Below are positions 1-64,000 of a stretch of DNA of 64,000 nucleotides, one piece after another. This DNA comes from Actinospica robiniae DSM 44927 (GTDB lineage Bacteria > Actinomycetota > Actinomycetes > Streptomycetales > Catenulisporaceae). Within the stretch, counting starts at the first letter, position 1. Each line of letters opens with the position of its first letter. The stretch lies in assembly GCF_000504285.1 (NCBI RefSeq), contig NZ_KI632511.1, positions 9,716,154 to 9,780,153 on the forward strand, in the 5' to 3' direction. The position numbers and the translations under genes are program-made. The notes below the pieces were generated by a model. The model did not search any database. It had not been told where the DNA came from and saw nothing but the letters and a program-made list of their open reading frames with translations.

Positions 1-565
1 CGGCCAGCTGCGGGAACCGTTCGCGCAGCGCCGCCGCGGTCCGCTGCACGTCGTCCACGGCCAGGGTGGTCTGGGAGAGCCAGACCAGCTTGTCCGACTC
101 TCCCACCTTCACCTCCGCGACGGCCTGCGGCCCGTCGACGATCCGGATCGCGTCCTCGGGCACCTCGCCCCGGGTGCCCACCACCTCCTCGTGCTCCTCG
201 TGTCCGATCAACGCGATGGTGTAGCCGTCGCGGGCGTAGCGCAGGGCCTCGGCGTGCACCTTGGCCACCAGCGGACACGTCGCGTCGTACACGTCCAGGC
301 CGAGCTCCTCGGCCCGGACGCGCACCTCGGGGGAGACGCCGTGGGCGGAGAAGACGGCCACCGACCCGGGCGGGACCTGCTCCACCTCGTCCACGAACAC
401 CGCGCCGCGCCGGGTCAGATCCGCCACCACGTGGACGTTGTGCACGATCTGCCGGCGGACGTAGACCGGCGGCCCGAGCCGCTGGAGCAGCGCCTCCACG
501 ATCTCCACCGCCCGGTCCACCCCGGCGCAGAAGCCTCGCGGCGCGGCCAGCAGCACCCTGCCCAT
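1..565 (-). CDS. ispH: 4-hydroxy-3-methylbut-2-enyl diphosphate reductase (IspH), 3' part cut by window edge
   Basis: Last enzyme of the MEP pathway: a [4Fe-4S] protein that reduces HMBPP to IPP and DMAPP, the precursors of GPP. About 188 N-terminal residues are visible. They begin [20 protein letters not shown], which carries the first cluster cysteine, and continue with HNVHVV, SAHGVSP, DATCPLV (second cluster cysteine) and WLSQTTL, all IspH signatures. The third cysteine lies beyond the window edge. The ATG at 565 follows a GAGGGAG ribosome site. The methyltransferase gene ends 54 bases upstream on the same strand, so co-transcription is likely. That would tie isoprenoid precursor supply to the neighbouring 2-methylisoborneol genes; the operon link is inference. 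Confidence 0.93.
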
Positions 566-619
566 CGGCGCTCCCTCGTTCTCGTCTCCCGTGCGAACCC
601 GCCGCGGACGCGGCGGTCG

Positions 620-1480
620 TCAGATCTTGTCGGCCGCGATCAGCAGGTACTGGAAGCTGCGCTCCCGGTAGCCCTCGAGGAAGGCGGCCTCGATGCCGGT
701 CGCGATCGAGGACTTCTCCCGCAGCTCCCAGTACGGGATCGTCGCGTCGGTCAGGTCGAAGACGTTCACCGGCACCAGGTTGTTCGCGGCCAGCGCGGCG
801 AAGTACCGGCTGCGCGGGTGCACCCGGCAGGTGTAGTGCGCGTCGATCGTGTTGACCGCGTCGGACTTCTCGCCGAGCGAGTCGTTGTAGCACCCGGTGA
901 TGCACACGTACCGGCCGCCGCGCGGCAGCATCCGGGAGAACTCGGCGAAGGCCTCGAACAAGTCCACGTACATCGTCGTCTCGTCGGTCCAGATGCCGCG
1001 CTTCGACCCGTCCGCGAAGCCGGAGTGCAGCATGTTGCGGAAGTAGAACGAGACCTGGTCCGACACGCCGCGTTCGGCGGCCTGCTGGGTGGCGAAGTCG
1101 ACCTGGTAGCGCGAGATCGAGATGCCGTCCACGCGGCAGCCGAAGCGCTGGTTGGCCAGGAAGCTCAGCCCGCCGCGGCCGCTGCCGGAGTCCAGCAGGC
1201 TGTCGTCCGGACCGATCGGGCCGAGGTGGTCGAGCAGCAGGTCGGCCTGGGCGTGCTCAAGCCGGTGCAGCTCCCGCAGGGTGCGTTCGTCCCGCGTCTC
1301 GGCCGGCCCCTCGAGCACCGACGGGTCGACCGCGCCCACCCCGTAGTGGTGATGGTAGAACCCGTCGATCTCGCCCAGCGCCAGGTTCACCCGGTCCGTG
1401 CGCCGGGTGTCCCACCAGTTGGCGACCGCGCGCTGGTAGTCGGTGGTCAGGACCTCGTCGCGGGCGTCGGTCATGGTCAT
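620..1480 (-). CDS. Geranyl diphosphate 2-C-methyltransferase (2-methylisoborneol pathway)
   Basis: Predicted SAM-dependent enzyme that methylates C2 of geranyl diphosphate to 2-methyl-GPP, the substrate of 2-methylisoborneol synthase. The 286-residue protein has the class I methyltransferase glycine motif LDSGSGRGG (about residues 96-104) and the family-typical N-terminal region containing YQRAVANWWD and NLALGEIDGFYHHHYG. Length fits the family (about 290). I chose the ATG at 1480 because GGAGG lies about 8 bases upstream; an in-frame extension to 1591 is arginine/proline-rich and looks non-coding. It is divergent from the encapsulin and synthase genes, whereas in the best-known streptomycetes the three genes are co-directional. 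Function is supported strongly by family and context. Confidence 0.93.
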   Translation of the reverse strand: MTMTDARDEVLTTDYQRAVANWWDTRRTDRVNLALGEIDGFYHHHYGVGAVDPSVLEGPAETRDERTLRELHRLEHAQADLLLDHLGPIGPDDSLLDSGSGRGGLSFLANQRFGCRVDGISISRYQVDFATQQAAERGVSDQVSFYFRNMLHSGFADGSKRGIWTDETTMYVDLFEAFAEFSRMLPRGGRYVCITGCYNDSLGEKSDAVNTIDAHYTCRVHPRSRYFAALAANNLVPVNVFDLTDATIPYWELREKSSIATGIEAAFLEGYRERSFQYLLIAADKI

Positions 1481-1872
1481 GTGCTGGCTCCTCCAAAGGC
1501 GCTGGGGGCTCGTTCGCGGCCGATCGGCCGGGCGGCGGGGCCGCGCGGCCGCCGGGGTCCGGCCCCGGGGGCGGCGCGCCCTGACTCCCATTCAGCGCCG
1601 CGGCGCGGCGATCGCCAAGGCGGACCGGGCCGCGGATGTGTCGCGCTTGCCCGTCCCCGCGCCGGCGCCCCGGCCCAGGTCGCGGCCGCGGATCCGGCCC
1701 CGGCGCACGGTGCGCGGGCACCGGACGGCGCGGTGAAGCGCGACAGGTCCGGCCGCGCGCCGACCTTGTCGAAAGCGGCCCGCGGCGGCGGAAATGAAGA
1801 GGTAGCCCGACGGATCCCTGCAACCTGGCGCCCCGAGCGGAGCGCCGAGCGTGAGAAGAGACGGAGACGAGC
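1481..1872. promoter_or_regulatory. Divergent control region between methyltransferase and encapsulin genes
   Basis: These 392 bases hold no convincing gene. The region must carry promoters for both directions. The part just before the encapsulin gene (about 1780-1872) is less GC-biased and contains a purine-rich stretch, the string cctgcaacctgg and a small stem, GGCGC pairing with GCGCC around 1829-1848, before the GGAG ribosome site at about 1863. This could be a structured leader, but no known riboswitch class could be assigned by eye. Confidence 0.45.
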
Positions 1873-3318
1873 ATGCCGAGCACCGACGAGACCACGGCAC
1901 CGAGCGCGGCCGAGCAGCCCGCGCCGGAACGGGCCGCCAGCAGCCTGAGCACCCAGGCCGCGCGGAATCTGGCCACCACCACCAAGACCGTCCCGCAGAT
2001 GCAGGGGATCAGCTCCCGCTGGCTGCTGCGCAAGCTCCCGTGGGTGAACGTCTCCGGCGGCACCTACCGGGTCAACCGGCGGCTGACCGTCAGCGTCGGG
2101 CGGGGCCGGGTCGCGTTCGAGCAGAACGGCGCCGACGACGTGCGCATCATCCCGCAGACCCTGCGCGAGCTGCCCACCCTGCGCGGCTTCCCCGACGACG
2201 ACCTGCTCACCGCGCTGGCCGCGGCCTTCCGCCCGCGCGAGTTCCGGGCCGGGGACGTGCTGGCCCAAGAGGGCGCGCCGGTCGAGGAGATGTACATCAT
2301 CGCGCACGGCCGGGTGCAGCTGATCGGCACCGGCCACTACGGCTCGCCCACCGTCGTGGGCATCGTCGCGGACGGCCACACCCTCGGCGACCAGACGCAC
2401 GCGCGTTCGGACGCGCGCTGGGAGCACACGGTCAAGGCCGCGACCGGCGGCACGGTCATGGTCATCGCGCGCGCCGACTTCCAGCGGCTGCTCGAGAACT
2501 CGGCCGCGCTGCAGGCGCACTTCGCCGCCTACCTCGACAACGCGCGTAAGCCGCAGGACAACAAGGGCCAGGCCAGCATCGAGATGAGCGCCGGCCACCA
2601 CGGCGAGGAGCAGCTGCCCGGCGCCTTCGTCGACTACGACCTCAGCCCGCGCGAGTACGACCTCAGCCTCACCCAGACCGTGCTGCGGGTGCACTCGCGC
2701 GTCGCAGACCTCTACAACGAGCCGATGAACCAGACCGAGCAGCAGCTGCGGCTGACCGTGGAGGCGATCCGGGAGCGGCAGGAGTGGGAGCTGGTCAACA
2801 ACCGCGAGTTCGGCCTGCTGCACAACACCGACTACGACCAGCGCATCCCCACCCACTCCGGCCCGCCGACGCCGGACGACCTGGACAACCTGCTGAGCAT
2901 GCGCCGCTCCACGAAGCTGTTCCTGGCCCACCCCAAGGCGATCGCGGCGTTCTACCGCGAGTGCAACCGCCGCGGCATCTACCCGAGCGCGGTCGAGGTC
3001 GACGGCCACAGCGTGCCGGCCTGGCGCGGCGTGCCGATCTACCCGTGCGGGAAGATCCCGATCTCGGACGTGCGCACCAGCTCCATCATCGCGCTGCGCA
3101 CCGGCGAGGACGAGCAGGGCGTGGTCGGCCTGCACCAGGTCGGGCTGCCGGACGAGTTCCAGCCGGGCCTGAACGTGCGGTTCATGGGCATCGACGAGAA
3201 GGCGATCATCTCCTACCTGGTCACCGCGTACTACTCGACCGCGATCCTGGTGCCGGACGCGATCGGCGTGCTCGAGGACGTCGAGGTGTCGGTGCCGAGC
3301 CAGTCGGCCGCCGGATAG
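1873..3318 (+). CDS. Family 2B encapsulin shell protein with cyclic-nucleotide-binding-like domain (EshA-like)
   Basis: Shell protomer of a protein nanocompartment of the HK97 fold, expected to assemble around the neighbouring terpene cyclase. The 481-residue protein has a low-complexity N-terminal arm (1-40), first HK97-fold segment (about 41-102, [20 protein letters not shown]), an inserted CRP-like cNMP-binding beta-barrel (about 103-221, with [13 protein letters not shown] and [15 protein letters not shown]) and the remaining HK97 segments (about 255-475, with [20 protein letters not shown] and the P-domain-like [12 protein letters not shown]). There is no helix-turn-helix, so it is not a CRP-type regulator even though it is often annotated as one. 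The start follows GGAG at 7 bases. The stop lies 10 bases before the synthase gene, implying translational coupling. Confidence 0.93.
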
Positions 3319-3328
3319 GGGAAGCGCG

Positions 3329-4441
3329 ATGACCGACTACCAGAGCACTGCGTCGCGCCTGCTGACCGGGCCCACGGGCCTGGGCACGGCGATGCTGCGG
3401 ATGCGGCCGGCCGCGCCGGCGGCGCCGCCCGAAGCGGCCGCGGAGCCCGCGACGCCACCGCACTCGGAACAGAAGGCTGATACCGAAGGCTCCGGCCTGC
3501 ACGTCCCGGCGCTCTACTGCCCGGACGCCGAGCGCGACGATCTCGCGCTCGGCGAGCTGGTCAACGAGCGGCTGGTCGAGTGGGCGGCCGAGATCGGCAT
3601 CTTCGAGGGCCGGCTCGAACGGCTGCGCACGCACAACTTCGGCCGGCTGTTCATGCTCGCGCACCCCCGCTGCGACGACCCGGACCGGCTGCTGATCGCA
3701 GCGCGCTGCGGTCTCGCCGAGTGGGCGGTGGACGACCACTGGGTGGACGAGGGCGAGAACACCGACCCCTCCCTGCTCGCGCCCCGGCTGGCGATGGCCC
3801 AAGCCGTGGTCGACCCGGTGCGGCTGCCGCCGCGGTACATGGGCCGGTTCGAGGAGGTCGTCGCGCAGGAGCCGGTGCTGCGCGCCTTCCGCTCCTGCCT
3901 CGACCACCTCGCCGAGATCGCCTCGGCCACCCAGGTGGCCCGGCTGCGGCACGAGCTCGCCTGCATGTTCGTGGGCTACGGCCAGGAGGCGTGGTGGCGC
4001 TCGAGCGGCCGCCGGCCCGCCGTCTGGGAGTACCTGCTGCACCGCTACGAGAACGCGTTCTACCCCTGCATGGTGCTGATCGATCCGGTCGACGGATACG
4101 AACTGCCCGTGCACGAGTTCGCCGACGCCCGGGTGCGCCGGGTCTACCTGTACGCCGGCGTCGCGAACGTGCTGCTCAACGACCTCTACTCGATGCACAA
4201 GGAGGACCCGACCGACACCAACCTGCCGACGGTGATCGCGGCCGAGGAGAACTGCTCGCTGCAGGACGCGATCTACCGCGCCGCGCAGATCCACGACGAG
4301 ATGATGCACACCATCGAGGCCGAGTGCGCCGCGCTGGCCGCCCTCGGCTCGCCGCAGCTGCGCCGCTATGTCAAAGGTCTGTGGAACTGGATGGGGGGCA
4401 GCAAGCACTGGCACGCCACCAGCCCGCGCTACAACGGCTGA
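3329..4441 (+). CDS. 2-methylisoborneol synthase (encapsulin cargo terpene cyclase)
   Basis: Class I terpene synthase that cyclises 2-methyl-GPP to the earthy odorant 2-methylisoborneol. In the 370 residues, the aspartate-rich metal motif is DDHWVDE (135-141) and the NSE motif is NDLYSMHKE (284-292, with N284, S288 and E292). The alpha-helical core starts near residue 58. Residues 1-57 are an Ala/Pro-rich, probably disordered tail containing a conserved-looking LLTGPTGLGTAMLR block (11-24). In characterised family 2B systems such a tail targets the enzyme into the encapsulin shell; assigning this role to the block here is inference. It directly follows the shell gene, and a GC hairpin lies 33 bases after its stop. 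Confidence 0.95.
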   Translation: MTDYQSTASRLLTGPTGLGTAMLRMRPAAPAAPPEAAAEPATPPHSEQKADTEGSGLHVPALYCPDAERDDLALGELVNERLVEWAAEIGIFEGRLERLRTHNFGRLFMLAHPRCDDPDRLLIAARCGLAEWAVDDHWVDEGENTDPSLLAPRLAMAQAVVDPVRLPPRYMGRFEEVVAQEPVLRAFRSCLDHLAEIASATQVARLRHELACMFVGYGQEAWWRSSGRRPAVWEYLLHRYENAFYPCMVLIDPVDGYELPVHEFADARVRRVYLYAGVANVLLNDLYSMHKEDPTDTNLPTVIAAEENCSLQDAIYRAAQIHDEMMHTIEAECAALAALGSPQLRRYVKGLWNWMGGSKHWHATSPRYNG

Positions 4442-4473
4442 GCGGCGGGGGCCGGGCGGCTGAGCGGGACGAC

Positions 4474-4502
4474 GGGCGCGCGGGCAGATCGCCGGCGCGC
4501 CC
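4474..4502 (+). terminator. Hairpin after the 2-methylisoborneol synthase gene
   Basis: Arms GGGCGCGC (4474-4481) and GCGCGCCC (4495-4502) are perfect complements, with a further 3 bp inside. There is no T-run, as is common for actinobacterial terminators. It lies 33 bases downstream of the synthase stop. Confidence 0.5.
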
Positions 4503-4634
4503 GCCCCCGCCCCGCGCGGGCCGCCCCGTTAGGGTGAACCGCGCGGCCAGGGCGTAGCGTCCGGAGCCGGGCGCGGGCAACAGCTCCCCGTGGGATCTGC
4601 CGTCCCGTACCCGGCGCCCTTTCGGGAGTATCGC

Positions 4635-5990
4635 GTGCGCACCGCCAATTCCTCGCTGCAGCAGCTGCTCGGCGAGGCGAACTGGACCCAGGACCTGCTG
4701 GCCCGGCAGGTCAACGCCCTGGCCCGAGAAGTCGGCCTGACCATCCGGCTGGACCGCCGGACGGTGAGCCACTGGCTGGCCGGCCGCAAACCCCGGGCCC
4801 CGCTGCCGGATCTGATCGCCGAGGCGTTCTCGCGCCGGCTCGACCGCCCGCTGACCGCGGTCGGCATCGGCCTGGCCGACCCCGACGACATCGAGCCCTG
4901 CGACCGGGTGACGCAGGACCCGATCGAAGCGCTGCGTCAGCTCTCGAAGTTGACCGAGGCCGGCCGCGAATCAGAACTCAGCGGCGCCTACAGCCTGGCC
5001 GAGCTGGCCGTCCCCGGCTGGCCGGCCGCGGACCGCGTCCCGGCGCCGGCACAGGCGCGCACGGCGTCGGGCGAGCGCATCGAACCGGCCCACGTCGCCG
5101 CCGCCGAGGCCATGGCCGGCCTGTTCGCCGACGCCGACAACGTCTTCGGCGGCGGCCACGCCCGCGTCGCCCTCGGCCGCTACCTGGCCTACGACATCGC
5201 CCCGCGGCTCTACGCCCCCGGCCCGAGGCGTATCAGGGAACGCATGCTGTCGGCAGCCACCGAGCTCACCCATCTCTGTGGCCTGATGTGTTTCGACGAC
5301 GAGCAGCACGCGCTGGCTCAGCGCTACTACCTCCTCGCGCTCAAGCTGGCCGTGCAGAACGAGAATCCGGCCGAGTACGCGGCGATCCTCGGCTCGATGT
5401 CGGCCCAGGCACACGTCCTCGGCCACCACGGCCAAGCGCTGCGCCTGGCCCGCGCGTCCGTCGACAGCGTCGAAGGCCGGGCGTTGCCGGACAGCCGCCG
5501 CGCCGGACTGCACGGCCAACTCGCCGTGGCCGCAGCCGCCGGCGGCGACCGCCCCGCCGCCTTCGCAGCCCTCGAACGCGCCGACGTCCTGCTCCGCACC
5601 GGCCGCGCACCCTCCTGCCCCGCCGCCACCCCCTTCGCCGCCTACCACCCCGCCGCCCACGCCCACCACGCCGCCGCCGTCCACACCCTCCTCGGCGACC
5701 TCCCCGTCGGCATCAAGATGCTGTCGGAATCCATCCGCCGCCGCCCCGCCAACGAGCGCCGCACCCGGGCCATCGCCCACGCCGTCCTCGCCGGCATGCA
5801 CCTCGACCAAGGCCACCTCGACGAATCCCTCGCCGCCTGCCACGCCTTCATCGACGACTACCGCCAACTCCGCTCCGCCCGCGCCCACACCGCCCTGCGC
5901 ACCCTCCAAGCCCGCCTCCGCCCCCACTCCGCCCACCACAGCACCAGGCAGCTCCTCGCTCGTGCCTGCGACGCGCTCTCTTCGGCCTAG
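4635..5990 (+). CDS. Helix-turn-helix regulator with C-terminal TPR-like repeats
   Basis: A typical actinomycete regulator: an N-terminal XRE-like DNA-binding region (about residues 3-60, with WTQDLLARQVNALAREVG and RRTVSHWLAGRKPRA) followed by alanine-rich helical repeats of tetratricopeptide type to the C terminus (about 451 residues in all). Such proteins are often orphan regulators of development or secondary metabolism; ligand and targets cannot be deduced. The GTG start at 4635 is preferred because GGGAG precedes it by 6 bases; an in-frame ATG at 4590 gives 15 extra residues without a clear ribosome site. It lies downstream of the 2-methylisoborneol operon in the same direction, but a hairpin separates them, so a role in that pathway is only possible. 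Confidence 0.75.
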   Translation: MRTANSSLQQLLGEANWTQDLLARQVNALAREVGLTIRLDRRTVSHWLAGRKPRAPLPDLIAEAFSRRLDRPLTAVGIGLADPDDIEPCDRVTQDPIEALRQLSKLTEAGRESELSGAYSLAELAVPGWPAADRVPAPAQARTASGERIEPAHVAAAEAMAGLFADADNVFGGGHARVALGRYLAYDIAPRLYAPGPRRIRERMLSAATELTHLCGLMCFDDEQHALAQRYYLLALKLAVQNENPAEYAAILGSMSAQAHVLGHHGQALRLARASVDSVEGRALPDSRRAGLHGQLAVAAAAGGDRPAAFAALERADVLLRTGRAPSCPAATPFAAYHPAAHAHHAAAVHTLLGDLPVGIKMLSESIRRRPANERRTRAIAHAVLAGMHLDQGHLDESLAACHAFIDDYRQLRSARAHTALRTLQARLRPHSAHHSTRQLLARACDALSSA

Positions 5991-6029
5991 CACTCCGCTT
6001 CGCTCCGTGCGAGGCCTGCGCGAGCGCAC

Positions 6030-6048
6030 GGCACGACTGTGCCTTTTT
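6030..6048 (+). terminator. Rho-independent terminator after the HTH/TPR regulator
   Basis: GGCAC (6030-6034), loop gact, GTGCC (6039-6043) then TTTTT (6044-6048). This is a classical short stem plus T-tract, 40 bases past the stop codon, and is unusually textbook for this GC-rich sequence. Confidence 0.75.
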
Positions 6049-6331
6049 CGGGGCACGGCCCCGATCCCCACGCCGGGGCTCCGCCCCGGACCCCGCGCGT
6101 GACTCATACAGGGCCGGGACCGCTCGGCGGCGCGCGAACCGGCGGTGGCGGGTCGACGGCGGCTCTACCGACCTGACGGTCGTCGGAGCAAGGCGCTACG
6201 CGGCCCTCGCAAGCTCGGGGACTCAAGCCATTGACGCGTCGCTTGGCGAGGGGTGGAGGTGGTTCGGCTCGTTGCGTACGGATCGATCTGTATGCATCCG
6301 TTTTGTCGGTGCCGGAGGATATACTCCGGTT
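6049..6331. other. Intergenic stretch with a GC hairpin
   Basis: No gene is seen. A perfect 7-bp stem, CCGGGGC / GCCCCGG with loop TCC, spans 6073-6089; hairpins of this ggggctccgcccc type are common intergenic elements in streptomycetes. The last 60 bases are less GC-rich and lead to the GGAGGA site of the next gene. Confidence 0.5.
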
Positions 6332-6964
6332 ATGATTCACCCCCGCGTGGCCGTGTTGACAGAAATCCTTCTGCCGCCTCCGGTCGACCTCGTGGGGGTC
6401 TACCGGGTCCAGGTGCCGCCGCCGCTGCCCGATTCGGGGGGAGATCGCTTCGACTGGGACGAGATCGCGGAACGCACGGGGTGGCGTTACCCCGCCGACT
6501 ATCGATCTTTCCTCGAAACCTACGGCGCAGGAGGCACAATCGGCACCATTGGCATCGAAGAGACGCCTCCACCCCTCGGGGTCGAGTACCGCGTGGACCG
6601 CAGTGACGTCTACCCTCCGGCGAACGGACTTCGCAGATGGGCTGCGGATGACGCGGGAGACGACTTCTTTTGGCGCTGCGCCGACCCGGATCCGGACAAT
6701 TGGACAGTGGCCGTATGCACCCGCGATCCGCGAGATGGGCAGAACTGGTTCGATTATCCGGTGGGGATGGTCGACTTCCTGATCGGCCTGCTTGCCGGCA
6801 CGCTCGATGTCCCGCTCGGTGTCAGTCTCCGGCGTAAGGGGCCGGATGCCGCGTACGTATTCGAGAGCTGGCGGGTACTCGATCTCCAAGTTCGTGCCGA
6901 GTACCCCGACTACCGAGGCGCCTGGGCGCTCCCGGAACTGCCCGACCGCTGGTATGAAGCGTGA
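6332..6964 (+). CDS. SMI1/KNR4 (SUKH) family protein
   Basis: The 210-residue protein has the SUKH-fold core: a W-Y-P-x-D-Y-R-x-F-L-x-x-Y-G-x-G block (WRYPADYRSFLETYGAGG, about residues 50-67) and a later acidic C-terminal half with YPVGMVDFLIGLLAG. Family members serve as immunity proteins against polymorphic toxins or as general protein-interaction modules. No toxin gene is adjacent, so an immunity role is unproven. The ATG at 6332 follows GGAGGAT by 11 bases. Base composition in the first half is lower in GC than in its neighbours, hinting at recent acquisition. Its stop overlaps the next gene by 4 bases (GTGA), so the two are translationally coupled. Confidence 0.75.
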   Translation: MIHPRVAVLTEILLPPPVDLVGVYRVQVPPPLPDSGGDRFDWDEIAERTGWRYPADYRSFLETYGAGGTIGTIGIEETPPPLGVEYRVDRSDVYPPANGLRRWAADDAGDDFFWRCADPDPDNWTVAVCTRDPRDGQNWFDYPVGMVDFLIGLLAGTLDVPLGVSLRRKGPDAAYVFESWRVLDLQVRAEYPDYRGAWALPELPDRWYEA

Positions 6965-7911
6965 CGGGAACTTCCGAGGAGCGGCTCGCTGCGGTGCGGG
7001 CTTATGTCTCGGCGGCGATGGGCGTGGGCTCGGAAGTCATCAAGGGGGTGACTCCAATTGAGGGTGGCAATCGGCATTGGGTGTACCGCCTGTCTTTGGG
7101 CGAGCGGGATGTCGTGGCCAGGGTCTCGTACGGCGGGGATGCTTCGGAGGTTGCTCATGCTGAGCACGAGGCTGCGGTGCTGGCGGTGGTCGGGGGTGTC
7201 GCAGGGCCCGAGCTCTATGACTTCCGGGTTCGCAGTCCTTGGTTCGACACGCCGGCGATGTGCATGCAGTTCGTGCCGGGGCGGCAGGCGGAGCTGGCGA
7301 CGTGTGGGCTGCCGCGGATCCGGGAGTTGGGCGGGCTCGTGGCTTGGGTTCATGGGCGGCCGGTTTCGGGGCTCGGGGAGGCGAGTTCCGTTGCGGTGTA
7401 TGCCGATGAGCGGCTTCGGGGGATCTCGGCGAAGCTCGCGTGGGTTCGCGATCCGTTGCCTCGGGCGCTGCAGGAGCGGTTGCGCCGCGCCGCGGGCTCG
7501 GTGGGGGAGGCGCGCTTCGATGCCGGTGGCGGGCTTTCGCTGCTGCACGGGGACATCGGTCCGGGGAACGTGCTGTGGGGCGGCGGGCCTTTCCTGATCG
7601 ACTGGGAGTACGCGCGGCTCGGGGATCCCGCCGACGAGGTGGCGTACGCGTTTGATCAGAACGGGTTGGCGCCTGAGCAGCGGGAGGCTTTCTGGGACGG
7701 GTACGGGGAGGCAGCTGGCGGCGGTGTTCGTCGGCTTGTCGAACGTGCGGCGTGGTGGGAGCCGGTCACGTTGCTGGGGTCGACGCTCTGGTGGGTGGAG
7801 CGGTGGGTGCGGCGCACCGAGCAGCCGGGCGACCCGGGGGTGCCGCGCGAGGCGGAGTTCTACCTGGGGCATGTCTGCCGGCGCCTGGATCGGCTGGCGC
7901 ATCTGGTCTAG
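6961..7911 (+). CDS. Aminoglycoside phosphotransferase / choline kinase-like protein
   Basis: A kinase-like fold of 316 residues starting at GTG 6961. The catalytic loop LLHGDIGPGNVLW gives H196, D198 and N203, and the metal-binding FLIDWEYARLGDPADEVAY gives D214, as in the APH/choline-kinase superfamily. The N-lobe contains EGGNRHWVYRLSLGERDVVARVSYGG. The substrate is unknown: family members phosphorylate aminoglycosides, choline, homoserine or other small hydroxyl compounds. There is no specific evidence for antibiotic resistance. It is coupled to the preceding SUKH-family gene by a 4-base overlap and followed 9 bases later by an unknown gene, so the three probably form one transcript. Confidence 0.8.
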   Translation: MTGTSEERLAAVRAYVSAAMGVGSEVIKGVTPIEGGNRHWVYRLSLGERDVVARVSYGGDASEVAHAEHEAAVLAVVGGVAGPELYDFRVRSPWFDTPAMCMQFVPGRQAELATCGLPRIRELGGLVAWVHGRPVSGLGEASSVAVYADERLRGISAKLAWVRDPLPRALQERLRRAAGSVGEARFDAGGGLSLLHGDIGPGNVLWGGGPFLIDWEYARLGDPADEVAYAFDQNGLAPEQREAFWDGYGEAAGGGVRRLVERAAWWEPVTLLGSTLWWVERWVRRTEQPGDPGVPREAEFYLGHVCRRLDRLAHLV

Positions 7912-7920
7912 ATTTGCGGG

Positions 7921-8679
7921 ATGTTCGCACGTGGCGCTGAGTGTCCGGTCGGGGCAGGTGATCGGCAGTGGATCGAGGACGCGTTCAGCTGGCTGGCCGG
8001 GCGGCCTGAGGTCGCTCCGCCGGCGGACACGGTGTTCCTGCCGACTGCCGAGCACTTTCCGGGGCCGTTCTCGGGCGACCTGGAGCAGGTGCGGGCTCTG
8101 GTCGCCGGCACGGCGACGAGGATGGGTTTGGGGGAGCTCACGGATCTGCGCGTGGTGCCGTTCAAGCGCGGACATTCGGGGTGCCCCGGGTACCCGGGCG
8201 GGGCTTTCGGCGGCGAGAAGGAGCGGCCTTCCGTCGCGATCGATCCGGAGTTGGTGCGGCGCCCGGTCGAGTTGATCGCGACGATCGTGCACATGCTCGC
8301 CCACCTGCGGCTCGCCGACGTTCCGGCGCGGGATGACGCGCGCGAGCGGTGGTTCGCGGTCTACGCGGTGTATGCCGGCTTCGGGGTCTTCGGTGCGAAC
8401 GCGGCGGTGGAGATTCAGCAGGATCCGGGTGCCAACCCGCGTGCGGCTGTGTCCTTGGGGCTGCGGCAGGCGCGGCCGAGCCACTACTACAGCGGCTACC
8501 TGACCGAAGAGGCCCACGGGTACGCGTTGGCCTGCTTCGCGTTCCTGCGCGGCGAGTCGGCTCCGAAGTGGGCCAAGCACCTGGACACCAATCCGCGGGT
8601 CTACATGAGGCGGAGTCTGCGCTATCTCGCCTCGCACGCCTCGGAGCAGCTGCGCGCCCTGCTTCCCGTTCCGTCCTAG
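7921..8679 (+). CDS. Uncharacterised protein with an HxxxH motif
   Basis: A soluble 252-residue protein that I cannot assign to a named family. It contains HMLAH (residues 124-128) preceded by a hydrophobic helix, resembling the zinc-protease HExxH motif but with Met replacing the catalytic Glu, and a later SGYLTEEAHGYALA segment that could supply a third ligand. It may be a non-catalytic zincin-like fold; this is inference. The TAG stop lies inside the CTAG that serves as target site of the adjacent insertion element. The gene therefore appears intact rather than truncated: it ends exactly at the insertion, and the downstream CTAG copies restore the same context. Confidence 0.7.
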   Translation: MFARGAECPVGAGDRQWIEDAFSWLAGRPEVAPPADTVFLPTAEHFPGPFSGDLEQVRALVAGTATRMGLGELTDLRVVPFKRGHSGCPGYPGGAFGGEKERPSVAIDPELVRRPVELIATIVHMLAHLRLADVPARDDARERWFAVYAVYAGFGVFGANAAVEIQQDPGANPRAAVSLGLRQARPSHYYSGYLTEEAHGYALACFAFLRGESAPKWAKHLDTNPRVYMRRSLRYLASHASEQLRALLPVPS

Positions 8680-8745
8680 AAGCGTCATGAAAATCTTCGT
8701 GTTCTGATGTGGTGGCCTGGCGTAGCCGGCCCGCCGCTCGCTTGT

Positions 8746-10326
8746 TCACGCTGGTGTGGGTAGCTGCCAGGCTCCGTCTGTGCGGGTGAGGCCGAGGTTG
8801 ATGAGGGTGCGCAGGTTCAGGGCGGCGGCGCGGGTGTGGATCCAGGTGTTGTTGGGGATGGTGCCGCGGTAGCGCAGGCGGCGGTTGTTCCCGGCGACGA
8901 GCCAGGCGACGGCCCGTTCAACGGGTGGGCGCCAGCGGCGGTAGGCGGCCTGCCAGTCGGGGTCGGTGGTGGCCTGGCGTCGGGCGGCGGTCTGCTGGTC
9001 GTGGTGGGGTCGGATGGTCAGCACCCGGCCGGCCTTCGCTTTCGTGCACTGCTCGCGCAGCGGGCAGGTGGGGCACTGGTCGAAGACCGCTTTGCGCTGA
9101 TGGTGGATTCCACTGGGTGGAGTGAGCGGGATGGTGTGCCCGGCGGGGCAGGTGACCTGTCCGGTGGTGTCGATGGCGAAGTCGTCGAGGCTGAAGCCGC
9201 CGGGTACGGCCGTGGTCAGCGGCGCGGGTTTGAGGAACAGGCGGTGTCCGCGCTCGAGCAGGGCGGCGCTGGCGCTCCCGCTGCTGTAGGCGGTGTCGCC
9301 GTACAGGTCCAGGCCGGTGGCCTGGTCGTCTTCGTTGATCAGGTCGAGGGCGACGGCGGCCTCGTGGTGCTCGGGCCCGGAGCCCGGGCGGATGGCGAGG
9401 GCGGTGTAGATCCCGGTCTCGGGTTCGATGGCGAGGTGGGCTTTGTATCCGTCCTGCTTGTGGGTGCGGGTCTTGTGCACGTGCCGTGATTCGGGATCGA
9501 CGGTGGAGATCACGCGGTTCTCGGCGGTGCCGCGGGTGATGCGCCAGCGCCCGTCGCGCCCGTCGGAGTCCTCCGCGGGTTCGACGTCCTGGCCGGCGAC
9601 GAGGGCGAGCAGGCCGAGGGCGTCTGCGGGCTTGGGGCCGTGCTCGCGCTCGGGCAGGGCCACCAGCAGCCGGATCGCGTCGGTCACCAGCGCGTCGACG
9701 AGTTCGGCCCGGGCCTGCGGGTCGTTCCAGGCGATCGCGGGTTTCCCGGGATCGGCGTAGTCGTGCGCGGTGCACACGGCCGCGACCACGTCCGCGGCAC
9801 CGGGCACCTCGCGCGCGACGCGCCGGATCGCGGCGATGATCTGGGTGACGGTGTCCTGGGTGGCCACCGCGTCATCCAGCACGGTGGAATCCAGCGCCCG
9901 GCGCACCTTGCCCTTGAGGATCCCGGTCTCGGCCACCACCGCGCGCACGGCGGGGGAGATCCGCTGTGGGTCCGCGGAGCGCGACAGGCGTCGGCGGAAG
10001 TAGGCCAGCAGCGACGGGTCGAACCCGGTGTCATACAGCCCGAGCCCGCACGCGGCCTTCCACCGCAGGTCACAGCGCAGCTCCTGGACAGTGTCGAAGT
10101 CCGAGTGGCCGTTAAGGGCCTGGAGGGTGACGGCCGCGGCCAGGATCGCCGGAGGCATCGAGGGACGTCCGTTGCGCGAGGGGTACATGTCCGCGAACAT
10201 CTCCGCCGGAAACAACGCCTCCCGGTGCTCGGCCAGGAACGCGAACACGCTCCCGGCCGGGATCAGCTCCCGGCACGTCGCCCACACATCTGGCCCGACC
10301 AGCTCACCCGTCCACTCACCCTGCAT
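8746..10326 (-). CDS. IS1182-family DDE transposase
   Basis: Full-length transposase (526 residues). The N-terminal region (FPAEMFADMYPSRNGRPSMP, then QELRCDLRWKAACGL) is characteristic of IS1182. Candidate catalytic residues are D146 in RALDSTVL, D344 in LYGDTAYSS and E470 in RPPVERAVAWL. A cysteine cluster (C393, C418, C421, C427) looks like a zinc knuckle and is common in this family. Its start codon lies only 4 bases from a 17-bp perfect hairpin, which would hide any ribosome site from read-through transcripts. No frameshift or stop interrupts it. Confidence 0.93.
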   Translation of the reverse strand: MQGEWTGELVGPDVWATCRELIPAGSVFAFLAEHREALFPAEMFADMYPSRNGRPSMPPAILAAAVTLQALNGHSDFDTVQELRCDLRWKAACGLGLYDTGFDPSLLAYFRRRLSRSADPQRISPAVRAVVAETGILKGKVRRALDSTVLDDAVATQDTVTQIIAAIRRVAREVPGAADVVAAVCTAHDYADPGKPAIAWNDPQARAELVDALVTDAIRLLVALPEREHGPKPADALGLLALVAGQDVEPAEDSDGRDGRWRITRGTAENRVISTVDPESRHVHKTRTHKQDGYKAHLAIEPETGIYTALAIRPGSGPEHHEAAVALDLINEDDQATGLDLYGDTAYSSGSASAALLERGHRLFLKPAPLTTAVPGGFSLDDFAIDTTGQVTCPAGHTIPLTPPSGIHHQRKAVFDQCPTCPLREQCTKAKAGRVLTIRPHHDQQTAARRQATTDPDWQAAYRRWRPPVERAVAWLVAGNNRRLRYRGTIPNNTWIHTRAAALNLRTLINLGLTRTDGAWQLPTPA

Positions 10327-10330
10327 GACA

Positions 10331-10369
10331 GCATTCTGGCCCGGCCGCTACGCGGCCGGGCCAGAATGC
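10331..10369. promoter_or_regulatory. 17-bp stem-loop immediately upstream of the transposase start
   Basis: Left arm 10331-10347 (gcattctggcccggccg) and right arm 10353-10369 are perfect reverse complements with loop ctacg. It lies between the IS end and the ATG. In insertion sequences, such hairpins are known to block translation from transcripts entering from outside; that function is inferred here. Confidence 0.6.
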
Positions 10370-10387
10370 ATGATTTTCATGACGCTT

Positions 10388-10557
10388 CTAGGGCGCGTTT
10401 GAGAAGTAGCGTCGGATCAGGCCGCGGCGTCTGACGCGTGCGCTCGCAAGGCGCCGGGGCGGGCGCATACTCGCCTCGTCTGTAACCGCTCCGGCAACGC
10501 AGCGAGCGTGCGTGGCAGGCGTCGCGGCCCCGACGATACTTCTCAAACGCGCCCTAG
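10388..10557. mobile_element. 170-bp MITE with 17-bp inverted repeats, flanked by CTAG
   Basis: Perfect terminal repeats: CTAGGGCGCGTTTGAGAAGT begins at 10388 and its reverse complement ends at 10557 (21 bases match, including the CTAG). Similarity continues inward: cgtcgg and ggccgcg blocks recur inverted near the other end, so the whole element could fold into an imperfect hairpin. There is no coding capacity. CTAG targets and ends of this kind suggest mobilisation by an IS5-type transposase elsewhere in the genome; that partner is not in the window. Confidence 0.8.
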
Positions 10558-10638
10558 AGCTCCGGGGGTCACTCGTTCGGCGGCATCCATCGCCCGTTCA
10601 GGCGGCGGGCCGTGGGCCGTGCTGGCAGGCTGGTGATC

Positions 10639-11133
10639 ATGGCGAACTCGCCCTACGGCAGGCCCGACCCGTATCAGCGGCCCCCTGACCCGGACGACGA
10701 CCGGCGCGGTGGCTTCCGCAAGGTCAACGGGGTACGGCTCTGGGTCGGCGGGATCATGACGGCGATCGTGGCCGCGCTGGCCGCGCTCGTAGCGGTGCTG
10801 CTCGTACGCGGCGTGCTCGACATCGCGGTGTTCGCACCGAAGACGAACGGGGCCTTCGGGAACGCGACGACCGCGGGGATCGTCGGTGCCGCGGCGCTGG
10901 CCGCGCTGGTGGCCACGGCTCTGCTGCACCTGCTGCTGCTGGCCGCGCCGCAGGCTCGGATCTTCTTCGGCTGGATCGTCGCGCTGGCCACGGCCGCGCT
11001 GATGCTCGTGCCGTTCACCACCGACGCGGCCATGGACACGAAGGCGGCCTCGGCCGGAATCTCGCTGGTCATCGGGCTGACGATCGGATTTCTGCTGTCC
11101 GCGGTCGGCCGCAGCGCCGTCACCCGCGGCTGA
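10639..11133 (+). CDS. Four-helix membrane protein of unknown function (DUF6069-like)
   Basis: A 164-residue protein with a charged, proline-rich cytoplasmic N terminus (SPYGRPDPYQRPPDPDDDRR) and four predicted membrane segments (about residues 38-58, 76-100, 107-125 and 132-152). It resembles the small actinobacterial DUF6069 membrane proteins, for which I know no function. The ATG at 10639 is chosen over an in-frame ATG at 10612 because homologous-looking sequence starts with MANSPYG. Its 3' end overlaps the convergent proC gene by 14 bases. Confidence 0.7.
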   Translation: MANSPYGRPDPYQRPPDPDDDRRGGFRKVNGVRLWVGGIMTAIVAALAALVAVLLVRGVLDIAVFAPKTNGAFGNATTAGIVGAAALAALVATALLHLLLLAAPQARIFFGWIVALATAALMLVPFTTDAAMDTKAASAGISLVIGLTIGFLLSAVGRSAVTRG

Positions 11134-11947
11134 GCCGCGCCGAGGCCCAAAGTTCGTCGCCGACCTCGGCTGAGCGCAGCGCGCCGGCCCGCACCGCGGA
11201 CTCGACCGCCGTGCCCACGCCGTGCTCCCTGAGCACGGCGAGCGCGGCTTGCGTGGTGCCGCCGGGCGTGGCGACGGCTTCGCGCAGGTGGGCGGGGGAG
11301 CGGCGGGTGCCCTGAAGCATCGCGACGGCCCCCTGGGCCGCCTGCACCACCATCAGCCCGGCGGCCTCCTCGGTCACGCCGAGGCGCATCCCGGCGCGGA
11401 TCATGTGGTCGAAGATCTCGTAGAAGTACGCCGGGCCGCTGCCGGAGAGCGCCGCCGCGACGTCCTGCTGGTCCTCCGGCACCCGGATCACCTCGCCGAC
11501 CGGCCGCAGCAGCTGCTCCGCGCGCAGCACGTGCTCCTCGTCCGCATCGGGGCCGGACGAGAGCACGCACATGCCCTCGCGCGCAGACACGGCGGTGTTC
11601 GGCATCGCGCGCACCACCGGCGTGCGCTCGGGCAGGTAGCGCTCCATCAGTGCGATCGGCACGCCGGCCGCGAGGGAGAGCACCAGGCAGTCAGGGTCGA
11701 GTCGTGCGCCGATCGCGGTGAGCAGGTCGGGCACGGCCTCGGCCGGCACCGCGAGCACGACCGTGTCGGCGTCCTCGGCCGCTTCGAGAGCGGAGACCAT
11801 GCGCACGTCGAGGGTCGCCTCGATCTGCGCGGCCGCGCGGTCGTCGCGCTCGACGCCGCGGATGTCCGCGCTCGGGACGCCCGCCGCCAGCCAGCCGCTG
11901 AGCAGCGCGTGCCCGAGTTCACCGACGCCGAACAGCGAGATCCTCAT
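11120..11947 (-). CDS. proC: Pyrroline-5-carboxylate reductase
   Basis: Catalyses NAD(P)H-dependent reduction of pyrroline-5-carboxylate to proline. The 275-residue protein starts MRISLFGVGELGHALLSGW (a Rossmann GxGxxG variant, with E replacing the usual N or M) and contains AMPNTAVSAREGM and the family signature region SGSGPAYFYEIFDHM ... VQAAQGAVAML with SPAHLREAVATPGGTTQAAL. The start at 11947 is preferred because it gives the family N terminus; an upstream in-frame extension is arginine-rich. Some ProC-like proteins serve secondary metabolism, but nothing nearby suggests that here. Confidence 0.9.
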   Translation of the reverse strand: MRISLFGVGELGHALLSGWLAAGVPSADIRGVERDDRAAAQIEATLDVRMVSALEAAEDADTVVLAVPAEAVPDLLTAIGARLDPDCLVLSLAAGVPIALMERYLPERTPVVRAMPNTAVSAREGMCVLSSGPDADEEHVLRAEQLLRPVGEVIRVPEDQQDVAAALSGSGPAYFYEIFDHMIRAGMRLGVTEEAAGLMVVQAAQGAVAMLQGTRRSPAHLREAVATPGGTTQAALAVLREHGVGTAVESAVRAGALRSAEVGDELWASARLSRG

Positions 11948-12019
11948 GCTCTTCAGGATCCGGCCACGCGCGCGCGGGCGCACCCGCCGCCACCCGTCCG
12001 GGCGAGTCCGCGGACCGGC

Positions 12020-12478
12020 TCAGGCGTCAGTGTCCTGACAGAGCCGGCGCCGCCATTCCTCCGGCCAGGGTGCGCTCCGGCGCGTGCCGGTGGGCACGTG
12101 CACGGTGACGTAGCGGCCGTGCGCGGCGAGGGCGCGGGGTCGGTCCTCGTGCTTCTCGCCCCAGACCTCGAAGCGGAAGGTCAGCGAGGAGGTGCCGACG
12201 CGCTCGAGCACGAGCGTGGCGGTGACCTCCTGCCCGAACCACAGCGGCGTGCTGAAGTCGACCTCGTAGCGCACCCGCGGCGCGATGCCGAAGTACCCGT
12301 CCAGCCCGCGCTCGCGCATCAGCGCCGCCTCGGCCGACTCCACGAACCGGTTGATGGAGGTGTTGTGGTAGTGCCCGGACGCGTCGGTGTCCATCCACTC
12401 GACGCGGCCGCGGTGGACGGACGTGGCCACGGCCGGGCCGTCCACCGCCGGGCGCGAATCAGGCTGCTGCGCGTTCAT
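12020..12478 (-). CDS. Acyl-CoA thioesterase, YbgC/4-hydroxybenzoyl-CoA thioesterase type
   Basis: A hot-dog fold thioesterase of 152 residues. The segment VEWMDTDASGHYHNTSINRFVESAE contains the catalytic-type Asp of the 4HBT family (usually RFxDxDxxGHxNN). It hydrolyses an acyl- or aryl-CoA. It is the last gene of the leftward aromatic-acid cluster and its start (ATG 12478) overlaps the preceding gene's end by 20 bases, so it is co-translated with the aryl-CoA monooxygenase. A role in releasing a hydroxylated aryl acid from CoA fits the context but is inference. Confidence 0.85.
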   Translation of the reverse strand: MNAQQPDSRPAVDGPAVATSVHRGRVEWMDTDASGHYHNTSINRFVESAEAALMRERGLDGYFGIAPRVRYEVDFSTPLWFGQEVTATLVLERVGTSSLTFRFEVWGEKHEDRPRALAAHGRYVTVHVPTGTRRSAPWPEEWRRRLCQDTDA

Positions 12479-14843
12479 GCGAGGGCGTCCAGCGCAGGTG
12501 CAGCGGCATGTCCGGGTCCTGACTCTCATCGCGCAGCAGGGCGAGCCGCGGCCGGATCGCGTCGGTGCGCGAGGTCGGCGGCTTGCGCCGGCCGGCCCGG
12601 AACTGGGTCGGCCACTGCGCGCCCTCGCCCCGGTACTCCTGCTCGGCCGCCGCGTGCAGCGTCCACTGCGGGTCGTACAGGTGCGTGCGGCCGAGGGCGC
12701 ACAGGTCGGCCCGGCCGGCCAACAGGATCGAGTTCACGTCGTCGTACGAGGCGATCGCGCCGACCGCGATCACCGCGGTGCCGGTCGCGGCCGCGACCTC
12801 GTGCCGGATCCGGTCCGCGAACGGGGTCTGGTAGGAGCGGCCGAACGCGGGCCGTTCCTCCTTGGCCACCTGCCCGGAGGAGACGTCGATGGCGTCCGCG
12901 CCGTGCGCGATGAAGGCGCGGGCGATCTCCACCGCGTCGTGCTCGGTGTTGCCGTCCGGAACCCAGTCGGCCGCCGAGATCCGCACGATCATCGGCTTCT
13001 CGGCCGGCCAGACCGCGCGCACCGCGTCGAACACCTCGAGCGGGAAGCGCAGCCGGTTCTCCAGCGAGCCGCCGTACTCGTCAGTGCGCTGATTGGTCAG
13101 CGGGGAGAGGAACGAGGAGAGCAGATATCCGTGCGCGCAGTGCAGTTCCAGCAGGTCGAACCCGGCCTCGGCGCCGCGGCGGGCGGCGGCGACGAACTGC
13201 GCGCCGATCTCGTGCAGGTCGGCCCGGGTGGCCTCGCGCGGCGTGGCCGAGCCCGGCCCGTACGGCACCGGGGACGGCGCGACCAGCGGCCAGTTGCCCT
13301 CGGGCAGCGGCTCGTCCATGCCCTCCCACATCAGCCGGGTCGAGCCCTTGCGGCCGGAATGCCCGAGCTGCAAGCCGATCCGGCCCGAGCTCTGCGTGTG
13401 GACGAACTCGACGACGCGCCGCCAGGCCTCGCGCTGCCCGTCGTTCCACAGGCCGGTGCAGCCCGGCGTGATCCGCGCCTCGGGGGAGACGCACACCATC
13501 TCGGTCATCACCAGCCCGGCGCCGCCCATGGCCTTCGAACCCAGATGCACCAGGTGGAAGTCGCCCGGCAGGCCGTCAACGGCCGAATACATGTCCATCG
13601 CCGAGACGACGACGCGGTTCTTCAGCTCCAGCGCGCCGATCCGGAACGGCTGGAACATCGCCGGGGCGACCTGCTCGAGCCCCTGCGCCCGGGCGAACGC
13701 CGCGTCCACCCGGTCGGCGAAGTCGCGGTCGCGGGTGCGCAGGTTGGCGTAGGTGATCCGGCGCGAGCGAGTCAGCAGATTGAAACAGAACTGGGTCGGC
13801 TCCTGTCCGACGTACATGCCGATGTTCTCGAACCACTCCAGCGAGGCCTGCGCGGCCCGCTGGGTGGAGGTCACCACCGGCCGCCGCTCGGTCTCGTACG
13901 CCTCGAGCGCCGCCTCGATCCCGTCGTTCTCGTGCAGGCACGCGGCCAGCGCGAGCGCGTCCTCCATGGCCAGCTTGGTGCCCGAGCCGATGGAGAAGTG
14001 CGCGGTGTGCGCCGCGTCGCCGAGCAGCACGAGGTTGCCGGCGTGCCAGTGCTCGTTGCGCACGGTGGTGAAGTTCAGCCACTTCGAGTTGTTCGCGTAC
14101 ACCTCGTGGCCGTCGAGTTCCTCGGCGAACAGCTCGCGCAGCCGCGCGACCGCGTACTCGTCCGAGGCGCCCGGCGGCAGCTGCACGTCGGCGGTCGCGT
14201 CGAACCCGGCCGCCCGCCACACGTCCTCGTGCATCTCCACGATGAACGTCGAACCCTGATCCGAGTACGGGTAGCCGTGCACCTGCATGACGCCCCACGG
14301 CGTCTGCTTGATGAAGAACTGGAAGGCCTCGAACACCCGGTCCGTGCCCAGCCACATGTACTTGTTGCCGCGCCGGTCCAGGCTGGGCCGGAACACGTCC
14401 GCGTGCGCGGCGCGTGTCTGGGAATTGACACCGTCGGCACCGACTACGAGGTCGTATTCGGCCCGCAGCTCGGCCAGTTCAGGCGCCTGGGTGCGGAAAC
14501 GCAGGTCCACGCCGAGGGAACGGCAGCGCTCCTGCAGCAGGTGAAGCAGATCCTTGCGACCCATGGCGGCGAAGCCCTGGCCGCCCACGGTGTGCCGCTC
14601 GCCCCGGTAGTGGACGTCGATGTCGGTCCAGCGGGCGAACCGGCGCGACATGGCCTCGGCGAACTCGGTGTCGGCGTTCTCGATGCCGCCGAGGGTCTCG
14701 TCGGAGAAGACCACGCCGAAGCCGAAGGTGTCGTCCGGGGCGTTGCGCTCCCATACGGTGATCTGGTGGGCGGGGTCGAGCTGTTTCATCAGCGCGGCGA
14801 GATACAGGCCGCCGGGGCCGCCGCCGATGATCGCGATCTTCAC
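12459..14843 (-). CDS. Bifunctional aryl-CoA monooxygenase/oxidoreductase (anthraniloyl-CoA or salicylyl-CoA type)
   Basis: A two-domain flavoprotein of 794 residues. The N-terminal domain (about 1-385) is a FAD aromatic hydroxylase: KIAIIGGGPGGLYLA dinucleotide motif, DLVVGADGVNSQTR and the GDAAHTAHFSIGSGTKLAMED motif. The C-terminal domain (about 395-760) is an old-yellow-enzyme FMN barrel: MFQPFRIGALELKNRVVVSAM, LQLGHSGRKG, LELHCAHGYLLSSFLSPLTN, ADLCALGR. This architecture matches 2-aminobenzoyl-CoA monooxygenase/reductase of Azoarcus and proteins annotated as salicylyl-CoA 5-hydroxylase/oxidoreductase. The hydroxylase acts on the aryl-CoA; the OYE domain may reduce the ring product. The GTG at 14843 has a GAGGA site 6 bases upstream. 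Substrate (anthranilate versus salicylate) is not decidable by eye. Confidence 0.9.
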   Translation of the reverse strand: MKIAIIGGGPGGLYLAALMKQLDPAHQITVWERNAPDDTFGFGVVFSDETLGGIENADTEFAEAMSRRFARWTDIDVHYRGERHTVGGQGFAAMGRKDLLHLLQERCRSLGVDLRFRTQAPELAELRAEYDLVVGADGVNSQTRAAHADVFRPSLDRRGNKYMWLGTDRVFEAFQFFIKQTPWGVMQVHGYPYSDQGSTFIVEMHEDVWRAAGFDATADVQLPPGASDEYAVARLRELFAEELDGHEVYANNSKWLNFTTVRNEHWHAGNLVLLGDAAHTAHFSIGSGTKLAMEDALALAACLHENDGIEAALEAYETERRPVVTSTQRAAQASLEWFENIGMYVGQEPTQFCFNLLTRSRRITYANLRTRDRDFADRVDAAFARAQGLEQVAPAMFQPFRIGALELKNRVVVSAMDMYSAVDGLPGDFHLVHLGSKAMGGAGLVMTEMVCVSPEARITPGCTGLWNDGQREAWRRVVEFVHTQSSGRIGLQLGHSGRKGSTRLMWEGMDEPLPEGNWPLVAPSPVPYGPGSATPREATRADLHEIGAQFVAAARRGAEAGFDLLELHCAHGYLLSSFLSPLTNQRTDEYGGSLENRLRFPLEVFDAVRAVWPAEKPMIVRISAADWVPDGNTEHDAVEIARAFIAHGADAIDVSSGQVAKEERPAFGRSYQTPFADRIRHEVAAATGTAVIAVGAIASYDDVNSILLAGRADLCALGRTHLYDPQWTLHAAAEQEYRGEGAQWPTQFRAGRRKPPTSRTDAIRPRLALLRDESQDPDMPLHLRWTPSHERAAA

Positions 14844-14870
14844 GGGTGTTCCTCTCACGGGTTCGAATCG

Positions 14871-16628
14871 TCAGTGCTCGGCGGCGGACGCGCCGGACTG
14901 CTCGTCTTCGACGATCTGGCGCAGCGCGAAGCGTTGCAGCTTCCCGCTCGCGTTGCGCGGCAGGTTCTCGCAGAACCTCAGGTCGCGCGGGTACTTGTAG
15001 GGGGCGAGGACCTGCTTGACGTGGTCCTGGATCTCCTTGGCCTTGGCCGCGTCCCCGGTCACGCCCGGGCGCAGCACCACGAAGGCGCACACCACCGAGC
15101 CGCGCTCGCGGTCCGGCCGGGGCACGACCGCGCACTCGAGCACGTCCGGGTGCGTCTCCACGGCCGCCTCGACCTCGGGCCCGCCGATGTTGTAGCCGGA
15201 GGAGACGATCATGTCGTCGCCGCGGGCGTGGTAGTAGAAGTAGCCGTCCTCGTCCCGGTGGAAGATGTCGCCGGTGACGTTCCAGCCGGCCACCACGTAG
15301 CCCTTCTGCCGGGGATCGTCCAGGTAGCGGCAGCCCACCGGCCCGATCACGCCGAGGCGTCCGGGCTCGCCGGGGCCGAGTTCCCGGTCGTCCGCGCCGA
15401 GGATGACGGCGCGGTAGCCGGGCAGCGGCTTGCCGGTGGCGCCGGGCCGGATCTCGTCGTCGGCGGCGGAGATGAAGATGTGCAGCAGCTCGGTCGCGCC
15501 GATGCCGTCGATCACCGGGAGGCCGAGATCGTCGCGCAGGCGGTGCCATATGTCCTCGGTGATGTGCTCGCCCGCAGACACGGCGCGGCGCAGACCGGCC
15601 AGGTCCTCCTCGCGTCCCGCGCGCACGATCGCGCGGTACGCGGTCGGCGCGGTGGCCAGCACCGTCACGCCGTGCTCGGCCACCAGACGAGCCAGCTGCT
15701 CGGGCGTCGCCGACTCGGCCAGCAGCACGCAGGCGCCGGCCCGCAGCGGGAAGACCACGAGCATGCCGAGGCCGAAGGTGAAGGCCAGGGGGGCCGAGCA
15801 GGCCACCACGTCGTCCGGCGTCAGGCGCAGCGTGTGCCGCCCGAAGGTGTCGTCGATGGCGAGCAGGTCGCGGTGGAAGTGCATGGTGATCTTCGGCACG
15901 CCGGTGCTGCCGGAGGTCGGGCCGAGCAGCGCCACGTCGTCGGCGGCCGTCGCGACGGCGGTGAACTCGCCGGACTTGGCCGCCGCCCGCGCGATGAGGT
16001 CCTCAGCCCCGTCGCCGCCGAACTCGACCACCTGCAGGCCGGGCAGCACCGAGTCGCGCACGGCGTAGACGTCCTCGGCGAAACGCCGGTCCACCAGCGC
16101 GATCGCCGGCTTGGCCCGCTCGGCGATCGGCGCGAGCTCGCGGGTGCGCAGCGCCGCCATCGTGGTGAGCACGACGCCGCCGGCCTTGAGCACGCCGAGC
16201 CAGCAGGCGACCGTCCACGGGTTGTTGGGCGATCGCAGCAGCACCCGCCCGCCGGGCACCAGGCCGAGGTCCTCGGTCAGCACCTGGGCGACCTGGTTGG
16301 CACGGGTGCGCAAATCGCCGTAGGTCCACACCTCGCCGGCCGGGGTGCGCAGCGCCGGACGGTCGGGACCGAAGGCCTCGGTGGGCACGTCGATCAGCTC
16401 GGCGCCGGCGTTGACCCGGTCCGGGTAGCTCAGTTCCGGCGTGCTGAACTCGATCGTCGGCCACTGCGAGAGCGGGGGCAGGTGGTCGCGCGTGAACGGG
16501 TCGAGGTGGGCCGACGGCGAGAGGTTCATCGGCGGACCGGGCGGGTCGAGGTGGGGCGGTGCCGAGGATGGCGAGAGCGGCATCGATGGCGACGGTGGCA
16601 TCGGCGGGGTCGAAGGGGATTGGGACAT
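14871..16628 (-). CDS. Aryl-CoA ligase, 2-aminobenzoate/benzoate-CoA ligase-like
   Basis: ANL-superfamily AMP-forming ligase that should activate the aromatic acid to its CoA thioester. Motifs: LLGPTSGSTGVPKITMHFH (P-loop), DGIGATELLHIFIS, GWNVTGDIFHRDEDGYFYYHARGDDMIVSSGYNIGGPEVEAAV, and PRNASGKLQRFALR with the catalytic lysine. The early region with DPFTRDHLPPLSQWP is typical of the 2-aminobenzoate/benzoate-CoA ligase group. The first 33 residues are Pro/Ser-rich; a second possible start is ATG 16529, but an AAGGA-like site supports 16628. It precedes the monooxygenase gene by 27 bases, in the order expected for substrate activation then oxidation. Confidence 0.9.
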   Translation of the reverse strand: MSQSPSTPPMPPSPSMPLSPSSAPPHLDPPGPPMNLSPSAHLDPFTRDHLPPLSQWPTIEFSTPELSYPDRVNAGAELIDVPTEAFGPDRPALRTPAGEVWTYGDLRTRANQVAQVLTEDLGLVPGGRVLLRSPNNPWTVACWLGVLKAGGVVLTTMAALRTRELAPIAERAKPAIALVDRRFAEDVYAVRDSVLPGLQVVEFGGDGAEDLIARAAAKSGEFTAVATAADDVALLGPTSGSTGVPKITMHFHRDLLAIDDTFGRHTLRLTPDDVVACSAPLAFTFGLGMLVVFPLRAGACVLLAESATPEQLARLVAEHGVTVLATAPTAYRAIVRAGREEDLAGLRRAVSAGEHITEDIWHRLRDDLGLPVIDGIGATELLHIFISAADDEIRPGATGKPLPGYRAVILGADDRELGPGEPGRLGVIGPVGCRYLDDPRQKGYVVAGWNVTGDIFHRDEDGYFYYHARGDDMIVSSGYNIGGPEVEAAVETHPDVLECAVVPRPDRERGSVVCAFVVLRPGVTGDAAKAKEIQDHVKQVLAPYKYPRDLRFCENLPRNASGKLQRFALRQIVEDEQSGASAAEH

Positions 16629-16671
16629 CTGGATTCGAGTCCTTCCATGCGCCCGGGGTCCGGGCGGTGGT

Positions 16672-17586
16672 TCAAGCGGAGCGGATCATGCCTTCCTGGG
16701 CGACGGTGGCCAGGTGGCGGTGGTCGCGGGTGAAGAAACGGCCGGTGCCCAGACCGCGTCCCGACTCGGCGCTCGCGGCGTCCTGGACGTAGAGCAGCCA
16801 GTCGTCGAGCCGCGCGGGCCGGTGGAACCACATCGAGTGGTCGAGGCTCGCGGTGACCAGCCCGGGTTCGGCCCAGGGCAGGCCGAGCACCCGGAGTACG
16901 GGTTCGAGGATGGTGTAGTCGCACACGTACGCCAGCGCGGCCAGGTCGCGCTGGGCGTCGTCGAGCCCGGCGACCGGGCGCAACGGGTCGAACGGCTTGA
17001 TCCAGACGGCCTGGTGCGGCGCGCGTCCGCCGTCGACCTCGAGGTACACCGGTCCCGGCACGTGCCGCATGTCGAAGCCGCGGCCGCCGGACCAGTACGC
17101 CTTGGAGGTCTCGGTCATCGTGCCGCCTGACCGGTCGGCGAGGTAGTCCGCAGAGCTGGGCACGTCCTCGGGATCAGGCACGCCCTCGGCGAGTTCGGGC
17201 TCGAACATGCCGCCGGGCTCGCCCGCGGCGAAGTTGGCCAGGCACGCGAAGACCGGCTTGCCGTTCTGGTAGCCGCGTACCTGCCGGGTGCTGTAGCCGC
17301 GTCCGTCGCGCAGCACCTCCACCTCGTAGCGCACCGCGGCGCCGATGTCGGCCGGGCGCAGGAAGTAGCTGTGCGCGGAATGCAGGACCTTGCCGTCGGT
17401 CACCGAGCGCATCGCGGCCGCGGCGGCCTGGGCGACCAGGTCGCCGCCGTACGCCTTGGGCCACGGGCAGGGCTGGGTGACGGCGGTGAAGGCCAGGTCG
17501 AAGTGCTCGGGCTCGACCGGCGTCAGCGTGAGCGCGGCGGTGACGAGCTCGGAGGTGGCCGCCGCCTCGGTGGCGGGCCGGGTCAC
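16672..17586 (-). CDS. tesB: Acyl-CoA thioesterase II (TesB family)
   Basis: Double hot-dog thioesterase of 304 residues. It contains the TesB-typical YGGDLVAQAAAAAM, HSAHSYFLRPADI, the helix with RQVRGYQNGKPVFACLANF and the C-terminal SLDHSMWFHRP ... DDWLLYVQDAASAESGRGLGTGRFFTRD. The substrate is uncertain; within this cluster it may release CoA from an intermediate or prevent CoA sequestration. The start is GTG 17586, overlapping the cupin stop by 4 bases (GTGA), so the two genes are translationally coupled. Confidence 0.9.
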   Translation of the reverse strand: MTRPATEAAATSELVTAALTLTPVEPEHFDLAFTAVTQPCPWPKAYGGDLVAQAAAAAMRSVTDGKVLHSAHSYFLRPADIGAAVRYEVEVLRDGRGYSTRQVRGYQNGKPVFACLANFAAGEPGGMFEPELAEGVPDPEDVPSSADYLADRSGGTMTETSKAYWSGGRGFDMRHVPGPVYLEVDGGRAPHQAVWIKPFDPLRPVAGLDDAQRDLAALAYVCDYTILEPVLRVLGLPWAEPGLVTASLDHSMWFHRPARLDDWLLYVQDAASAESGRGLGTGRFFTRDHRHLATVAQEGMIRSA

Positions 17587-18065
17587 CGGTTCAGCCAGTC
17601 ACGCAGCTCGTCGTCGGCCACGTCGGGCAGGTTGACCACGATGTTCTCCGGCGTGCGGGTGGTCATCCAGACCAGCGGCTTGTTGCGGTCGAGGTTGCAC
17701 TCGACGTGCGGCATGAACGGCGGGACGAACACCCAGTCGCCCTCCGCCATGTCGAGGTAGTCCTCGAACTTCTCGCCGAAGTAGATCCGGGCCCGGCCGG
17801 AGAGCACGTAGCCGCCGGTCTCGGCCTCGCCGTGGTGGTGGGTGACCGACCGGTAGCCCGGCTCGTTGCTGACCTTGCCGAACCACAGCCGCCGCGCCGG
17901 GGTGTGCTGGATGCTCACGCCCGACACGCGCACCGCGCCGCCCGAGTCGGCGGTGTTCCCGCTCTCCGAGCCGGCCCGGGTCACCACCGGCGCGACGATG
18001 CCGCTGGGCAGCCGGTACATCGAGTTGTCGCCCTCCAACTGGTACTTGCTGAAGTCAGGCTCCAT
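17583..18065 (-). CDS. Cupin-domain protein, probable metal-dependent dioxygenase or isomerase of the aromatic pathway
   Basis: A small single-domain cupin of 160 residues. Motif 1 is VTHHHGEAETGGYVLSGRAR (two or three His and a Glu as metal ligands) and motif 2 is GDWVFVPPFMPHVECN (His ligand), consistent with an Fe(II)- or Mn(II)-binding site. In an aromatic degradation operon this could be the ring-cleavage dioxygenase, although it is shorter than the bicupin gentisate dioxygenases (about 350 residues), so another role is possible. ATG 18065 has GGAG 8 bases upstream; it is the first gene of the leftward transcript. Confidence 0.75.
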   Translation of the reverse strand: MEPDFSKYQLEGDNSMYRLPSGIVAPVVTRAGSESGNTADSGGAVRVSGVSIQHTPARRLWFGKVSNEPGYRSVTHHHGEAETGGYVLSGRARIYFGEKFEDYLDMAEGDWVFVPPFMPHVECNLDRNKPLVWMTTRTPENIVVNLPDVADDELRDWLNR

Positions 18066-18181
18066 GGCAGGGGCTCCGTTCCGTTTCAGGCCTTGATGTA
18101 TCTCGTATTTTTCACTGTCGTCATGTAAAGTCAATACCCAACGCCGCCCCGAGTTCCCATCCCACCCAGACGGAGGCCCGC
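18066..18181. promoter_or_regulatory. Divergent promoter region of the aromatic-acid cluster
   Basis: A 116-base AT-richer gap between the leftward (cupin) and rightward (RidA) transcripts. On the minus strand, TTGACT (18129-18134), a 17-base spacer and AAAATA (18106-18111) form a good -35/-10 pair for the cupin operon. The same region is the natural site for control by the PaaX-family regulator encoded at 19573; no clear long palindrome could be fixed. Confidence 0.6.
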
Positions 18182-18616
18182 ATGCCGCCCCTCGCCGTGA
18201 ACCCGCCGTCCCTGCCCGCGCCCCGCGGCTACTCGCACGGCACGCTGGCCGGGACCACGCTCCACCTCGGCGGCCAGACCGCCCTGGACGCCGAGATGCG
18301 GATCGTGCCGGGCGGCATCGTGGCGCAGTTCCGGCAGGCCTTCGGCAACGTGCTCACCACCCTGCGCGAGGCCGGCGGCGAGCCGGAGGACCTGGTCAGC
18401 GTGACCATCTACCTCACCGACATCCCGGACTACCAGGCCCACGGCAAGGAGATCGGGCAGGTCTGGCGGGAGCTGGCCGGGCCGGTCTACCCGGCCATGG
18501 CCGGCATCGGCTGCACCGCGCTGTGGCAGCCCGAAGCCATGATCGAGATCCTCGGCGTGGCCGAGATCCCGCCGCACCGGCTGCGGGTGCCCGCCCAGCC
18601 AACCGATCTCGCGTAA
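18182..18616 (+). CDS. RidA/YjgF family enamine-imine deaminase
   Basis: A 144-residue RidA-fold protein; members hydrolyse reactive enamine/imine intermediates to ketones and ammonia, and related enzymes act as 2-aminomuconate deaminases. Visible family features are LHLGGQTALDAEM near the N terminus, the central VAQFRQAFGNVLTTLREAGGEPEDLVSVTIYLTD and PAMAGIGCTALWQPEAMIEI; the usual catalytic Arg before the A/T-x-V-x-V segment is not obvious, so specificity may differ. Its presence supports a nitrogen-containing intermediate, favouring anthranilate as substrate of the cluster. First gene of the rightward transcript. Confidence 0.85.
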   Translation: MPPLAVNPPSLPAPRGYSHGTLAGTTLHLGGQTALDAEMRIVPGGIVAQFRQAFGNVLTTLREAGGEPEDLVSVTIYLTDIPDYQAHGKEIGQVWRELAGPVYPAMAGIGCTALWQPEAMIEILGVAEIPPHRLRVPAQPTDLA

Positions 18617-18655
18617 CCCTGACGCCCGACAATCATCCGAGAGGACAATCCTCAG

Positions 18656-19561
18656 ATGAAGCTCGCCACCCTCCGCGTCCCCGGACCGGCCGGCAGCGCC
18701 GCCCCCGCCACCCGCGCCGTCCGCCTGGACGAGCGCGCTGGCGTCCTCGCCGACCTCGACGCGCCCGACCTCGGCGCCTTCCTGGCCCGCCCCGACTGGC
18801 GCCGGCGCGCGCAGGCCGCCACCGCCGACGCCGGCGGCCGGACCTACCCCGTCGCCGGCGCGGCGTTCGCGCCGCTCGTGCCGCAGCCCTCGAAGGTGGT
18901 GTGCGTCGGCCTGAACTACCGCAACCACATCCTCGAGATGGGCCGCGACCTGCCCGCCTACCCAACCCTGTTCGCGAAGTTCGCCGACAGCCTCACCGGC
19001 CCCGGCGACGAGATCGCCCGGCCGGCCGAGAGCGAGCACTTCGACTGGGAGGCCGAGCTCGCCCTCGTCATCGGCAAGCCGGTCCGCCGCGCCGTCGGCG
19101 CGGACGCGGAGGCCGCCATCGCCGGGTTCACCGTGCTCAACGACGTCACCTGCCGCGACTGGCAGTACCGCACCCAGCAGTGGCTGCAGGGCAAGGCCTG
19201 GGACTCGTGCACCCCGTTCGGGCCCTACCTCGTCACCCCGGACGAGCTGCCCGGCGGCGTGCGCCCGCAGCTCGAGGTCACCCTCGAGCTCGACGGCGAG
19301 ACCATGCAGCACGACTCCACCGCCGACCTGCTCTTCGACCCGGTCGCGCTGGTCGAGTACGTCTCCACGGTGGTCCGGCTCAACCCCGGCGACGTCATCG
19401 CCACCGGCACCCCCGGCGGCGTCGGCCACGCCCGCAAGCCCGCGCGCTACCTGGACGGCGGATCGCTCATGGTCACCCGGATCGAGGGCATCGGCGAGCT
19501 GCGCAATCGCATCACCGGTCCGCACGCTGCGCACATGCCGCACCCGGACCCCACCGACTAG
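18656..19561 (+). CDS. Fumarylacetoacetate hydrolase (FAH) family protein
   Basis: A 301-residue FAH-fold hydrolase/decarboxylase, likely acting on a ring-cleavage product such as a fumaryl- or maleyl-pyruvate analogue. The family core is clear: KVVCVGLNYRNHILEMG, PTLFAKFADSLTGPGDEI, FDWEAELALVIGKPVRRA with the divalent-metal Glu pair, GFTVLNDVTCRDWQ, GKAWDSCTPFGPYLV, and the C-terminal PGDVIATGTPGGVGHARKPARYL. The exact substrate cannot be told from sequence. It is downstream of RidA and upstream of the PaaX gene in one direction and with short gaps. Confidence 0.88.
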   Translation: MKLATLRVPGPAGSAAPATRAVRLDERAGVLADLDAPDLGAFLARPDWRRRAQAATADAGGRTYPVAGAAFAPLVPQPSKVVCVGLNYRNHILEMGRDLPAYPTLFAKFADSLTGPGDEIARPAESEHFDWEAELALVIGKPVRRAVGADAEAAIAGFTVLNDVTCRDWQYRTQQWLQGKAWDSCTPFGPYLVTPDELPGGVRPQLEVTLELDGETMQHDSTADLLFDPVALVEYVSTVVRLNPGDVIATGTPGGVGHARKPARYLDGGSLMVTRIEGIGELRNRITGPHAAHMPHPDPTD

Positions 19562-19572
19562 GGTTGGCCGCC

Positions 19573-20421
19573 ATGACGAGCGAGGCGGGGGCACCGGCGG
19601 AGCGCGAGCGTGAGACGCGCCTGGGCCCGCAGATCCTGAGCGTGTTCGGCCTGTACGCACGCAGCGAGGACAACTGGCTCTCCGTCGCGTCCCTGGTGCG
19701 CCTGATGTCCGACCTCGGCCTGGACGAGCGCGCCGTGCGCTCGGCGATCTCGCGGCTCAAGCGCCGCGGCGTGCTGCGCCCCGAGCGCCACGCCAAGTCC
19801 GCCGGCTACTCGCTCGAGGGCGGCACGCTCGAAATGCTCGCCGAAGGCGACTCGCGCATCTTCGAGCGCGTCCGCGCCGGCGCCGAGGACGGCTGGCTGC
19901 TGGTGGTCTTCTCCGTGCCCGAGTCCGAGCGCGAGAAGCGGCACGAGCTGCGCGCGACCCTGACCCGGCTCGGCTTCGGCACCGCCGCGCCCGGGGTGTG
20001 GATCGCCCCGGGCAACCTGGCCGACGAGGCCCGCCGCACCCTGGAACGCAGAGGCCTGGCAGGCTATGTCGACATATTCGCTGGCGACCACATCGCCTTC
20101 GGCGAGCTGCGTTCCAAGGTGCGCCAGTGGTGGGACCTTGACGAGCTGACCGGCCTGTACGCCGACTTCCTGCGCCAGTACCGCCCCGTGCTCGACCGCG
20201 CGGCGGCCGACGGCACCACGCCGCTCGAAGCCTTCCAGACGTATATCCCGATGCTGACACAGTGGCGCCGCCTGCCCTACCGCGACCCCGGCCTGCCGCT
20301 GCGCCTGCTCCCGCCCGGCTGGAGCGGCGAAAGCGCCGGCGTGCTCTTCGACGAGCTGAACAAGACCCTCAGCGGCCCCGCTCGCGAGCACGCCATGGCC
20401 GTCATCCACAGCGAAGGCTGA
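19573..20421 (+). CDS. PaaX family transcriptional repressor
   Basis: A 282-residue regulator with the PaaX layout: winged helix N terminus (QILSVFGLYARSEDNWLSVASLVRLMSDLGLDERAVRSAISRLKRRGVL), central ferredoxin-like domain (WLLVVFSVPESEREKRHELRATLTRLGFGTAAPGVWIAPGN) and C-terminal domain with YRDPGLPLRLLPPGWSG. PaaX-type repressors respond to aryl-CoA thioesters such as phenylacetyl-CoA; here the natural inducer would be the aryl-CoA made by the clustered ligase. TAGGGT overlaps the upstream stop codon 8 bases before the ATG and could serve as the -10 of a leaderless transcript. Confidence 0.9.
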   Translation: MTSEAGAPAERERETRLGPQILSVFGLYARSEDNWLSVASLVRLMSDLGLDERAVRSAISRLKRRGVLRPERHAKSAGYSLEGGTLEMLAEGDSRIFERVRAGAEDGWLLVVFSVPESEREKRHELRATLTRLGFGTAAPGVWIAPGNLADEARRTLERRGLAGYVDIFAGDHIAFGELRSKVRQWWDLDELTGLYADFLRQYRPVLDRAAADGTTPLEAFQTYIPMLTQWRRLPYRDPGLPLRLLPPGWSGESAGVLFDELNKTLSGPAREHAMAVIHSEG

Positions 20422-20483
20422 AGCAGGCGCCGAACTCAGACCGGCGCTTGACGGTTCCGTAAAACACGGCTGATGATGAATTC

Positions 20484-20861
20484 ATGCAGGGGGAGCTTTC
20501 TCGCCGCGTCCCGTGGGGGGTCGCCGCATTATTCGCCATCATCGTTGGCGTCGCAGGGTTCTGGATCGGCCACCATGTCGGGTCGTCGCGGCAGACGCAG
20601 GTCATCAGCGGCACCGTCTCGACCGTCGGCGGGCAGCCGGGACAGCCTCCCACCGAATTCGCCGTCACACTCGACGGAACGGACACGACGGAGGGCTATG
20701 GAATCGGGCAGGTGCCGTGGACGAAAGGCGACGATTCCACCATTAACATGGGCAGCACGCCTTCGTGTATCGCGACCGGCGAGCATGTGATCTTCGGCGT
20801 TATCGCCGTGACGTTCCAAGGCTCCACGAGCTCGCAAGTGACCTGGGCTGAGTGCCGGTGA
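20484..20861 (+). CDS. Small membrane-anchored exported protein, unknown
   Basis: The 125-residue protein has one N-terminal membrane segment (about 11-29, VPWGVAALFAIIVGVAGFWIG) and a soluble, probably extracytoplasmic domain with two cysteines near the C terminus (CIATGE and AECR). No recognisable family. A TTGACG (20448-20453), 17-base spacer and TGATGA (20471-20476) could form its promoter, which would make the message almost leaderless. It may be a singleton. Confidence 0.55.
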   Translation: MQGELSRRVPWGVAALFAIIVGVAGFWIGHHVGSSRQTQVISGTVSTVGGQPGQPPTEFAVTLDGTDTTEGYGIGQVPWTKGDDSTINMGSTPSCIATGEHVIFGVIAVTFQGSTSSQVTWAECR

Positions 20862-20870
20862 GGTGACATG

Positions 20871-21323
20871 TCACTGTTGATTCGCTGCTGACCGCCGGCT
20901 CTCGATTCGCGCGACCGCAGCGTCGTAGAACTCCCAGCCATCGAGTTCGATCACTGCATCGCCGATGCTGATGCCTCGTGCTTCCGCCTCGTCGAGCACG
21001 GCCCGGGCCGCGCCCGGCTCGTTGAGGTTGAGGTGGCGCCCGTCCGCCGTGCCGACGACGCCGCCTGGCCCGATCCCGTCCGGCACACTGCGCCCGGCGC
21101 CTTGCCGGAAGGTGATCAGGAGCCTGCCATGCGTGCCATGTCGCCGCAGCACGAGGATTTCGCGGCAGTCCTGGTAGCGGCCGGCCGTCGAGTCGGACGG
21201 GTTCGCCAGGTGCTCATGCCGAACCGACCAGAGAAACACCTCGTCACCGACGAGCAGGCGCCGCGCTTTCTTCCCGGTCCGGATCACTCGCGCAGCATAC
21301 GTTCTCCGGCATAATGGGCGCAT
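20871..21323 (-). CDS. Conserved-looking hypothetical protein
   Basis: The 150-residue protein has no signal peptide or membrane segment. Its N-terminal part (VGDEVFLWSVRHEH) and the following REILVLRRHGTHGRLLITFRQ suggest a small beta-rich domain; the C-terminal third is helical (GAARAVLDEAEARGISIGDAVI). I do not recognise the family. ATG 21323 has AGGAG just upstream; GTG 21287 is an alternative. The gene is divergent from the next one with only 20 bases between starts. Confidence 0.5.
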   Translation of the reverse strand: MRPLCRRTYAARVIRTGKKARRLLVGDEVFLWSVRHEHLANPSDSTAGRYQDCREILVLRRHGTHGRLLITFRQGAGRSVPDGIGPGGVVGTADGRHLNLNEPGAARAVLDEAEARGISIGDAVIELDGWEFYDAAVARIESRRSAANQQ

Positions 21324-21343
21324 GTTCTCCTGCCGAAAGGGCC

Positions 21344-21838
21344 ATGCCGCGTAAGCGGCCGAGCGCGCTGCGAGCGCGCGCCAGTGAACCTCGACCCCGG
21401 GCTTGGGCTGTCGACCAACCCGTCATCGACCGGCTGTCCACGGAGACGAGCGCCGCGATCCGCGTGATGGAGTCGCAGCACCCGTATATCAGCTACCACC
21501 GCTTCGAACCCGGCACGGTCGCCGGGCATCTCGTCGCCTATCGCAGATTCCTGCGAAAACCGGGTCGGCGGGAGCTCGTCGCCGCCTACATGCCCTCGTG
21601 CCCCGGCTGCCAGTACGACGACGTCGCCGTGGTCCGAGACGCGCTCGAGGAAGCCACCCGTCTGCTCCGGGGTCGACCGCGCACCGAACTCCACCGCGTC
21701 TTGGCCGCGCTGGACGCGGACTTCGCCCGGCGAACCCGCCCGGACCCCGACCCGTCCGCCTGGAGCTGGTACGACGGGACGCCGAAGGCGTGGTGGCATC
21801 GGCGGATCTACGCAACGAGCGCCTCGCGACCGATGTGA
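21344..21838 (+). CDS. Hypothetical protein with CxxC motif
   Basis: The 164-residue soluble protein is rich in Arg. It contains a CPGC motif (C86, C89) within AYMPSCPGCQYDDVAVV, possibly a metal knuckle or redox pair. A clear helical segment follows (RDALEEATRLLRGRPRTELHRVLAALDADFARR). No family recognised. ATG 21344 follows AAAGGG with suitable spacing; the in-frame ATG at 21314 would overlap the divergent gene. Confidence 0.5.
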   Translation: MPRKRPSALRARASEPRPRAWAVDQPVIDRLSTETSAAIRVMESQHPYISYHRFEPGTVAGHLVAYRRFLRKPGRRELVAAYMPSCPGCQYDDVAVVRDALEEATRLLRGRPRTELHRVLAALDADFARRTRPDPDPSAWSWYDGTPKAWWHRRIYATSASRPM

Positions 21839-21933
21839 CCAGGCGCACGGGGGCGCGCGCGGACGGAGCAGAAGGCTGCCGCGCGCGGGGTGGGCCGGCG
21901 AGAATTCGGTGCCGTATCGGCAATATTTCCGTT

Positions 21934-22410
21934 ATGCGGCTGACGTCATGGAAGACCGGAATGGCGCTGTGCGTCGTGGTTGCCTGCGCCTCCGCCGTCG
22001 GCGGCGGCCTCGCCGGAACCTCCGCCCCGCCCGACCCCGCGGCCGCCTCGCCGCTGCCGAACGGCGAGAGCGGCTGCGAGATCGTCGAGCCTCCGCAAGG
22101 CCTGCTGAGCCTGCGCGAAGGCATGGTCGTCGGCGCCGTCTCCTTCCGCTGCGCCGCCGGCTACAGCCCCGCGGATGTGCGTATCAGCCTCGAGTTCCAC
22201 GATCCGTACGGCTTCGGCTGGTCGATCGTCCTCGACCAGGCGACCGCCAAGCTCTCCGGCGGCGTCTACCAGGCCGCCACCGCCTGCCGCCCGGGAATCT
22301 GGGCCCTGATCCCCTCCTTCGGGACCCTCCCCGCCGGCGGCGGCGCCGAGTACCTCGTGATGCTCGGCGCGCCGCTGATCGTCACGACAGAGGACTGCGA
22401 ACTCGTCTAG
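21934..22410 (+). CDS. Secreted protein with four cysteines, unknown
   Basis: The 158-residue protein has a signal peptide (positive MRLTSWK, hydrophobic 9-27, likely cleavage after GTSA at about 31). The mature part has cysteines 48, 73, 118 and 155, which could form two disulfides, and a beta-rich pattern (VRISLEFHDPYGFGWSIVL). It is not a lipoprotein: no lipobox at the cleavage region. The start codon has no obvious ribosome site. Function unknown. Confidence 0.55.
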   Translation: MRLTSWKTGMALCVVVACASAVGGGLAGTSAPPDPAAASPLPNGESGCEIVEPPQGLLSLREGMVVGAVSFRCAAGYSPADVRISLEFHDPYGFGWSIVLDQATAKLSGGVYQAATACRPGIWALIPSFGTLPAGGGAEYLVMLGAPLIVTTEDCELV

Positions 22411-22435
22411 GTGCCACGGATCGTGCGGTCGTCGA

Positions 22436-22855
22436 CTATGACGACGCGGCGGGTGACAGCGAGCCGACCCCGGCATCGGCGCACTCGTCGTCCTGCTCGA
22501 GCGACCCTCCGGCGATGGCGATCGCACCGACGACCACGCCGTCGCGCCGGATCAACCGGGCGGCCCTGCCCGCCACTATGGGTGTTCCGGCCACGTCGAC
22601 TATCTGCGCGAACACCGCAGGGTAGGCCTGCTGCAGGCGCATCAGGTCAGCGTCGTCGCGACGGAACAGGGCGACGCTGGCCGCCTTCGCCGGGGCGATG
22701 CGCGCCGACATGGGAGACGCACCGTCCATGCGATCGAGAACCTGCAGGTGCCCGCCGTCGTCGACGATGGCGATCGTGACCTTCGCGCCGAGCCTGTCGG
22801 CGTGTTCGCGGACCCGGTCGCTGACCGCCCGCGCCTCGTCCAGGGTGAGTGACAT
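22436..22855 (-). CDS. GlcG/HbpS family haem-binding-like protein
   Basis: The 139-residue protein is of the GlcG/HbpS (DUF336) type: LTLDEARAVSDRVREHADRLGAKVTIAIVDDGGHLQVLDRMDGAS near the N terminus, PAKAASVALFRRD in the middle, and a conserved glycine-rich IVAGRAARLIRRDGVVVGAIAIAGGS end. HbpS itself is a secreted haem-degrading sensor partner; this copy lacks a signal peptide. ATG 22855 has a GGAGGGG site. It is divergent from a MarR gene and shares an operator-rich 94-base gap with it, so MarR control is very likely. Confidence 0.85.
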   Translation of the reverse strand: MSLTLDEARAVSDRVREHADRLGAKVTIAIVDDGGHLQVLDRMDGASPMSARIAPAKAASVALFRRDDADLMRLQQAYPAVFAQIVDVAGTPIVAGRAARLIRRDGVVVGAIAIAGGSLEQDDECADAGVGSLSPAASS

Positions 22856-22871
22856 CGTTCCCCTCCAATAT

Positions 22872-22929
22872 CTTGGGATGACCAACCTTGGTGTCACCAA
22901 GCATATCAGTGTTCCTTGGGCGAGCCAAG
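22872..22929. promoter_or_regulatory. Three CTTGG-N5-CCAAG palindromes in the MarR/HbpS intergenic region
   Basis: Sites: 22872-22886 (CTTGGgatgaCCAAc, one mismatch), 22887-22901 (CTTGGTGTCACCAAG, perfect 7-1-7) and 22915-22929 (CTTGGgcgagCCAAG). The first two abut; the third is centred 28 bases from the second. Size and symmetry suit a MarR dimer, and the position fits auto-repression plus control of the divergent gene. Confidence 0.8.
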
Positions 22930-22949
22930 AGATTGGCTAGACTGCGCGC

Positions 22950-23381
22950 ATGGAGATGGGAGAAGCGCCGACCCGGCTGCGTAACAAACCGAGCTGGCTG
23001 CTCAACAAGGCTTCCGCGCGGGCGCACAGGGCCATCGTGGAATCGATGACCGCTCTCGATGGGCACGCCCACCACTTCGCGATCCTCGCCGCGCTCGACG
23101 AGTTCGGCCCGGACAGCCAGGTCCGGATCGGCCAACGGTGCGGCATCGACCAGAGCGACATGAACACGATGCTCAATGAGCTGATCGAGCGAGGCCACGT
23201 CGCGCGCACCCAAGACCCCAGCGACCGCCGCCGCAACCGCATCACCCTGACCGCCGCCGGGCAACGCCGGCTCGAAGAGCTCGACGCGACGCTTACCGGG
23301 GCCCAAGGCGACATCCTGCGCGACTTATCGCCCACCGAGCGCGACACCCTCACCCGGCTGCTCACCCGCATCCTCGAGTAA
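22950..23381 (+). CDS. MarR family transcriptional regulator
   Basis: Winged-helix repressor of 143 residues: LAALDEFGPDSQVRIGQRCGIDQSDMNTMLNELIERGHVARTQDPSDRRRNRITLTAAGQRRLEEL contains the recognition helix and the wing with the D-x-R-x-R signature of MarR proteins. These typically bind phenolic or oxidant ligands and control adjacent divergent genes. Three palindromic half-site pairs immediately upstream (22872-22929) are its likely operators. Confidence 0.92.
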   Translation: MEMGEAPTRLRNKPSWLLNKASARAHRAIVESMTALDGHAHHFAILAALDEFGPDSQVRIGQRCGIDQSDMNTMLNELIERGHVARTQDPSDRRRNRITLTAAGQRRLEELDATLTGAQGDILRDLSPTERDTLTRLLTRILE

Positions 23382-23497
23382 GCGGGTTCGAGTAGGGGGT
23401 CGCCGGCGGTTGTCCGAGGCCGTGATGCGGCAGTCCCAGTAGCTTGTAATTCAGCATCCTGTCTCGATACTATTATTTCAGGTATCGGGGGAGGGGA

Positions 23498-23842
23498 ATG
23501 AAAGTGGCAGAGCCCGTGGATCTGAGGGCTGCGATCGCCGGCGCCCGAGCGCACGGTGTGGCCGCATTCGGTGCCGCGCTGGCCCTCGGCGGCGTCGTCC
23601 TGGGATGCGTTCCCGTGAGTGTGGGGGTGAGTCTGCAGCAGTACGCCTGCGGGTCGGCATTCTCCTCTGGCGAGCACATCTACGTCGGGTCGCTCGGCTC
23701 GATCGACCAGTGTCAGGCCGCACGCGCTGCGCGACAGCTGCCGGTGGGCGTCATCATCTGCCTGGGGGTAGCTCTTCTGATCGCCGGACTGGTTACGCGG
23801 AGATCGCTGTCCAGGCAGGCGAGGCGCCTCGGCGTACGGTGA
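23498..23842 (+). CDS. Small two-helix membrane protein, unknown
   Basis: The 114-residue protein has two predicted membrane segments (about 20-45 and 80-100) joined by an extracytoplasmic loop with two cysteines (C51, C72) that could form a disulfide, and a basic C-terminal tail (RRSLSRQARRLGVR). No family recognised. GGGGGAGGGG precedes the ATG. The upstream region is AT-rich with a cgatac...gtatcg inverted pair that may belong to its promoter. Confidence 0.55.
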   Translation: MKVAEPVDLRAAIAGARAHGVAAFGAALALGGVVLGCVPVSVGVSLQQYACGSAFSSGEHIYVGSLGSIDQCQAARAARQLPVGVIICLGVALLIAGLVTRRSLSRQARRLGVR

Positions 23843-23961
23843 TCGATCGCCGTCGGTGTCCGATTAGTTGACCAAGCCCGATCCTCCGTCAGGAGCCGTG
23901 CCGACACGAGCCCGCTTGCTGCGCATTGATGATGAGCGTTGGTGGGGCGTGGGATGACGTG

Positions 23962-24255
23962 TCGGGTCAGGGTGTGGGCGGCCGCTTCGCGTCGCCTGGT
24001 TCGTCTGACCACCCGCCCACCCGTTGCGTAGCGGGGCGGCCTGCGGTTTCAAGATCTCGCCTCCGGCGCGGGCCCTTCCCTCGGAGAGAGATGCCGGAGT
24101 CTGTGGGGTGGTGTGGTTGGTGGGGCGGGCTGGGGTTCGGGGTGGTGGGGTTGCGGGGGCGTGCTCTCTCCTCGGTCGGTCCCCGGAGGCAATCAGGAAC
24201 CTGCCGGGAGGTCAAGCGGCGGTGACTTGGGCTGATGCTCGATTCTGCAGGGCGC
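23962..24255. repeat. Left arm of a long imperfect inverted repeat
   Basis: This stretch recurs in reverse orientation at about 26622-26937 with high identity and a few small indels. Long identical blocks include ccttccctcggagagagatg, ggggcgggctggggttcggg and gtgacttgggctgatgctcg. It contains no credible gene; translations in all frames are low-complexity. Confidence 0.8.
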
Positions 24256-24261
24256 CGCTTG

Positions 24262-25867
24262 CTTGAGATTTAACCTCGGCGAGATCGTTTCTGGGGGAGT
24301 TTCGGTGTTCTGCTGACGCGCGGCACGGCCACCTGCGATTCTTCGTTTCTGTCGAAGGATACGAAGAAGGTAGGTGGCCGTGGGTCTCATGATGCCATGC
24401 CGTGAGGAGCCCGGCCAGTCCCGCGCGGCCGGGGGCGGGGGGTCGTTGAAGGTTCTGCGGGGGTTTCGGGCCGGGGTGCACGGCTGCTTCGCGCGGCGCG
24501 CGGATTCTTTGTTCGATCTCGTCGATGCGGTACTCGCGACGGACGGTCGGGTGCGCTCGCTCGCCGAGTTGTCGCTGCAGCGGCCGTTTCGTCGTGGTCA
24601 CGGGGCCCTGTACGACGCCGTGGCCAGTGGCGAGATCGACGTGCCGGCATTGGCCGGATTGATCACCAGCGTGTGGGAACCCTTGGATGACGGACCGTTG
24701 AAATTCGCGATCGATGTCTCTTCGTGGCATCGTCCGCACGCCGAGTGCGCACGCGAGCGCCACCACTGCCATCACTCGTGTGCGTGCGGCAACCGGCGCG
24801 GCACCGTGCCGGGATGGCCGTACTCGGTCGCGGTCGGGCTGGAGTGGGGCGCGCACTCGTGGTGCGCACCGCTCGACGCGCGCCGCCTCGCCGTGGCCGA
24901 GGACGCGACCGCGGTCACCGTCGCGCAGGTCGAAGCGGTGCTCGAGCGCTGCGCCGCCGCCGGGCTCTCGCACGGGCGCCCTGCCGCACTGTTCGTGTTC
25001 GACTCCGGCTACGACCTGACCCGGATCGCCTATCTGACCGCCGGCCGGGGCCTGGAGAGGCAGATTCTCGGACGGGTGCGCCGCGACCGGGTCTACTACG
25101 GCGACCCGGTGCCGCGCCCGCGCGGTGCCCCGGGACGCCCGCCCGTGCACGGCCGACGCTTCGCGATCGCCGACCCGGGCACCTGGCACGACCCGGACCT
25201 GCGCGTCGAGCGGGACTCGCCGCGCTGCGGGCGCACGATCGTGACCGCCTGGCACGGGCTGCACCAGAAGCTCGAGCGCCAGGGCGCCTGGCGCGAGCAC
25301 GCGCAGCAACTGCCGCGCCTGCCCGGCACCCTGATCAGGGTCCAGACCCAGCGCCTGCCCGGCGGCCGCGCACCGCAGGACCTGTGGCTCTGGCACCACG
25401 CGAGGCCCGGGACCGGGTTCGACCTCGATCAGCTCTGGACGGCCTATCTGCGGAGATTCGATATCGAGCATACATTCAGGTTCTTCAAGCAGTCGCTCGG
25501 CTGGACCGCGCCGCAGGTGGGCACCCCGGAGCAGGCCGACCGCTGGACCTGGCTGACCATCACCGCATACACCCAGCTCAGGCTCGCCCGCCGGCTCGGC
25601 GCTCACCTGCGCCTGCCCTGGCAGCGCCCGACACCCCCAGACCGGATCCCGACACCCGGCCGGGTCCGCCGGGGTTTCCCCGTACTGGCACGGAAAATCG
25701 GCACCCCCGCCGCAAAGCCGAAACCCACCACCGCCGGCCCCGGCCGCCCGACGGGCACGACCCGGCCACCGCGCACACGCCACCCAGCCGGTAAGAAGAC
25801 CGGCACAAGCCATGAACGAGCGACATCGAAAACACCCGACCATGATCACCAATGGTTAAATCTTAAG
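24262..25867. mobile_element. Insertion sequence with short terminal inverted repeats
   Basis: Candidate ends are CTTGAGATTTAAC (24262-24274) and its near-complement GTTAAATCTTAAG (25855-25867), matching at 12 of 13 positions. It contains one transposase gene. The AT-rich ends contrast with the GC-rich flanks. The IS sits between the two arms of the long inverted repeat, close to the left arm. Confidence 0.65.
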
Positions 25868-25873
25868 GCTTGA
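24374..25873 (+). CDS. Transposase, IS701-like/NF041680-type DDE
   Basis: The 499-residue protein has features of a DDE transposase: FAIDVSSWHRPHAECA (first Asp), ALFVFDSGYDLTRIAYL (second Asp) and the strongly typical YLRRFDIEHTFRFFKQSLGWTAPQVGTPEQADRWTWL (Glu). An N-terminal helical domain (about 30-100) precedes the catalytic core; the C terminus is a Pro/Lys/Arg-rich tail. The GTG start at 24374 follows AAGAAGG. The frame is intact. The stop lies just beyond the right end of the IS, so the last residues are encoded by the end and flank. Confidence 0.85.
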   Translation: MAVGLMMPCREEPGQSRAAGGGGSLKVLRGFRAGVHGCFARRADSLFDLVDAVLATDGRVRSLAELSLQRPFRRGHGALYDAVASGEIDVPALAGLITSVWEPLDDGPLKFAIDVSSWHRPHAECARERHHCHHSCACGNRRGTVPGWPYSVAVGLEWGAHSWCAPLDARRLAVAEDATAVTVAQVEAVLERCAAAGLSHGRPAALFVFDSGYDLTRIAYLTAGRGLERQILGRVRRDRVYYGDPVPRPRGAPGRPPVHGRRFAIADPGTWHDPDLRVERDSPRCGRTIVTAWHGLHQKLERQGAWREHAQQLPRLPGTLIRVQTQRLPGGRAPQDLWLWHHARPGTGFDLDQLWTAYLRRFDIEHTFRFFKQSLGWTAPQVGTPEQADRWTWLTITAYTQLRLARRLGAHLRLPWQRPTPPDRIPTPGRVRRGFPVLARKIGTPAAKPKPTTAGPGRPTGTTRPPRTRHPAGKKTGTSHERATSKTPDHDHQWLNLKA

Positions 25874-26621
25874 CCTCCCGGCAGAACCCTGATCGGGCTT
25901 CGCCTGCCCGACCGAGGAGAGAGCTCACCCCCTGGGGGAGTGGTGTGCGCTGCGCTAGGGCCGGGTCCCGTCCGGTGGTCGGGTCGTGCTCGATGCGGAA
26001 GGATCCTGCATCGTCGTGGCCCTGCCATCCGGATCCTTGATCCGTGCGAGGGCATCGGCGTCTGGTTCGCACTTGCTGCTGAATCCTGCACCGCCTTGGT
26101 GTGACCGGCCTCGATCCCTGACTTCGCGGCAGAATCCCGCAGGCCGGCCCCGTTCGATGCGGAAGGATTCAGCATCGCCCTGATCCGATCCACCCCGTGC
26201 TCACAACTGCACGGGATCGCGTGGCCCGGTCGCACCCCGAAGGGAAATCGTGCGCCGCCTTGAGTCACACTTCTGACGCCATCTGCCCGGCCACTCCGTC
26301 CTTTACCCCTCCGGTCACGAGCCCTGACAACCCTGTACGTTTCCATGTTAAACGCCGCTACCGACAAAAACCGTGTATCCGCCCTTTGCCGGTTAGGGAA
26401 AATCAAGGATATTTCCGGGGAACTCGGGCGCGTTCCCCCGCGTTGAAGTAGGAGAGAAGAGGAGAACGGACCAGAACGGCGATGCAGGATTCTTCCGCAC
26501 CGAGCGCGACCGGGCCACGGGATGGGGACTCGGCCCGAGCGCAGCTCGCACTGCTCCCCACGGGGTGGGCTCCCTCCTCGGTCGGGCAGGCGAAGCCCGA
26601 TCAGGGTTCTGTCGGGAGGTC
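25868..26621. repeat. Gene-free stretch with dense short palindromic repeats
   Basis: No credible gene. A block reading gacctcccggcagaaccctg then gatcgggcttcgcctgcccg (25873-25912) recurs inverted at 26578-26620. Copies of a CGATGCGGAAGGAT-type palindrome occur at 25993-26015 (CGATGC...GCATCG), about 26156-26178 and, inverted, about 26481-26500. Variants of cagaatcc and gaatcctgca are also scattered through the region. It looks like a nest of decayed small mobile elements. Confidence 0.6.
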
Positions 26622-26937
26622 AAGCGGCGCGATGCAGAATCGAGCATCAGCCCAAGTCACCGCCGCTTGAGCTCCCGGCAGGTTCCTGATTGCCTCCGGG
26701 GACCGGCCGAGGAGAGAGCACGCCCCCGCAACCCGACCACCCCGAACCCCAGCCCGCCCCGCCAACGCCAGCACCCACAAACTCCGGCATCTCTCTCCGA
26801 GGGAAGGGCCTGCCAGCGGCGCCTTTCAATCTTGAAACCCCAGCCCGCCCCGCCAACGCAACGGGTGGGCGGGTGTTCACACAAACCGGGCGACGCGAAG
26901 CGGCCGCCCCCGCCACGACGACCACCCCGACCCGACA
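26622..26937. repeat. Right arm of the long imperfect inverted repeat
   Basis: Reverse complement of the 23962-24255 arm, with blocks such as catctctctccgagggaagg (26789-26808), cccgaaccccagcccgcccc and cgagcatcagcccaagtcac. The arm is slightly longer than its partner and has its own internal duplication of a cagcccgccccgccaacg string (about 26751 and 26841). No gene. Confidence 0.8.
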
Positions 26938-27084
26938 AGCCACCACGCCCCACCTGTACCCAGCCGATCATCAATTCGCTCTAGAGCCCTGTGCTGGTTG
27001 GGTTCCCGAGCGTGCGAGGGTCGCGCAGCGCGGCACTCGGGGCCGTGCCCCGAATAGCGGCAGCTTGCCATGCGCTCGTATGTA

Positions 27085-27121
27085 GGCCCTGGCACCGTAG
27101 CGAAGCGTAGGTGCCAGGGCC
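27085..27121 (-). terminator. Terminator hairpin of the ABC exporter gene
   Basis: Perfect 12-bp stem GGCCCTGGCACC (27085-27096) / GGTGCCAGGGCC (27110-27121) with a 13-base loop, 14 bases beyond the exporter stop on the minus strand. No T-tract. The rest of 26938-27084 shows nothing else. Confidence 0.65.
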
Positions 27122-27135
27122 GAGGTAAAGGCGCG

Positions 27136-28890
27136 TCAGGCATTGAGGCGAGCGTAGGTTCCTTCCGACCTGAGCAGCGCCTCGTGCGTGCCGACCTGCG
27201 CCACCTGGCCGCCGTCCATGACCACGATCCGGTCGGCGTCGCGGATGGTGGAGAGGCGGTGGGCGACGACGAAAGTGGTGCGGCCGCGCATCAGGCGGGC
27301 GAGGGCTTCTTGGATCAGCGCCTCGGAGCGGGTGTCGAGGGCCGAGGTGGCCTCGTCGAGGATCAGCACGCGGGGGTCGCGGATGACGGCGCGGGCGATG
27401 GCGAGGCGCTGCTTCTGGCCGCCGGAGAGGCGGGCGCCGCGTTCGCCGACGACGGTGTCGAGGCCGGCCGGCAGCTGCTCGACGAACTCGAGGGCGTTCG
27501 CGTCCTGGAGCGCTTTGACGATCGCCTCGTCGGTGACGTTCTCGAGGCCGTAGCTGACGTTCTGCCGGATGGTGCCCTCGAACAGGATCGTCTCCTGCGG
27601 CACCACCGAGACGAAGCGGCGGAAGGTGCGCAGGTCGAGGGTCTCCATGTCCACGCCGTCGAGCTCGATCCGGCCGCCGGTCGGGCGCAGGAAGCCGATG
27701 ACGAGGTTGAGCACGGTCGACTTGCCCGCGCCGGAGGCGCCGACCAGCGCGACCGTCTCGCCGGCTTCGACAGACAGGTTGAATCCGTCCACCGACGGCC
27801 GGACCGCGTCCGGGTAGGCGAAGCTGACGTCTTTGAACTCGAAGGCGCCCGCCGCGCCGGCGACCACATCCTTGCCCTCGTTGCTCTCCAGGTCCGGCGC
27901 CTCGAGCACCTGGCCGACCGAGCGCACCGACTCCAGGCCCTTGCTGATCACCGGCGCCAGGTTCAGCAGCGCGATCACCGAGCCGGTGAGGCTGGAGAAG
28001 AAGGCGCTGAGCATCACCACGTCGCCCGGGGTGACGCCGAAGGTGCCGTAGTAGGCGATCAGCGCGGCCGCGGCCAGGCAGCCCACGCCGAGGGTGTTGA
28101 GGGTGATCCAGCTGAGCGCGCCGAACTTCCCGTTCGTCAGGTCGAGGGTCAGCCCGGCCTTGCGCACCCGCCGCAGCGTGCCGTCGACCCGCTCGATCGC
28201 GCTGCGCTCGAGGCCGTGGCCGCGGGTGATCGGGATCAGCGCGGTCATCTCCAGCACCCGGCTGCTCAGCTGCTCGACCTCGGCCCGGAAGGTCTCGTTC
28301 TGGGTGCGCAGCCGGGAGCGCAGCCGCATCACCACGAAGGCGGCGGCCGGGACCACGAGCAGGAACACCGGCAGGAACGCGGGCGTGCGCACCGAGATGA
28401 TGATCAGTCCGGCGACGAGGCTGGAGAGTGCGCCCAGGCCGCCGTCGGTGGCCTGCTGCAGCATCTGCTCGATCGTCTCCACGTCGCGCACGACCTTGGT
28501 CTGCAGCACGCCGGAGCTGGTCCGGGTGTGGTAGCCGATCGAGAGCTCCTGCAGCCGCCGGCACAGCGCGAACCGCAGGGTGTTGCTGATCCGCCGGATC
28601 GCCGGGCTGTAGCAGCGCACGTACAGCAGGTGGCCGGGGAAGTTGAGCAGCAGCAGGCCGAGCAGCAGCCCGCAGTTGAACCAGAGCCGGAACACCGGCT
28701 GGTGGGTGACCACGATGTCGACGACGTTCGCGGTGATCAGCGGCAGCAGCCAGGTCGGGCTGGACTTGACGACGAACAGCGCGGCGCCGATCGTCAGACG
28801 CAGCCGGTCCTCCCGGCACAGGAAGGCGAGCGTTCGCAGCGGGTGCTCGCCGCGGTAGTGGTGGTCGATGGACGTGGCGCAGTCGGCCAT
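27136..28890 (-). CDS. ABC exporter half-transporter (fused permease and ATPase)
   Basis: A type IV ABC protein of 584 residues with an N-terminal transmembrane domain (about 20-320, six helices) and C-terminal nucleotide-binding domain: Walker A GASGAGKS (384-391), Q-loop region VSVVPQETILFEGTI, signature LSGGQ (488-492), Walker B VLILDEATSALD and the H-loop VVAHRLSTI. It should work as a dimer, exporting a lipid, peptide or small molecule; the substrate is unknown. The ATG at 28890 follows GGAG by 7 bases. It stands alone, with a hairpin terminator after it. Confidence 0.92.
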   Translation of the reverse strand: MADCATSIDHHYRGEHPLRTLAFLCREDRLRLTIGAALFVVKSSPTWLLPLITANVVDIVVTHQPVFRLWFNCGLLLGLLLLNFPGHLLYVRCYSPAIRRISNTLRFALCRRLQELSIGYHTRTSSGVLQTKVVRDVETIEQMLQQATDGGLGALSSLVAGLIIISVRTPAFLPVFLLVVPAAAFVVMRLRSRLRTQNETFRAEVEQLSSRVLEMTALIPITRGHGLERSAIERVDGTLRRVRKAGLTLDLTNGKFGALSWITLNTLGVGCLAAAALIAYYGTFGVTPGDVVMLSAFFSSLTGSVIALLNLAPVISKGLESVRSVGQVLEAPDLESNEGKDVVAGAAGAFEFKDVSFAYPDAVRPSVDGFNLSVEAGETVALVGASGAGKSTVLNLVIGFLRPTGGRIELDGVDMETLDLRTFRRFVSVVPQETILFEGTIRQNVSYGLENVTDEAIVKALQDANALEFVEQLPAGLDTVVGERGARLSGGQKQRLAIARAVIRDPRVLILDEATSALDTRSEALIQEALARLMRGRTTFVVAHRLSTIRDADRIVVMDGGQVAQVGTHEALLRSEGTYARLNA

Positions 28891-29070
28891 GAGCGGGCTC
28901 CAGAAGCGTTCACACAGGTACACCCCATGCTTTCAAGCCGGGCGAGCGGGACGGGAGGGGTTTCCACACTCCGGACGGCGAGCGGCGCCGCGGAGACGAT
29001 CAACGGCGCGTCAGCCGGGCCGCGGCGGCGCCCCCGGGTACCGTTGCCTGCCGGGTTCAACCGTTTAACC

Positions 29071-29084
29071 CCGACCCGGGTCGG
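29071..29084. promoter_or_regulatory. Perfect 14-bp palindrome upstream of the GH65 operon
   Basis: CCGACCCGGGTCGG lies 62 bases before the beta-phosphoglucomutase start, in the divergent gap after the ABC exporter start. It could be a regulator site; GC-rich palindromes also arise by chance in this genome. Confidence 0.35.
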
Positions 29085-29146
29085 TTACCCGCACCTCGCG
29101 ACGCATGACGCTGTCGTTCCGCGGATTCGACCGATGGAGGAGCTCG

Positions 29147-29956
29147 ATGAACAAGGGGATGGACGCCCCCTCGGGAACGGGCCCGGGCCCGTCCGGCGTG
29201 GACGGTCTCGGCCCGGGCATTCGCGCCTGTCTGTTCGACCTCGACGGGGTGCTCACCCGGACTGCGAGCCTGCACGCCACGGCCTGGAAACAGACCTTCG
29301 ACACTTTTCTCCGGTCTTACGACGCCGAGCACCACCTCGAGTACAAGCCCTTCGACAAGGAGCACGACTACGAGGAGTACGTCGACGGCAAGCCCCGCGA
29401 GGACGGCGTGCGCGACTTCCTCGCCTCGCGCGACATCCACCTGCCCGAGGGCACCGAGAACGACCCGTCCGGCATGAATTCCGTGCACGCCGTCGGCGCG
29501 GCGAAGCAGGACGCGTTCCTGACCCTCCTCAACGAGCACGGACCGCAGGTGTTCGAGGGCTCGGTCCGCTTCGTGCGGGCGGCGAAGTCGGAGGGGCGGC
29601 TGTGCGCCGTGGTCACCTCCAGCGCCAACTGCGCGGCCGTGCTCCAGGCGGCCGGGATCGACGGGCTCTTCGACACCACCGTCGACGGGAACGACGTCAC
29701 CTCCCAGCACCTGAAGGGCAAGCCGGCGCCGGACTCCTATCTCGCCGCCGCCAAGGCGCTGAACGTCGAGCCCTCGGCCGCGGCCGTCTTCGAGGACGCG
29801 CTCGCCGGCGTGGAGTCCGGCCGGGCCGGCGGCTTCGGCGTGGTGGTGGGCGTGGACCGGCTCGGCGACGGGCAGGGCGAGCGGCTGAGCCGGCACGGGG
29901 CGACCGTGGTGGTCAAGGACCTCGCCGAACTGCTCACGGCGGAGGCGGCCGGATGA
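29147..29956 (+). CDS. pgmB: Beta-phosphoglucomutase-like HAD hydrolase
   Basis: HAD-superfamily phosphomutase that should convert beta-glucose 1-phosphate to glucose 6-phosphate. The 269-residue protein has CLFDLDGVLTRTA (nucleophile D31 and acid/base D33), a large cap insert with EYVDGKPREDGVRDFLASRDI, VVTSSANCAAVLQAAGI, KGKPAPDSYLAAAKAL (motif III Lys) and VFEDALAGVESGRAGGFG (metal-binding Asp). The start at 29147 is set by GGAGG; an upstream ATG at 29105 is less likely. It overlaps the GH65 gene by 4 bases (ATGA), and their products act in sequence. Confidence 0.9.
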   Translation: MNKGMDAPSGTGPGPSGVDGLGPGIRACLFDLDGVLTRTASLHATAWKQTFDTFLRSYDAEHHLEYKPFDKEHDYEEYVDGKPREDGVRDFLASRDIHLPEGTENDPSGMNSVHAVGAAKQDAFLTLLNEHGPQVFEGSVRFVRAAKSEGRLCAVVTSSANCAAVLQAAGIDGLFDTTVDGNDVTSQHLKGKPAPDSYLAAAKALNVEPSAAAVFEDALAGVESGRAGGFGVVVGVDRLGDGQGERLSRHGATVVVKDLAELLTAEAAG

Positions 29957-32364
29957 TCGTCGGCCATCCGTGCTTCGACATCGAGCCGTGGACGCTCGTC
30001 GAGAGCGAGCTCCCGGTGGACCTGCTGCCGCACTCGGAGTCGCTGTTCGCGCTGTCGAACGGCCACATCGGCTGGCGCGGCACGCTGGACGAGGGCGAGC
30101 CGCACGGCCTGCCCGGCAGCTACCTCAACGGCGTGCACGAACTCAGGCCCCTGCCGTACGCGGAGGCCGGCTACGGCTATCCGGAGTCCGGGCAGACCGT
30201 CATCAACGTCACCAACGGCAAGATCATCCGGCTGCTGGTGGACGACGAGCCCTTCGACGTGCGCTACGGCACCTGCGTCTCGCACCGCCGCGTCCTCGAC
30301 CTGCGCGCGGGCGTGCTGAAGCGCGAAGTGGTGTGGACCTCCCCGGCCGGGCGCACCGTGCGGGTGCGCTCGACCCGGCTGGTCTCGCTCACCCAGCGGG
30401 CCATCGCCGCGGTGCGCTACGAGGTCGAGCCGCTCGACGGCCCGGCCCGGGTGGTGCTCCAGTCCGAACTGGTCGCCAACGAAGAGCTCCCGGTGCACCA
30501 GGGCGACCCGCGCGCGGCGGCCACCCCGGTCAACGCGCTCGTGAGCGACCTGCACGTGGCCGCGGACACCCGCGTCACGCTGGTGCACACGGTGCGTCGC
30601 AGCGGCCTGCGGGTGGCCGCGGCGATGGACCACCGGTACGAGGTCTTCGACGAGGACGGGCCGGTGCCCGGCGAGCTCGGCGCGCAGATAGAGTCCGAGC
30701 CCGACCTCGGCCGCTTCACCACCGGCGGGCTGCTCAACCCGGGCCAGACGCTGCGGCTGACCAAGTTCGTCGCGCACGGCTGGTCCGCCAGCCGGTCCCT
30801 GCCCGCGGTGCGCGACCAGGTCGACGCCGGCCTCGCGGCCGCGTCCTTCGGCGGCTGGGACGCGCTCGCCGCCGAGCAGCGTGCCTGCCTCGACGAGTTC
30901 TGGCGCGGCGCCGATGTGGAGATCGACGGCGACGCCGAGATCCAGCAGGCCGTGCGGTTCGCGCTGTTCCAGCTCTTCCAGGCGGCGGTGCGGGCGGAGA
31001 GCCGGGCGATCCCGGCCAAGGGCCTGACCGGCGACGGCTACGACGGCCACGCCTTCTGGGACACCGAGAGCTTCGTCCTGCAGGTGCTCTCTTACCTCGA
31101 CGCCCCTTCGGTCGCGCACGCCCTGCGCTGGCGCCACTCCACCCTGCCGGCCGCGCGCGAGCGGGCCGCGCAGCTGGGGTTGGCCGGCTGCGCGTTCCCG
31201 TGGCGCACGATCAAGGGCGAGGAGTGTTCCGCGTACTGGCCGGCCGGCACCGCGGCGTTCCACGTCAACGCGGACGTCGCCGACGCGGTCGTGCGCTACG
31301 TCCGGGCCAGCGACGACGTCGACTTCGAGCGCGGCGAAGGGCTCGAACTGCTGGTCGACACGGCGCGGCTGTGGGTTTCACTCGGGCACACCGACCAGGC
31401 CGGCCGCTTCCGCATCGCCGGGGTGACCGGCCCGGACGAGTACAGCGCCCTGTCCGACGACAACATCTACACGAACCTGATGGCGCAGCAGAACCTGCTC
31501 GCGGCCGTCGAGCTGGCGGCCAAGCACCAGCGCGAGGCGGACGAGCTCGGCGTGTCCGCGGAGGAGACCGAGCGCTGGAAGGACGCGGCGCTCGCGATGT
31601 ACGTGCCCTACGACGATAGCCTGGGCGTGCATCCGCAGTCGGAGTCCTTCACCGACCACGAGCGCTGGGACTTCGGCGCCACGAAGGCCGAGGACTATCC
31701 GCTGCTGCTGCGCTTCCCGTACTTCCAGCTCTACCGCACCCAGGTGGTCAAGCAGTCCGACCTGGTACTCGCGCTGCACATGCGCTCGGACGCGTTCAGC
31801 CCGGAGGAGAAGCAGCGCGACTTCGACTACTACGAGCCGTTGACCGTGCGCGACTCGTCCCTCTCGGCGTGCAGCCAGGCCGTGATCGCGGCCGAGACCG
31901 GCTGCGGTTCGCTCGCCTACGACTACCTGGGCGAGGCCGCGCTGATGGACATCGACGACCTCGAACGCAACACCGCCGACGGCCTGCATCTGGCTTCGCT
32001 GGCGGGCGCGTGGATCGCCCTGGTGGCGGGCTTCGGCGGGATGCGCCATACGGCGTCAGGGCTCTCCTTCGCCCCGCGGCTGCCGGAGGGCTGGACCAAG
32101 CTCTGCTTCGGCCTCGTCATCGAGGGCCGGCTGCTGCGGGTCGACGTGCGCCCGGACAAGGTCAGCTACCGGCTCACCGGTGACACTGGCCTGAGCCTGA
32201 CCCACCACGGCAGCACCGTGCACGTGGAGCCCGGCGCGCCGCTGATCCTGCCGGTGTGGCAGCCGCCGGAGCGCGCCGCGCCCAGCCAGCCGCCGGGGCG
32301 GGTGCCGGTGCACCGGGTCGCCGACAGCGCGCGGCCGAACGCCTGCGAGGAGGGCGTGACCTGA
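29953..32364 (+). CDS. Glycoside hydrolase family 65 protein (disaccharide phosphorylase)
   Basis: The 803-residue enzyme has the GH65 layout: N-terminal beta-sandwich starting ESLFALSNGHIGWRGTLDEGEPHGLPGSYLNGV, (alpha/alpha)6 barrel with KGLTGDGYDGHAFWDTESF and IAGVTGPDEYSALSDDNIYTNLMA (the GPDEY Glu is the general acid), and a small C-terminal beta domain. GH65 members phosphorolyse maltose, trehalose, kojibiose or nigerose to beta-glucose 1-phosphate; which one cannot be told here. Coupling with a beta-phosphoglucomutase supports phosphorolysis rather than hydrolysis. Confidence 0.9.
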   Translation: MIVGHPCFDIEPWTLVESELPVDLLPHSESLFALSNGHIGWRGTLDEGEPHGLPGSYLNGVHELRPLPYAEAGYGYPESGQTVINVTNGKIIRLLVDDEPFDVRYGTCVSHRRVLDLRAGVLKREVVWTSPAGRTVRVRSTRLVSLTQRAIAAVRYEVEPLDGPARVVLQSELVANEELPVHQGDPRAAATPVNALVSDLHVAADTRVTLVHTVRRSGLRVAAAMDHRYEVFDEDGPVPGELGAQIESEPDLGRFTTGGLLNPGQTLRLTKFVAHGWSASRSLPAVRDQVDAGLAAASFGGWDALAAEQRACLDEFWRGADVEIDGDAEIQQAVRFALFQLFQAAVRAESRAIPAKGLTGDGYDGHAFWDTESFVLQVLSYLDAPSVAHALRWRHSTLPAARERAAQLGLAGCAFPWRTIKGEECSAYWPAGTAAFHVNADVADAVVRYVRASDDVDFERGEGLELLVDTARLWVSLGHTDQAGRFRIAGVTGPDEYSALSDDNIYTNLMAQQNLLAAVELAAKHQREADELGVSAEETERWKDAALAMYVPYDDSLGVHPQSESFTDHERWDFGATKAEDYPLLLRFPYFQLYRTQVVKQSDLVLALHMRSDAFSPEEKQRDFDYYEPLTVRDSSLSACSQAVIAAETGCGSLAYDYLGEAALMDIDDLERNTADGLHLASLAGAWIALVAGFGGMRHTASGLSFAPRLPEGWTKLCFGLVIEGRLLRVDVRPDKVSYRLTGDTGLSLTHHGSTVHVEPGAPLILPVWQPPERAAPSQPPGRVPVHRVADSARPNACEEGVT

Positions 32365-32442
32365 GCTGTCGCGCCGTGGCAACGGCGGCGGGCGGGGAAA
32401 ACCTGTGGCGCGCTACGGCGGGCCCGGTCTAGCCTGCCCGCC

Positions 32443-33375
32443 ATGACCCATCAGCGCCCTGAAATATACCAGCATCCACTCGCGTTCCTGGTCGGATTGG
32501 AGGGGATCGCACTGCTGCGGGCCTGGGCAGGGGACTTCGACGAGGAGTTCGTGCACGCGCGGCTCGACGAGGTGCGGCGGCTGCTCGAGGATCCGGCGCT
32601 GAACGGGCCGGGTGTGCAGGTGCTGCGCGCGGACACGCAGACCGCGTACCGCCAGTGGGCTGATAACTACGAAGCAGAGCTGGGATATCAGAACCCATTC
32701 GGCACCGCCATGTTCGGCCGAGCCGAGCGGATGATCCAGGAGATCCTCGACGGACGTTCCGCCGGCGTCGCGCTGGACGCTGCCTGCGGCACCGGTCGCG
32801 TCGCCCGCTATCTGCACGAGTCAGGGCACGAGGTCATCGGCGTCGACAGCTCGCCGGAGATGCTCGCGTCGGCTCGCAAGCTGCTGCCGGGAGTGGACTT
32901 CCGCGAGGGCTCGCTCGAGCACCTGCCGCTGCCGGACGACTCGGTCGACGTGGTCGTGACCACGCTCGCGCTGTGTCACGTGCCCGACCTCGGACCGGTG
33001 ATGTCCGAGTTCGCCCGGGTGCTGCGTCCCGGCGGCGATCTGGTGATCTCCGACATCCACGTCGAGCACGTCTTCCGGGGATCGGTGGTCAAGGCGCCCG
33101 GCCCGAACGGCGAACCCGGCCTCGCGGCCACCTATCGGCATCAGCCCACTGATTACCTGCGGGCCGCGCTCGCGGCGGGACTGCGCGTCCGCCGCTGCGA
33201 GGAGCAGGTGGCGAGGTATGCGGACGGCCCGGCCCCGGAGCCGACCTCCGACCCCGGGCCGTGGACGGGCTGGCCCTGGAGCCTCGGCGCGCTGGTCCCG
33301 GTGGCGATGCGGGCCGGCTGGAGCACGCCGGAGACGATCGTGTGGCACTTCCAGTGGGACGGCGAACCCTCCTGA
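32443..33375 (+). CDS. Class I SAM-dependent methyltransferase
   Basis: The 310-residue protein has a methyltransferase domain with motif I ALDAACGTGRVARYLHESGHEVIGVDSSPEMLASAR (about residues 108-142), DSVDVVVTTLALCHVPD and a post-I region EFARVLRPGGDLVISDIH. The first 90 residues form a helical N-terminal extension. The substrate is unknown. A TAGCCT hexamer 7 bases before the ATG could be the -10 of a leaderless promoter. A strong terminator follows at 33400. Confidence 0.88.
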   Translation: MTHQRPEIYQHPLAFLVGLEGIALLRAWAGDFDEEFVHARLDEVRRLLEDPALNGPGVQVLRADTQTAYRQWADNYEAELGYQNPFGTAMFGRAERMIQEILDGRSAGVALDAACGTGRVARYLHESGHEVIGVDSSPEMLASARKLLPGVDFREGSLEHLPLPDDSVDVVVTTLALCHVPDLGPVMSEFARVLRPGGDLVISDIHVEHVFRGSVVKAPGPNGEPGLAATYRHQPTDYLRAALAAGLRVRRCEEQVARYADGPAPEPTSDPGPWTGWPWSLGALVPVAMRAGWSTPETIVWHFQWDGEPS

Positions 33376-33399
33376 CGTTCTAGGCTCCGTCACCCATTC

Positions 33400-33430
33400 G
33401 GCCCACCCGCTTGCGCCAAGCGGGTGGGCC
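33400..33430 (+). terminator. Strong 14-bp hairpin terminator
   Basis: Perfect arms 33400-33413 (ggcccacccgcttg) and 33417-33430 with a 3-base loop cgc, 25 bases after the methyltransferase stop. No T-tract. Confidence 0.75.
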
Positions 33431-33547
33431 CGAGCTGCGTACCGGCGTTTCCACCGCCGCGTTTCCCCGGACACGCGCGCTGATGGAGGAGCCCTCGCGC
33501 GAGTCCGCCTGCCGGCCGCCGCGCACCGTAGTCGAAAGGACCACGCC

Positions 33548-33979
33548 GTGAACCCCAGTCGCCGAAGCCTGCTCGCCGCCGCCGGCGGGTCGATGTTCCT
33601 GCTCGCGGGCTGCTCCTCGTCGAGTCCGAGCTCCACCCCCACCACCACGACGCCCGGCGGAGCCGGCTCCGCCTCCGCCGGTATGGGCACGACGCCGTCG
33701 AGCTCCGGGACTCCGGGCGCGACCGCCAGTACGATCACGATCCAGAACTTCGCGTTCTCGCCGGCCGCCCTCACCGTTGCGGCGGGAGCCACCGTCACGG
33801 TCAGCAACAAGGACACCACGACGCACACGGTGACCGCCAGCGACTCGGCGAAGTCCTTCAATACCGGAGATATCGCGGCGAACGCGACCACGACGTTCAA
33901 GGCGCCGAGCGCGCCCGGCACCTATCCCTACACGTGCACGATCCACCCGTTCATGCACGGCACGCTCACCGTCCAGTAG
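33548..33979 (+). CDS. Cupredoxin-like (plastocyanin/azurin) Tat lipoprotein
   Basis: A 143-residue exported copper protein. The N terminus combines a twin-arginine-type start (SRRSLLAAAGG, R5-R6) with a lipobox LLAGC (lipidated C22), then a Ser/Thr/Pro-rich linker (23-60). The cupredoxin domain has the type 1 copper ligands H93 (THTV), C130 (YTC), H133 and M136 (TIHPFMHG). It probably shuttles electrons at the cell surface or buffers copper. GTG 33548 is the likely start (the hairpin above separates it from the methyltransferase gene); GAAAGGA lies upstream. Confidence 0.88.
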   Translation: MNPSRRSLLAAAGGSMFLLAGCSSSSPSSTPTTTTPGGAGSASAGMGTTPSSSGTPGATASTITIQNFAFSPAALTVAAGATVTVSNKDTTTHTVTASDSAKSFNTGDIAANATTTFKAPSAPGTYPYTCTIHPFMHGTLTVQ

Positions 33980-34019
33980 GGGAGACGTGCGCGGCCGCCG
34001 AAGCGTTCTGCCGCGCCTC

Positions 34020-34655
34020 TCAGCGCGTCGGCGGCCTCAGTGTGGAGACGTAGAAGAGCCCGTCGCACATCGGGCCGAACTTGTAGGCCACCCGGTGCGT
34101 CGTGTTCCAGTCCGGGTCGTCCGGCGCCCGGAAGCCGAACCCGGTGGCCTGCTCGCACACCACCGTCGAGGCGGGCCACCAGGCCAGGTCGAAGGCCGCG
34201 GCCTGTCCCGGCTGCAGGTCGATCGACACGGTGGTGTCGCCCTCGTCGTCCCCGTCGAAGTCCTGCTGGGACGCGGCGATGTCGCTGACCGTCGTGGACG
34301 TCGCGGTGAGCGGGCCGTAGGGGGTGAGCACCGGGGAGCCGTCCAGCGAGCAGGCGACGTCGCCCGTGTCGGTGGCCAGGAACTGCTCCACGTCGAGGCC
34401 GGTGACGGTGCGCCGGCTGGCCGGGGTGATGGAGAGCTCTGCGGTGGTGCAGCGCCCCGAGATCGGCAGCGGACCGTGTGGCACCGAAGGGGTGGGCTTC
34501 GCCGCCGCGGCGGGTGACGTGCTGTCAGCCACGCGCGGCCGAGCGGCGGCCGTGTCCCGGGTCGAGGTACCGCAGCCCGCTGCGACCAGGACCCCGACGA
34601 CGGCGATCCCCGCCAGCGCGGCCGACCGGAACCGTTCCATAAAGCGCACGTCCAT
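34020..34655 (-). CDS. DUF4232-type lipoprotein
   Basis: The 211-residue protein has a signal peptide with lipobox VAAGC (lipidated C28 from the 34655 start; ATG 34640 is an alternative). After a low-complexity stretch, the domain with RCTTAELSITPASR ... DVACSLDGSPVLTPYG ... WWPASTVVCEQATGFGF and a late MCDG shows paired cysteines like the actinobacterial DUF4232 surface proteins. Function unknown. It lies tail to tail with the cupredoxin gene. Confidence 0.7.
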   Translation of the reverse strand: MDVRFMERFRSAALAGIAVVGVLVAAGCGTSTRDTAAARPRVADSTSPAAAAKPTPSVPHGPLPISGRCTTAELSITPASRRTVTGLDVEQFLATDTGDVACSLDGSPVLTPYGPLTATSTTVSDIAASQQDFDGDDEGDTTVSIDLQPGQAAAFDLAWWPASTVVCEQATGFGFRAPDDPDWNTTHRVAYKFGPMCDGLFYVSTLRPPTR

Positions 34656-34721
34656 CCGCCTCGAAGGGGCCGTCCATGCGGCATGCTCCCACGCGGTGCG
34701 CGGCGATCGCGGCATATCGGG

Positions 34722-36002
34722 TCAGCGGCGTGTTCGCCGCCGCCGGGCCCGCCAGCGCGCCCACCAGCGCGGACCGCCCCGGCGCAGCAAGGCGCCGAGC
34801 GGGCCGAGCCGGGCGTACTGGCGCCGCCGCTCGCCGGCCGCGGTGTCCAGCTCCTCCATCAGCCGCCGCGAGCGGTGCTCGAGGTCGAGCTCGTCCAGGA
34901 TCCGGTCGATCTCGGCCAGGATCGCCCCGTGCAGCTGCCAGGCGTGCGGGTGCAGCCGGACCCGGCTCAGCAGCAGCTGGGCCGCCTCGTCCCGGCTGGT
35001 CCAGGCCGCCGCCAGCTGCTCGGCCAGGTCCTCCTCGGCCTGCTGCGCGTTGGCGCTGACCTGCGCGGTGACCAGCTCGGCGAAGTTGACCAGGGCCTCT
35101 CCGACGTGGGTGAAGGTCTGCTCGAGACCGGTGCCGACGTCCTGCGCGAACAGCGGCTCGTCGCCGTGGCGGCGTTTGGCCAGGTCGGTCAGCGAGCGGG
35201 TGAGCACCCGCACCACGACCACGCAGATCTCCAGCGTGTCCAGGCCGGTGCGCAGGGTCAGCCGGGAGAGCAGGCCCTCGCTCACCCGCGGGTTGAACCG
35301 CAGGCTGTCCTCGGCACGGCGCAGCGCGTCGTCGACCTCGGCCACGTACTGGTCCAGCCGGCGCGCCTCGTAGAGCCGGGCCTCGATCTGCTCCACCACC
35401 GGAGGCGCGTCCAGCTCCCGGCCCATCGCCTGCAGCAGCGCGTTCATCCGCCCGGCCAGGTCCTCGACCGCCTGGGCGGCCGGGTCCACCCAGACCGGCG
35501 GGGCGAAGATCAGGTTGAAGCCGAGTCCTACCACGGCTCCGACCAGCGTCTCGACCACCCGGTCCCAGGCCTGCGAGGCCAGCTGGCTCACCCCGAGCAC
35601 GAGCATCGCGCTGATGGCGACCTCGTTGACGAACTCGTCCACCCGCACGAACTGGCCCACCGCCAGCGCGGCCAGGATGATCAGCCCGAGGCTCCACCAG
35701 GACAGCCCCGTGATCGAGCTGAACAGGCTCGCGATCAGCACCCCGATCACGACCGCGTTCACCCGCTTCACGCCGGTGGTCAGCGTCGAGTACAGGGTGA
35801 CCTGCACCACCAGCAGCGCGGTGAGCGGGGCGGTGAGCGGAGCCGGGTTCGCGCTGGCGTAGAGCGCGATCACGTAGGCGAGCGTGGCGGCGGCCGTCGC
35901 GCGCAGGATCTGCGCCACGACCGGGTCGCGCCGAGCGCGCTTCAGCTTGACTTTGGCGTCGGTCACCCCCGGGACGCCCGGCATGCCCGCCATGCCCGTC
36001 AT
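34722..36002 (-). CDS. FUSC family membrane protein (aromatic-acid exporter-like)
   Basis: The 426-residue protein has six hydrophobic segments in its N-terminal half (about 28-170), with ILRATAAATLAYVIALYA, PLTALLVVQVTLYSTLTTGVKRVNAVVIGVLIA and VETLVGAVVGLGFNLIFAPP, followed by a long soluble helical domain (about 185-400). This layout matches FUSC/YccS/AaeB-type proteins, some of which export aromatic carboxylic acids. Whether it serves the aromatic cluster 15 kb away is unknown. The start at 36002 has GGTGAG 6 bases upstream. It is divergent from a GGDEF gene across a gap that holds a 34-bp palindrome. Confidence 0.85.
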   Translation of the reverse strand: MTGMAGMPGVPGVTDAKVKLKRARRDPVVAQILRATAAATLAYVIALYASANPAPLTAPLTALLVVQVTLYSTLTTGVKRVNAVVIGVLIASLFSSITGLSWWSLGLIILAALAVGQFVRVDEFVNEVAISAMLVLGVSQLASQAWDRVVETLVGAVVGLGFNLIFAPPVWVDPAAQAVEDLAGRMNALLQAMGRELDAPPVVEQIEARLYEARRLDQYVAEVDDALRRAEDSLRFNPRVSEGLLSRLTLRTGLDTLEICVVVVRVLTRSLTDLAKRRHGDEPLFAQDVGTGLEQTFTHVGEALVNFAELVTAQVSANAQQAEEDLAEQLAAAWTSRDEAAQLLLSRVRLHPHAWQLHGAILAEIDRILDELDLEHRSRRLMEELDTAAGERRRQYARLGPLGALLRRGGPRWWARWRARRRRTRR

Positions 36003-36100
36003 GATCGGCTCACCTCGTGGTGATGCTCGCGCGCCGCCGCCTCGTCACCTCCGTTGACCCGAACGATGGGGGTCGGCCGGACCGACGCACCGGCCTCCAG

Positions 36101-36134
36101 GGCCGAACGGGTGATCGTGATCACCCGTTCGGCC
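36101..36134. promoter_or_regulatory. 34-bp perfect palindrome between FUSC and GGDEF genes
   Basis: Arms of 16 bases, GGCCGAACGGGTGATC (36101-36116) and its exact complement GATCACCCGTTCGGCC (36119-36134), are separated by 2 bases (gt). The gap is divergent (36003-36239), so a terminator makes little sense; an operator for a dimeric or tetrameric regulator is more likely. Confidence 0.7.
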
Positions 36135-36239
36135 GGTTCCGCGCGCGCCGAGGCTGTGATTGGCTCGAAGCTAGGGAGCCGCAAACGCACGGCTCGACGC
36201 GAAGGGAACCGAAGCACCTAGGCAGGGGAGCGAGGCGGC

Positions 36240-37316
36240 ATGACCGAGCTTCGCACGGCTAACGCGAGCGCGCCCGAGGCTCTGGCCGACGGGTCGGGCG
36301 GCGCCGACTCACGGCAGTGGGCGGTGAAGAACGTCGGCGGCGGACTGATGATCGCCGCGTCCGCGCTGGTGGTCCTGATCACGGTGCTCTACGACGTGCG
36401 CGGCGAGCCCTTCCCCGCGCTCACCCGGCACGTGAACTTCGGCCTCAGCGCCTGTGTGGCGGCGCTCGGCATCTACCTGCTGCGCACCCGGCGCCGGCTG
36501 CCCGGCTGGCTGGCCAACAGCATGCCCTCGACCGCCGCGATCCTCATCTGCCTGCCCACCTCGATGGACGAGTCCCCGGACGAGCTCGGCCCGCTGCTGC
36601 TGACCTGGCCGGTCACCTTCTCCGCGGCCGTGCTCACGGCCCGGGTGGCCTGGGTCACCGCCGGCATCGCCGCGCTGGTCTTCGCCGCGCTGGCCTCGCT
36701 CAACCGGGGCGTGGACGGCGTGGTGCTGTGGATCGAGGCCAGCGCGTCCCTGGTGGTGGTCTGCTGGATGGTGGTGCGCGTGCAGGGCCAGGCGCTGCGC
36801 CTGCGCGAAGCGCTCGCCCGGCTGGCCAGGACGGACGCGCTGACGGGCCTGACCAACCGGCGCGGCTTCGACGAGGCGCTGGCCCGCGAGCACGCCCGGC
36901 GCGGCCGCGGCGGCCCGCCCTGGGCGGTGCTGCTCGTGGACATCGACCACTTCAAGCTGGTCAACGACTCCTGGGGCCACCAGGCCGGCGACGAGACGCT
37001 GCGCCGCCTCGGCGCCCTGCTCTACTCCTCGTTCCGCGCGACGGACCTGGTCGGCCGGATCGGCGGTGAGGAGTTCGCCGTGCTGCTCGCGGACTGCGGC
37101 CCGGAGGACGCCGCCGCCCAGGCCCACGGCCTGTGCGAGACCGTGCGCACGCATGCGCGCGACTGGGAGCATCCGATCACCGTCAGCGTCGGCGCCGCGA
37201 CCGACCCCGGCCCGGTGGGGAACGGCTCGAGCCCGACTGAGCTCATGGCCGAAGCCGACACCGCGCTCTACGCGGCGAAGGCCGCCGGCCGCGACCAGGC
37301 CGTGGCGCGCGTCTAG
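36240..37316 (+). CDS. Membrane-bound GGDEF diguanylate cyclase
   Basis: Synthesises cyclic di-GMP from two GTP. The 358-residue protein has about six membrane segments (residues 32-185) as a sensor region and a C-terminal GGDEF domain (about 195-355): ARTDALTGLTNRRGFDEAL, LLVDIDHFKLVNDSWGHQAGDETLRRLG and the active-site GGEEF at about 275-279. RATD, five residues before it, is a good RxxD inhibitory I-site, so product feedback is expected. GGEEF is a normal active variant. The ATG at 36240 has a purine-rich ribosome site (GGGGAG). Its stop abuts that of the convergent gene with no spacer. Confidence 0.93.
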   Translation: MTELRTANASAPEALADGSGGADSRQWAVKNVGGGLMIAASALVVLITVLYDVRGEPFPALTRHVNFGLSACVAALGIYLLRTRRRLPGWLANSMPSTAAILICLPTSMDESPDELGPLLLTWPVTFSAAVLTARVAWVTAGIAALVFAALASLNRGVDGVVLWIEASASLVVVCWMVVRVQGQALRLREALARLARTDALTGLTNRRGFDEALAREHARRGRGGPPWAVLLVDIDHFKLVNDSWGHQAGDETLRRLGALLYSSFRATDLVGRIGGEEFAVLLADCGPEDAAAQAHGLCETVRTHARDWEHPITVSVGAATDPGPVGNGSSPTELMAEADTALYAAKAAGRDQAVARV

Positions 37317-38360
37317 CTAGGCATCCCAAAGCGAGAGCTGGGTGGCCTGCGGTTCCGCCGTCTCCGGCTCGGGCTCTGGTGCGGGCTCGGGCCGGGGGCG
37401 CGGCGGCTCTGAGCGGGTGAGGCCGAGCTCCCGGGCGTACGAGCGGACCGCGCCGGTTATGCGCTCGGTGTACCAGGACGGCGCGTAGGCGCCGCGGCGG
37501 TAGAGGGCACGGTAGCGGGGGACGAGGTGCGGGTGGTTGGCCTCCAGCCAGGAGAAATACCACTCGCGGGAGCCCGGGCGCAGGTTGAGCACCAGCGGAG
37601 TGATGGAGCTGGCACCGGCCTGCACCAGCGCCTCGACGCAGGCGCGCAGCTGCTCGGGTGAATCGGACAGATACGGCAGGATCGGCGCCATCAGCACCGA
37701 GCAGCCGAGCCCGGAATCAGCGAGGGTGCGGACCGCGTCGAGGCGGCGGGCCGGGCTGGGCGTGCCCGCTTCGACCGAGCGCCACAGCGGCTGGTCGAGC
37801 AGCCCGATCGACATGCTCAGCGAGACGCGCACGTCGCGGGAGGCGCTGAGCAGCAGCGGCAGGTCGCGCAGCATCAGGGTGCCCTTGGTCAGGATCGACA
37901 TGGGCGTCCCGGACGAGGCTAGGGCGCTGATGATCTCCGGCATCAGCCGGTAGCGCCCCTCGGCCCGCTGGTAGCAGTCCACGTTCGTCCCCATGGCCAC
38001 CGGCTCGCGCTGCCACGAGGGCCGCGCCAGCTCGCGCCGCAGCACCTCGGGCGCGTTGACCTTGACCACGATCCGGGTGTCGAAGTCCAGCCCGGTGTCG
38101 AAGTCGAGGTAGCTGTGCGTCTTCCTGGCGAAGCAGTAGACGCACCGATGGCCGCAGCCGCGATACGGGTTGATGGTCCAGTTGAACATCCAGGAGTCGG
38201 CGGTGACGTGGTTGAGCACCGATTTCGCGCGCACCTCGTAGAACGTGCTGCCGCGGAACCCCGGGGTGTCGAACGTGCGCACCACCGCTCCCGCGCCGAA
38301 CAGCGCCTCCTGCGCCGGTTCGGCCTCGCTACCGTCGATCAGCTGCCCGGACCATCTCAC
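37317..38360 (-). CDS. Rv2578c family radical SAM protein
   Basis: A 347-residue iron-sulfur protein of the radical SAM superfamily. The cluster motif is CxxxCxxC (C69, C73, C76) in NPYRGCGHRCVYCFARKTH, followed by DTRIVVKVNAPEVL and a TIM-barrel-like core with MGTNVDCYQRAEGRYRL. The C terminus is a Pro/Glu-rich tail ending LSLWDA. Related to SPL-type proteins, but the reaction is unknown. The GTG start at 38360 overlaps the stop of the upstream alpha/beta hydrolase by 4 bases, so both are co-translated. Confidence 0.9.
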   Translation of the reverse strand: MRWSGQLIDGSEAEPAQEALFGAGAVVRTFDTPGFRGSTFYEVRAKSVLNHVTADSWMFNWTINPYRGCGHRCVYCFARKTHSYLDFDTGLDFDTRIVVKVNAPEVLRRELARPSWQREPVAMGTNVDCYQRAEGRYRLMPEIISALASSGTPMSILTKGTLMLRDLPLLLSASRDVRVSLSMSIGLLDQPLWRSVEAGTPSPARRLDAVRTLADSGLGCSVLMAPILPYLSDSPEQLRACVEALVQAGASSITPLVLNLRPGSREWYFSWLEANHPHLVPRYRALYRRGAYAPSWYTERITGAVRSYARELGLTRSEPPRPRPEPAPEPEPETAEPQATQLSLWDA

Positions 38361-39235
38361 CCCGTCACTATAGAACGCATGTTCGAATCCGCGTCAAGTG
38401 TGATCAGGCGCAGGAACTCGGCCGGGTCGTCGATCCAAGGGAAGTGGCCGGCGTGCCGCTGGACGGCCACGCGTGCGTCCGGGAAGAACTTCGCGGCCGC
38501 TTCGGCGACGTGGGGGCGCGGGACCGAGTCGTATTCGGCGGCGAGGATGAGCACGGGGGCGGTCAACGTCGCGAGCTTCGCCTTGGTCCGCTCCGGGTCG
38601 AGCGCCGCGGGCAGGGCGTACATCGAGCCGCCGGCCCCGTTGTGGAACTGGTCGGCCGAGGCGGTCTCGTAGGCCGCGATCTCGTCGTCCCATCGGCCGT
38701 AGGAGAACCTTGCGTAGCACAGCCAGTCTTCCGCGGTGGCGTTCTCTTCGTCCTCGTCGATGCGGTGCTCGGCGGCGAGGGCGTCGGCGTACCACGGCTC
38801 GTGCCTGCGCGCCTGCTTCGCCTCGCTGCGGTGCTCGTCCGTCGGGCCGAGGCCGAGCGGGCGCAGGCTCGGGGTGATGAGTGTGAGGCTGCTGATACGG
38901 TCCGGGTGCTCGGCGGCGTAGAGCAGGGCCAGCGTGCCGCCGGCCGAGTGGGCGGCCAGATCGACGCGCTCGTATCCGAGGTGCTCGCGCAGCGCCTCGA
39001 CGTCGGCGACCATGCGGTCGGCGCGGTAGCTGTGGTGGTCGGCCGGGATGGCTGAGCGGCCGGTGCCGCGCAGGTGCAGGATCACCAGGGGACGGCGGTC
39101 CGCGAGGCCGCCGAGATCGCCGAGGTAGGCCGGCTCGCGCAGGGGGCCGCCGGGAATGACGATCAGCGGGTCGGGCCCCTCGCCCTTCAAGTCGTAGGCG
39201 AGCGGGGTGCCGTCGGGAGCTGTGAAGGTAGGCAT
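38357..39235 (-). CDS. Alpha/beta hydrolase (proline iminopeptidase-like)
   Basis: The 292-residue enzyme has a canonical fold: IPGGPLREPAYLGDLG (oxyanion region), LRGTGRS, nucleophile elbow AHSAGG (Ser in VDLAAHSAGGTLALLYA), acid LAAEYDSVPRP and His in HAGHFPWID. The GGPL and RGTGRS features are like prolyl iminopeptidases. The substrate is unknown. It overlaps the downstream radical SAM gene by 4 bases. Confidence 0.87.
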   Translation of the reverse strand: MPTFTAPDGTPLAYDLKGEGPDPLIVIPGGPLREPAYLGDLGGLADRRPLVILHLRGTGRSAIPADHHSYRADRMVADVEALREHLGYERVDLAAHSAGGTLALLYAAEHPDRISSLTLITPSLRPLGLGPTDEHRSEAKQARRHEPWYADALAAEHRIDEDEENATAEDWLCYARFSYGRWDDEIAAYETASADQFHNGAGGSMYALPAALDPERTKAKLATLTAPVLILAAEYDSVPRPHVAEAAAKFFPDARVAVQRHAGHFPWIDDPAEFLRLITLDADSNMRSIVTG

Positions 39236-39269
39236 GGCAGGATCGTGCCATACGGCTGGGTTCGGCAGC

Positions 39270-39752
39270 TCAGCCCTCGCCGATCTCGGCGATCAGCGCG
39301 CGCTCGTCCTCGTCCGACAGGCTCGTGCGCATGACCCGGCCGCCGAACGCGCCGAGGGTGTCGGTCAGGTTGGTGTCGGCCGGGTCGCTCGTCATCATCA
39401 CCACGGCGGCGGTGCCGGGCCGGAGCGTCTCGTTGACCTGCTTGCGGAACTCGTCGCCCACGCCGTGCTGGCGCATCGAGCCCCACAGCGCGCCGACGGC
39501 TCCGCCCACCGCGGCGCCGAGGAACGGAACGAGGAAGAGCAGGCCGAACACGCTGCCGAACAGCGCGCCGCCGGCCGCGCTCACCCCGGTGACGTTGCCG
39601 GGGGTGTCGACGTGGCTGTAGCCCTGCTCGTCCTTGGAGACGACCGCGATCCCGTGCAGCCGCAGCCCGGCCTTGCCGAGCTCCTCGACCCGGGCCGCGG
39701 CCTCGTCGGCGGTGGCCTTGTCGTCGTAGGCGATGACGATGAGGTCGGACAC
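39270..39752 (-). CDS. DUF1269 membrane-associated protein
   Basis: A 160-residue protein beginning MSDLIVIAYDDKATADEAA, with a central glycine-rich hydrophobic hairpin (about 58-90, SAAGGALFGSVFGLLFLVPFLGAAVGGAVGALWG) and a C-terminal alpha/beta segment (GTAAVVMMTSDPA). This is the DUF1269 layout; function is unknown, possibly a stress or envelope role. Confidence 0.85.
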   Translation of the reverse strand: MSDLIVIAYDDKATADEAAARVEELGKAGLRLHGIAVVSKDEQGYSHVDTPGNVTGVSAAGGALFGSVFGLLFLVPFLGAAVGGAVGALWGSMRQHGVGDEFRKQVNETLRPGTAAVVMMTSDPADTNLTDTLGAFGGRVMRTSLSDEDERALIAEIGEG

Positions 39753-39963
39753 GTCAGGCTCCTTGCGCTCGCGGGATCATCTGATCAGCAGATCTCACCT
39801 TCGCCCTCCCGGTACACCGCCGAGCCACCCGGCCCGCGCTTCCGGTCCCGCGAAGTTCACTCCTTCGGCCCTGTTCATCCGCATCCTGACAGGCCATCAC
39901 CCGGACAATGGCTATGAGCCGTCGGCCGCCCCGGCCCCGGCCCACCGCCCGCTCGGAGCGCCG

Positions 39964-42195
39964 ATGACCGTGCAGCAGCAGCGACCTGACCGCCCGTCGG
40001 GGCACACCAAGCGCGGCGTGCTGCGCCGGATGGGCGAGTTCTCGGCCCGGCACGCCCTCCCGGTGATCATCGGCTGGCTGGTCGCGCTCGCGGTGCTGCA
40101 GGCACTGCACGCCTCCTTCGGCGGCACCTACTCCGACGACTTCTCGCTGCCGGGCACCCAGTCCTACCAGGGCGCCCAGGTGCTCCAGCAGAACGCCCCC
40201 GGGTACGGCGGCACCGGCGCGACGATCGTGCTCAGCGACTCCAGCGCCCCGCTGAGCTCGGTGCAGAGCCAGGTCAACCAGACCATCGCGTCGCTCCAGA
40301 AGCTGCCGCACGTGCTGTCCGTGCAGAGCCCGCTGCCCTCCTCCACGGTGCCGCAGAACCCGGCCGCGCTCTCCGCCAACGGGCAGATCGGCTACATCAA
40401 CATCAGTTTCGCCCAGAATCCGAGCTCTTACGGCACCTCGTACCTCAACGGCGTGGACAACGCGGTGGCCCCGCTGCGGGCGGCCGGAGTCGAGGTCGAA
40501 TACGGCGGTCCGCTCGGCGAACTCGCCCGGCCCGCCAGCTCGGACCGCACCAGCGAGGCGATCGGCTTCGGCGTCGCGATCATCGTGCTGCTGGTCGGCT
40601 TCGGCAGCGTCATCGCCTCGATCGTGCCGCTGCTGACCGCGCTGATCAGCGTGATCGTCGGACTGGCCATCCTGGGGCTGGTCGCCGCCGCGCTGACCTT
40701 CGCCAGCGTCTCGCCGACCCTGGCCACCATGATCGGGCTCGGCGTCGGCATCGACTACGCGCTGTTCCTGCTCACCCGGCACCGCCAGCAGCTGATGGAC
40801 GGGGCCGATCCGGTCACCGGCGCCGGCCGGGCCGTATCCACCAGCGGACACGCCGTGCTGGTCTCCGGCACCACCGTCGTGGTCGCCCTCGCCGGGCTCT
40901 ACGTCTCGCAGATCCAGTTCATCGGCCGGCTCGGCATCGCCGCCGCGATCACCGTGATCACCGCGGTGGCCGGCGCGCTCATCCTGGTTCCGGCGCTGCT
41001 CGGGCTGATCGGCCGCAAGATCGACGCGCTGCACCTGCGCCGGCCGATCGCCGAACGGGAGCCGGACACCGAGGGCGGCAAGCAGGGCTTCTGGGAGCGC
41101 TACGCCCGGCGGGTGGAGCGGCGGCCGTGGTGGTTCCTCGCCACCGGCGTCATCGTGCTGGCCATCCTCGCGATCCCGCTTGTGTTCATCCAGCTCGGCC
41201 ACATCGACGACGGCGCCGACCCGACCAGCTTCACCGACCGGCGCGCCTTCGACCTGATCTCCACCGGCTTCGGCCCCGGCGCCAACGGGCCGTTGACCGT
41301 CACCGTCGACCAGGCCTCGGTGCCCTCCGGGAACCGCGCCGCGCTCGCCTCGAACGTCAACAATGCCCTGATGCACGTGCCCGGCGCGGCCAGCGCCACC
41401 CCGGTGCAGCCGGTCGGCAACGGCAATGTGCTGGTGTCCACCGTGATCCCGACGACCATCCCGCAGGCCAAGGGGACCACGGACCTGTTCAACAACCTGA
41501 AGGACACGGTGCTGCCGAACGCCGTCGCGGGCACCGGCGCGCAGACGTACGTGACCGGCACGACCGCGGCGCAGATGGACTTCACCGAGCTCATCGCCAG
41601 CCGCCTGCCGCTGATCATCGCGGTCGTGGTCGCGCTCGCGTTCCTGATCATCCTGTGCGTCTTCCGCGGCCTGCTCGTCGCGTTGAAGGCGGCCGTGCTG
41701 AACCTGCTCTCGATCGCGGCGTCCTACGGCGTGGTGGTGGCCGTCTTCCAGTGGGGCTGGGGCGGTCCGGCCCTAGGCGTTTCCGGCGACGTGCCGATCG
41801 AGAGCTACGTGCCGATGATGATGTTCGCGATCGTCTTCGGGCTGAGCATGGACTACGAGGTCTTCCTGCTCTCACGTGTACACGAGTACTGGCTGCGTAC
41901 GGGTGCGGCCAAGGACAGCGTCGCGCACGGGATCGAGGTCACCGCGCGGGTGATCTCCTGCGCGGCCATGATCATGGTGAGCGTGTTCGCGGCGTTCCTG
42001 CTCAGCGACAACATCGTGGTCAAGATGCTCGGGCTCGGACTCGCCGTCAGCGTCCTGATCGACGCCACGGTCGTGCGGCTGCTGCTGGTGCCCGCGGTGA
42101 TGACGGTGCTCGGCCGGCGCGCCTGGTGGGTCCCGCGCTGGCTGGACCGGATCCTGCCGCACATCAACCCGGAGGGCGACGCGCAGGAGGCCTGA
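39964..42195 (+). CDS. MMPL family RND transporter
   Basis: A 743-residue membrane exporter with two repeats of one helix, a large extracytoplasmic domain and five helices (12 membrane segments). Features include the N-terminal HALPVIIGWLVALAVLQALH, TMIGLGVGIDYALFLLTRHRQ in repeat 1 and its counterpart MMMFAIVFGLSMDYEVFLLSRVHE in repeat 2, both with the proton-relay Asp-Tyr typical of MMPL proteins. Substrates are usually lipids or hydrophobic metabolites. ATG 39964 follows GGAG by 5 bases. A short imperfect palindrome (ATCTGATCAGCAGAT, 39779-39793) lies in the divergent gap. Confidence 0.92.
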   Translation: MTVQQQRPDRPSGHTKRGVLRRMGEFSARHALPVIIGWLVALAVLQALHASFGGTYSDDFSLPGTQSYQGAQVLQQNAPGYGGTGATIVLSDSSAPLSSVQSQVNQTIASLQKLPHVLSVQSPLPSSTVPQNPAALSANGQIGYINISFAQNPSSYGTSYLNGVDNAVAPLRAAGVEVEYGGPLGELARPASSDRTSEAIGFGVAIIVLLVGFGSVIASIVPLLTALISVIVGLAILGLVAAALTFASVSPTLATMIGLGVGIDYALFLLTRHRQQLMDGADPVTGAGRAVSTSGHAVLVSGTTVVVALAGLYVSQIQFIGRLGIAAAITVITAVAGALILVPALLGLIGRKIDALHLRRPIAEREPDTEGGKQGFWERYARRVERRPWWFLATGVIVLAILAIPLVFIQLGHIDDGADPTSFTDRRAFDLISTGFGPGANGPLTVTVDQASVPSGNRAALASNVNNALMHVPGAASATPVQPVGNGNVLVSTVIPTTIPQAKGTTDLFNNLKDTVLPNAVAGTGAQTYVTGTTAAQMDFTELIASRLPLIIAVVVALAFLIILCVFRGLLVALKAAVLNLLSIAASYGVVVAVFQWGWGGPALGVSGDVPIESYVPMMMFAIVFGLSMDYEVFLLSRVHEYWLRTGAAKDSVAHGIEVTARVISCAAMIMVSVFAAFLLSDNIVVKMLGLGLAVSVLIDATVVRLLLVPAVMTVLGRRAWWVPRWLDRILPHINPEGDAQEA

Positions 42196-42240
42196 CGGGT
42201 CGTTCGGGGCGGTGGTGCTCCACATCCGCGGCATCGTGCT

Positions 42241-42299
42241 GCATGATGCTTGTGTGGCATCACTCGGCGTGTCGCCTCACACATGGTGCCGCATCATGC
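42241..42299. promoter_or_regulatory. Inverted repeat upstream of the SMP-30-like gene
   Basis: GCATGATGC (42241-42249) and GCATCATGC (42291-42299) are exact complements separated by 41 bases; TGTGTG and CACACA blocks lie between them. They could form a stem or be a spaced regulator site just before the ribosome site (GAAGGAG). Confidence 0.4.
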
Positions 42300-42312
42300 C
42301 GAAGGAGCCTGT

Positions 42313-43344
42313 GTGACCAAGCGGACCACGACCCCCGTGCTGACCGGCCTCGGCGAGCCGGAATGCCTGCGCTGGCACCAGGGCGCGCTCTGGTTCAGCG
42401 ACATGGCGCGCGGCACGGTGCACCGTTGGACGCTCGAGGAGGGAGCGCGGGTCGAGGCCGAGATCCCCGGGCGGGCGGCCGGGCTCGGCTGGCTGCCGGA
42501 CGGCCGGCTGCTGGCCGTCTCCATGGACGAGCACCGGGTCTACCGGCGCGAGCCCGACGGGACGCTGGCCGTGCACGCCGAGCTGGGCGACGTGGCCCGC
42601 GGCCCGGCCAACGACATGCTGGTCGACCACCTCGGCCGCGCCTACGTGGGCAACTTCGGGTTCGACTACCATGCGTTCGTCCGCGAGCGCCCGAGCGCGG
42701 CGCTCTACACCCCGCCCGGCCCGCCGCGCACCCCGATCGTCTGCATCGCCCCGGACGGCACCCGCCTCGGCTTGAGCGAGCCGCTGGCCTTCCCCAACGG
42801 CTGCGTGCTCACCGCGGACGGCACGTTCGTGGTGGCCGAGACGCTCGGGTTGCGGCTGCGGGCGCTGCGCATCGACGAGAGCGGCGTGCTGGTGGACGGG
42901 CGTACCTGGGCCCCGCTCGTGCCGGACGGGATGTGGGCGGCGCTCAACCACCCCGGCTGGGTCGGCCGGGCGGCCCGGCGGGTCTCGGCGCTGCTGGACC
43001 GGCCGGCCATAGCGGACCGGTCGACCTCGCCGATCGCGCCGGACGGGATCGCGCTGGCGGCCGACGGCAGCTCGGTCTGGGTGGCCAACGCGCTGCGCGG
43101 CGAGTGCGTGCGGGTGGGGGAGGGCGGCCACATCTTCGAGCGGGTGCGCACCAGCCAACACACCCTCAGCTGCGTGGTCGGGGGCGAGAAGCGGGACCTG
43201 CTGTTCGCCGCGACGGCGCCCTCGGACGATCCGCAGGTGGCCGGACGGCTGCACCGCGGCCGGATCGAGATGGCCCGGATCGGCCCGGATCTGACGGCGG
43301 CTCGGGCGGGAGGCACGGGGCGGGCGGCGGCCTTGGAGGACTGA
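42313..43344 (+). CDS. SMP-30/gluconolactonase-like six-bladed propeller protein
   Basis: The 343-residue protein shows the repeated propeller pattern (LTGLGEPECLRWHQGALWFSDM, GLGWLPDGRLLAVSM, NDMLVDHLGRAYVGNFGFD, FPNGCVLTADGTFVVAETLG and PDGIALAADGSSVWVANAL), as in SMP-30/gluconolactonase/strictosidine-synthase-like proteins. Metal ligands typical of lactonases (E near the N terminus, N in NDM, N and D in PNGC/PDGI) are present, so a lactonase is plausible. The GTG at 42313 follows GAAGGAG. Confidence 0.85.
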   Translation: MTKRTTTPVLTGLGEPECLRWHQGALWFSDMARGTVHRWTLEEGARVEAEIPGRAAGLGWLPDGRLLAVSMDEHRVYRREPDGTLAVHAELGDVARGPANDMLVDHLGRAYVGNFGFDYHAFVRERPSAALYTPPGPPRTPIVCIAPDGTRLGLSEPLAFPNGCVLTADGTFVVAETLGLRLRALRIDESGVLVDGRTWAPLVPDGMWAALNHPGWVGRAARRVSALLDRPAIADRSTSPIAPDGIALAADGSSVWVANALRGECVRVGEGGHIFERVRTSQHTLSCVVGGEKRDLLFAATAPSDDPQVAGRLHRGRIEMARIGPDLTAARAGGTGRAAALED

Positions 43345-43420
43345 GTGGTCCACTGAGCGGACCTCAACCCGGCGTGGCAGTTGAGCCGAACGGTGCGCAC
43401 CGGGCATCATTCGTGGTGCC

Positions 43421-44284
43421 ATGGATGCCCTCGCCGTAATCTTCGCCGTGTGCGGCGCCGCGAGCAATGCCGCCGGCACCGCGTTCCAGCGCAAGGCCGC
43501 GGCGCCGATGAAGTCGGGCGGCGGGCTGCGCTTCCTGCTCGCGCTGGTCCGGCAGCCGGCCTGGCTGCTCGGCATCGTCGGGGTGATCTTCGCCTTCCTG
43601 TTCCAGGCGCTGGCGCTCTACAACGGCCCGATCGCCCTGGTGCAGCCGCTGTTCGTGCTCGAGCTCCCGTTCGCGCTGATGATCGCCGGACCGCTGCTGC
43701 ACCGCCGGATGCCCCCGGCCGGCTGGTACGGCGTCGCCGGGGTGGTGCTCGGCCTCGCGACGCTGCTCGCGGCCGCCGCGCCGAGCGGGGACTCGGCGTT
43801 CGCGCCGATGACGGCGTGGATCCCGGCCATCATCGGCTGCTACGGCCTGATGGTGGTCGCGGTCCTGCTCGCGCGGGTCTCGACCTCCTCCCTGGTGCGC
43901 GCCGCCTCGCTCGGCTCGGCCGCCGCCGTGGGCAACGCGATGACCGCGGCGCTGATCAAATCCGCCACCGGCACCCTCTCCGACCAGGGGCTCGGCGCGT
44001 TCTTCAGCACCTGGCAGACCTACGGCTTCGCGGTCACCGGCATCGCCAGCGTGCTGCTGCTGGAGAACGCGCTGCAGGCCGGGTCGCTGGCCGCCTCGCA
44101 GCCGGCCCTGACCATCGGGGACGCGACGGTGAGCCTGCTGCTCGGGGTCACCCTCTTCGGCGAGAGCGTGCGCACCGGCTGGTGGCTCGTGCCCGAGGTG
44201 ATCGGGGTGGCGCTGGTCTGCGCGGGCGTGATCGTGCTGGCCCGGGCCATCTCCGGGGTGCAGCCGCAGCACCCGGTCCAGTGA
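43421..44284 (+). CDS. DMT superfamily (EamA-like) transporter
   Basis: A 287-residue integral membrane protein with about nine to ten helices in two similar halves, starting AVIFAVCGAASNAAGTAFQRKAA. It belongs to the drug/metabolite transporter superfamily as found next to many actinobacterial genes; the substrate is unknown. The C-terminal half (DATVSLLLGVTLFGESVRTGWWLVPEVIGVALVCAGVIVLARA) carries the conserved GE-containing EamA loop. Confidence 0.82.
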   Translation: MDALAVIFAVCGAASNAAGTAFQRKAAAPMKSGGGLRFLLALVRQPAWLLGIVGVIFAFLFQALALYNGPIALVQPLFVLELPFALMIAGPLLHRRMPPAGWYGVAGVVLGLATLLAAAAPSGDSAFAPMTAWIPAIIGCYGLMVVAVLLARVSTSSLVRAASLGSAAAVGNAMTAALIKSATGTLSDQGLGAFFSTWQTYGFAVTGIASVLLLENALQAGSLAASQPALTIGDATVSLLLGVTLFGESVRTGWWLVPEVIGVALVCAGVIVLARAISGVQPQHPVQ

Positions 44285-44323
44285 TCGCCGTTTGACCGGA
44301 CACCGACCGGTTACCCGCTAGAC

Positions 44324-44776
44324 GTGCGAGAAGAGCGGACGGACGGCGAGGACGGGCTGGGCCGGACCGAGCGCGCGGCCGTGTTCCGACCGGCGCCGCG
44401 GCTGCTGGCCACGCTGTGCTTCTCGGCCGACAAGGACTTCCTCATGCTCGCCCGGGCGACCGCCGCGCACGTGGCCGGCCTGCTCGACCTGCCCCCCGGC
44501 GAGGCGAACGATCTGCGGCTCGCGGTGGACGAGGCCTGCTCGCTCTTCCTCGCGGGCGGCGGCGCGAACGAGTCGGTCGGCGGCCTGGCGCTGGTCTTCG
44601 CGGAGGTGGGCGGGGAGCTGCGGGTCACCGTGAGCGGACCGAACCCGGTCGCCGAACCCGAGCCGGACGGCCTGAGCTGGACCCTGCTGCGCGCGCTCAT
44701 GGGCGAACCGAGCTGGGAGGTCGAGGAGGACATCGGCATACTGACGTTGCGCGAGCCGGTGCCTTTGCCGGGCTGA
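44324..44776 (+). CDS. Anti-sigma regulatory factor-like protein (RsbW/SpoIIAB fold), degenerate
   Basis: A GHKL-ATPase-like domain of 150 residues. The N-box region reads NDLRLAVDEACSLFLAGGG; the Asn that follows the Glu by four residues in active kinases (ExxxN) is replaced, and no DxGxG box is seen before the final GLSWTLLRALMGE helix. It probably retains partner binding to a sigma factor or anti-anti-sigma factor without ATPase activity. The GTG at 44324 is the likely start. No sigma factor gene is adjacent. Confidence 0.75.
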   Translation: MREERTDGEDGLGRTERAAVFRPAPRLLATLCFSADKDFLMLARATAAHVAGLLDLPPGEANDLRLAVDEACSLFLAGGGANESVGGLALVFAEVGGELRVTVSGPNPVAEPEPDGLSWTLLRALMGEPSWEVEEDIGILTLREPVPLPG

Positions 44777-44815
44777 GGAATCGCGCTGCCGGGGGCCGCG
44801 ATTCTTGAGCGCGCC

Positions 44816-45535
44816 CTACCGCCTCCGGTGCTGCGCGATGTAGGGCGGCAGCCGGGGGATGTTCGGCGTCGGCGAGGACGTGCTCTGCGCGAGCGACTGC
44901 AACTCCTGCGCCTCCGCCTCCTCGGCCTGCTTGAGCGCCCTGGCGAGCAGCTCCTGGTCCTCCACGGTCGAGGGGTAGTAGCCGGGCGCGGCGTGCTGCC
45001 CGTGCGAGTGGTGCCAGTGCCCGCCCCCCGTCCAGGACGAGGAGGCGGTGGCCGTCGGGGTCGCGACCAGGGCCGGTGCGGCCGAACCGAGCGGCAGAGC
45101 CGACTCGCTATGTGCGGACACTGATGCCGTGGAAGCCGTCTGGGTGTATGGGATCGGCGCCATGCCGTTGCCGCCGCCGGAGCTCGCGGACGAGTCTCGC
45201 GCGACGGTGACGATGGCGGCGCCGACCATGCCGACGACGGCCACTGCCGCGAGCCCGAGGGCCGAGCTGAACGGCCGGCGCGGCCGGCTGGGCGGCGTCG
45301 GCGTCGGCGTCGGCGGCCACGGCGGCGGGCTCGCGGCCCACACAAGCTCGGGCGACGGGGTCAGCGGCCAGGGTGACGGCGCGGCGGCCGGGGCAAGCGG
45401 CGTCTCGGTGGTCGCGATCCCGGCCTCCTCCCGCGCCACCCGCAGCGCCTCGACGAGGCGTTCGAGCTCGCCGGCCATCGTCTGCGCGTCCGCCTCGGCC
45501 TGCGCGATCGTGCGCTCGCGTGCCTGGTCGTCCAT
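44816..45535 (-). CDS. Single-pass membrane protein with Pro-rich and coiled-coil regions
   Basis: The 239-residue protein has an N-terminal cytoplasmic coiled coil (DDQARERTIAQAEADAQTMAGELERLVEALRVAREEAG), a Pro-rich linker (about 50-85), one membrane segment (about 92-112, SALGLAAVAVVGMVGAAIVTV) and an outer part with His-rich HWHHSHGQH and a Glu/Ala-rich helix (STVEDQELLARALKQAEEAEAQELQ). It looks like a surface or anti-sigma-type scaffold but is not recognised. The ATG at 45535 follows GGGGA. Confidence 0.65.
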   Translation of the reverse strand: MDDQARERTIAQAEADAQTMAGELERLVEALRVAREEAGIATTETPLAPAAAPSPWPLTPSPELVWAASPPPWPPTPTPTPPSRPRRPFSSALGLAAVAVVGMVGAAIVTVARDSSASSGGGNGMAPIPYTQTASTASVSAHSESALPLGSAAPALVATPTATASSSWTGGGHWHHSHGQHAAPGYYPSTVEDQELLARALKQAEEAEAQELQSLAQSTSSPTPNIPRLPPYIAQHRRR

Positions 45536-45786
45536 CCCCGGTCCCCGTTCTCTTGCTGGCGACATCCTCACCCTTAGACCGGCGAGGATCCACCCGGGTT
45601 GTCCGTTCCTGACGGAATTGATGCTTTCGGAGTAATGGTCTGGATTCTGTGATGATCGGCCCGGAGCGGGCCGGACTCCGCCGGGCGCGGCGCGCGCCGG
45701 ACCGGGGGCGGCGTGGTGTTTGCGCGGGACCGGCGCCCCACCTACGGTGGTGTCTCAGTGCTCTTGCCATCCCGAAAGGTCGCCGC

Positions 45787-46434
45787 GTGTCCCGCGTCAG
45801 GGTTCATAACTTCTCCATCTCGCTCGACGGCTTCGGCGCCGGCGAGGGCCAGAGCCTCGAGGCGCCCTTCGGCCACGCCGGCACCCGGCTGAACGAGTGG
45901 TTCTTCGGCACCGAGGCCTTCCGGTCGATGCAGGGCAAGCCCGGCGGTCGGGTCGGCGTGGACGACGCACTGGCCAAGGCCTGGGGCCCGGGCATCGGCG
46001 CCGAGATCATGGGCCGGCGCAAGTTCGGTCCGCAACAGGGGCCGTGGCCCGACCTGGAGTGGGAGGGCTGGTGGGGCGAGGACCCGCCGTTCCACACGCC
46101 GGTCTTCGTGCTCACCCACCATCCGCGCCCTACCCTGCAGATGCAGGGCGGCACGACCTTCCACTTCATCGACGCCGAGCCGGCCGAGGCGCTGCGCCAG
46201 GCCCGCGAGGCGGCCGGCGGCCTGGACGTGCGCATCGGCGGCGGCCCGAGCGTGGTGCGGGCGTTCCTGGAAGCGGATCTGATCGACCATCTGCACGTGG
46301 TGATCGTGCCGATCCTGCTCGGCCGCGGCGAGCGGCTGTGGGACGGGATGGAAGGGCTCGAAGAGCGCTTCCCGGAGATCGAGTCGGTCAGCACGCCGAG
46401 CGGCGTCACGCACGTGATCTTCAACCGTCCCTGA
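45787..46434 (+). CDS. Dihydrofolate reductase-family (RibD C-terminal domain) protein
   Basis: A 215-residue reductase-like protein starting at GTG 45787: VHNFSISLDGFGAGEGQS, GADIMGRRKFG-like segment (GAEIMGRRKFGPQQGPWP), VFVLTHHPRP and the glycine-rich DVRIGGGPSVVRAFLEADLIDHLHVVIVPILLGRGERL. This is the RibD_C/DHFR-like fold of NADPH-binding reductases common as paralogs in actinobacteria; the substrate is unknown and most are not true DHFRs. The next gene starts 17 bases later. Confidence 0.88.
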   Translation: MSRVRVHNFSISLDGFGAGEGQSLEAPFGHAGTRLNEWFFGTEAFRSMQGKPGGRVGVDDALAKAWGPGIGAEIMGRRKFGPQQGPWPDLEWEGWWGEDPPFHTPVFVLTHHPRPTLQMQGGTTFHFIDAEPAEALRQAREAAGGLDVRIGGGPSVVRAFLEADLIDHLHVVIVPILLGRGERLWDGMEGLEERFPEIESVSTPSGVTHVIFNRP

Positions 46435-46451
46435 GGAGAGGAATCGCCGCC

Positions 46452-47258
46452 GTGTCCGAGCAGACCGTGACCGAGACCGTCACCGCCGTCGACGGCACCG
46501 AGATCGTCATCGACGTCGTCGGCGAGGGCGACGCGGTCGTGCTGATCGGCGGCGCCTTCAACGACCGCAGCACGGTCGCGGGGCTCGCCGAGCAGTTGGC
46601 CTCGCGCTTCTCCGTGTTCACCTACGACCGGCGCGGCCGGGGCGCGAGCGGCGACGAGAGTCAGGACTACGCCATCGCCGACGAGGTCGGCGATCTGGCC
46701 ACGGTGCTCGGCTACGCGGGCGGGCGGGCCAGCGTGTTCGGGCACTCCTCGGGCGCCATCCTCGCGCTCGAGGGCGCTCACCACGGGCTGCCGATCGACC
46801 GGCTCGCGGTCTACGAGCCGCCCTACAGCGCCGACCCCGACCTGCCGCGGCCGGCCCCAGAGCTCTTCGGCCGGCTCAAGGCCCTGGTGGCCGCCGGCGA
46901 CCGGGACGGGGCCGCGCAGCTGTTCCTGCGGGACCTGGTGGGTGTGCCGGAGCAGGGCGTGGCCGGTATGAAGTCCGGTCCGGCCTGGTCCTTCCTGGTG
47001 GACAAGGCGCCGAGCCTGCCCTACGACGCGCTGCTTTCCTCGCCCTGGGACCTGCTCAGCTCGGATCGGCTGACCGGCATCGACCTCCCGGTGTTGGCGA
47101 TCTACGGGGAGCAGACCACCCCGGGCCTCGCGGCCGGCACGAAGGCGGTGGCCGCGCTCGTCCCCGGCGCGGCGCTCGAGGTCGTCCCGGACGAGGACCA
47201 CTCGGTGCTGCAGCGCCCGGCGGTGCTCGCGCCGCTGCTCACCACGTTCTTCGGGTGA
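46452..47258 (+). CDS. Alpha/beta hydrolase
   Basis: A 268-residue hydrolase: oxyanion region VVLIGGAFNDRST, YDRRGRGASGDE, nucleophile elbow FGHSSGAILALE, LPVLAIYGEQTTPG with the acid-site region, and the catalytic His in VVPDEDHSVLQ. GTG start at 46452 after GAGGAG. It is probably in one transcript with the upstream reductase-like gene. The substrate is unknown. Confidence 0.87.
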   Translation: MSEQTVTETVTAVDGTEIVIDVVGEGDAVVLIGGAFNDRSTVAGLAEQLASRFSVFTYDRRGRGASGDESQDYAIADEVGDLATVLGYAGGRASVFGHSSGAILALEGAHHGLPIDRLAVYEPPYSADPDLPRPAPELFGRLKALVAAGDRDGAAQLFLRDLVGVPEQGVAGMKSGPAWSFLVDKAPSLPYDALLSSPWDLLSSDRLTGIDLPVLAIYGEQTTPGLAAGTKAVAALVPGAALEVVPDEDHSVLQRPAVLAPLLTTFFG

Positions 47259-47285
47259 AGCTCCGGCCCTGACGCGCCCGGCGGC

Positions 47286-47879
47286 TCAGCACTCGGCCGC
47301 CGGGTCCTCCGTCTCGAGTTCCAGCATCTCCATGTAGAAGGCCTCGAACATGCGCAGCGCGTCGGCCAGGTCCAGCGTGCGCAGGCCGCGGCCGTGCGCC
47401 GCCTGCGTCTCGGCGCGCTCGCCGATGTGCCGGGCCCGGGCGTAGCCGCGGGCCGAGGGGAAGTCCCAGGACTCCGGCAGCCGGGTCGGGCGGGCCGTGT
47501 CGGCCGGCACCAGACCCCGGTTCACGAGCAGGTTCGCGGTCAGGTGCTGGGCCAGCAGCAGGGCGCTGGCGGGCGAGCGGGAGAACTCGCCGATGACGTT
47601 GCCCCAGCTGCCCAGGTAGTAGGCGCGGTCGCGCTCGCTCAAGGGCAGCGGATTGAGCTCGGCCGGGTCCACGGCGTGCGTGCGGGGTCGGCCCGCGTCG
47701 GTCAGTGCGGCCGGGCCCGGCCCGGCCAGCTCCTCCACGTCGACGTCCATCGACGCGGCGAGCTGCGCGAAGTCGCGTTCGAACATACGGTCGGCTCCGC
47801 GCGTCCGCCACCAGGCCGAGAACCGACCCAGCGCGAAGCCCGCCGCGAGCGCGATCGTGACGGTGGCCCACAGGCGCAT
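47286..47879 (-). CDS. Hypothetical membrane-anchored protein
   Basis: A 197-residue protein with an N-terminal hydrophobic segment (about 4-20, WATVTIALAAGFALGRF) that acts as an anchor. The rest is soluble, with an acidic stretch and helical core SERDRAYYLGSWGNVIGEFSRSPASALLLAQHLTANLLVNRGLVP. I cannot assign a family. The gene lies convergently, 28 bases from the alpha/beta hydrolase. Confidence 0.6.
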   Translation of the reverse strand: MRLWATVTIALAAGFALGRFSAWWRTRGADRMFERDFAQLAASMDVDVEELAGPGPAALTDAGRPRTHAVDPAELNPLPLSERDRAYYLGSWGNVIGEFSRSPASALLLAQHLTANLLVNRGLVPADTARPTRLPESWDFPSARGYARARHIGERAETQAAHGRGLRTLDLADALRMFEAFYMEMLELETEDPAAEC

Positions 47880-47975
47880 CGCGCTCCACCACCCTCTCCT
47901 TGGTGTGACAGGTGTACGATCAGAGACCGGCTACCCGATCTCCGGCGGCTCACACGGGACCGGGCGTCATTCCAC

Positions 47976-48770
47976 CTATCTCGCGGTGCTGCGCCGAGCT
48001 TCGCCAGCCAGCTGCCTCGCCAGCACCTCCCGCGCCTGCACCAGACTCGGCCCGTACCAGGTCAGCTGACGTCCACTCACCAGTGCGGCCCGCACGCCGG
48101 GAAACGCCTCCGGCCCGTCCTCGGCGGAGAAGGCGTACGGCTCGTCCGGCAGCACCACCAGATCCGCCCGCGCCGCCTGGAGTTCCGGCAGCGGGATCGC
48201 CGGGTACCGCTCGGCGTGGTCCGCGTAGACGTTCGCCACGCCGAGCCGAGCGAGGACATCGCCGGCGAAGGTGTCGCTGCCGAGGACCATCCACGGCCGC
48301 CGCCAGATCGGGACGATCGCGCGGCGTTGTTCGAGGCCTCCCTCCACCGGCGTCCACGCCGCCTGCGCTTGGTCGAGCCACTCAGGCCGCTCCAAGCCGC
48401 ACGCCGAGGTCAGTAGCCGATGGAGCGAAGCGAAGGCCTCGTCGAGCGTGCGCACCCTGGTCACCCACACCGGTACTCCGGCCGTCCGCAGCGCGTCGAG
48501 ATCGGCGGCCCGGTTCTCCTCCTCGTTCGCGATCACGAGGTCGGGCTGCATCGCCGCGATCCGGGCCGTATCCGGGTTCTTCGTCCCGCCGATCCGCTCC
48601 ACGTCGAGATCGGGCGGGTGCGTGCACCACGCGGTGGCCCCGACGATCAGTCCGGGCGCAGTCGCGGCCACCGCCTCGGTCAGCGACGGCACGATTGAGA
48701 CGACCCGCTGTATCGGCCGTCCCAGCCGTACGTCCTCGCCGAGATCGTCAGCCTCCACGTGTGTCCGCAT
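47976..48770 (-). CDS. BtuF/FepB-like helical-backbone metal receptor without signal peptide
   Basis: A 264-residue protein of the periplasmic-binding-protein superfamily type III: RVVSIVPSLTEAVAATAPGLIVGATAWCTHPP, ERIGGTKNPDTARIAAMQPDLVIANEEENRAADLDAL, and the later LGSDTFAGDVLARLGVANVY and LPELQAARADLVVLPDEPY. Such proteins bind cobalamin, haem or siderophores outside the cell, but no signal peptide, lipobox or membrane segment is visible, so this one is probably cytoplasmic. No ABC transporter gene is nearby. It is divergent from the OleA-like operon and shares its 105-base control region. Confidence 0.85.
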   Translation of the reverse strand: MRTHVEADDLGEDVRLGRPIQRVVSIVPSLTEAVAATAPGLIVGATAWCTHPPDLDVERIGGTKNPDTARIAAMQPDLVIANEEENRAADLDALRTAGVPVWVTRVRTLDEAFASLHRLLTSACGLERPEWLDQAQAAWTPVEGGLEQRRAIVPIWRRPWMVLGSDTFAGDVLARLGVANVYADHAERYPAIPLPELQAARADLVVLPDEPYAFSAEDGPEAFPGVRAALVSGRQLTWYGPSLVQAREVLARQLAGEARRSTAR

Positions 48771-48831
48771 GCCCCACTCTTAGCGCGTCGGAGTCCCGGA
48801 CTGCACGATTTGAGCCCGGCCACTTGCCCCT

Positions 48832-48851
48832 GGTGAGTACCGCTACTCACC
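48832..48851. promoter_or_regulatory. 20-bp palindrome GGTGAGTA-N4-TACTCACC upstream of the OleA-like operon
   Basis: Perfect 8-bp arms at 48832-48839 and 48844-48851 lie 24 bases before the first start codon of the operon and 61 bases from the divergent receptor gene. Size and symmetry fit a TetR- or GntR-type operator. No regulator gene is adjacent. Confidence 0.6.
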
Positions 48852-48875
48852 CGGCGACAGGACGACAGCGGCAGT

Positions 48876-49901
48876 ATGACAATCATGGTCATGGTTCTCC
48901 AGCCTCCCCGCGTCGGGATCACCGCGAGCGGCTCCTGTCTGCCCGCGCGCGAACTGACGACGCAACAACTCCAGGACGCGGTGAGCGTCGGCAGCGGTCT
49001 GCGTTTGGCGGACGGCATGTTCGAGAAGGCCACCGGCATCCGCACCCGCCGCTTCGTCGCCGAAGGCGAATACGCCTCCACACTCGCCCTCGGCGCGGCA
49101 CGCCGGGCGTTGGAGCACGCCGAACTCGACCCGCTCGACATCGACCTGCTGCTGTTCGCCTCCGCCACCCGCGATCTGTGCGAACCCGCCACCGCGCACG
49201 TCGTGCAGGCCGAGCTCGGATCGAGGGCGCACACGTTCGACTTGTCGAACGCCTGCAACAGCTTCCTCAACGGCATCGACACGGCCCGCGCCATGATCCT
49301 GGCCGGCCGGTCGCGGCGAGCCCTGGTGGTGACGGGCGAGACGCCGAGTCGCGCGATGCGGCTCGACCCCGGCGGCTCCGAGGAGCTGCGCGACGGCTTC
49401 GCCGGATACACCTTCGGCGACGCGGGCGCCGCCGTCGTGGTCGAGTCCGTGCCACGCGGCGGAATACTCGACATCGACACCGAGACCGCGTCGGAGCACT
49501 GGACGCTCGGCGGCATCCCCGGCGGCGGATCGCGCCACCCGCGCGGCGACGAGCACACGTACTTCCGCGGCAGCGGCGCCGAACTGCGCACGGTCTTCGA
49601 GAAGATCGGCGCCGGCATCCTGGCCCGGGTCGGCGAACGCACCGGACTCGGTTGGGAAGCCTACGCCCGGATCCTCGTGCACCAGGTCTCGCTGCCCTAC
49701 CTCGAACGCTTCCTCGAGCTCACCGGCGCGCCCGCGGACCGGCTCGTCCTGACCGTCCCGGAGCTCGGCAATCTCGCCAGCGCCACCCTGGGCGTGCAGC
49801 TGGCCCGCATACACGGCGAGTTGCGCTCCGGGGACAAAGTCCTGATGATCGGACTCGGCGGCGGGGTCAGCCTGATGACGATCGTGTGGGAGGTGCCGTG
49901 A
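48876..49901 (+). CDS. OleA-like thiolase (3-oxoacyl-ACP synthase III family)
   Basis: A 341-residue condensing enzyme. The catalytic triad is C127 (LSNACNSFLNGID), H269 (LVHQVSLPY) and N299 (ELGNLASATL). RDLCEPATA (about 100-107) resembles the R-D-x-x-E-P-S-T-A block carrying the catalytic base Glu in OleA, and the region after the cysteine (NACNSFLNGIDTARAMILAG..ALVVTGE) also resembles OleA more than FabH. A head-to-head Claisen condensation of two acyl-CoAs, or of an acyl chain with another thioester, is thus likely. First gene of a five-gene operon; starts at 48885 or 48891 are also possible. Confidence 0.85.
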   Translation: MTIMVMVLQPPRVGITASGSCLPARELTTQQLQDAVSVGSGLRLADGMFEKATGIRTRRFVAEGEYASTLALGAARRALEHAELDPLDIDLLLFASATRDLCEPATAHVVQAELGSRAHTFDLSNACNSFLNGIDTARAMILAGRSRRALVVTGETPSRAMRLDPGGSEELRDGFAGYTFGDAGAAVVVESVPRGGILDIDTETASEHWTLGGIPGGGSRHPRGDEHTYFRGSGAELRTVFEKIGAGILARVGERTGLGWEAYARILVHQVSLPYLERFLELTGAPADRLVLTVPELGNLASATLGVQLARIHGELRSGDKVLMIGLGGGVSLMTIVWEVP

Positions 49902-50641
49902 GCACGGCGTTGTGGGTGGTGATCCCGGCTTACCAGGAGCAGGCCCGGATCTCGGGTGCGCTCCACGCGTTGGCCCGTCAGCAGGACACTGATTTCACGC
50001 TTCTCGTGGTGGACAACGGCTCGACCGACCAGACCGCTGAACTCGTCCACGCCTTCGCCCGGGAGGCACCGTTCCCGGTCGAGCTCATCACCGAACCGGA
50101 GAAGGGCGTCGGCAGCGCCGTGGACACCGGCTTCCGCTACGCCATCGAACACGGCGCGACGCTGCTGGCCCGCACCGACGCAGACTGCCTTCCGCGTCCG
50201 GACTGGACCGCCGCCGCGCGCGCCGGGCTGGTGGAGTCCGGCGGGCTGGTGTGCGGCCGCGTCCTGGCCCGCCCGGACGAGCACGGCCCGGTCGGCCGGG
50301 CGGTGTTCCGCCTGCTCGTGGTGCTGGGTGCCGGCTTCGGCCGGATCCGGCCCGCGCACCGCCGCAGGCACGGCTACCTGGTGCCGTATCGGATGCACGC
50401 GGGCAACAACATGGCCATCACCGCACAGCTGTATCTGCACGTCGGCGGTATGCCCCGGCTGCCCTCGCCGACCGACCGGATGTTCATCAACATGGTCCGC
50501 CGCCACACCACCGCGATCGTGCACCGGAGGGACATGATCTCCCGCAACTCCACCCGCCGCATACGCGCCTATGGCGTGGTCGGAACGGCCCGGTGGTATC
50601 TGGAACGCGGCGCCGGCACCCGCTCCGTCGACCCTCGGTGA
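49898..50641 (+). CDS. Family 2 glycosyltransferase
   Basis: A GT-A fold enzyme of 247 residues: WVVIPAYQEQARISGAL, LLVVDNGSTDQTAELVHAF, the metal motif in LARTDADCLPRPDW (D94-A-D96) and GNNMAITAQLYLHVGGMPRL. There are no strong membrane helices. In this operon it might transfer a sugar or other group to the lipid product or a carrier. GTG start with a 4-base GTGA overlap with the OleA-like gene. Catalytic residues appear intact. Confidence 0.88.
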   Translation: MSTALWVVIPAYQEQARISGALHALARQQDTDFTLLVVDNGSTDQTAELVHAFAREAPFPVELITEPEKGVGSAVDTGFRYAIEHGATLLARTDADCLPRPDWTAAARAGLVESGGLVCGRVLARPDEHGPVGRAVFRLLVVLGAGFGRIRPAHRRRHGYLVPYRMHAGNNMAITAQLYLHVGGMPRLPSPTDRMFINMVRRHTTAIVHRRDMISRNSTRRIRAYGVVGTARWYLERGAGTRSVDPR

Positions 50642-50648
50642 GGCCGTG

Positions 50649-52115
50649 ATGCTCGATACCCTCTACCGCACGCTGCGCCGCGACCCCGAGCGTCCGGCGC
50701 TGCTCGGCCACAGCCGAGGCGACGAGCCTCGGGTCATCGCGCGACGCGGGGACATCGCAGACCTCGCCGATGGGTATGCGGCCGCGTTGTACTCGCGGCA
50801 CGGCCTGCGCCCTGGTGACACCCTCGGAGTCGCGGCACGCCCGGGCCTGCATACGCTCGCCGTCATGCTCGCGGCGCACCGCCTCGGCTTGCGTGTGGCG
50901 GCCCTCAATCCGGCTGCCGGTCCGGACGTGATGCGGGCCGGCACTCAGCTGGCCGCGCCTTCGTTGATCATCGCTGACGCCCTCGTCCAAGCGGTGGCGG
51001 GTTGGGCTGCGCCGGTGGCCCGTCGCGCCCGCATAGCGATGCCGCGGCTCGACGAGCTCGGCCCGGCCGTGGTCACGGTGGGGCCGCGACGGATGGGCTG
51101 CGCGCCCGCGCTCGAGACGTCCGGCTGCGCGCCGGCTCCGCCCTTCGATGTGGACGAGCAGAGCGACGCGGTCATCATCTTCACCTCCGGCACGACCGCC
51201 GCGCCAAGAGCGGTGGTACACAGCCGGGCGAGCCTCGCCGCCGGCATGCGCGCGGTCGCGGACCTGGTGGGCCCGAATGAGGGCTCGATCGTGCTCGGCG
51301 GCACGTTCTTCGTCCAGCTTCCGGCGCTCGCCGGCGGCGCCACCGTCGCTCTTCCGGCACTGAGCCCGGGAGGCCTCGGCCGCCAGATCGCCAGGCTCAA
51401 GCCGGACGAGACGTACCTGACGCCGCCCGAAGCGCGCGAGGTGCGGCACTTCACCGGACGCGTCTGGCTCGGTTCGGCACCGGTGAGCGCGCGCTTGCTC
51501 GGCCGGATCCGGGACGCCGGCGCCACCGAGGCCTGGGGCGTCTACGCGATGACGGAATGCTTCCCGGTGTCCGCGGTCGAATACGACGAGAAGGCGGCGT
51601 TCACGGCGGCCGGCGACCTCGTCGGCAGTCCGCTTCCCGGCGTGCAAGCGAAAGTTTCGGAGACCGGCGAGCTGCTGCTGACCGGCGCGGGTGTGCGGGA
51701 CCGCTACCTCGGCGAAGAGCCCGACCCCTGGGTGCGCACGGGAGACCGGGCTATGATCACCGCGGACGGCCAGATCGTGCTGGAAGGGCGCTGCAAAGAC
51801 ATGGTGCTGCGAAATGCCGAGAACATCTACCCCGGACTGTACGAGCCCTCCCTGCACCTGCCCGACGTGGAGTCGGCGTTGCTGGTCGGCATACCGGACG
51901 GCGACGGCGACGAACGCCTGGTCGCGATGATCCAGGCGCGGATCGGAGCGGACCGGAAGAAGCTGCTCGAGGAACTCGAGGTGCCGTTCGCGCGCATGGG
52001 CAGCGCCCGCCCGGACGAGGTGGTGTTCGCCACCGTGCCGCTCAAGGGCCGGTCGCGCAAACCGGACCGGGAGAAGGCGGCGCAGCGGTGCGCGAAGCGG
52101 CTGGCCAAGCGATGA
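50649..52115 (+). CDS. AMP-forming acyl ligase (OleC-like position) with altered P-loop
   Basis: An ANL-superfamily enzyme of 488 residues. The P-loop reads TSGTTAAPR (179-187): the usual G and K (TSGTTGxPK) are replaced by A and R. WGVYAMTECFP (A5), PWVRTGDRAMITADGQIVLEGRCKDMVLRNAENIYPGLYE (A7/A8) and the end region LKGRSRKPDREKAAQR are present. In Ole clusters, the ligase homologue OleC is a beta-lactone synthetase acting on beta-hydroxy acids; alternatively this could be an acyl-CoA or acyl-AMP ligase. It begins 7 bases after the glycosyltransferase stop (ATG 50649, GAGG upstream) and overlaps the P450 gene by 4 bases. Confidence 0.85.
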   Translation: MLDTLYRTLRRDPERPALLGHSRGDEPRVIARRGDIADLADGYAAALYSRHGLRPGDTLGVAARPGLHTLAVMLAAHRLGLRVAALNPAAGPDVMRAGTQLAAPSLIIADALVQAVAGWAAPVARRARIAMPRLDELGPAVVTVGPRRMGCAPALETSGCAPAPPFDVDEQSDAVIIFTSGTTAAPRAVVHSRASLAAGMRAVADLVGPNEGSIVLGGTFFVQLPALAGGATVALPALSPGGLGRQIARLKPDETYLTPPEAREVRHFTGRVWLGSAPVSARLLGRIRDAGATEAWGVYAMTECFPVSAVEYDEKAAFTAAGDLVGSPLPGVQAKVSETGELLLTGAGVRDRYLGEEPDPWVRTGDRAMITADGQIVLEGRCKDMVLRNAENIYPGLYEPSLHLPDVESALLVGIPDGDGDERLVAMIQARIGADRKKLLEELEVPFARMGSARPDEVVFATVPLKGRSRKPDREKAAQRCAKRLAKR

Positions 52116-53158
52116 GCGCACGGTCGCTGGACCGCCGCGTCTACCTGCGCAGCCATCCGTTGCTGTTCGGGCTGATCAGCGCCACCAGGCCGCTGGGCGC
52201 CGTCTGGGTCGGACGTACCCTGCTCGTGCACGACGCCGAGGTCTACCGGGAGATTCTGACGAACGTCCCGCTCGACCGCGAGGCCGAGGGCACGACGGGC
52301 GGTGCGGCACTGCAGTTGGGCGGCGGGGGAGTGCTTTTCGACCAGGCCGGAGACGAGCATCGCGAAGCACGCCGATCGCTGGCCGCGGACCTGGGCGCCG
52401 AAGGAGTGAGCCGTGTTCGTCCGATCTGGCAGGGCGTCATCGAACGCGGGCTCACGCAGTTGCCTGGTCCGGTCGACCTCGTCCCGCTGGCGAAGGAGAT
52501 CGCGGGGGCCACGGCGTGTGCGCTGACGGGCTGTGCGACCGAGCCGCTCGTGCTCGCTGAAGCAACCGTCGAGGCTGCCTCGAACGCAGCAGGTGAACAC
52601 TTGCCCCGCCTGTGGGGGCACCGACGGGTCGCACTCCGAGCGCTACGCGCTGCCGATGCACTCAGCGCACTGCTACCCGACCCCTTAGACGCGATGCTGG
52701 CGGTCGCAGCCGTCAACACCACCCTTGCCGCGCTGCCGCGAGCTGCGGCGTGGTGTGCGAGAGCAGAGCTTTGGGATCAGATCTCGCCGGAGCTCACCAG
52801 CGAGCTTCTACGCGTTACGGCGCCTACGCCGATCCTGCCGCGCGTTGCCGCGGCCGGCGCGACGATCCGGCTGGGGGACAGGCGTTTCCGGATCCGCGCA
52901 GGAGACCGGCTCATCCTGGTCGCCCGCCACGCCGCCGAGGCCCACCGCGATACGGCGAGGAACGAGCGGACTGCGGCCCAAGCCGTCTTCGGCGCCGGTC
53001 CGCACGCCTGCCCTGGCGCCAACCTGGCCCGCGCCCAGCTCACGGACTTCCTCACGGCGCTCGTTCCTCATCGCCCCGAGGTTCGGAAAGCGGTCGCGGC
53101 ACGCGGGACCGCATTGCCCGGCTACGCGAAGCTGGTGATGGCGGGAAGCCGGGTGTGA
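52112..53158 (+). CDS. Short, atypical cytochrome P450
   Basis: A 348-residue P450, shorter than the usual about 400. The haem loop FGAGPHACPG (293-302) gives the ligand C300; ExxR is E231-R234; the C-helix HxxxR is H83-R87. The I-helix motif is AAVNTTLAALP (about 199-209), lacking the acidic residue of the usual (A/G)Gx(D/E)T, so proton delivery may differ, as in some peroxygenase-type or non-oxidative P450s. Missing length is mainly between the ExxR and earlier helices. ATGA overlap with the ligase gene. No ferredoxin gene is in the operon. Confidence 0.85.
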   Translation: MSARSLDRRVYLRSHPLLFGLISATRPLGAVWVGRTLLVHDAEVYREILTNVPLDREAEGTTGGAALQLGGGGVLFDQAGDEHREARRSLAADLGAEGVSRVRPIWQGVIERGLTQLPGPVDLVPLAKEIAGATACALTGCATEPLVLAEATVEAASNAAGEHLPRLWGHRRVALRALRAADALSALLPDPLDAMLAVAAVNTTLAALPRAAAWCARAELWDQISPELTSELLRVTAPTPILPRVAAAGATIRLGDRRFRIRAGDRLILVARHAAEAHRDTARNERTAAQAVFGAGPHACPGANLARAQLTDFLTALVPHRPEVRKAVAARGTALPGYAKLVMAGSRV

Positions 53159-54030
53159 GCATGCGCGTAGCCGTCACTGGAGCGAGCGGCTTCTGCGGCG
53201 GCTACGTCGCGCGGGCCGCACGGGATCGAGGCGATGAAGCGCTCTGCTTCTCGCGCACGAAGGGCCCGGTGGGCCGGCACATCCCGTGGGACGCGTCCGC
53301 CGATGTGCCGGACCTGCACAGCGCGGAGCTGGTGATCCACTGCGCCGCTGCAGTCGGCGATCACAAGCCTGGCAGCGCCGAGGAGCGCAACCAGGCGGCA
53401 GTCAACGTGCGCGGCACGCAGCGTCTGCTTGAGGCGGCCGCGAGGGCCGGGTGCAAGGTCGTCTTCGTCAGCAGTGCGAGCGTCTACGACACGAGGCGAA
53501 GCAGGGAACGTATCACCGAGGATCATCCGACCGAAGGCGGCCACCTCAACGCGTACGGCGCCACGAAGGCACAGGCCGACCGCGCCGCGCTGGCCGCGGG
53601 AGCCGTGGTCCTGCGGCCCCGCGCGGTTTACGGGCTCGGGGATCCGCACCTGGTCCCGCGGCTGCTCGCGCACCAGCGCAGGGGCCTGATGCCACTTCCC
53701 GGCAAGGACGTCACGCTCAGCCTGACCGCCGTCGAAACCCTGGCGGACGCGTGCCTTGCCGCGGCGGCTTGGCCAACCGGCGCCTACAACATCGTCGATC
53801 CCGAGCCCTATCGGCGAGACGCCGCGGTCCTCAGCGTCCTGATAGCTCACGGCCGTGGCGCCGGGCGCATCCTCCATGTGCCACTGCCGATAGTCAGAGC
53901 TCTGCCCAGCGCCGTGCTCACGCCTTATGCGGTCGATCAGCTTGCCCACACCGTCGTTCTCGACACGAGTAAAGCGCGGGGCCAGGGCTTCGCGCCGACG
54001 CGTACCCTCGCCGACTACCGCCCGATCTGA
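53155..54030 (+). CDS. NAD(P)-dependent epimerase/dehydratase, OleD/3-beta-HSD-like
   Basis: An extended short-chain dehydrogenase of 291 residues: Rossmann motif VAVTGASGFCGGYVA, LVIHCAA, VFVSSASVYD (Ser) and the catalytic YGATK (YxxxK). The N-terminal region with DEALCFSR resembles OleD-type 3-oxoacid reductases, and genomic position next to OleA- and OleC-like genes supports that comparison. GTG 53155 overlaps the P450 stop (GTGA); ATG 53161 is an alternative start. Its stop directly abuts the convergent nadR stop. Confidence 0.85.
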   Translation: MSMRVAVTGASGFCGGYVARAARDRGDEALCFSRTKGPVGRHIPWDASADVPDLHSAELVIHCAAAVGDHKPGSAEERNQAAVNVRGTQRLLEAAARAGCKVVFVSSASVYDTRRSRERITEDHPTEGGHLNAYGATKAQADRAALAAGAVVLRPRAVYGLGDPHLVPRLLAHQRRGLMPLPGKDVTLSLTAVETLADACLAAAAWPTGAYNIVDPEPYRRDAAVLSVLIAHGRGAGRILHVPLPIVRALPSAVLTPYAVDQLAHTVVLDTSKARGQGFAPTRTLADYRPI

Positions 54031-55143
54031 TCAGCCGAGCGGATCGGCCAGACCCCAGCCGCGCGCGAGCATGTCATCGACTGCTGCGATCGCTTGGTGC
54101 AGCCGTGCATCCCGAGCGCCGGTCACCTCGATCCACGGGATGTCCTGCGCGGCAAGGATCTCGCGGAACCGGCCCGTCATCCAGGCGCGGATGTGCTCGC
54201 CGTCGCGCAGGCCGTCGTCTTCGAAAGGGACGCCCTCGTCGCTGGTGAGGATGTACAGCGCGCGCTTGGGCATGGCGGCTGCGGCTCGCTCGACGTCGGG
54301 CGTGGTCGCGCCCATGTAGCGCTCCTGCCAGACGGTGGTAGCGAGCGCGTCGGTGTCGCAGACGAGCACGGGTCCGCCGCGACGTGCCGCACGGTCTTCG
54401 TCGGCGGTCTGGCGTACGACCACGTCGGTGAAATCAGAGTCGAGCCATTCGAGGTCGAAGATGCTCGGCTCCGGCCCGCGCTCGCGCGCCGCCAGCGCCC
54501 GGGCCACCGCCAGCTTGACGACCGTCAGGGTCCTGCCGTACTCCGGCACACAGCCCGTCGACGCGTGTGCGCCGCCACGTGCACGCAGGGCTTCAGCGAG
54601 GTCGAGTGAGAGCGTGGTGGTCCCGGTGGACTCCGCGCCGAGCACGACGACGCGGCGGGCGAGCCACGCGCGCACGGGCGGTGCGATCGACTCCCAGTGC
54701 GCGATCGGATCGGCACGCACCTTCGTCGCCGAGATCGGGACGGTCCCGCGCGACTGGTCGAGGCGCACGTCCGCGGCGTCGAATCGGCGCGCCATCTCCG
54801 CGCCGTATGGCTCCGAGGTGAAGACGGCCGTCACCGGGACGCCCGCGTGCGCGGAAGCCGTCAGGGCTTCGCGCATGAGGCTCACGTGGCCCTCCCACGC
54901 GTCGTCGTCGCCGTAGTCGACGCGGAGGTTGTCCATGATCCCGACGACGTCCACGTGGCTCTCGGCGTACTCCTCCCGCAGCCAGGCGGCTCGCGCGGCC
55001 AAGGGGATGGACTCCACGTCGGCTGCCATCACCACGACGCTGACACGCCGGCAGGCGGAAGCGGCAGCGTCGATGAGGAAGTGGTGGCCGGCGTGCGGCG
55101 GATAGAACTTGCCTATGACCAGCCCGTGCTCGAACTCGCTCAC
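54031..55143 (-). CDS. nadR: NadR-like NMN adenylyltransferase/ribosylnicotinamide kinase
   Basis: A bifunctional NAD salvage enzyme of 370 residues. The N-terminal nucleotidylyltransferase domain has GKFYPPHAGHHFLI (HxGH motif) and PISATKVRADP; the C-terminal kinase domain begins VVVLGAESTGTTTLSLDLAEAL. The Walker A is GAESTGTTT, with Thr where NadR usually has Lys (GxxxxGKS/T), so kinase activity is uncertain. There is no N-terminal helix-turn-helix, unlike enterobacterial NadR. It overlaps the upstream transporter gene pnuC by 4 bases, matching the transport-then-phosphorylation route for nicotinamide riboside. Confidence 0.92.
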   Translation of the reverse strand: MSEFEHGLVIGKFYPPHAGHHFLIDAAASACRRVSVVVMAADVESIPLAARAAWLREEYAESHVDVVGIMDNLRVDYGDDDAWEGHVSLMREALTASAHAGVPVTAVFTSEPYGAEMARRFDAADVRLDQSRGTVPISATKVRADPIAHWESIAPPVRAWLARRVVVLGAESTGTTTLSLDLAEALRARGGAHASTGCVPEYGRTLTVVKLAVARALAARERGPEPSIFDLEWLDSDFTDVVVRQTADEDRAARRGGPVLVCDTDALATTVWQERYMGATTPDVERAAAAMPKRALYILTSDEGVPFEDDGLRDGEHIRAWMTGRFREILAAQDIPWIEVTGARDARLHQAIAAVDDMLARGWGLADPLG

Positions 55144-55793
55144 GCGGCCACGACCTCGGCGTGCGGCTCACGCACGGCGCTCTCCCGCATCCACGCGCGC
55201 AGACCGAAGCCGCACAGGGAGAGGAAGAGGATGTACACGATGCCGGTGAGGTACAGCACCTTGACGAAGTAGAGCGGGACGTAGATCACGTCGGCGGCGA
55301 TCCAGAAGTACCAGTTCTGCAGCTTCTTGATGTTCAGCAGCCATTGGGCGGCCAGCGAGAGCGCGGTGGTCAGCGCGTCCCAGAAGGGCGCGATGTCGTG
55401 CGCGGCGCTCAGGATCGCGGTCAGGCCCCAGGTCGCAGGCACGATCAGGAACGCCAGCAGGCCGACCAGCTTGGGCGAGGCGTGGCCCATCACCCGCCGG
55501 CTGCGCCGTTCGCCCCCGTGCAGCCACTCCCACCAGCCCAGGAAGCCGAGCCCGAGGTAGACGATCTGCAGCGACGCGTCCGCGTAGAGCCGCGCGGTCC
55601 AGAACAGCACGAGGAAGAAGACGTTGTTGGCGATGCCGATCGGGAAGTTCCAGATGTTGAACCGCACGGTCAGCCACACCCCGACCGCGCCGGTGGCGAA
55701 GCCCAGGAGTTCGGCCCAGGTCACCGCGTCCTGTCCGAAGTGGAACAGGACGGTGTTGAGCGGTGCCACCCACGAGTCCAGCCAGTGCATCAT
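55140..55793 (-). CDS. pnuC: Nicotinamide riboside transporter PnuC
   Basis: A 217-residue membrane protein with about seven helices. PnuC signatures: WNFPIGIANNVFFLVLFWTARLYADASLQ and QWLLNIKKLQNWYFWIAADVIYVPLYFVKVLYLT, the conserved substrate-binding region with WxxW-type residues. It imports nicotinamide riboside by facilitated diffusion, trapped by NadR phosphorylation. ATG 55793 follows a run of six G. First gene of the pnuC-nadR operon. Confidence 0.95.
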   Translation of the reverse strand: MMHWLDSWVAPLNTVLFHFGQDAVTWAELLGFATGAVGVWLTVRFNIWNFPIGIANNVFFLVLFWTARLYADASLQIVYLGLGFLGWWEWLHGGERRSRRVMGHASPKLVGLLAFLIVPATWGLTAILSAAHDIAPFWDALTTALSLAAQWLLNIKKLQNWYFWIAADVIYVPLYFVKVLYLTGIVYILFLSLCGFGLRAWMRESAVREPHAEVVAA

Positions 55794-55801
55794 GCCCCCC
55801 C

Positions 55802-55814
55802 TGACTTAGCGTCA
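55802..55814. promoter_or_regulatory. Candidate operator TGAC-N5-GTCA at the pnuC start
   Basis: TGACTTAGCGTCA lies 8 bases upstream of the pnuC start codon; a further TTTGACG half-site follows. A NAD-responsive repressor is plausible for this operon, but no consensus could be checked. Confidence 0.4.
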
Positions 55815-55874
55815 GTTTGACGATAACTGCGGGCACGATAGCGCGGCAGGCCGGAGCCGGTCAACGCAGATCGA

Positions 55875-55889
55875 CTGAAAGCCTTTCAG
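55875..55889. promoter_or_regulatory. Perfect palindrome CTGAAAG-C-CTTTCAG
   Basis: A 7-1-7 palindrome in the divergent gap between pnuC and the arabinofuranosidase gene. The GAAAG/CTTTC core resembles LacI-family sites upstream of actinobacterial carbohydrate genes. Confidence 0.5.
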
Positions 55890-56001
55890 GGGACCCGACG
55901 GCCGGGCCTGCCGCGTCGAGGCGGAGCGGTCCGGCTCCGTTGCGCCCCGTTGTTCCAATGGGCACACTGCGCGCTAGCAGGCACGGTCGCGCGGCCGCTT
56001 A

Positions 56002-56015
56002 TGTTAACGCTAACA
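56002..56015. promoter_or_regulatory. LacI-type operator before the arabinofuranosidase gene
   Basis: TGTTAACGCTAACA has 5-bp perfect arms (TGTTA/TAACA) around a central acgc, and overlaps the leader directly before the AGGAGG ribosome site (about 56017-56022). Its position would block transcription or early elongation. Confidence 0.65.
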
Positions 56016-56027
56016 CAGGAGGCTAAG

Positions 56028-57494
56028 ATGCTCACCCAGCGAAGGCGGGGCCTGGTGGCCGCCGCAGTGGTCACCGCGTTGGCCGGCGCCGGCGGGACGG
56101 TGGTCGCCGTCGGAGCGCAGGCCGCCACCGCGGGCTGCACCGTGTCGTACGCGATCAGCTCCCAGTGGCCGGGCGGCTTCGGCGCGAACGTCGAGGTCAC
56201 GAATCTCGGCGCCGCGGTCAGCAGTTGGACGCTGACGTGGTCCTTCACCGCCGGGCAGACGGTCACTCAGCTCTGGAACGGCAGCTACACGCAGTCCGGC
56301 TCCGCGGTGACCGTGACCAGCGCCTCGTACAACGGGAGCCTGGCGACCGGAGCCGACGCCACGTTCGGCTTCAACGGCGCGTGGAACAACTCCAGCAACC
56401 CCGCCCCGACGGCCTTCAGCATGAACGGCGTCGCGTGCACGGGCACGGTGGGCACCTCCACCGGCTCGACGAGCCCGAGCCCCAGCCCCAGCCCCACGAG
56501 CGCGTCGCCCAGCGCCTCGCCCAGTTCGTCGCCCACGCAGGGCGCCGGTCAGGGTCCGTGCGACATCTACGCGTCCGGCGGCACGCCCTGCGTGGCAGCG
56601 CACTCCACCACCCGGGCGCTGTACGCGGCGTACAACGGCAACCTGTACCAGGTGCGGCGTTCCTCGGATAACTCGACGCTGAACATCGGCGTGACCTCGG
56701 CCGGCGGCTATGCGAACGCGGCGGCGCAGGACTCGTTCTGCTCCGGAACGACCTGCGTGATCACGGAGATCTACGACCAGTCCGGCCACGGTAACAACCT
56801 GACTGACGCCCCGGCCGGCGGCGCGGCAGGTGGCCCCGACGGCCTGGCGAACGCGACCGCCGCGCCCACCACGCTGAACGGTCACAAGGCCTACGGCGTG
56901 TACATCGCGGCCGGCGACGGCTACCGTGACGACTCCACCAGCGGGATCGCGACCGGCGACAACGCCGAGAGCGAGTACGCGGTGCTCGACGGCACGCACT
57001 ACAACGGCGGCTGCTGCTTCGACTACGGCAACGCCGAGACCGATGCCCATGACGACGGCAACGGCACCATGGAAGCGATCTACTTCGGCAACATCAAGGT
57101 GTGGGGTTACGGCACCGGGAACGGCCCGTGGATCATGGCCGACATGGAGAACGGCCTGTACTCCGGAGTCAACGCGGGCTACAACGCGAACGACCCGACG
57201 ACGAGCTACCGCTACACCACGGCGATGATCGAGGGCGGCGCCAACAAGTGGGCCATCCTCGGCGGCAACGCGCAGTCCGGCGGCCTGGCCACCGACTACA
57301 GCGGCACGCGGCCGAACGTCTCGGGCTACAACCCGATGCACAAGCAGGGCGCGATCATCCTCGGCATCGGCGGCGACAACAGCAAGAGCTCGGCCGGCAC
57401 CTTCTACGAAGGCGTCATGACGAGCGGATACGCGTCCGCGTCGACGGAAGCGGCGGTGCAGGCGGAAATCGTTACCGCCGGGTACGGGAACTGA
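56028..57494 (+). CDS. Secreted CBM2-linked alpha-L-arabinofuranosidase (GH54)
   Basis: A 488-residue exported enzyme that should remove arabinose side chains from arabinoxylan or arabinan. Order: Sec signal peptide (RRRGLVAAAVVTALAGAGGTVVAVGAQA, about 5-32), a cellulose-binding CBM2 (about 33-138, GCTVSYAISSQWPGGFGANVEVTN ... WNGSYTQSG), a Ser/Pro linker (about 142-178) and the GH54 domain (about 179-488) with TEIYDQSGHGNNLTDA and the CCFDYGNAE motif that carries the catalytic nucleophile in GH54. The fungal-type C-terminal CBM42 is absent. The start at 56028 has a perfect AGGAGG. Regulation by a LacI-type repressor is suggested by the operator at 56002. Confidence 0.92.
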   Translation: MLTQRRRGLVAAAVVTALAGAGGTVVAVGAQAATAGCTVSYAISSQWPGGFGANVEVTNLGAAVSSWTLTWSFTAGQTVTQLWNGSYTQSGSAVTVTSASYNGSLATGADATFGFNGAWNNSSNPAPTAFSMNGVACTGTVGTSTGSTSPSPSPSPTSASPSASPSSSPTQGAGQGPCDIYASGGTPCVAAHSTTRALYAAYNGNLYQVRRSSDNSTLNIGVTSAGGYANAAAQDSFCSGTTCVITEIYDQSGHGNNLTDAPAGGAAGGPDGLANATAAPTTLNGHKAYGVYIAAGDGYRDDSTSGIATGDNAESEYAVLDGTHYNGGCCFDYGNAETDAHDDGNGTMEAIYFGNIKVWGYGTGNGPWIMADMENGLYSGVNAGYNANDPTTSYRYTTAMIEGGANKWAILGGNAQSGGLATDYSGTRPNVSGYNPMHKQGAIILGIGGDNSKSSAGTFYEGVMTSGYASASTEAAVQAEIVTAGYGN

Positions 57495-57551
57495 CCCGGA
57501 CGATTTTCGCCGGCACCCGCATGATCGCAGGTCAAGCGGGCACCCGGTGGT

Positions 57552-57842
57552 ATGGCTATGGAGTTCAAGAAGCACCAGGGTGCCGCCGCCGTCATCCTGC
57601 TCGCCGCCGCGATCATCGCCGCGATCATCGTGCTCCACATCATCTTCGTCCTGATCGGGGCGAACGGTCATAACAGCATCGTGTCCACGATAGGCCAGTG
57701 GTCGGGCCACCTGGCCGCGTGGTTCAAGGATCTGTTCGACACGAGCAGCGCGAAGTGGAACGTCGTACTGAACTACGGCCTCGCCGCGCTGGCCTACCTG
57801 TTCGTCGGGAGGCTGGCGGCGAGTCTGGTCGAAAGGGTCTGA
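57552..57842 (+). CDS. Small two-helix membrane protein
   Basis: The 96-residue protein has two membrane segments (about 11-37 and 73-92) and a short amphipathic stretch between them (HNSIVSTIGQWSGHLAAWFKDLF). Unknown function. Its 3' end overlaps the convergent esterase gene by 49 bases, an unusually long tail overlap. ATG 57558 is an alternative start. Confidence 0.6.
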   Translation: MAMEFKKHQGAAAVILLAAAIIAAIIVLHIIFVLIGANGHNSIVSTIGQWSGHLAAWFKDLFDTSSAKWNVVLNYGLAALAYLFVGRLAASLVERV

Positions 57843-58846
57843 TCCACCCCGACGCGGTCGCGCAGCCAGAGCAGCTGACGGCGTGTGTGCACCGCGTCGC
57901 CACCCTCGTGGTGGTTGAACGGATAGACATGGATGGCGCGCTCCGGTAGCGCGCCATCCATGTCGGCACGCCTGGTGCCGTACAGGTTGTAGGCCGCGAA
58001 CACGCCGCTGGGCGGGCAGACGGTGTCGCGCAGGCCCACGCCGAAATGCGCCGGTGCCACGGCGCGGCGGGTGAAGTTGACCGCGTCGACGTACGACAGG
58101 GTGTTGCGAGCCGCCTCCTCCGCGCCGCGGTGGACGGAGAGGTAGGAGACGATCTCGCCGTAGGGCGAGGCGTCGGTGATGTCGATCGCGCGCTGGATCT
58201 GGCACAGGAACGGCGCGCTGGCGAGCACCGCGGCCAGGTCCGGCACGAGGCCGGCCACGGCGAGCGCGAGTCCGCCGCCCTGACTGTTGCCCGCGGCCAC
58301 CACCTGCTCCGGATCCACGCCCGGAAGCTCCCGGACGGCGGCGACGGCGCGCACGGCGTCGGTGATCAGGCGCCGGTAGTAGTACCGCTCGGGGTCGAGG
58401 ACGCCGCGGGTGACGACGCCGGGACCGCCGAGGGCGTCGGCGTGCGGGTCGGGGGTGTCGCCGCCGCAGCCGTACTGGTCGCCCTGGCCGCGGCTGTCCA
58501 TGAGCAGGTGGGCGTATCCGGCCGAGGGCCAGACCAGCCGCTCGTGCGGCAGACCTCTGCCACGTCCGTAGCCCAGGTACTCGACCACCGCGGGCAGCTG
58601 CGCGTCCACGCCGGCCGGCCGCGTGTACCAGGCGCGCACCGGATCGCCGCCGAACCCTGCGAACGTCACGTCCCAGGTCTCGAACATGCTCAGCCCGGTC
58701 GGCTCCTCGCGGCGCACGTCCAGGATCAGCGGGCCGCCTTCGGCGGTGGCCAGCGAGGCGCGCCAGAACTCGTCGAAGTCCGCGGGCTCGCGCACGTCCG
58801 GCGCGTAGCGTTCGAGCTGGTCGAGCGGGAGGTCGAACAGTGCCAT
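57794..58846 (-). CDS. Acetyl xylan esterase/cephalosporin-C deacetylase (CE7 family)
   Basis: A 350-residue alpha/beta hydrolase of the CE7 group; removes acetyl groups from xylooligosaccharides. Family features: MALFDLPLDQLERYAPDVREPADFDEFW at the N terminus, LGYGRGRGLPHERLVWPSAGYAHLLMDSRGQGDQ, nucleophile elbow AAGNSQGGGLALA, VGLRDTVCPPSGVFAAYN (Asp) and NHHEGGDAVH (His). No signal peptide, so it would act on imported oligosaccharides. It fits the neighbouring LacI, GH3 and sugar-permease genes. A start at 58858 adds four residues. Confidence 0.9.
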   Translation of the reverse strand: MALFDLPLDQLERYAPDVREPADFDEFWRASLATAEGGPLILDVRREEPTGLSMFETWDVTFAGFGGDPVRAWYTRPAGVDAQLPAVVEYLGYGRGRGLPHERLVWPSAGYAHLLMDSRGQGDQYGCGGDTPDPHADALGGPGVVTRGVLDPERYYYRRLITDAVRAVAAVRELPGVDPEQVVAAGNSQGGGLALAVAGLVPDLAAVLASAPFLCQIQRAIDITDASPYGEIVSYLSVHRGAEEAARNTLSYVDAVNFTRRAVAPAHFGVGLRDTVCPPSGVFAAYNLYGTRRADMDGALPERAIHVYPFNHHEGGDAVHTRRQLLWLRDRVGVDQTLSTRLAASLPTNR

Positions 58847-58903
58847 ACGAGGGCTCATTTCCTTCGGGCCAGGGGAGCGGAGCGAAGACGCGGGGGACGC
58901 AGC

Positions 58904-59938
58904 TCAGTGCCGGGGCGGCGCGGTGCTCTCCCGTACGACGAGGGTGGTGACCAGGTCGACCCGGCTGAGCGAGAGATCGTCGCCGCGGGCGAGGTCGAGC
59001 ACCATCCGGGCCGCGGTGCCGGCCATGTCGCGCAGCGGCTGGTTGACCGTGGTCAGCGCCGGATCGGTCCACGCGGTGACCGGCAGGTTGTCGTAGCCGA
59101 TGATGGACACGTCGCCGGGCACGTCCAGGCCGAGCCGGCGGGCCGCGCGCAGCACGCCGAGCGCCTGCATGTCGGAGCTGGCGAAGATCGCGGTGGGCCG
59201 GTCGGGGCGGTCGAGCAGCGCCATGCCCTGCTCGTAGCCAGCGCCGACGTAGAAGCTGCCGTGGCGCACGAACGTGGGATCGACCGGGATGTCGCCCTCC
59301 TCGTGCGCGAACCGGAATCCGGAGAGCCGGGTCCGCGCGCACAGCACGTCTTCCGGCCCTGAGATGATCGCGATCCGCCGGTGGCCGAGCTCGAGCAGGT
59401 GGCGGGTGGCGAGCAGGCCGCCGTTCCAGTTGTTCGACCCGACCGTGGGCACCGACGCCGTGGTCGCGCTGTCGGTGTCCACCACCACGAACGAAATACC
59501 CTGACGCCGCAGCTGGTGCTGCTGCGCCTGGGTCGGGCTGCAGAGCACGAACAGCACGCCGAGGGGGCGGCGGGCCAGCAGGGCGTCGAGCCACTGCTGC
59601 GGCGGATGGTGCCGCCCGCCCAGCTGGGAGAGCACCATGTCGAGGCCGGCCGGCGCGGTCACCGCCTCGACCCCCTGGATGATCTCCATCGACCAGGCCG
59701 AGTCGTACTCGTGGAAGACCAGGTCGATCCGGCCGGTGGACTCGGCGGCGCGACGGGTGCGGCGGCGGTAGCTGTGGCGCTCGAGGCTGGCCTCGACCCG
59801 GGCCCGGGTGTCCGGCGCCACGTCGGCGCGGCCGTTGAGCACCTTGGAGACGGTGGTGACCGAAACGCCTACCTCGTCGGCGATCGTCGCGATGGTCGGT
59901 GAAGCGGGGACTACCTCGGCTTGATCCTGCACGGTCAT
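58904..59938 (-). CDS. LacI family transcriptional regulator
   Basis: A 344-residue repressor with an N-terminal helix-turn-helix (TIATIADEVGVSVTTVSKVLNGRADVAPDTRARVEASLERHSYRRR), hinge region and periplasmic-binding-protein-like sugar domain (RRIAIISGPEDVLCARTRLSGF, VPGDVSIIGYDNLPVTAWTDPALTTVNQPLRDMA). It probably senses a xylo- or gluco-oligosaccharide and controls the adjacent divergent GH3-permease operon, and possibly itself: ccgaaag-tttt-gcgg lies upstream of its own start. ATG 59938 follows GGTGAG. Confidence 0.93.
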   Translation of the reverse strand: MTVQDQAEVVPASPTIATIADEVGVSVTTVSKVLNGRADVAPDTRARVEASLERHSYRRRTRRAAESTGRIDLVFHEYDSAWSMEIIQGVEAVTAPAGLDMVLSQLGGRHHPPQQWLDALLARRPLGVLFVLCSPTQAQQHQLRRQGISFVVVDTDSATTASVPTVGSNNWNGGLLATRHLLELGHRRIAIISGPEDVLCARTRLSGFRFAHEEGDIPVDPTFVRHGSFYVGAGYEQGMALLDRPDRPTAIFASSDMQALGVLRAARRLGLDVPGDVSIIGYDNLPVTAWTDPALTTVNQPLRDMAGTAARMVLDLARGDDLSLSRVDLVTTLVVRESTAPPRH

Positions 59939-60104
59939 CGAAATCTCACCTGTATTCCGCAAAACTTTCGGGGAGTGTAGCAGTCACAACGACCCGAGCG
60001 CGCGGTCTGAATGAAAGCCTCCGCGAGCAAGGAGCAGGTCTGAGCTGGGGTGCGCCGCCGAGCATTGCCTTTGTAGGCAACGAAACGATCGGTGGTGGGG
60101 AGTC

Positions 60105-60171
60105 TTGACACCGCCGTCCGGGCGGCTTAGGTTACCGCAACACATCCCCAAGTTTTTCGGAAACTTTCGAA
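60105..60171 (+). promoter_or_regulatory. Promoter and LacI-type operator of the GH3-permease operon
   Basis: TTGACA (60105-60110), a 17-base spacer and TAGGTT (60128-60133) form a near-consensus housekeeping promoter. A near-palindrome TTCGGAAACTTTCGAA (60156-60171, core GAAAcTTTC) lies just downstream of the expected start site, where a LacI repressor would block transcription. The rest of the 309-base divergent gap (59939-60247) shows no gene. Confidence 0.75.
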
Positions 60172-60247
60172 CAACCGTCGACAGCGGAGCCCTGGGTTCC
60201 GCCGCTTCCGGGTGTCGTCGACGTCGAGGGCAGAGCGAAAGGACGGC

Positions 60248-62656
60248 ATGACCAGTCAGATGTCCGTGGAGGCGGACAGGTCCGGCGGCGACGCGCGCTG
60301 GCGCGATCCCGCGCTCTCGCCCGAGGAACGCGCCGACGCGCTGATCCCGCAGATGACCCTGGACGAGAAGATCGCCCAGCTCGTCGGGGTCTGGGTCGGG
60401 GCGGACGCCTCGGGCGGCGGGGTGGCGCCGCTCCAGGACGACAACACGAAGGACCTCGGCCCCTGGGACGAGGTGATCCGGCACGGGCTGGGCCAGCTCA
60501 CCCGTCCGTTCGGCACCGCCCCGATCGACGCCGCGGCCGGCGCCCGCTCGCTGGCCGTCTCGCAGGCCCAGATCGCCGCCGCCAGCCGCTTCGGCATCCC
60601 GGCCCAGGTGCACGAGGAGTGCCTGACCGGCTTCGCCACCTGGGGCGCGACCGCCTACCCCGCGCCGCTGGCCTGGGGCGCGGCGTTCGACCCCGAACTC
60701 GTCCGGGAGATGGCCGGACGGATCGGCGCCTGCATGCGCGCGGTCGGCGTGCACCAGGGGCTCTCGCCGGTGCTGGACGTGACCCGCGACTACCGCTGGG
60801 GCCGCACCGAGGAGACCATCGGCGAGGACCCGTACCTGGTCGGCCAGGTCGGCGCGGCCTACGTCAGGGGTCTGGAGGAGTCCGGCATCGTCGCGACCCT
60901 CAAGCACTTCGCCGGCTACTCCGCCTCCCGCGGCGGGCGCAACCTCGCGCCGGTCGCCATGGGCCCGCGGGAGCTGGCCGACGTCATCCTGCCCCCGTTC
61001 GAGACCGCGCTGCAGCTCGGCGGGGCCCGCTCGGTGATGAACTCCTACGCGGAGATCGACGGCGTGCCGGTCGCCGCGGACGAGCAGCTGCTCACCGGCC
61101 TGCTCCGGGGGGAGTGGGGTTTCGAGGGCACGGTCGTCGCCGACTACTTCTCCGTCAGATTCCTCGAGTCCCTGCACAAGGTCGCCGCCGACGGCGCCCG
61201 CGCGGCCGAACTGGCGCTGCGCGCGGGCATCGACGTCGAGCTGCCCACCGTCGACGCTTTCGGACCGCAGTTCGTCGAGGCCGTGCGGGCCGGGGAGATC
61301 GACGAGGCGCTGATCGACCGGGCGCTGCGCCGGGTCCTGGCGCAGAAGGCCGAACTCGGCCTGCTCGACCCGGACTGGCGGCCGATGCCCGAGGGCGCGC
61401 AGGACGTCGACCTCAACTCCGAGCAGGACCAGCAGATCGCGCTGCGCCTGGCCCGCGAATCGGTCACCGTGCTGCGCAACGACGACGGGATCCTCCCGCT
61501 GCGCCCCGGACTGCGCGTCGCACTGGTCGGCCCGGTCGCCGACGACCCGATGGCGATGCTCGGCTGCTACTCCTTCCCCGCTCATGTGAGCGCTCACGCA
61601 GGCCACGGGCTCGGCCTGGAGATCTCGTCGCTGCGCGAGTCGCTCGCCGAGATCGTGCCGGACCTCGCTTACGAACCCGGATGCACCGTCGACGGCGCGG
61701 ACACCTCAGGGTTCGCCGCCGCCGTCGCCGCGGCCGCCGCGAACGACGTGTGCGTGCTGGCGGTGGGTGACCGGGCCGGCCTGTTCGGCCGCGGCACCTC
61801 CGGCGAGGGCTGCGACGCCGCCGACCTGAACCTGCCCGGCGTGCAGGCGCAGCTGGTGCAGGCGATCCTGGCCACCGGCACGCCGGTGATCCTGGTGCTG
61901 CTGGCCGGCCGGCCCTACGCCCTCGGCGCCGAGGTCGACGCCGTCGCCGGCATCGTCTACGCCTTCTTCGCCGGACAGCGCGGCGGCCAGGCCGTGGCCG
62001 AGGTGCTCACCGGCGCCGTCGAGCCCTCCGGCCGCCTGCCGGTCAGCGTGCCCCGCGACGCCGGCGGCCTTCCCGCGACCTACCTCGCCCCGCCGCTCGG
62101 CCGCCGTTCCGAGGTCTCCTCGGTCGACCCGACCCCGGCCTACCCGTTCGGCCACGGCTTGAGCTACACCAGTTTCGACTGGTCCGACGCGGCGGTGCTC
62201 GGCCCCGACGGCGCCGCGCTCGACCCGGCGCAGAGCGCCGAGTGGGCCGTCGACGGACACGCCGCCGTCCGGATCCGCGTGCGCAACACCGGATCCCGGC
62301 CCGGCACCGAGGTGGTCCAGCTCTACCTGCACGATCCCCTGGCGCAGACCACCCGGCCGATCGAACGCCTGGTCGGCTTCGCCCGCGTGCCGCTCGAGCC
62401 CGGCGAGCAGGCAGAGGTCCGCTTCGACGTCCCAGCCGACCTCGCCTCCTTCACCGGCCTGGGCGGCACCCGGATCGTCGAGCCGGGCGAGGTGGAGCTG
62501 CGCTTCGGACATTCCAGCGGCCGCGCCGCCGCCGCGCTCGCCCTGCGCCTGGCCGGCGCCGAACGCGAGGTCGGCTATCGCAGGCACCTGGTATCCCAGG
62601 CCCGCGTCGAGCGCACCGGAGCGCTCGCGCCCAGCACGAAGGAGGCAGGAGGGTGA
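60248..62656 (+). CDS. Glycoside hydrolase family 3 beta-glycosidase (beta-xylosidase/glucosidase)
   Basis: An 802-residue GH3 enzyme: N-terminal TIM barrel (about 20-370) with EDPYLVGQVGAAYVRGLE, LKHFAGYSASRGGRN and nucleophile D299 in GTVVADYFSV; alpha/beta sandwich (about 395-620) with ESVTVLRNDDGILPL; and C-terminal fibronectin III-like domain (about 660-770, RIRVRNTGSRPGTEVVQLYLHDP). No signal peptide, so it is cytoplasmic and cleaves imported oligosaccharides from the non-reducing end. Beta-xylosidase fits the context but glucosidase is not excluded. ATG 60248 follows AAAGGA. It overlaps the permease gene by 4 bases. Confidence 0.92.
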   Translation: MTSQMSVEADRSGGDARWRDPALSPEERADALIPQMTLDEKIAQLVGVWVGADASGGGVAPLQDDNTKDLGPWDEVIRHGLGQLTRPFGTAPIDAAAGARSLAVSQAQIAAASRFGIPAQVHEECLTGFATWGATAYPAPLAWGAAFDPELVREMAGRIGACMRAVGVHQGLSPVLDVTRDYRWGRTEETIGEDPYLVGQVGAAYVRGLEESGIVATLKHFAGYSASRGGRNLAPVAMGPRELADVILPPFETALQLGGARSVMNSYAEIDGVPVAADEQLLTGLLRGEWGFEGTVVADYFSVRFLESLHKVAADGARAAELALRAGIDVELPTVDAFGPQFVEAVRAGEIDEALIDRALRRVLAQKAELGLLDPDWRPMPEGAQDVDLNSEQDQQIALRLARESVTVLRNDDGILPLRPGLRVALVGPVADDPMAMLGCYSFPAHVSAHAGHGLGLEISSLRESLAEIVPDLAYEPGCTVDGADTSGFAAAVAAAAANDVCVLAVGDRAGLFGRGTSGEGCDAADLNLPGVQAQLVQAILATGTPVILVLLAGRPYALGAEVDAVAGIVYAFFAGQRGGQAVAEVLTGAVEPSGRLPVSVPRDAGGLPATYLAPPLGRRSEVSSVDPTPAYPFGHGLSYTSFDWSDAAVLGPDGAALDPAQSAEWAVDGHAAVRIRVRNTGSRPGTEVVQLYLHDPLAQTTRPIERLVGFARVPLEPGEQAEVRFDVPADLASFTGLGGTRIVEPGEVELRFGHSSGRAAAALALRLAGAEREVGYRRHLVSQARVERTGALAPSTKEAGG

Positions 62657-63621
62657 GTCTGGCAAGCTCCGGCACCACCCCCGCGGCGGGCGCCAAGCCC
62701 GTCCGGATCCGGCCGCGCAAGCGCACCTGGCGCGAGGCGCTGCGCCGGGAATGGCGGCTGTACTCGCTGGCCGTGGTGCCGCTGGTGTTCTTCGCCGTGT
62801 TCCGCTACATCCCGATGATCGGCAACGTCATCGCGTTCCGCTGGTACGAGCCCGGCGGCAGCCTGTTCGGCGAGTACTGGGTCGGGTTCTACTACTTCCA
62901 GGAGTTCTGGACCGACCCGACGTTCTGGCACGTGTTCACCAACACGCTGGTCCTCGGGCTGCTCTCGCTGCTCTTCACCTTCCCGGCGCCGATCATCCTG
63001 GCGCTGCTGCTCAACGAGGTGCGCTCCAGCCGGTTCAAGCGGATCGTGCAGTCGATCTCGTACCTGCCGCACTTCCTGTCGGTGGTCGTGGTCGCGGGCA
63101 TCATCCTGCAGATGACCTCGAGCACCGGCCCGATCAACCAGCTGCTCGGGCACCTCGGCCACACGCCGATCGACTTCATCCAGCAGCCCGGCTGGTTCCG
63201 CCAGATCTACGTCTCCTCAGAGGTCTGGCAGACCGCGGGGTGGGGCACGATCCTCTACCTCGCCGCGCTGACCACGATCGACGCCCAGCTCTACGAGCAG
63301 GCGAGGATCGACGGGGCCGGCCGGTGGCGGCAGACCTGGCACATCACCCTGCCCGGCATCCGCCCGACCATGGTGACGCTGCTGGTGCTCAACATCGGCA
63401 CGTTCATGGCGGTGGGCTTCGAGAAGATCCTGCTGATCTACAACCCGCTGACCTACCCCACCGCCGACGTCATCTCGACCTACCTCTACCGGGTCGGCGT
63501 GCAGTCCGGCAGCTTCAGCTACGCCGCCGCGATCGGCCTGTTCGAATCGCTGATCGGCCTGTTCCTGGTGGTCTCCGCCAACTTCATCTCCCGTCGAGTG
63601 GTGGGGACGAGCCTGTGGTAG
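62653..63621 (+). CDS. Sugar ABC transporter permease (LplB/YtcP-type)
   Basis: A 322-residue binding-protein-dependent permease with six helices: RLYSLAVVPLVFFAVFRYIPMIGNVIAF, TLVLGLLSLLFTFPAPIILALLLNEVRS and the EAA loop EQARIDGAGRWRQTWHITLPGI, which contacts the ATPase. Its pairing with a second permease is typical of CUT1 carbohydrate importers; the solute-binding protein gene should lie beyond the window. GTG 62653 overlaps the GH3 stop (GTGA). Confidence 0.92.
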   Translation: MSLASSGTTPAAGAKPVRIRPRKRTWREALRREWRLYSLAVVPLVFFAVFRYIPMIGNVIAFRWYEPGGSLFGEYWVGFYYFQEFWTDPTFWHVFTNTLVLGLLSLLFTFPAPIILALLLNEVRSSRFKRIVQSISYLPHFLSVVVVAGIILQMTSSTGPINQLLGHLGHTPIDFIQQPGWFRQIYVSSEVWQTAGWGTILYLAALTTIDAQLYEQARIDGAGRWRQTWHITLPGIRPTMVTLLVLNIGTFMAVGFEKILLIYNPLTYPTADVISTYLYRVGVQSGSFSYAAAIGLFESLIGLFLVVSANFISRRVVGTSLW

Positions 63622-64000
63622 CCGTGACCGAGACCAGCCCCAAGCCGGTCGGCGACCTGGTGCGGCGCAACAAGATCCGCGCCACCCGGGGCGAACGCGC
63701 CTTCCAGGTGGTCAACGCCGTCATCCTGCTCGGCGTCGTCGCGCTGACGCTCTATCCGTTCCTCAACCTGCTGGCCCAGTCCTTCAGCGCGCAGGACGCG
63801 ATCGCGGCCGGCCGGGTGAACCTGATCCCCAAGGGCTTCAACGTCACCACCTACAAGACGGTGATGTCTGATTCGGTCTTCTGGGAGAACTACCGCAACA
63901 CCGTGCTCTACACCGTCGTCGCCACCCTCATCGCGATGGTGCTGACCACCTGCTACGCCTACGTGCTGTCCAAGAAGAACATCAAGGGCCGCGGCTTCCT
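63615..64000 (+). CDS. Second sugar ABC transporter permease, 3' end cut by window
   Basis: About 128 N-terminal residues are visible: a cytoplasmic RNKIRATRGERAFQVVNAVIL lead, first helix VILLGVVALTLYPFLNLLAQSFS, and NYRNTVLYTVVATLIAMVLTTCYAYVLSKKN, as in CUT1 inner-membrane partners of LplB-type permeases. The start is either GTG 63615 (GGGGACGA upstream, overlapping the previous stop) or GTG 63624 in the same frame. Confidence 0.88.
   Translation, partial: MVAVTETSPKPVGDLVRRNKIRATRGERAFQVVNAVILLGVVALTLYPFLNLLAQSFSAQDAIAAGRVNLIPKGFNVTTYKTVMSDSVFWENYRNTVLYTVVATLIAMVLTTCYAYVLSKKNIKGRGF

Follow-up and report, generated by a model that had tools for sequence, protein, structure and literature searches.

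Five collinear genes in the stretch of soil-bacterium DNA analysed here (the window, 64 kb) constitute a real operon encoding an OleA-like ketosynthase (KS), a family 2 glycosyltransferase (GT2), an OleC-like adenylate-forming ligase, a cytochrome P450 and an OleD-like reductase (SDR), and neither the ORFs nor Pfam reveal an OleB among the five, in agreement with the preliminary description (Table 1). With a probability of roughly 0.5, we interpret it as an oleACD-type pathway extended by two tailoring enzymes, which would lead to a glycosylated and oxidised β-lactone lipid. In hand are the gene set, the catalytic residues of its products, their relationship to the Ole proteins, the conservation of both operon and operator, and fusions of GT2 with the P450 or the ligase in relatives.

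Table 1. Positions of the operon genes and of the upstream palindrome in the window
Feature	Coordinates	Strand	Remarks
Operator-like palindrome GGTGAGTA-CCGC-TACTCACC	48832..48851		core matches TGAGTACnnGTACTCA at 13/14
OleA-type ketosynthase III / thiolase (KS)	48876..49901	+	ACP_syn_III; start perhaps ATG 48885
Family 2 glycosyltransferase (GT2), GT-A fold	49898..50641	+	Glycos_transf_2
OleC-like adenylate-forming enzyme, candidate β-lactone synthetase	50649..52115	+	AMP-binding
Cytochrome P450, 348 aa	52112..53158	+	p450 (weak Pfam match)
OleD-like NAD(P)-dependent extended SDR	53155..54030	+	Epimerase/3Beta_HSD; start GTG 53155 or ATG 53161 (ORF from 53161)

Gene order and the upstream palindrome

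All five ORFs are present, and the protein families guessed earlier fit the Pfam assignments. The KS and GT2 genes overlap by 4 bases, GT2 and ligase are separated by a 7-base gap, and ligase and P450 again overlap by 4 bases; the P450/SDR junction is a 4-base overlap with the in-frame GTG 53155 or a 2-base gap with ATG 53161, so that the tight packing described before holds, the last junction depending on the SDR start. The gene caller used on the relatives shortened the KS, GT2 and ligase of the window and missed its P450 and SDR, and therefore the window coordinates were taken from the ORF listing.

The same order of all five genes was found in 29 of the 38 relatives fetched (six more reach the end of their contig), so that the arrangement is not due to chance. 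KS and GT2 form the most conserved pair, adjacent wherever both were found (L009-L043). Variations on this theme include a second GT2 in seven loci, a GT2-P450 fusion in L070, GT2-ligase fusions in L075 and L076 (one genus), a gene for a PapA-like acyltransferase adjoining the cluster in L069, the absence of a recognised SDR from four loci, and two others (L068 and L071) that comprise GT2, P450 and SDR without KS or ligase within the stretch read. Flanking genes common to 7-10 loci all come from one group, Kitasatospora and its near relatives, and the remaining ones, beyond the five or six operon genes, are common to at most five loci, which makes it unlikely that the operon belongs to a larger cluster. 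In the host's order, 22 of 147 genomes have the operon's KS, and the family extends to a Chloroflexi metagenome-assembled genome (L045), for which no genes were called and which therefore contributes to neither the trees nor the OleB comparison below.

The clean 20-bp palindrome reported to precede the operon consists of two 8-base arms around CCGC, occurs once in the window and lies in the intergenic region common to the operon and a divergent gene (47976-48770). As a repeat it is unremarkable, since the 64 kb contain 37 inverted repeats whose arms are 8 bases long and whose spacer is 0-8 bases, and its significance comes from conservation across relatives: upstream of the KS, 34 of 35 anchorable relatives have a site of 16 bases that agrees with TGAGTACnnGTACTCA in at least 10 of 14 positions, compared to 268 of 10,000 control windows, and 28 of 35 have one that agrees in at least 12, compared to 3 of 10,000. 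The genome as a whole contains three sites of a looser form, TGAGTAnnnnTACTCA, and no copy of the exact TGAGTACnnGTACTCA form. Of 30 operator copies, 13 stand 34-36 bases from the start codon; as the window palindrome lies 35 bases from ATG 48885 and 26 from position 48876, the former is the likelier start of the KS. In other genomes the operator also stands in front of genes whose short products seem, on visual inspection, to be membrane-bound.

The palindrome resembles a 7-2-7 site, TGAGTACnnGTACTCA, which we take to be the MacR consensus and which was reportedly described by Liu et al. in 2019; by this presumed site the operon would be a candidate member of the MacRS regulon. MacRS of Streptomyces is a NarL-type regulator of genes for membrane proteins and lipoproteins, and the operon is not named among MacR targets in the accessible parts of the reports (PMC9739842, PMC10345050). 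A BldM site was considered and rejected, as the group I consensus given in the available text, TCACcCgnncGgGTGA, differs (PMC4125116). The 16-base motif as one string was not found among the literature matches listed.

Relationship of the KS, ligase and SDR to Ole proteins

The reference set comprised 20 oleABCD-type regions (L091-L110) defined by context, and residues were counted in alignments restricted to proteins of near-normal length whose BLAST coverage was 75% or more, leaving out fusion proteins. The KS possesses the catalytic residues Cys127, His269 and Asn299, and its Glu103-Pro104 corresponds to Glu117-Pro of OleA. Both Glu117-Pro and the Cys-His-Asn triad are retained in all 45 family KSs, and Glu117-Pro in the KSs of all 18 oleABCD-type loci in which one was found. 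The genome has nine PF08541 matches, only one of which, the single KS of the operon, lies in the window; with one other left out of the comparison, Glu117 is present in none of the remaining seven, three of which align poorly there.

In the KS tree, in which the OleA rows are defined by context and no named OleA or FabH is included, the family and the OleAs of 6 of the 18 loci share one branch (98/99), opposite the other 12 OleAs, L069_10 and the seven KSs of this genome. In a sequence search of the PDB the KS matched FabH-named entries best, with 116 bits, and scored 98.5 bits to entries that we presume to be X. campestris OleA; against NCBIfam it reached 161.5 bits (cut-off 285). The OleA-like identity proposed earlier thus stands on the tree and Glu117 and not on the PDB search; an ordinary FabH is rejected on the same two lines of evidence, though FabH-named structures rank first, and the grouping with FabH or a starter enzyme that would have spoken against OleA did not appear among the rows compared, where the KS lies apart from the seven other KSs of the genome. 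The accessible text of PMC7064751 describes Glu117 as indispensable to the condensation that X. campestris OleA catalyses, and the mechanism that involves it as one shown by no characterised thiolases other than OleA homologues.

The trees support the OleC-like and OleD-like assignments of the other two proteins. The ligase is sister to the 20 OleC rows (100/98), outside their clade, and stays apart from 23 of the genome's 64 AMP-binding matches, the ordinary ligases and A domains used for comparison (no named FadD included), so that the alternative of an ordinary fatty acyl-CoA ligase did not materialise in this comparison; the A8 and A10 Lys are conserved in 35 of 35 members and the T of the MTE motif in 34 of 35. 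The SDR, with the active-site pair Tyr132-Lys136 (numbered from ATG 53161), is sister to the 20 OleD rows (94/91), again outside the clade, in a tree from which the SDR of L042 is absent because the gene caller missed it. All three enzymes score far below NCBIfam cut-offs: the ligase has 82 bits to PRK09274 (cut-off 478) and more, 96, to PRK06187, and the best match of the SDR is OleD with 72 bits against a cut-off of 580, which was passed by none of 394 genomes, so that the low score cannot exclude OleD.

These low scores, together with the FabH-named best PDB match and the inertness of the Actinoplanes atraurantiacus OleA towards acyl-CoAs in vitro reported in the available part of PMC7064751, would also fit a KS that does not condense two acyl groups, in an operon that makes an unrelated small glycoside and resembles Ole by shared ancestry only. 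However, the essential Glu117 is invariant in the family and the three Ole-like genes all occur together, and we regard this explanation as improbable.

Among the called genes of the family loci only one OleB match was found, of 26-29% in L040. The best OleB match in this genome has 33% identity (84 bits), while the eight separate OleBs of the reference loci share 42-95% with one another; a divergent OleB may yet lie elsewhere in the genome. An Abhydrolase_6 domain is encoded at 45897-47258, about 1.6 kb upstream of the operon in the window, and is not among the OleB matches; this and other α/β hydrolases of the genome could act in trans.

Tailoring enzymes and the proposed pathway

The DxD motif and the catalytic-base Asp of GT2 are conserved in 50 of 50 members, and the fold-search matches listed are GT-A enzymes (a Leptospira glycosyltransferase, WrtF, TarS, PcManGT; Z up to 23.4). 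The P450 barely exceeds the Pfam cut-off (24.8 bits vs 22.8), and its fold search returned P450s, including StaP and P450BioI, with query TM of 0.46-0.72 among the matches listed. Such broad folds indicate neither sugar, acceptor nor substrate. The P450 had been called atypical, which holds for its length (348 aa) and not for its heme Cys300, ExxR motif and I-helix Thr203, kept in 29 of 29 members; on this conservation a dead homologue is rejected, and the enzyme is probably active.

To our knowledge, the known P450 homologues that activate glycosyltransferases lack heme ligation and are paired with GT1 enzymes. This counts, as does the conservation just mentioned, against the P450 being a structural activator of GT2 instead of an oxygenase, in the manner of EryCII, the P450 homologue that activates EryCIII according to the accessible text of PMC3391682. 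The short length, the replacement of the I-helix acid by Asn (Asn202 here) in 26 of 29 members and the GT2-P450 fusion would agree with such a role, but the fusion fits consecutive steps equally well, and an activator seems to us a long shot.

In the preferred pathway, the KS would condense a pair of acyl thioesters head to head into a 2-alkyl-3-keto acid, whose 3-keto group would be reduced by the SDR; the P450 would hydroxylate an acyl chain, GT2 would attach a sugar to the resulting hydroxyl, and the ligase would adenylate the carboxylate, allowing the 3-hydroxyl to close a β-lactone, which is proposed to be retained because no OleB decarboxylates it. Here we infer each chemical step and the order in which the steps follow, which sugar is attached, how long the chains are and that a β-lactone forms at all, and since the ligase and SDR are sisters to the sampled OleC and OleD clades and lie outside them, β-lactone formation is an extrapolation. 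As a proposal, the earlier suggestion of a glycosylated, oxidised β-lactone or related lipid is reasonable. Counted against the pathway are the 12 of 18 OleAs across the KS branch, the PDB and NCBIfam results, the inert purified A. atraurantiacus OleA (PMC7064751, available part), L068 and L071, and the four loci without SDR.

If the sugar were placed on the 3-hydroxyl, no β-lactone could form. A possible, though less probable, outcome of the same OleA and OleD steps is accordingly that GT2 glycosylates this hydroxyl and the ligase activates the carboxyl as an AMP ester or CoA thioester, yielding a glycolipid ester, amide or envelope lipid. The ligase does form a clade of its own beside OleC, KS and GT2 are paired as if GT2 used the KS product directly, and both the PapA-like neighbour in L069 and the membrane-bound-looking proteins behind the operator elsewhere are compatible with it. 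On the other hand, the nearest relatives of the ligase are OleCs and not the ordinary ligases, and for Streptomyces toxytricini and Nocardia brasiliensis, whose oleACD clusters lack oleB, the accessible text of PMC7064751 states β-lactone products.

Returning to the β-lactone pathway, the occurrence of its KS in 22 of 147 genomes means that well-studied genera may commonly harbour a class of lipids that has been overlooked. We put forward, as a speculation that we ourselves rather doubt, that the family represents a distinct Ole branch of Actinomycetota and a Chloroflexi genome, making glycosylated, oxidised β-lactone lipids under a MacR-type regulator and tied to aerial development and antibiotic production; if true, Streptomyces and its relatives would have developmental envelope lipids or self-made inhibitors of a class that has gone unrecognised. 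The conserved operator offers a practical handle, as raising the matching regulator might switch the pathway on and reveal its product.

Comparison with known Ole-type clusters

The oleABCD-type loci resemble the operon in having a Glu117-Pro KS, an AMP ligase and an SDR in one direction, and differ in that no GT2 or P450 of the operon family scored among their called genes. Eight of the 20 have a separate OleB, and in 11 the ligase ORF measures 804-934 aa and was, by length alone, taken for an OleBC fusion; the remaining region, L109, was assigned to neither class. The lipstatin (lst) cluster, which includes an NRPS, differs from the operon, which has one KS and additionally GT2 and P450. The lipstatin KS is an LstA/LstB heterodimer, and both lipstatin and salinosporamide are named as examples of β-lactones as drug scaffolds, in the available text of PMC7064751. 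The S. toxytricini and N. brasiliensis clusters described there have OleA, OleC and OleD without OleB; the operon has OleA-, OleC- and OleD-like genes and likewise no OleB.

The closest counterpart is a region of A. atraurantiacus, for which the accessible part of PMC7064751 lists OleA, glycosyltransferase, OleC, P450 and OleD without oleB and predicts a hydroxylated, glycosylated β-lactone; the likeness, matched by description and not by sequence, extends to all five domain types and their listed order. The claim that no cluster with this content had been described is therefore mistaken: gene set and product proposal are already known for A. atraurantiacus, and our pathway outline is that of the same report. 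Its OleA hydrolysed p-nitrophenyl hexanoate in vivo, while the purified protein, of which little was available, reacted with none of the acyl-CoAs tested (PMC7064751, available part). Among the open-access matches listed, we found neither a report of the operon's product nor, beyond that prediction, a glycosylated β-lactone of the Ole pathway. The A. atraurantiacus account, as far as its accessible text goes, concerns one region and gives no operator, distribution or GT and P450 fusions (PMC7064751); what is new here is the distribution of the operon, the additional GT2 of seven loci, the fusions and the conserved operator.

Gene content and distribution of the operon

The operon, which encodes an OleA-like KS, a GT2, an OleC-like AMP ligase, a P450 and an OleD-like SDR, is real, recurrent, Ole-related and probably lipid-making, and its type has been noted once before in print. 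It resides in a 9.92 Mb genome represented by a single contig, and the preliminary description of five tightly packed genes in one direction is borne out, with junctions formed by 4-base overlaps or gaps of at most 7 bases. Pfam assigns the products to ACP synthase III, GT2, AMP-binding, P450 (weakly) and NAD-dependent epimerase/3-beta-HSD, and the nearest NCBIfam models, PRK09258 for the KS (161.5 bits), PRK06187 for the ligase (96 bits) and OleD for the SDR (72 bits), all score far below cut-off. The flanking genes look unrelated to the operon; the overlapping pair downstream probably serves NAD salvage.

Features of the operon and its surroundings (window positions)
Feature	Position	Location	Basis or remark
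Alpha/beta hydrolase	within 45897-47258	~1.6 kb upstream of operon	domain match
Peripla_BP_2 gene	47976-48770	divergent, upstream of operon	Pfam
Operator palindrome	48832-48851	upstream of KS	
Five-gene operon	48876-54030	+ strand	
AAA_28 gene and nicotinamide mononucleotide transporter gene, overlapping	54031-55793	downstream of operon	domain matches
Hemicellulose-use locus	55950-59962		arabinofuranosidase with CBM2, acetyl xylan esterase, LacI-type regulator

A scan for close KS relatives, with one genome per species, yielded 38 loci, of which 29 carry the five genes in the same order; the nearest named relative of the KS is that of Actinospica durhamensis (88% identity). Six loci (L012, L023, L024, L029, L036 and L037) show the first two to four genes and then a contig end, while L044 (10001-10540) retains only a KS fragment matching in its C-terminal half, perhaps a decayed copy, with the other four genes absent. 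In L045, from a Chloroflexi MAG, the five types are all present but rearranged (P450-KS-MFS-GT2-P450-ligase-SDR), and L046 has a KS at 28% adjoining an SDR. A second GT2 sits between the ligase and P450 genes in seven loci. Beyond these five or six genes, neighbours common to seven to ten loci all occur within one group, Kitasatospora and near relatives, and the remaining ones are common to five loci at most. The distribution of the operon is patchy, since a GT2 relative (E <=1e-30) is present in 23 of 394 genomes of the class, our own included (12 of 138 genera), and a KS at <=1e-100 in 22 of 147 genomes of the order: two of three in the genus (again counting our own) and 20 in the main sister family, with none among the 11 remaining genomes of the family.

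Relationship to Ole enzymes

For comparison, 20 oleABCD-type regions, defined by context and not by assay, were taken from 20 of the 51 genomes with OleD-like matches. Eight have a separate OleB, one is ambiguous, and 11 have a ligase ORF of 804-934 aa, read from its length as an OleBC fusion; the KS was located in 18. Four of these loci (L092-L095) directly adjoin a gene of ~1500-1700 aa, which in L092 resembles, by eye, the terminal part of a modular polyketide synthase, a hint that a polyketide may feed the Ole pathway there.

Trees were built from the window, the distant loci and 11 (for the SDR, 10) of the 36 actinobacterial loci, L045 and L046 being left out, together with the Ole rows (18 KSs, 20 ligases, 20 SDRs) and further homologues from our own genome (7 KSs, 10 SDRs and 23 sequences that are ligases or A domains). 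OleC is the sister of the family ligases (100/98) and OleD of the family SDRs (94/91, unstarred). In the KS tree, a 98/99 branch separates the family and the OleA of six loci from the other 12 OleA rows, L069_10 and the other KSs of our own genome; both KS rows of L069, a distant locus, have very long branches and their placement is unsure.

PMC7064751 reports that X. campestris OleA requires Glu117, supplied by the partner subunit, for condensation, and that Pro follows this residue in all but two members of the OleA set studied there. All 45 family KSs examined carry Glu-Pro; the Glu is also found in all 18 Ole KSs but in none of seven other KSs sampled from our own genome. Family alignments also reveal conservation of the KS Cys-His-Asn (45/45), the GT2 DxD and base Asp (50/50), the ligase A8 and A10 Lys (35/35), the P450 heme Cys, ExxR and Thr (29/29) and the SDR Tyr-Lys (33/33); the acid position of the P450 I-helix is Asn in 26 of 29. 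Counting against the OleA assignment, a PDB sequence search with the KS places FabH-named entries on top (116 bits), and entries that we take to be X. campestris OleA score 98.5 bits. Structure prediction is confident for both the GT2 (mean pLDDT 85.1) and the P450 (85.9), and the models match GT-A enzymes and P450s, respectively.

The best match of an OleB (from L097) in this genome has 33% identity (84 bits), as compared to 42-95% among the eight OleBs themselves, and the genes called at the family loci other than L045 include a single OleB match, in L040 (26-29%). With no close OleB match, the pathway probably stops short of decarboxylation, judging from gene content, although a hydrolase may act in trans in OleB's place.

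The operator and its putative regulon

The palindrome upstream of the KS is a conserved site. In the 35 of 38 loci whose KS start could be anchored by homology, the best upstream 16-mer matches TGAGTACnnGTACTCA at 14 of 14 positions in 14 loci, 13 in 10 (the window scores 13), 12 in four, 11 in four, 10 in two and eight in one (L045); in 10,000 control windows drawn from these loci, three reach 12 and 268 reach 10. Among the 147 genomes of the order, 133 contain exact TGAGTACnnGTACTCA, mostly in one to four copies each, and the reversed pattern occurs once in 18 of the same 147. A whole-genome scan found no exact TGAGTACnnGTACTCA in this genome, and three sites of the looser form TGAGTAnnnnTACTCA. 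Because many motif-bearing genomes lack the operon, the operator serves a wider regulon.

Two of 30 copies inspected in other genomes precede the KS of the operon; these two are among 13 that are separated from a start codon by 34-36 bases. Many of the genes behind the 30 copies encode short proteins, membrane-bound by eye, others varied enzymes, and at three copies no gene was called. At seven sites (L163, L168, L171, L172, L175, L182 and L183) the operator lies 26-36 bases before a conserved hydrophobic protein of 42-45 aa (MLWSDPEN...), adjoined by a presumably Maf-like gene in four (L163, L175, L182 and L183). This genome has a second loose copy (L151, G000:C1:60002-60017), which sits where a LuxR/NarL-like response regulator gene ends and precedes two genes identified by eye, a small hydrophobic ORF and one resembling UbiA.

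Inverted repeats of the 7-2-7 form are consistent with a NarL-type response regulator. We take TGAGTACnnGTACTCA to be the MacR site of S. coelicolor, reportedly described by Liu et al. in 2019. Two reviews (PMC9739842, PMC10345050) describe MacR as a NarL-type regulator with an established consensus; they state that it targets membrane protein and lipoprotein genes, raises antibiotic production and restrains differentiation. We infer that the operon is a candidate member of the MacR regulon.

Fusions, predicted chemistry and the published counterpart

Twelve distant regions (10 genomes) were picked out of 26 GT2 places in the class scan. Six (L067, L070, L072, L073, L077 and L078) have all five gene types, in the alternative order KS-GT2-P450-ligase-SDR in L072, L073 and L077; four have KS, GT2 and ligase with no recognised SDR (P450 in L069 and L074); and in L068 and L071 the stretch examined contains GT2, P450s and SDR, with KS and ligase absent. 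In L068 these genes lie near GT4 and methyltransferase genes. The GT2 is fused to the P450 in L070 (652 aa) and to the ligase in L075 (801 aa) and L076 (784 aa), both from one genus, and a BrkB-type membrane domain is fused to the second GT2 of L067 (8391-9911), which suggests glycosylation at the membrane. In L069 two adjacent KS genes (9926-11835) lie next to GT2, ligase and P450 genes, with a PapA-like acyltransferase gene (6346-7599) beside the cluster; the second KS keeps the OleA Glu and has Ala for the catalytic Cys, so that the pair resembles an LstA/LstB-type heterodimer, here within a glycosylating cluster.

The first steps are likely acyl-acyl condensation and reduction. Glycosylation and oxidation are plausible, because the enzymes are intact, and are fused in relatives; beta-lactone closure has roughly even odds.

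The claim that the cluster was undescribed proved wrong. Among the matches listed from the open-access literature there is no paper on a product of such an operon; however, the available text of PMC7064751 (mBio 2020) describes a region of Actinoplanes atraurantiacus encoding OleA, a glycosyltransferase, OleC, a P450 and OleD, in a genome reported there to lack oleB entirely, with an OleA active in vivo on p-nitrophenyl hexanoate. Once purified, in small amounts, this OleA showed no reaction with the acyl-CoAs assayed. The route proposed there comprises Claisen condensation and reduction, hydroxylation of an acyl chain, attachment of a sugar to the new alcohol and closure of a beta-lactone. 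Therefore, both the cluster type and the hypothesis of the preliminary description are already in print, as a prediction. As far as that text describes it, the A. atraurantiacus region has the same five gene types as the operon of A. robiniae, and oleB is absent from both.
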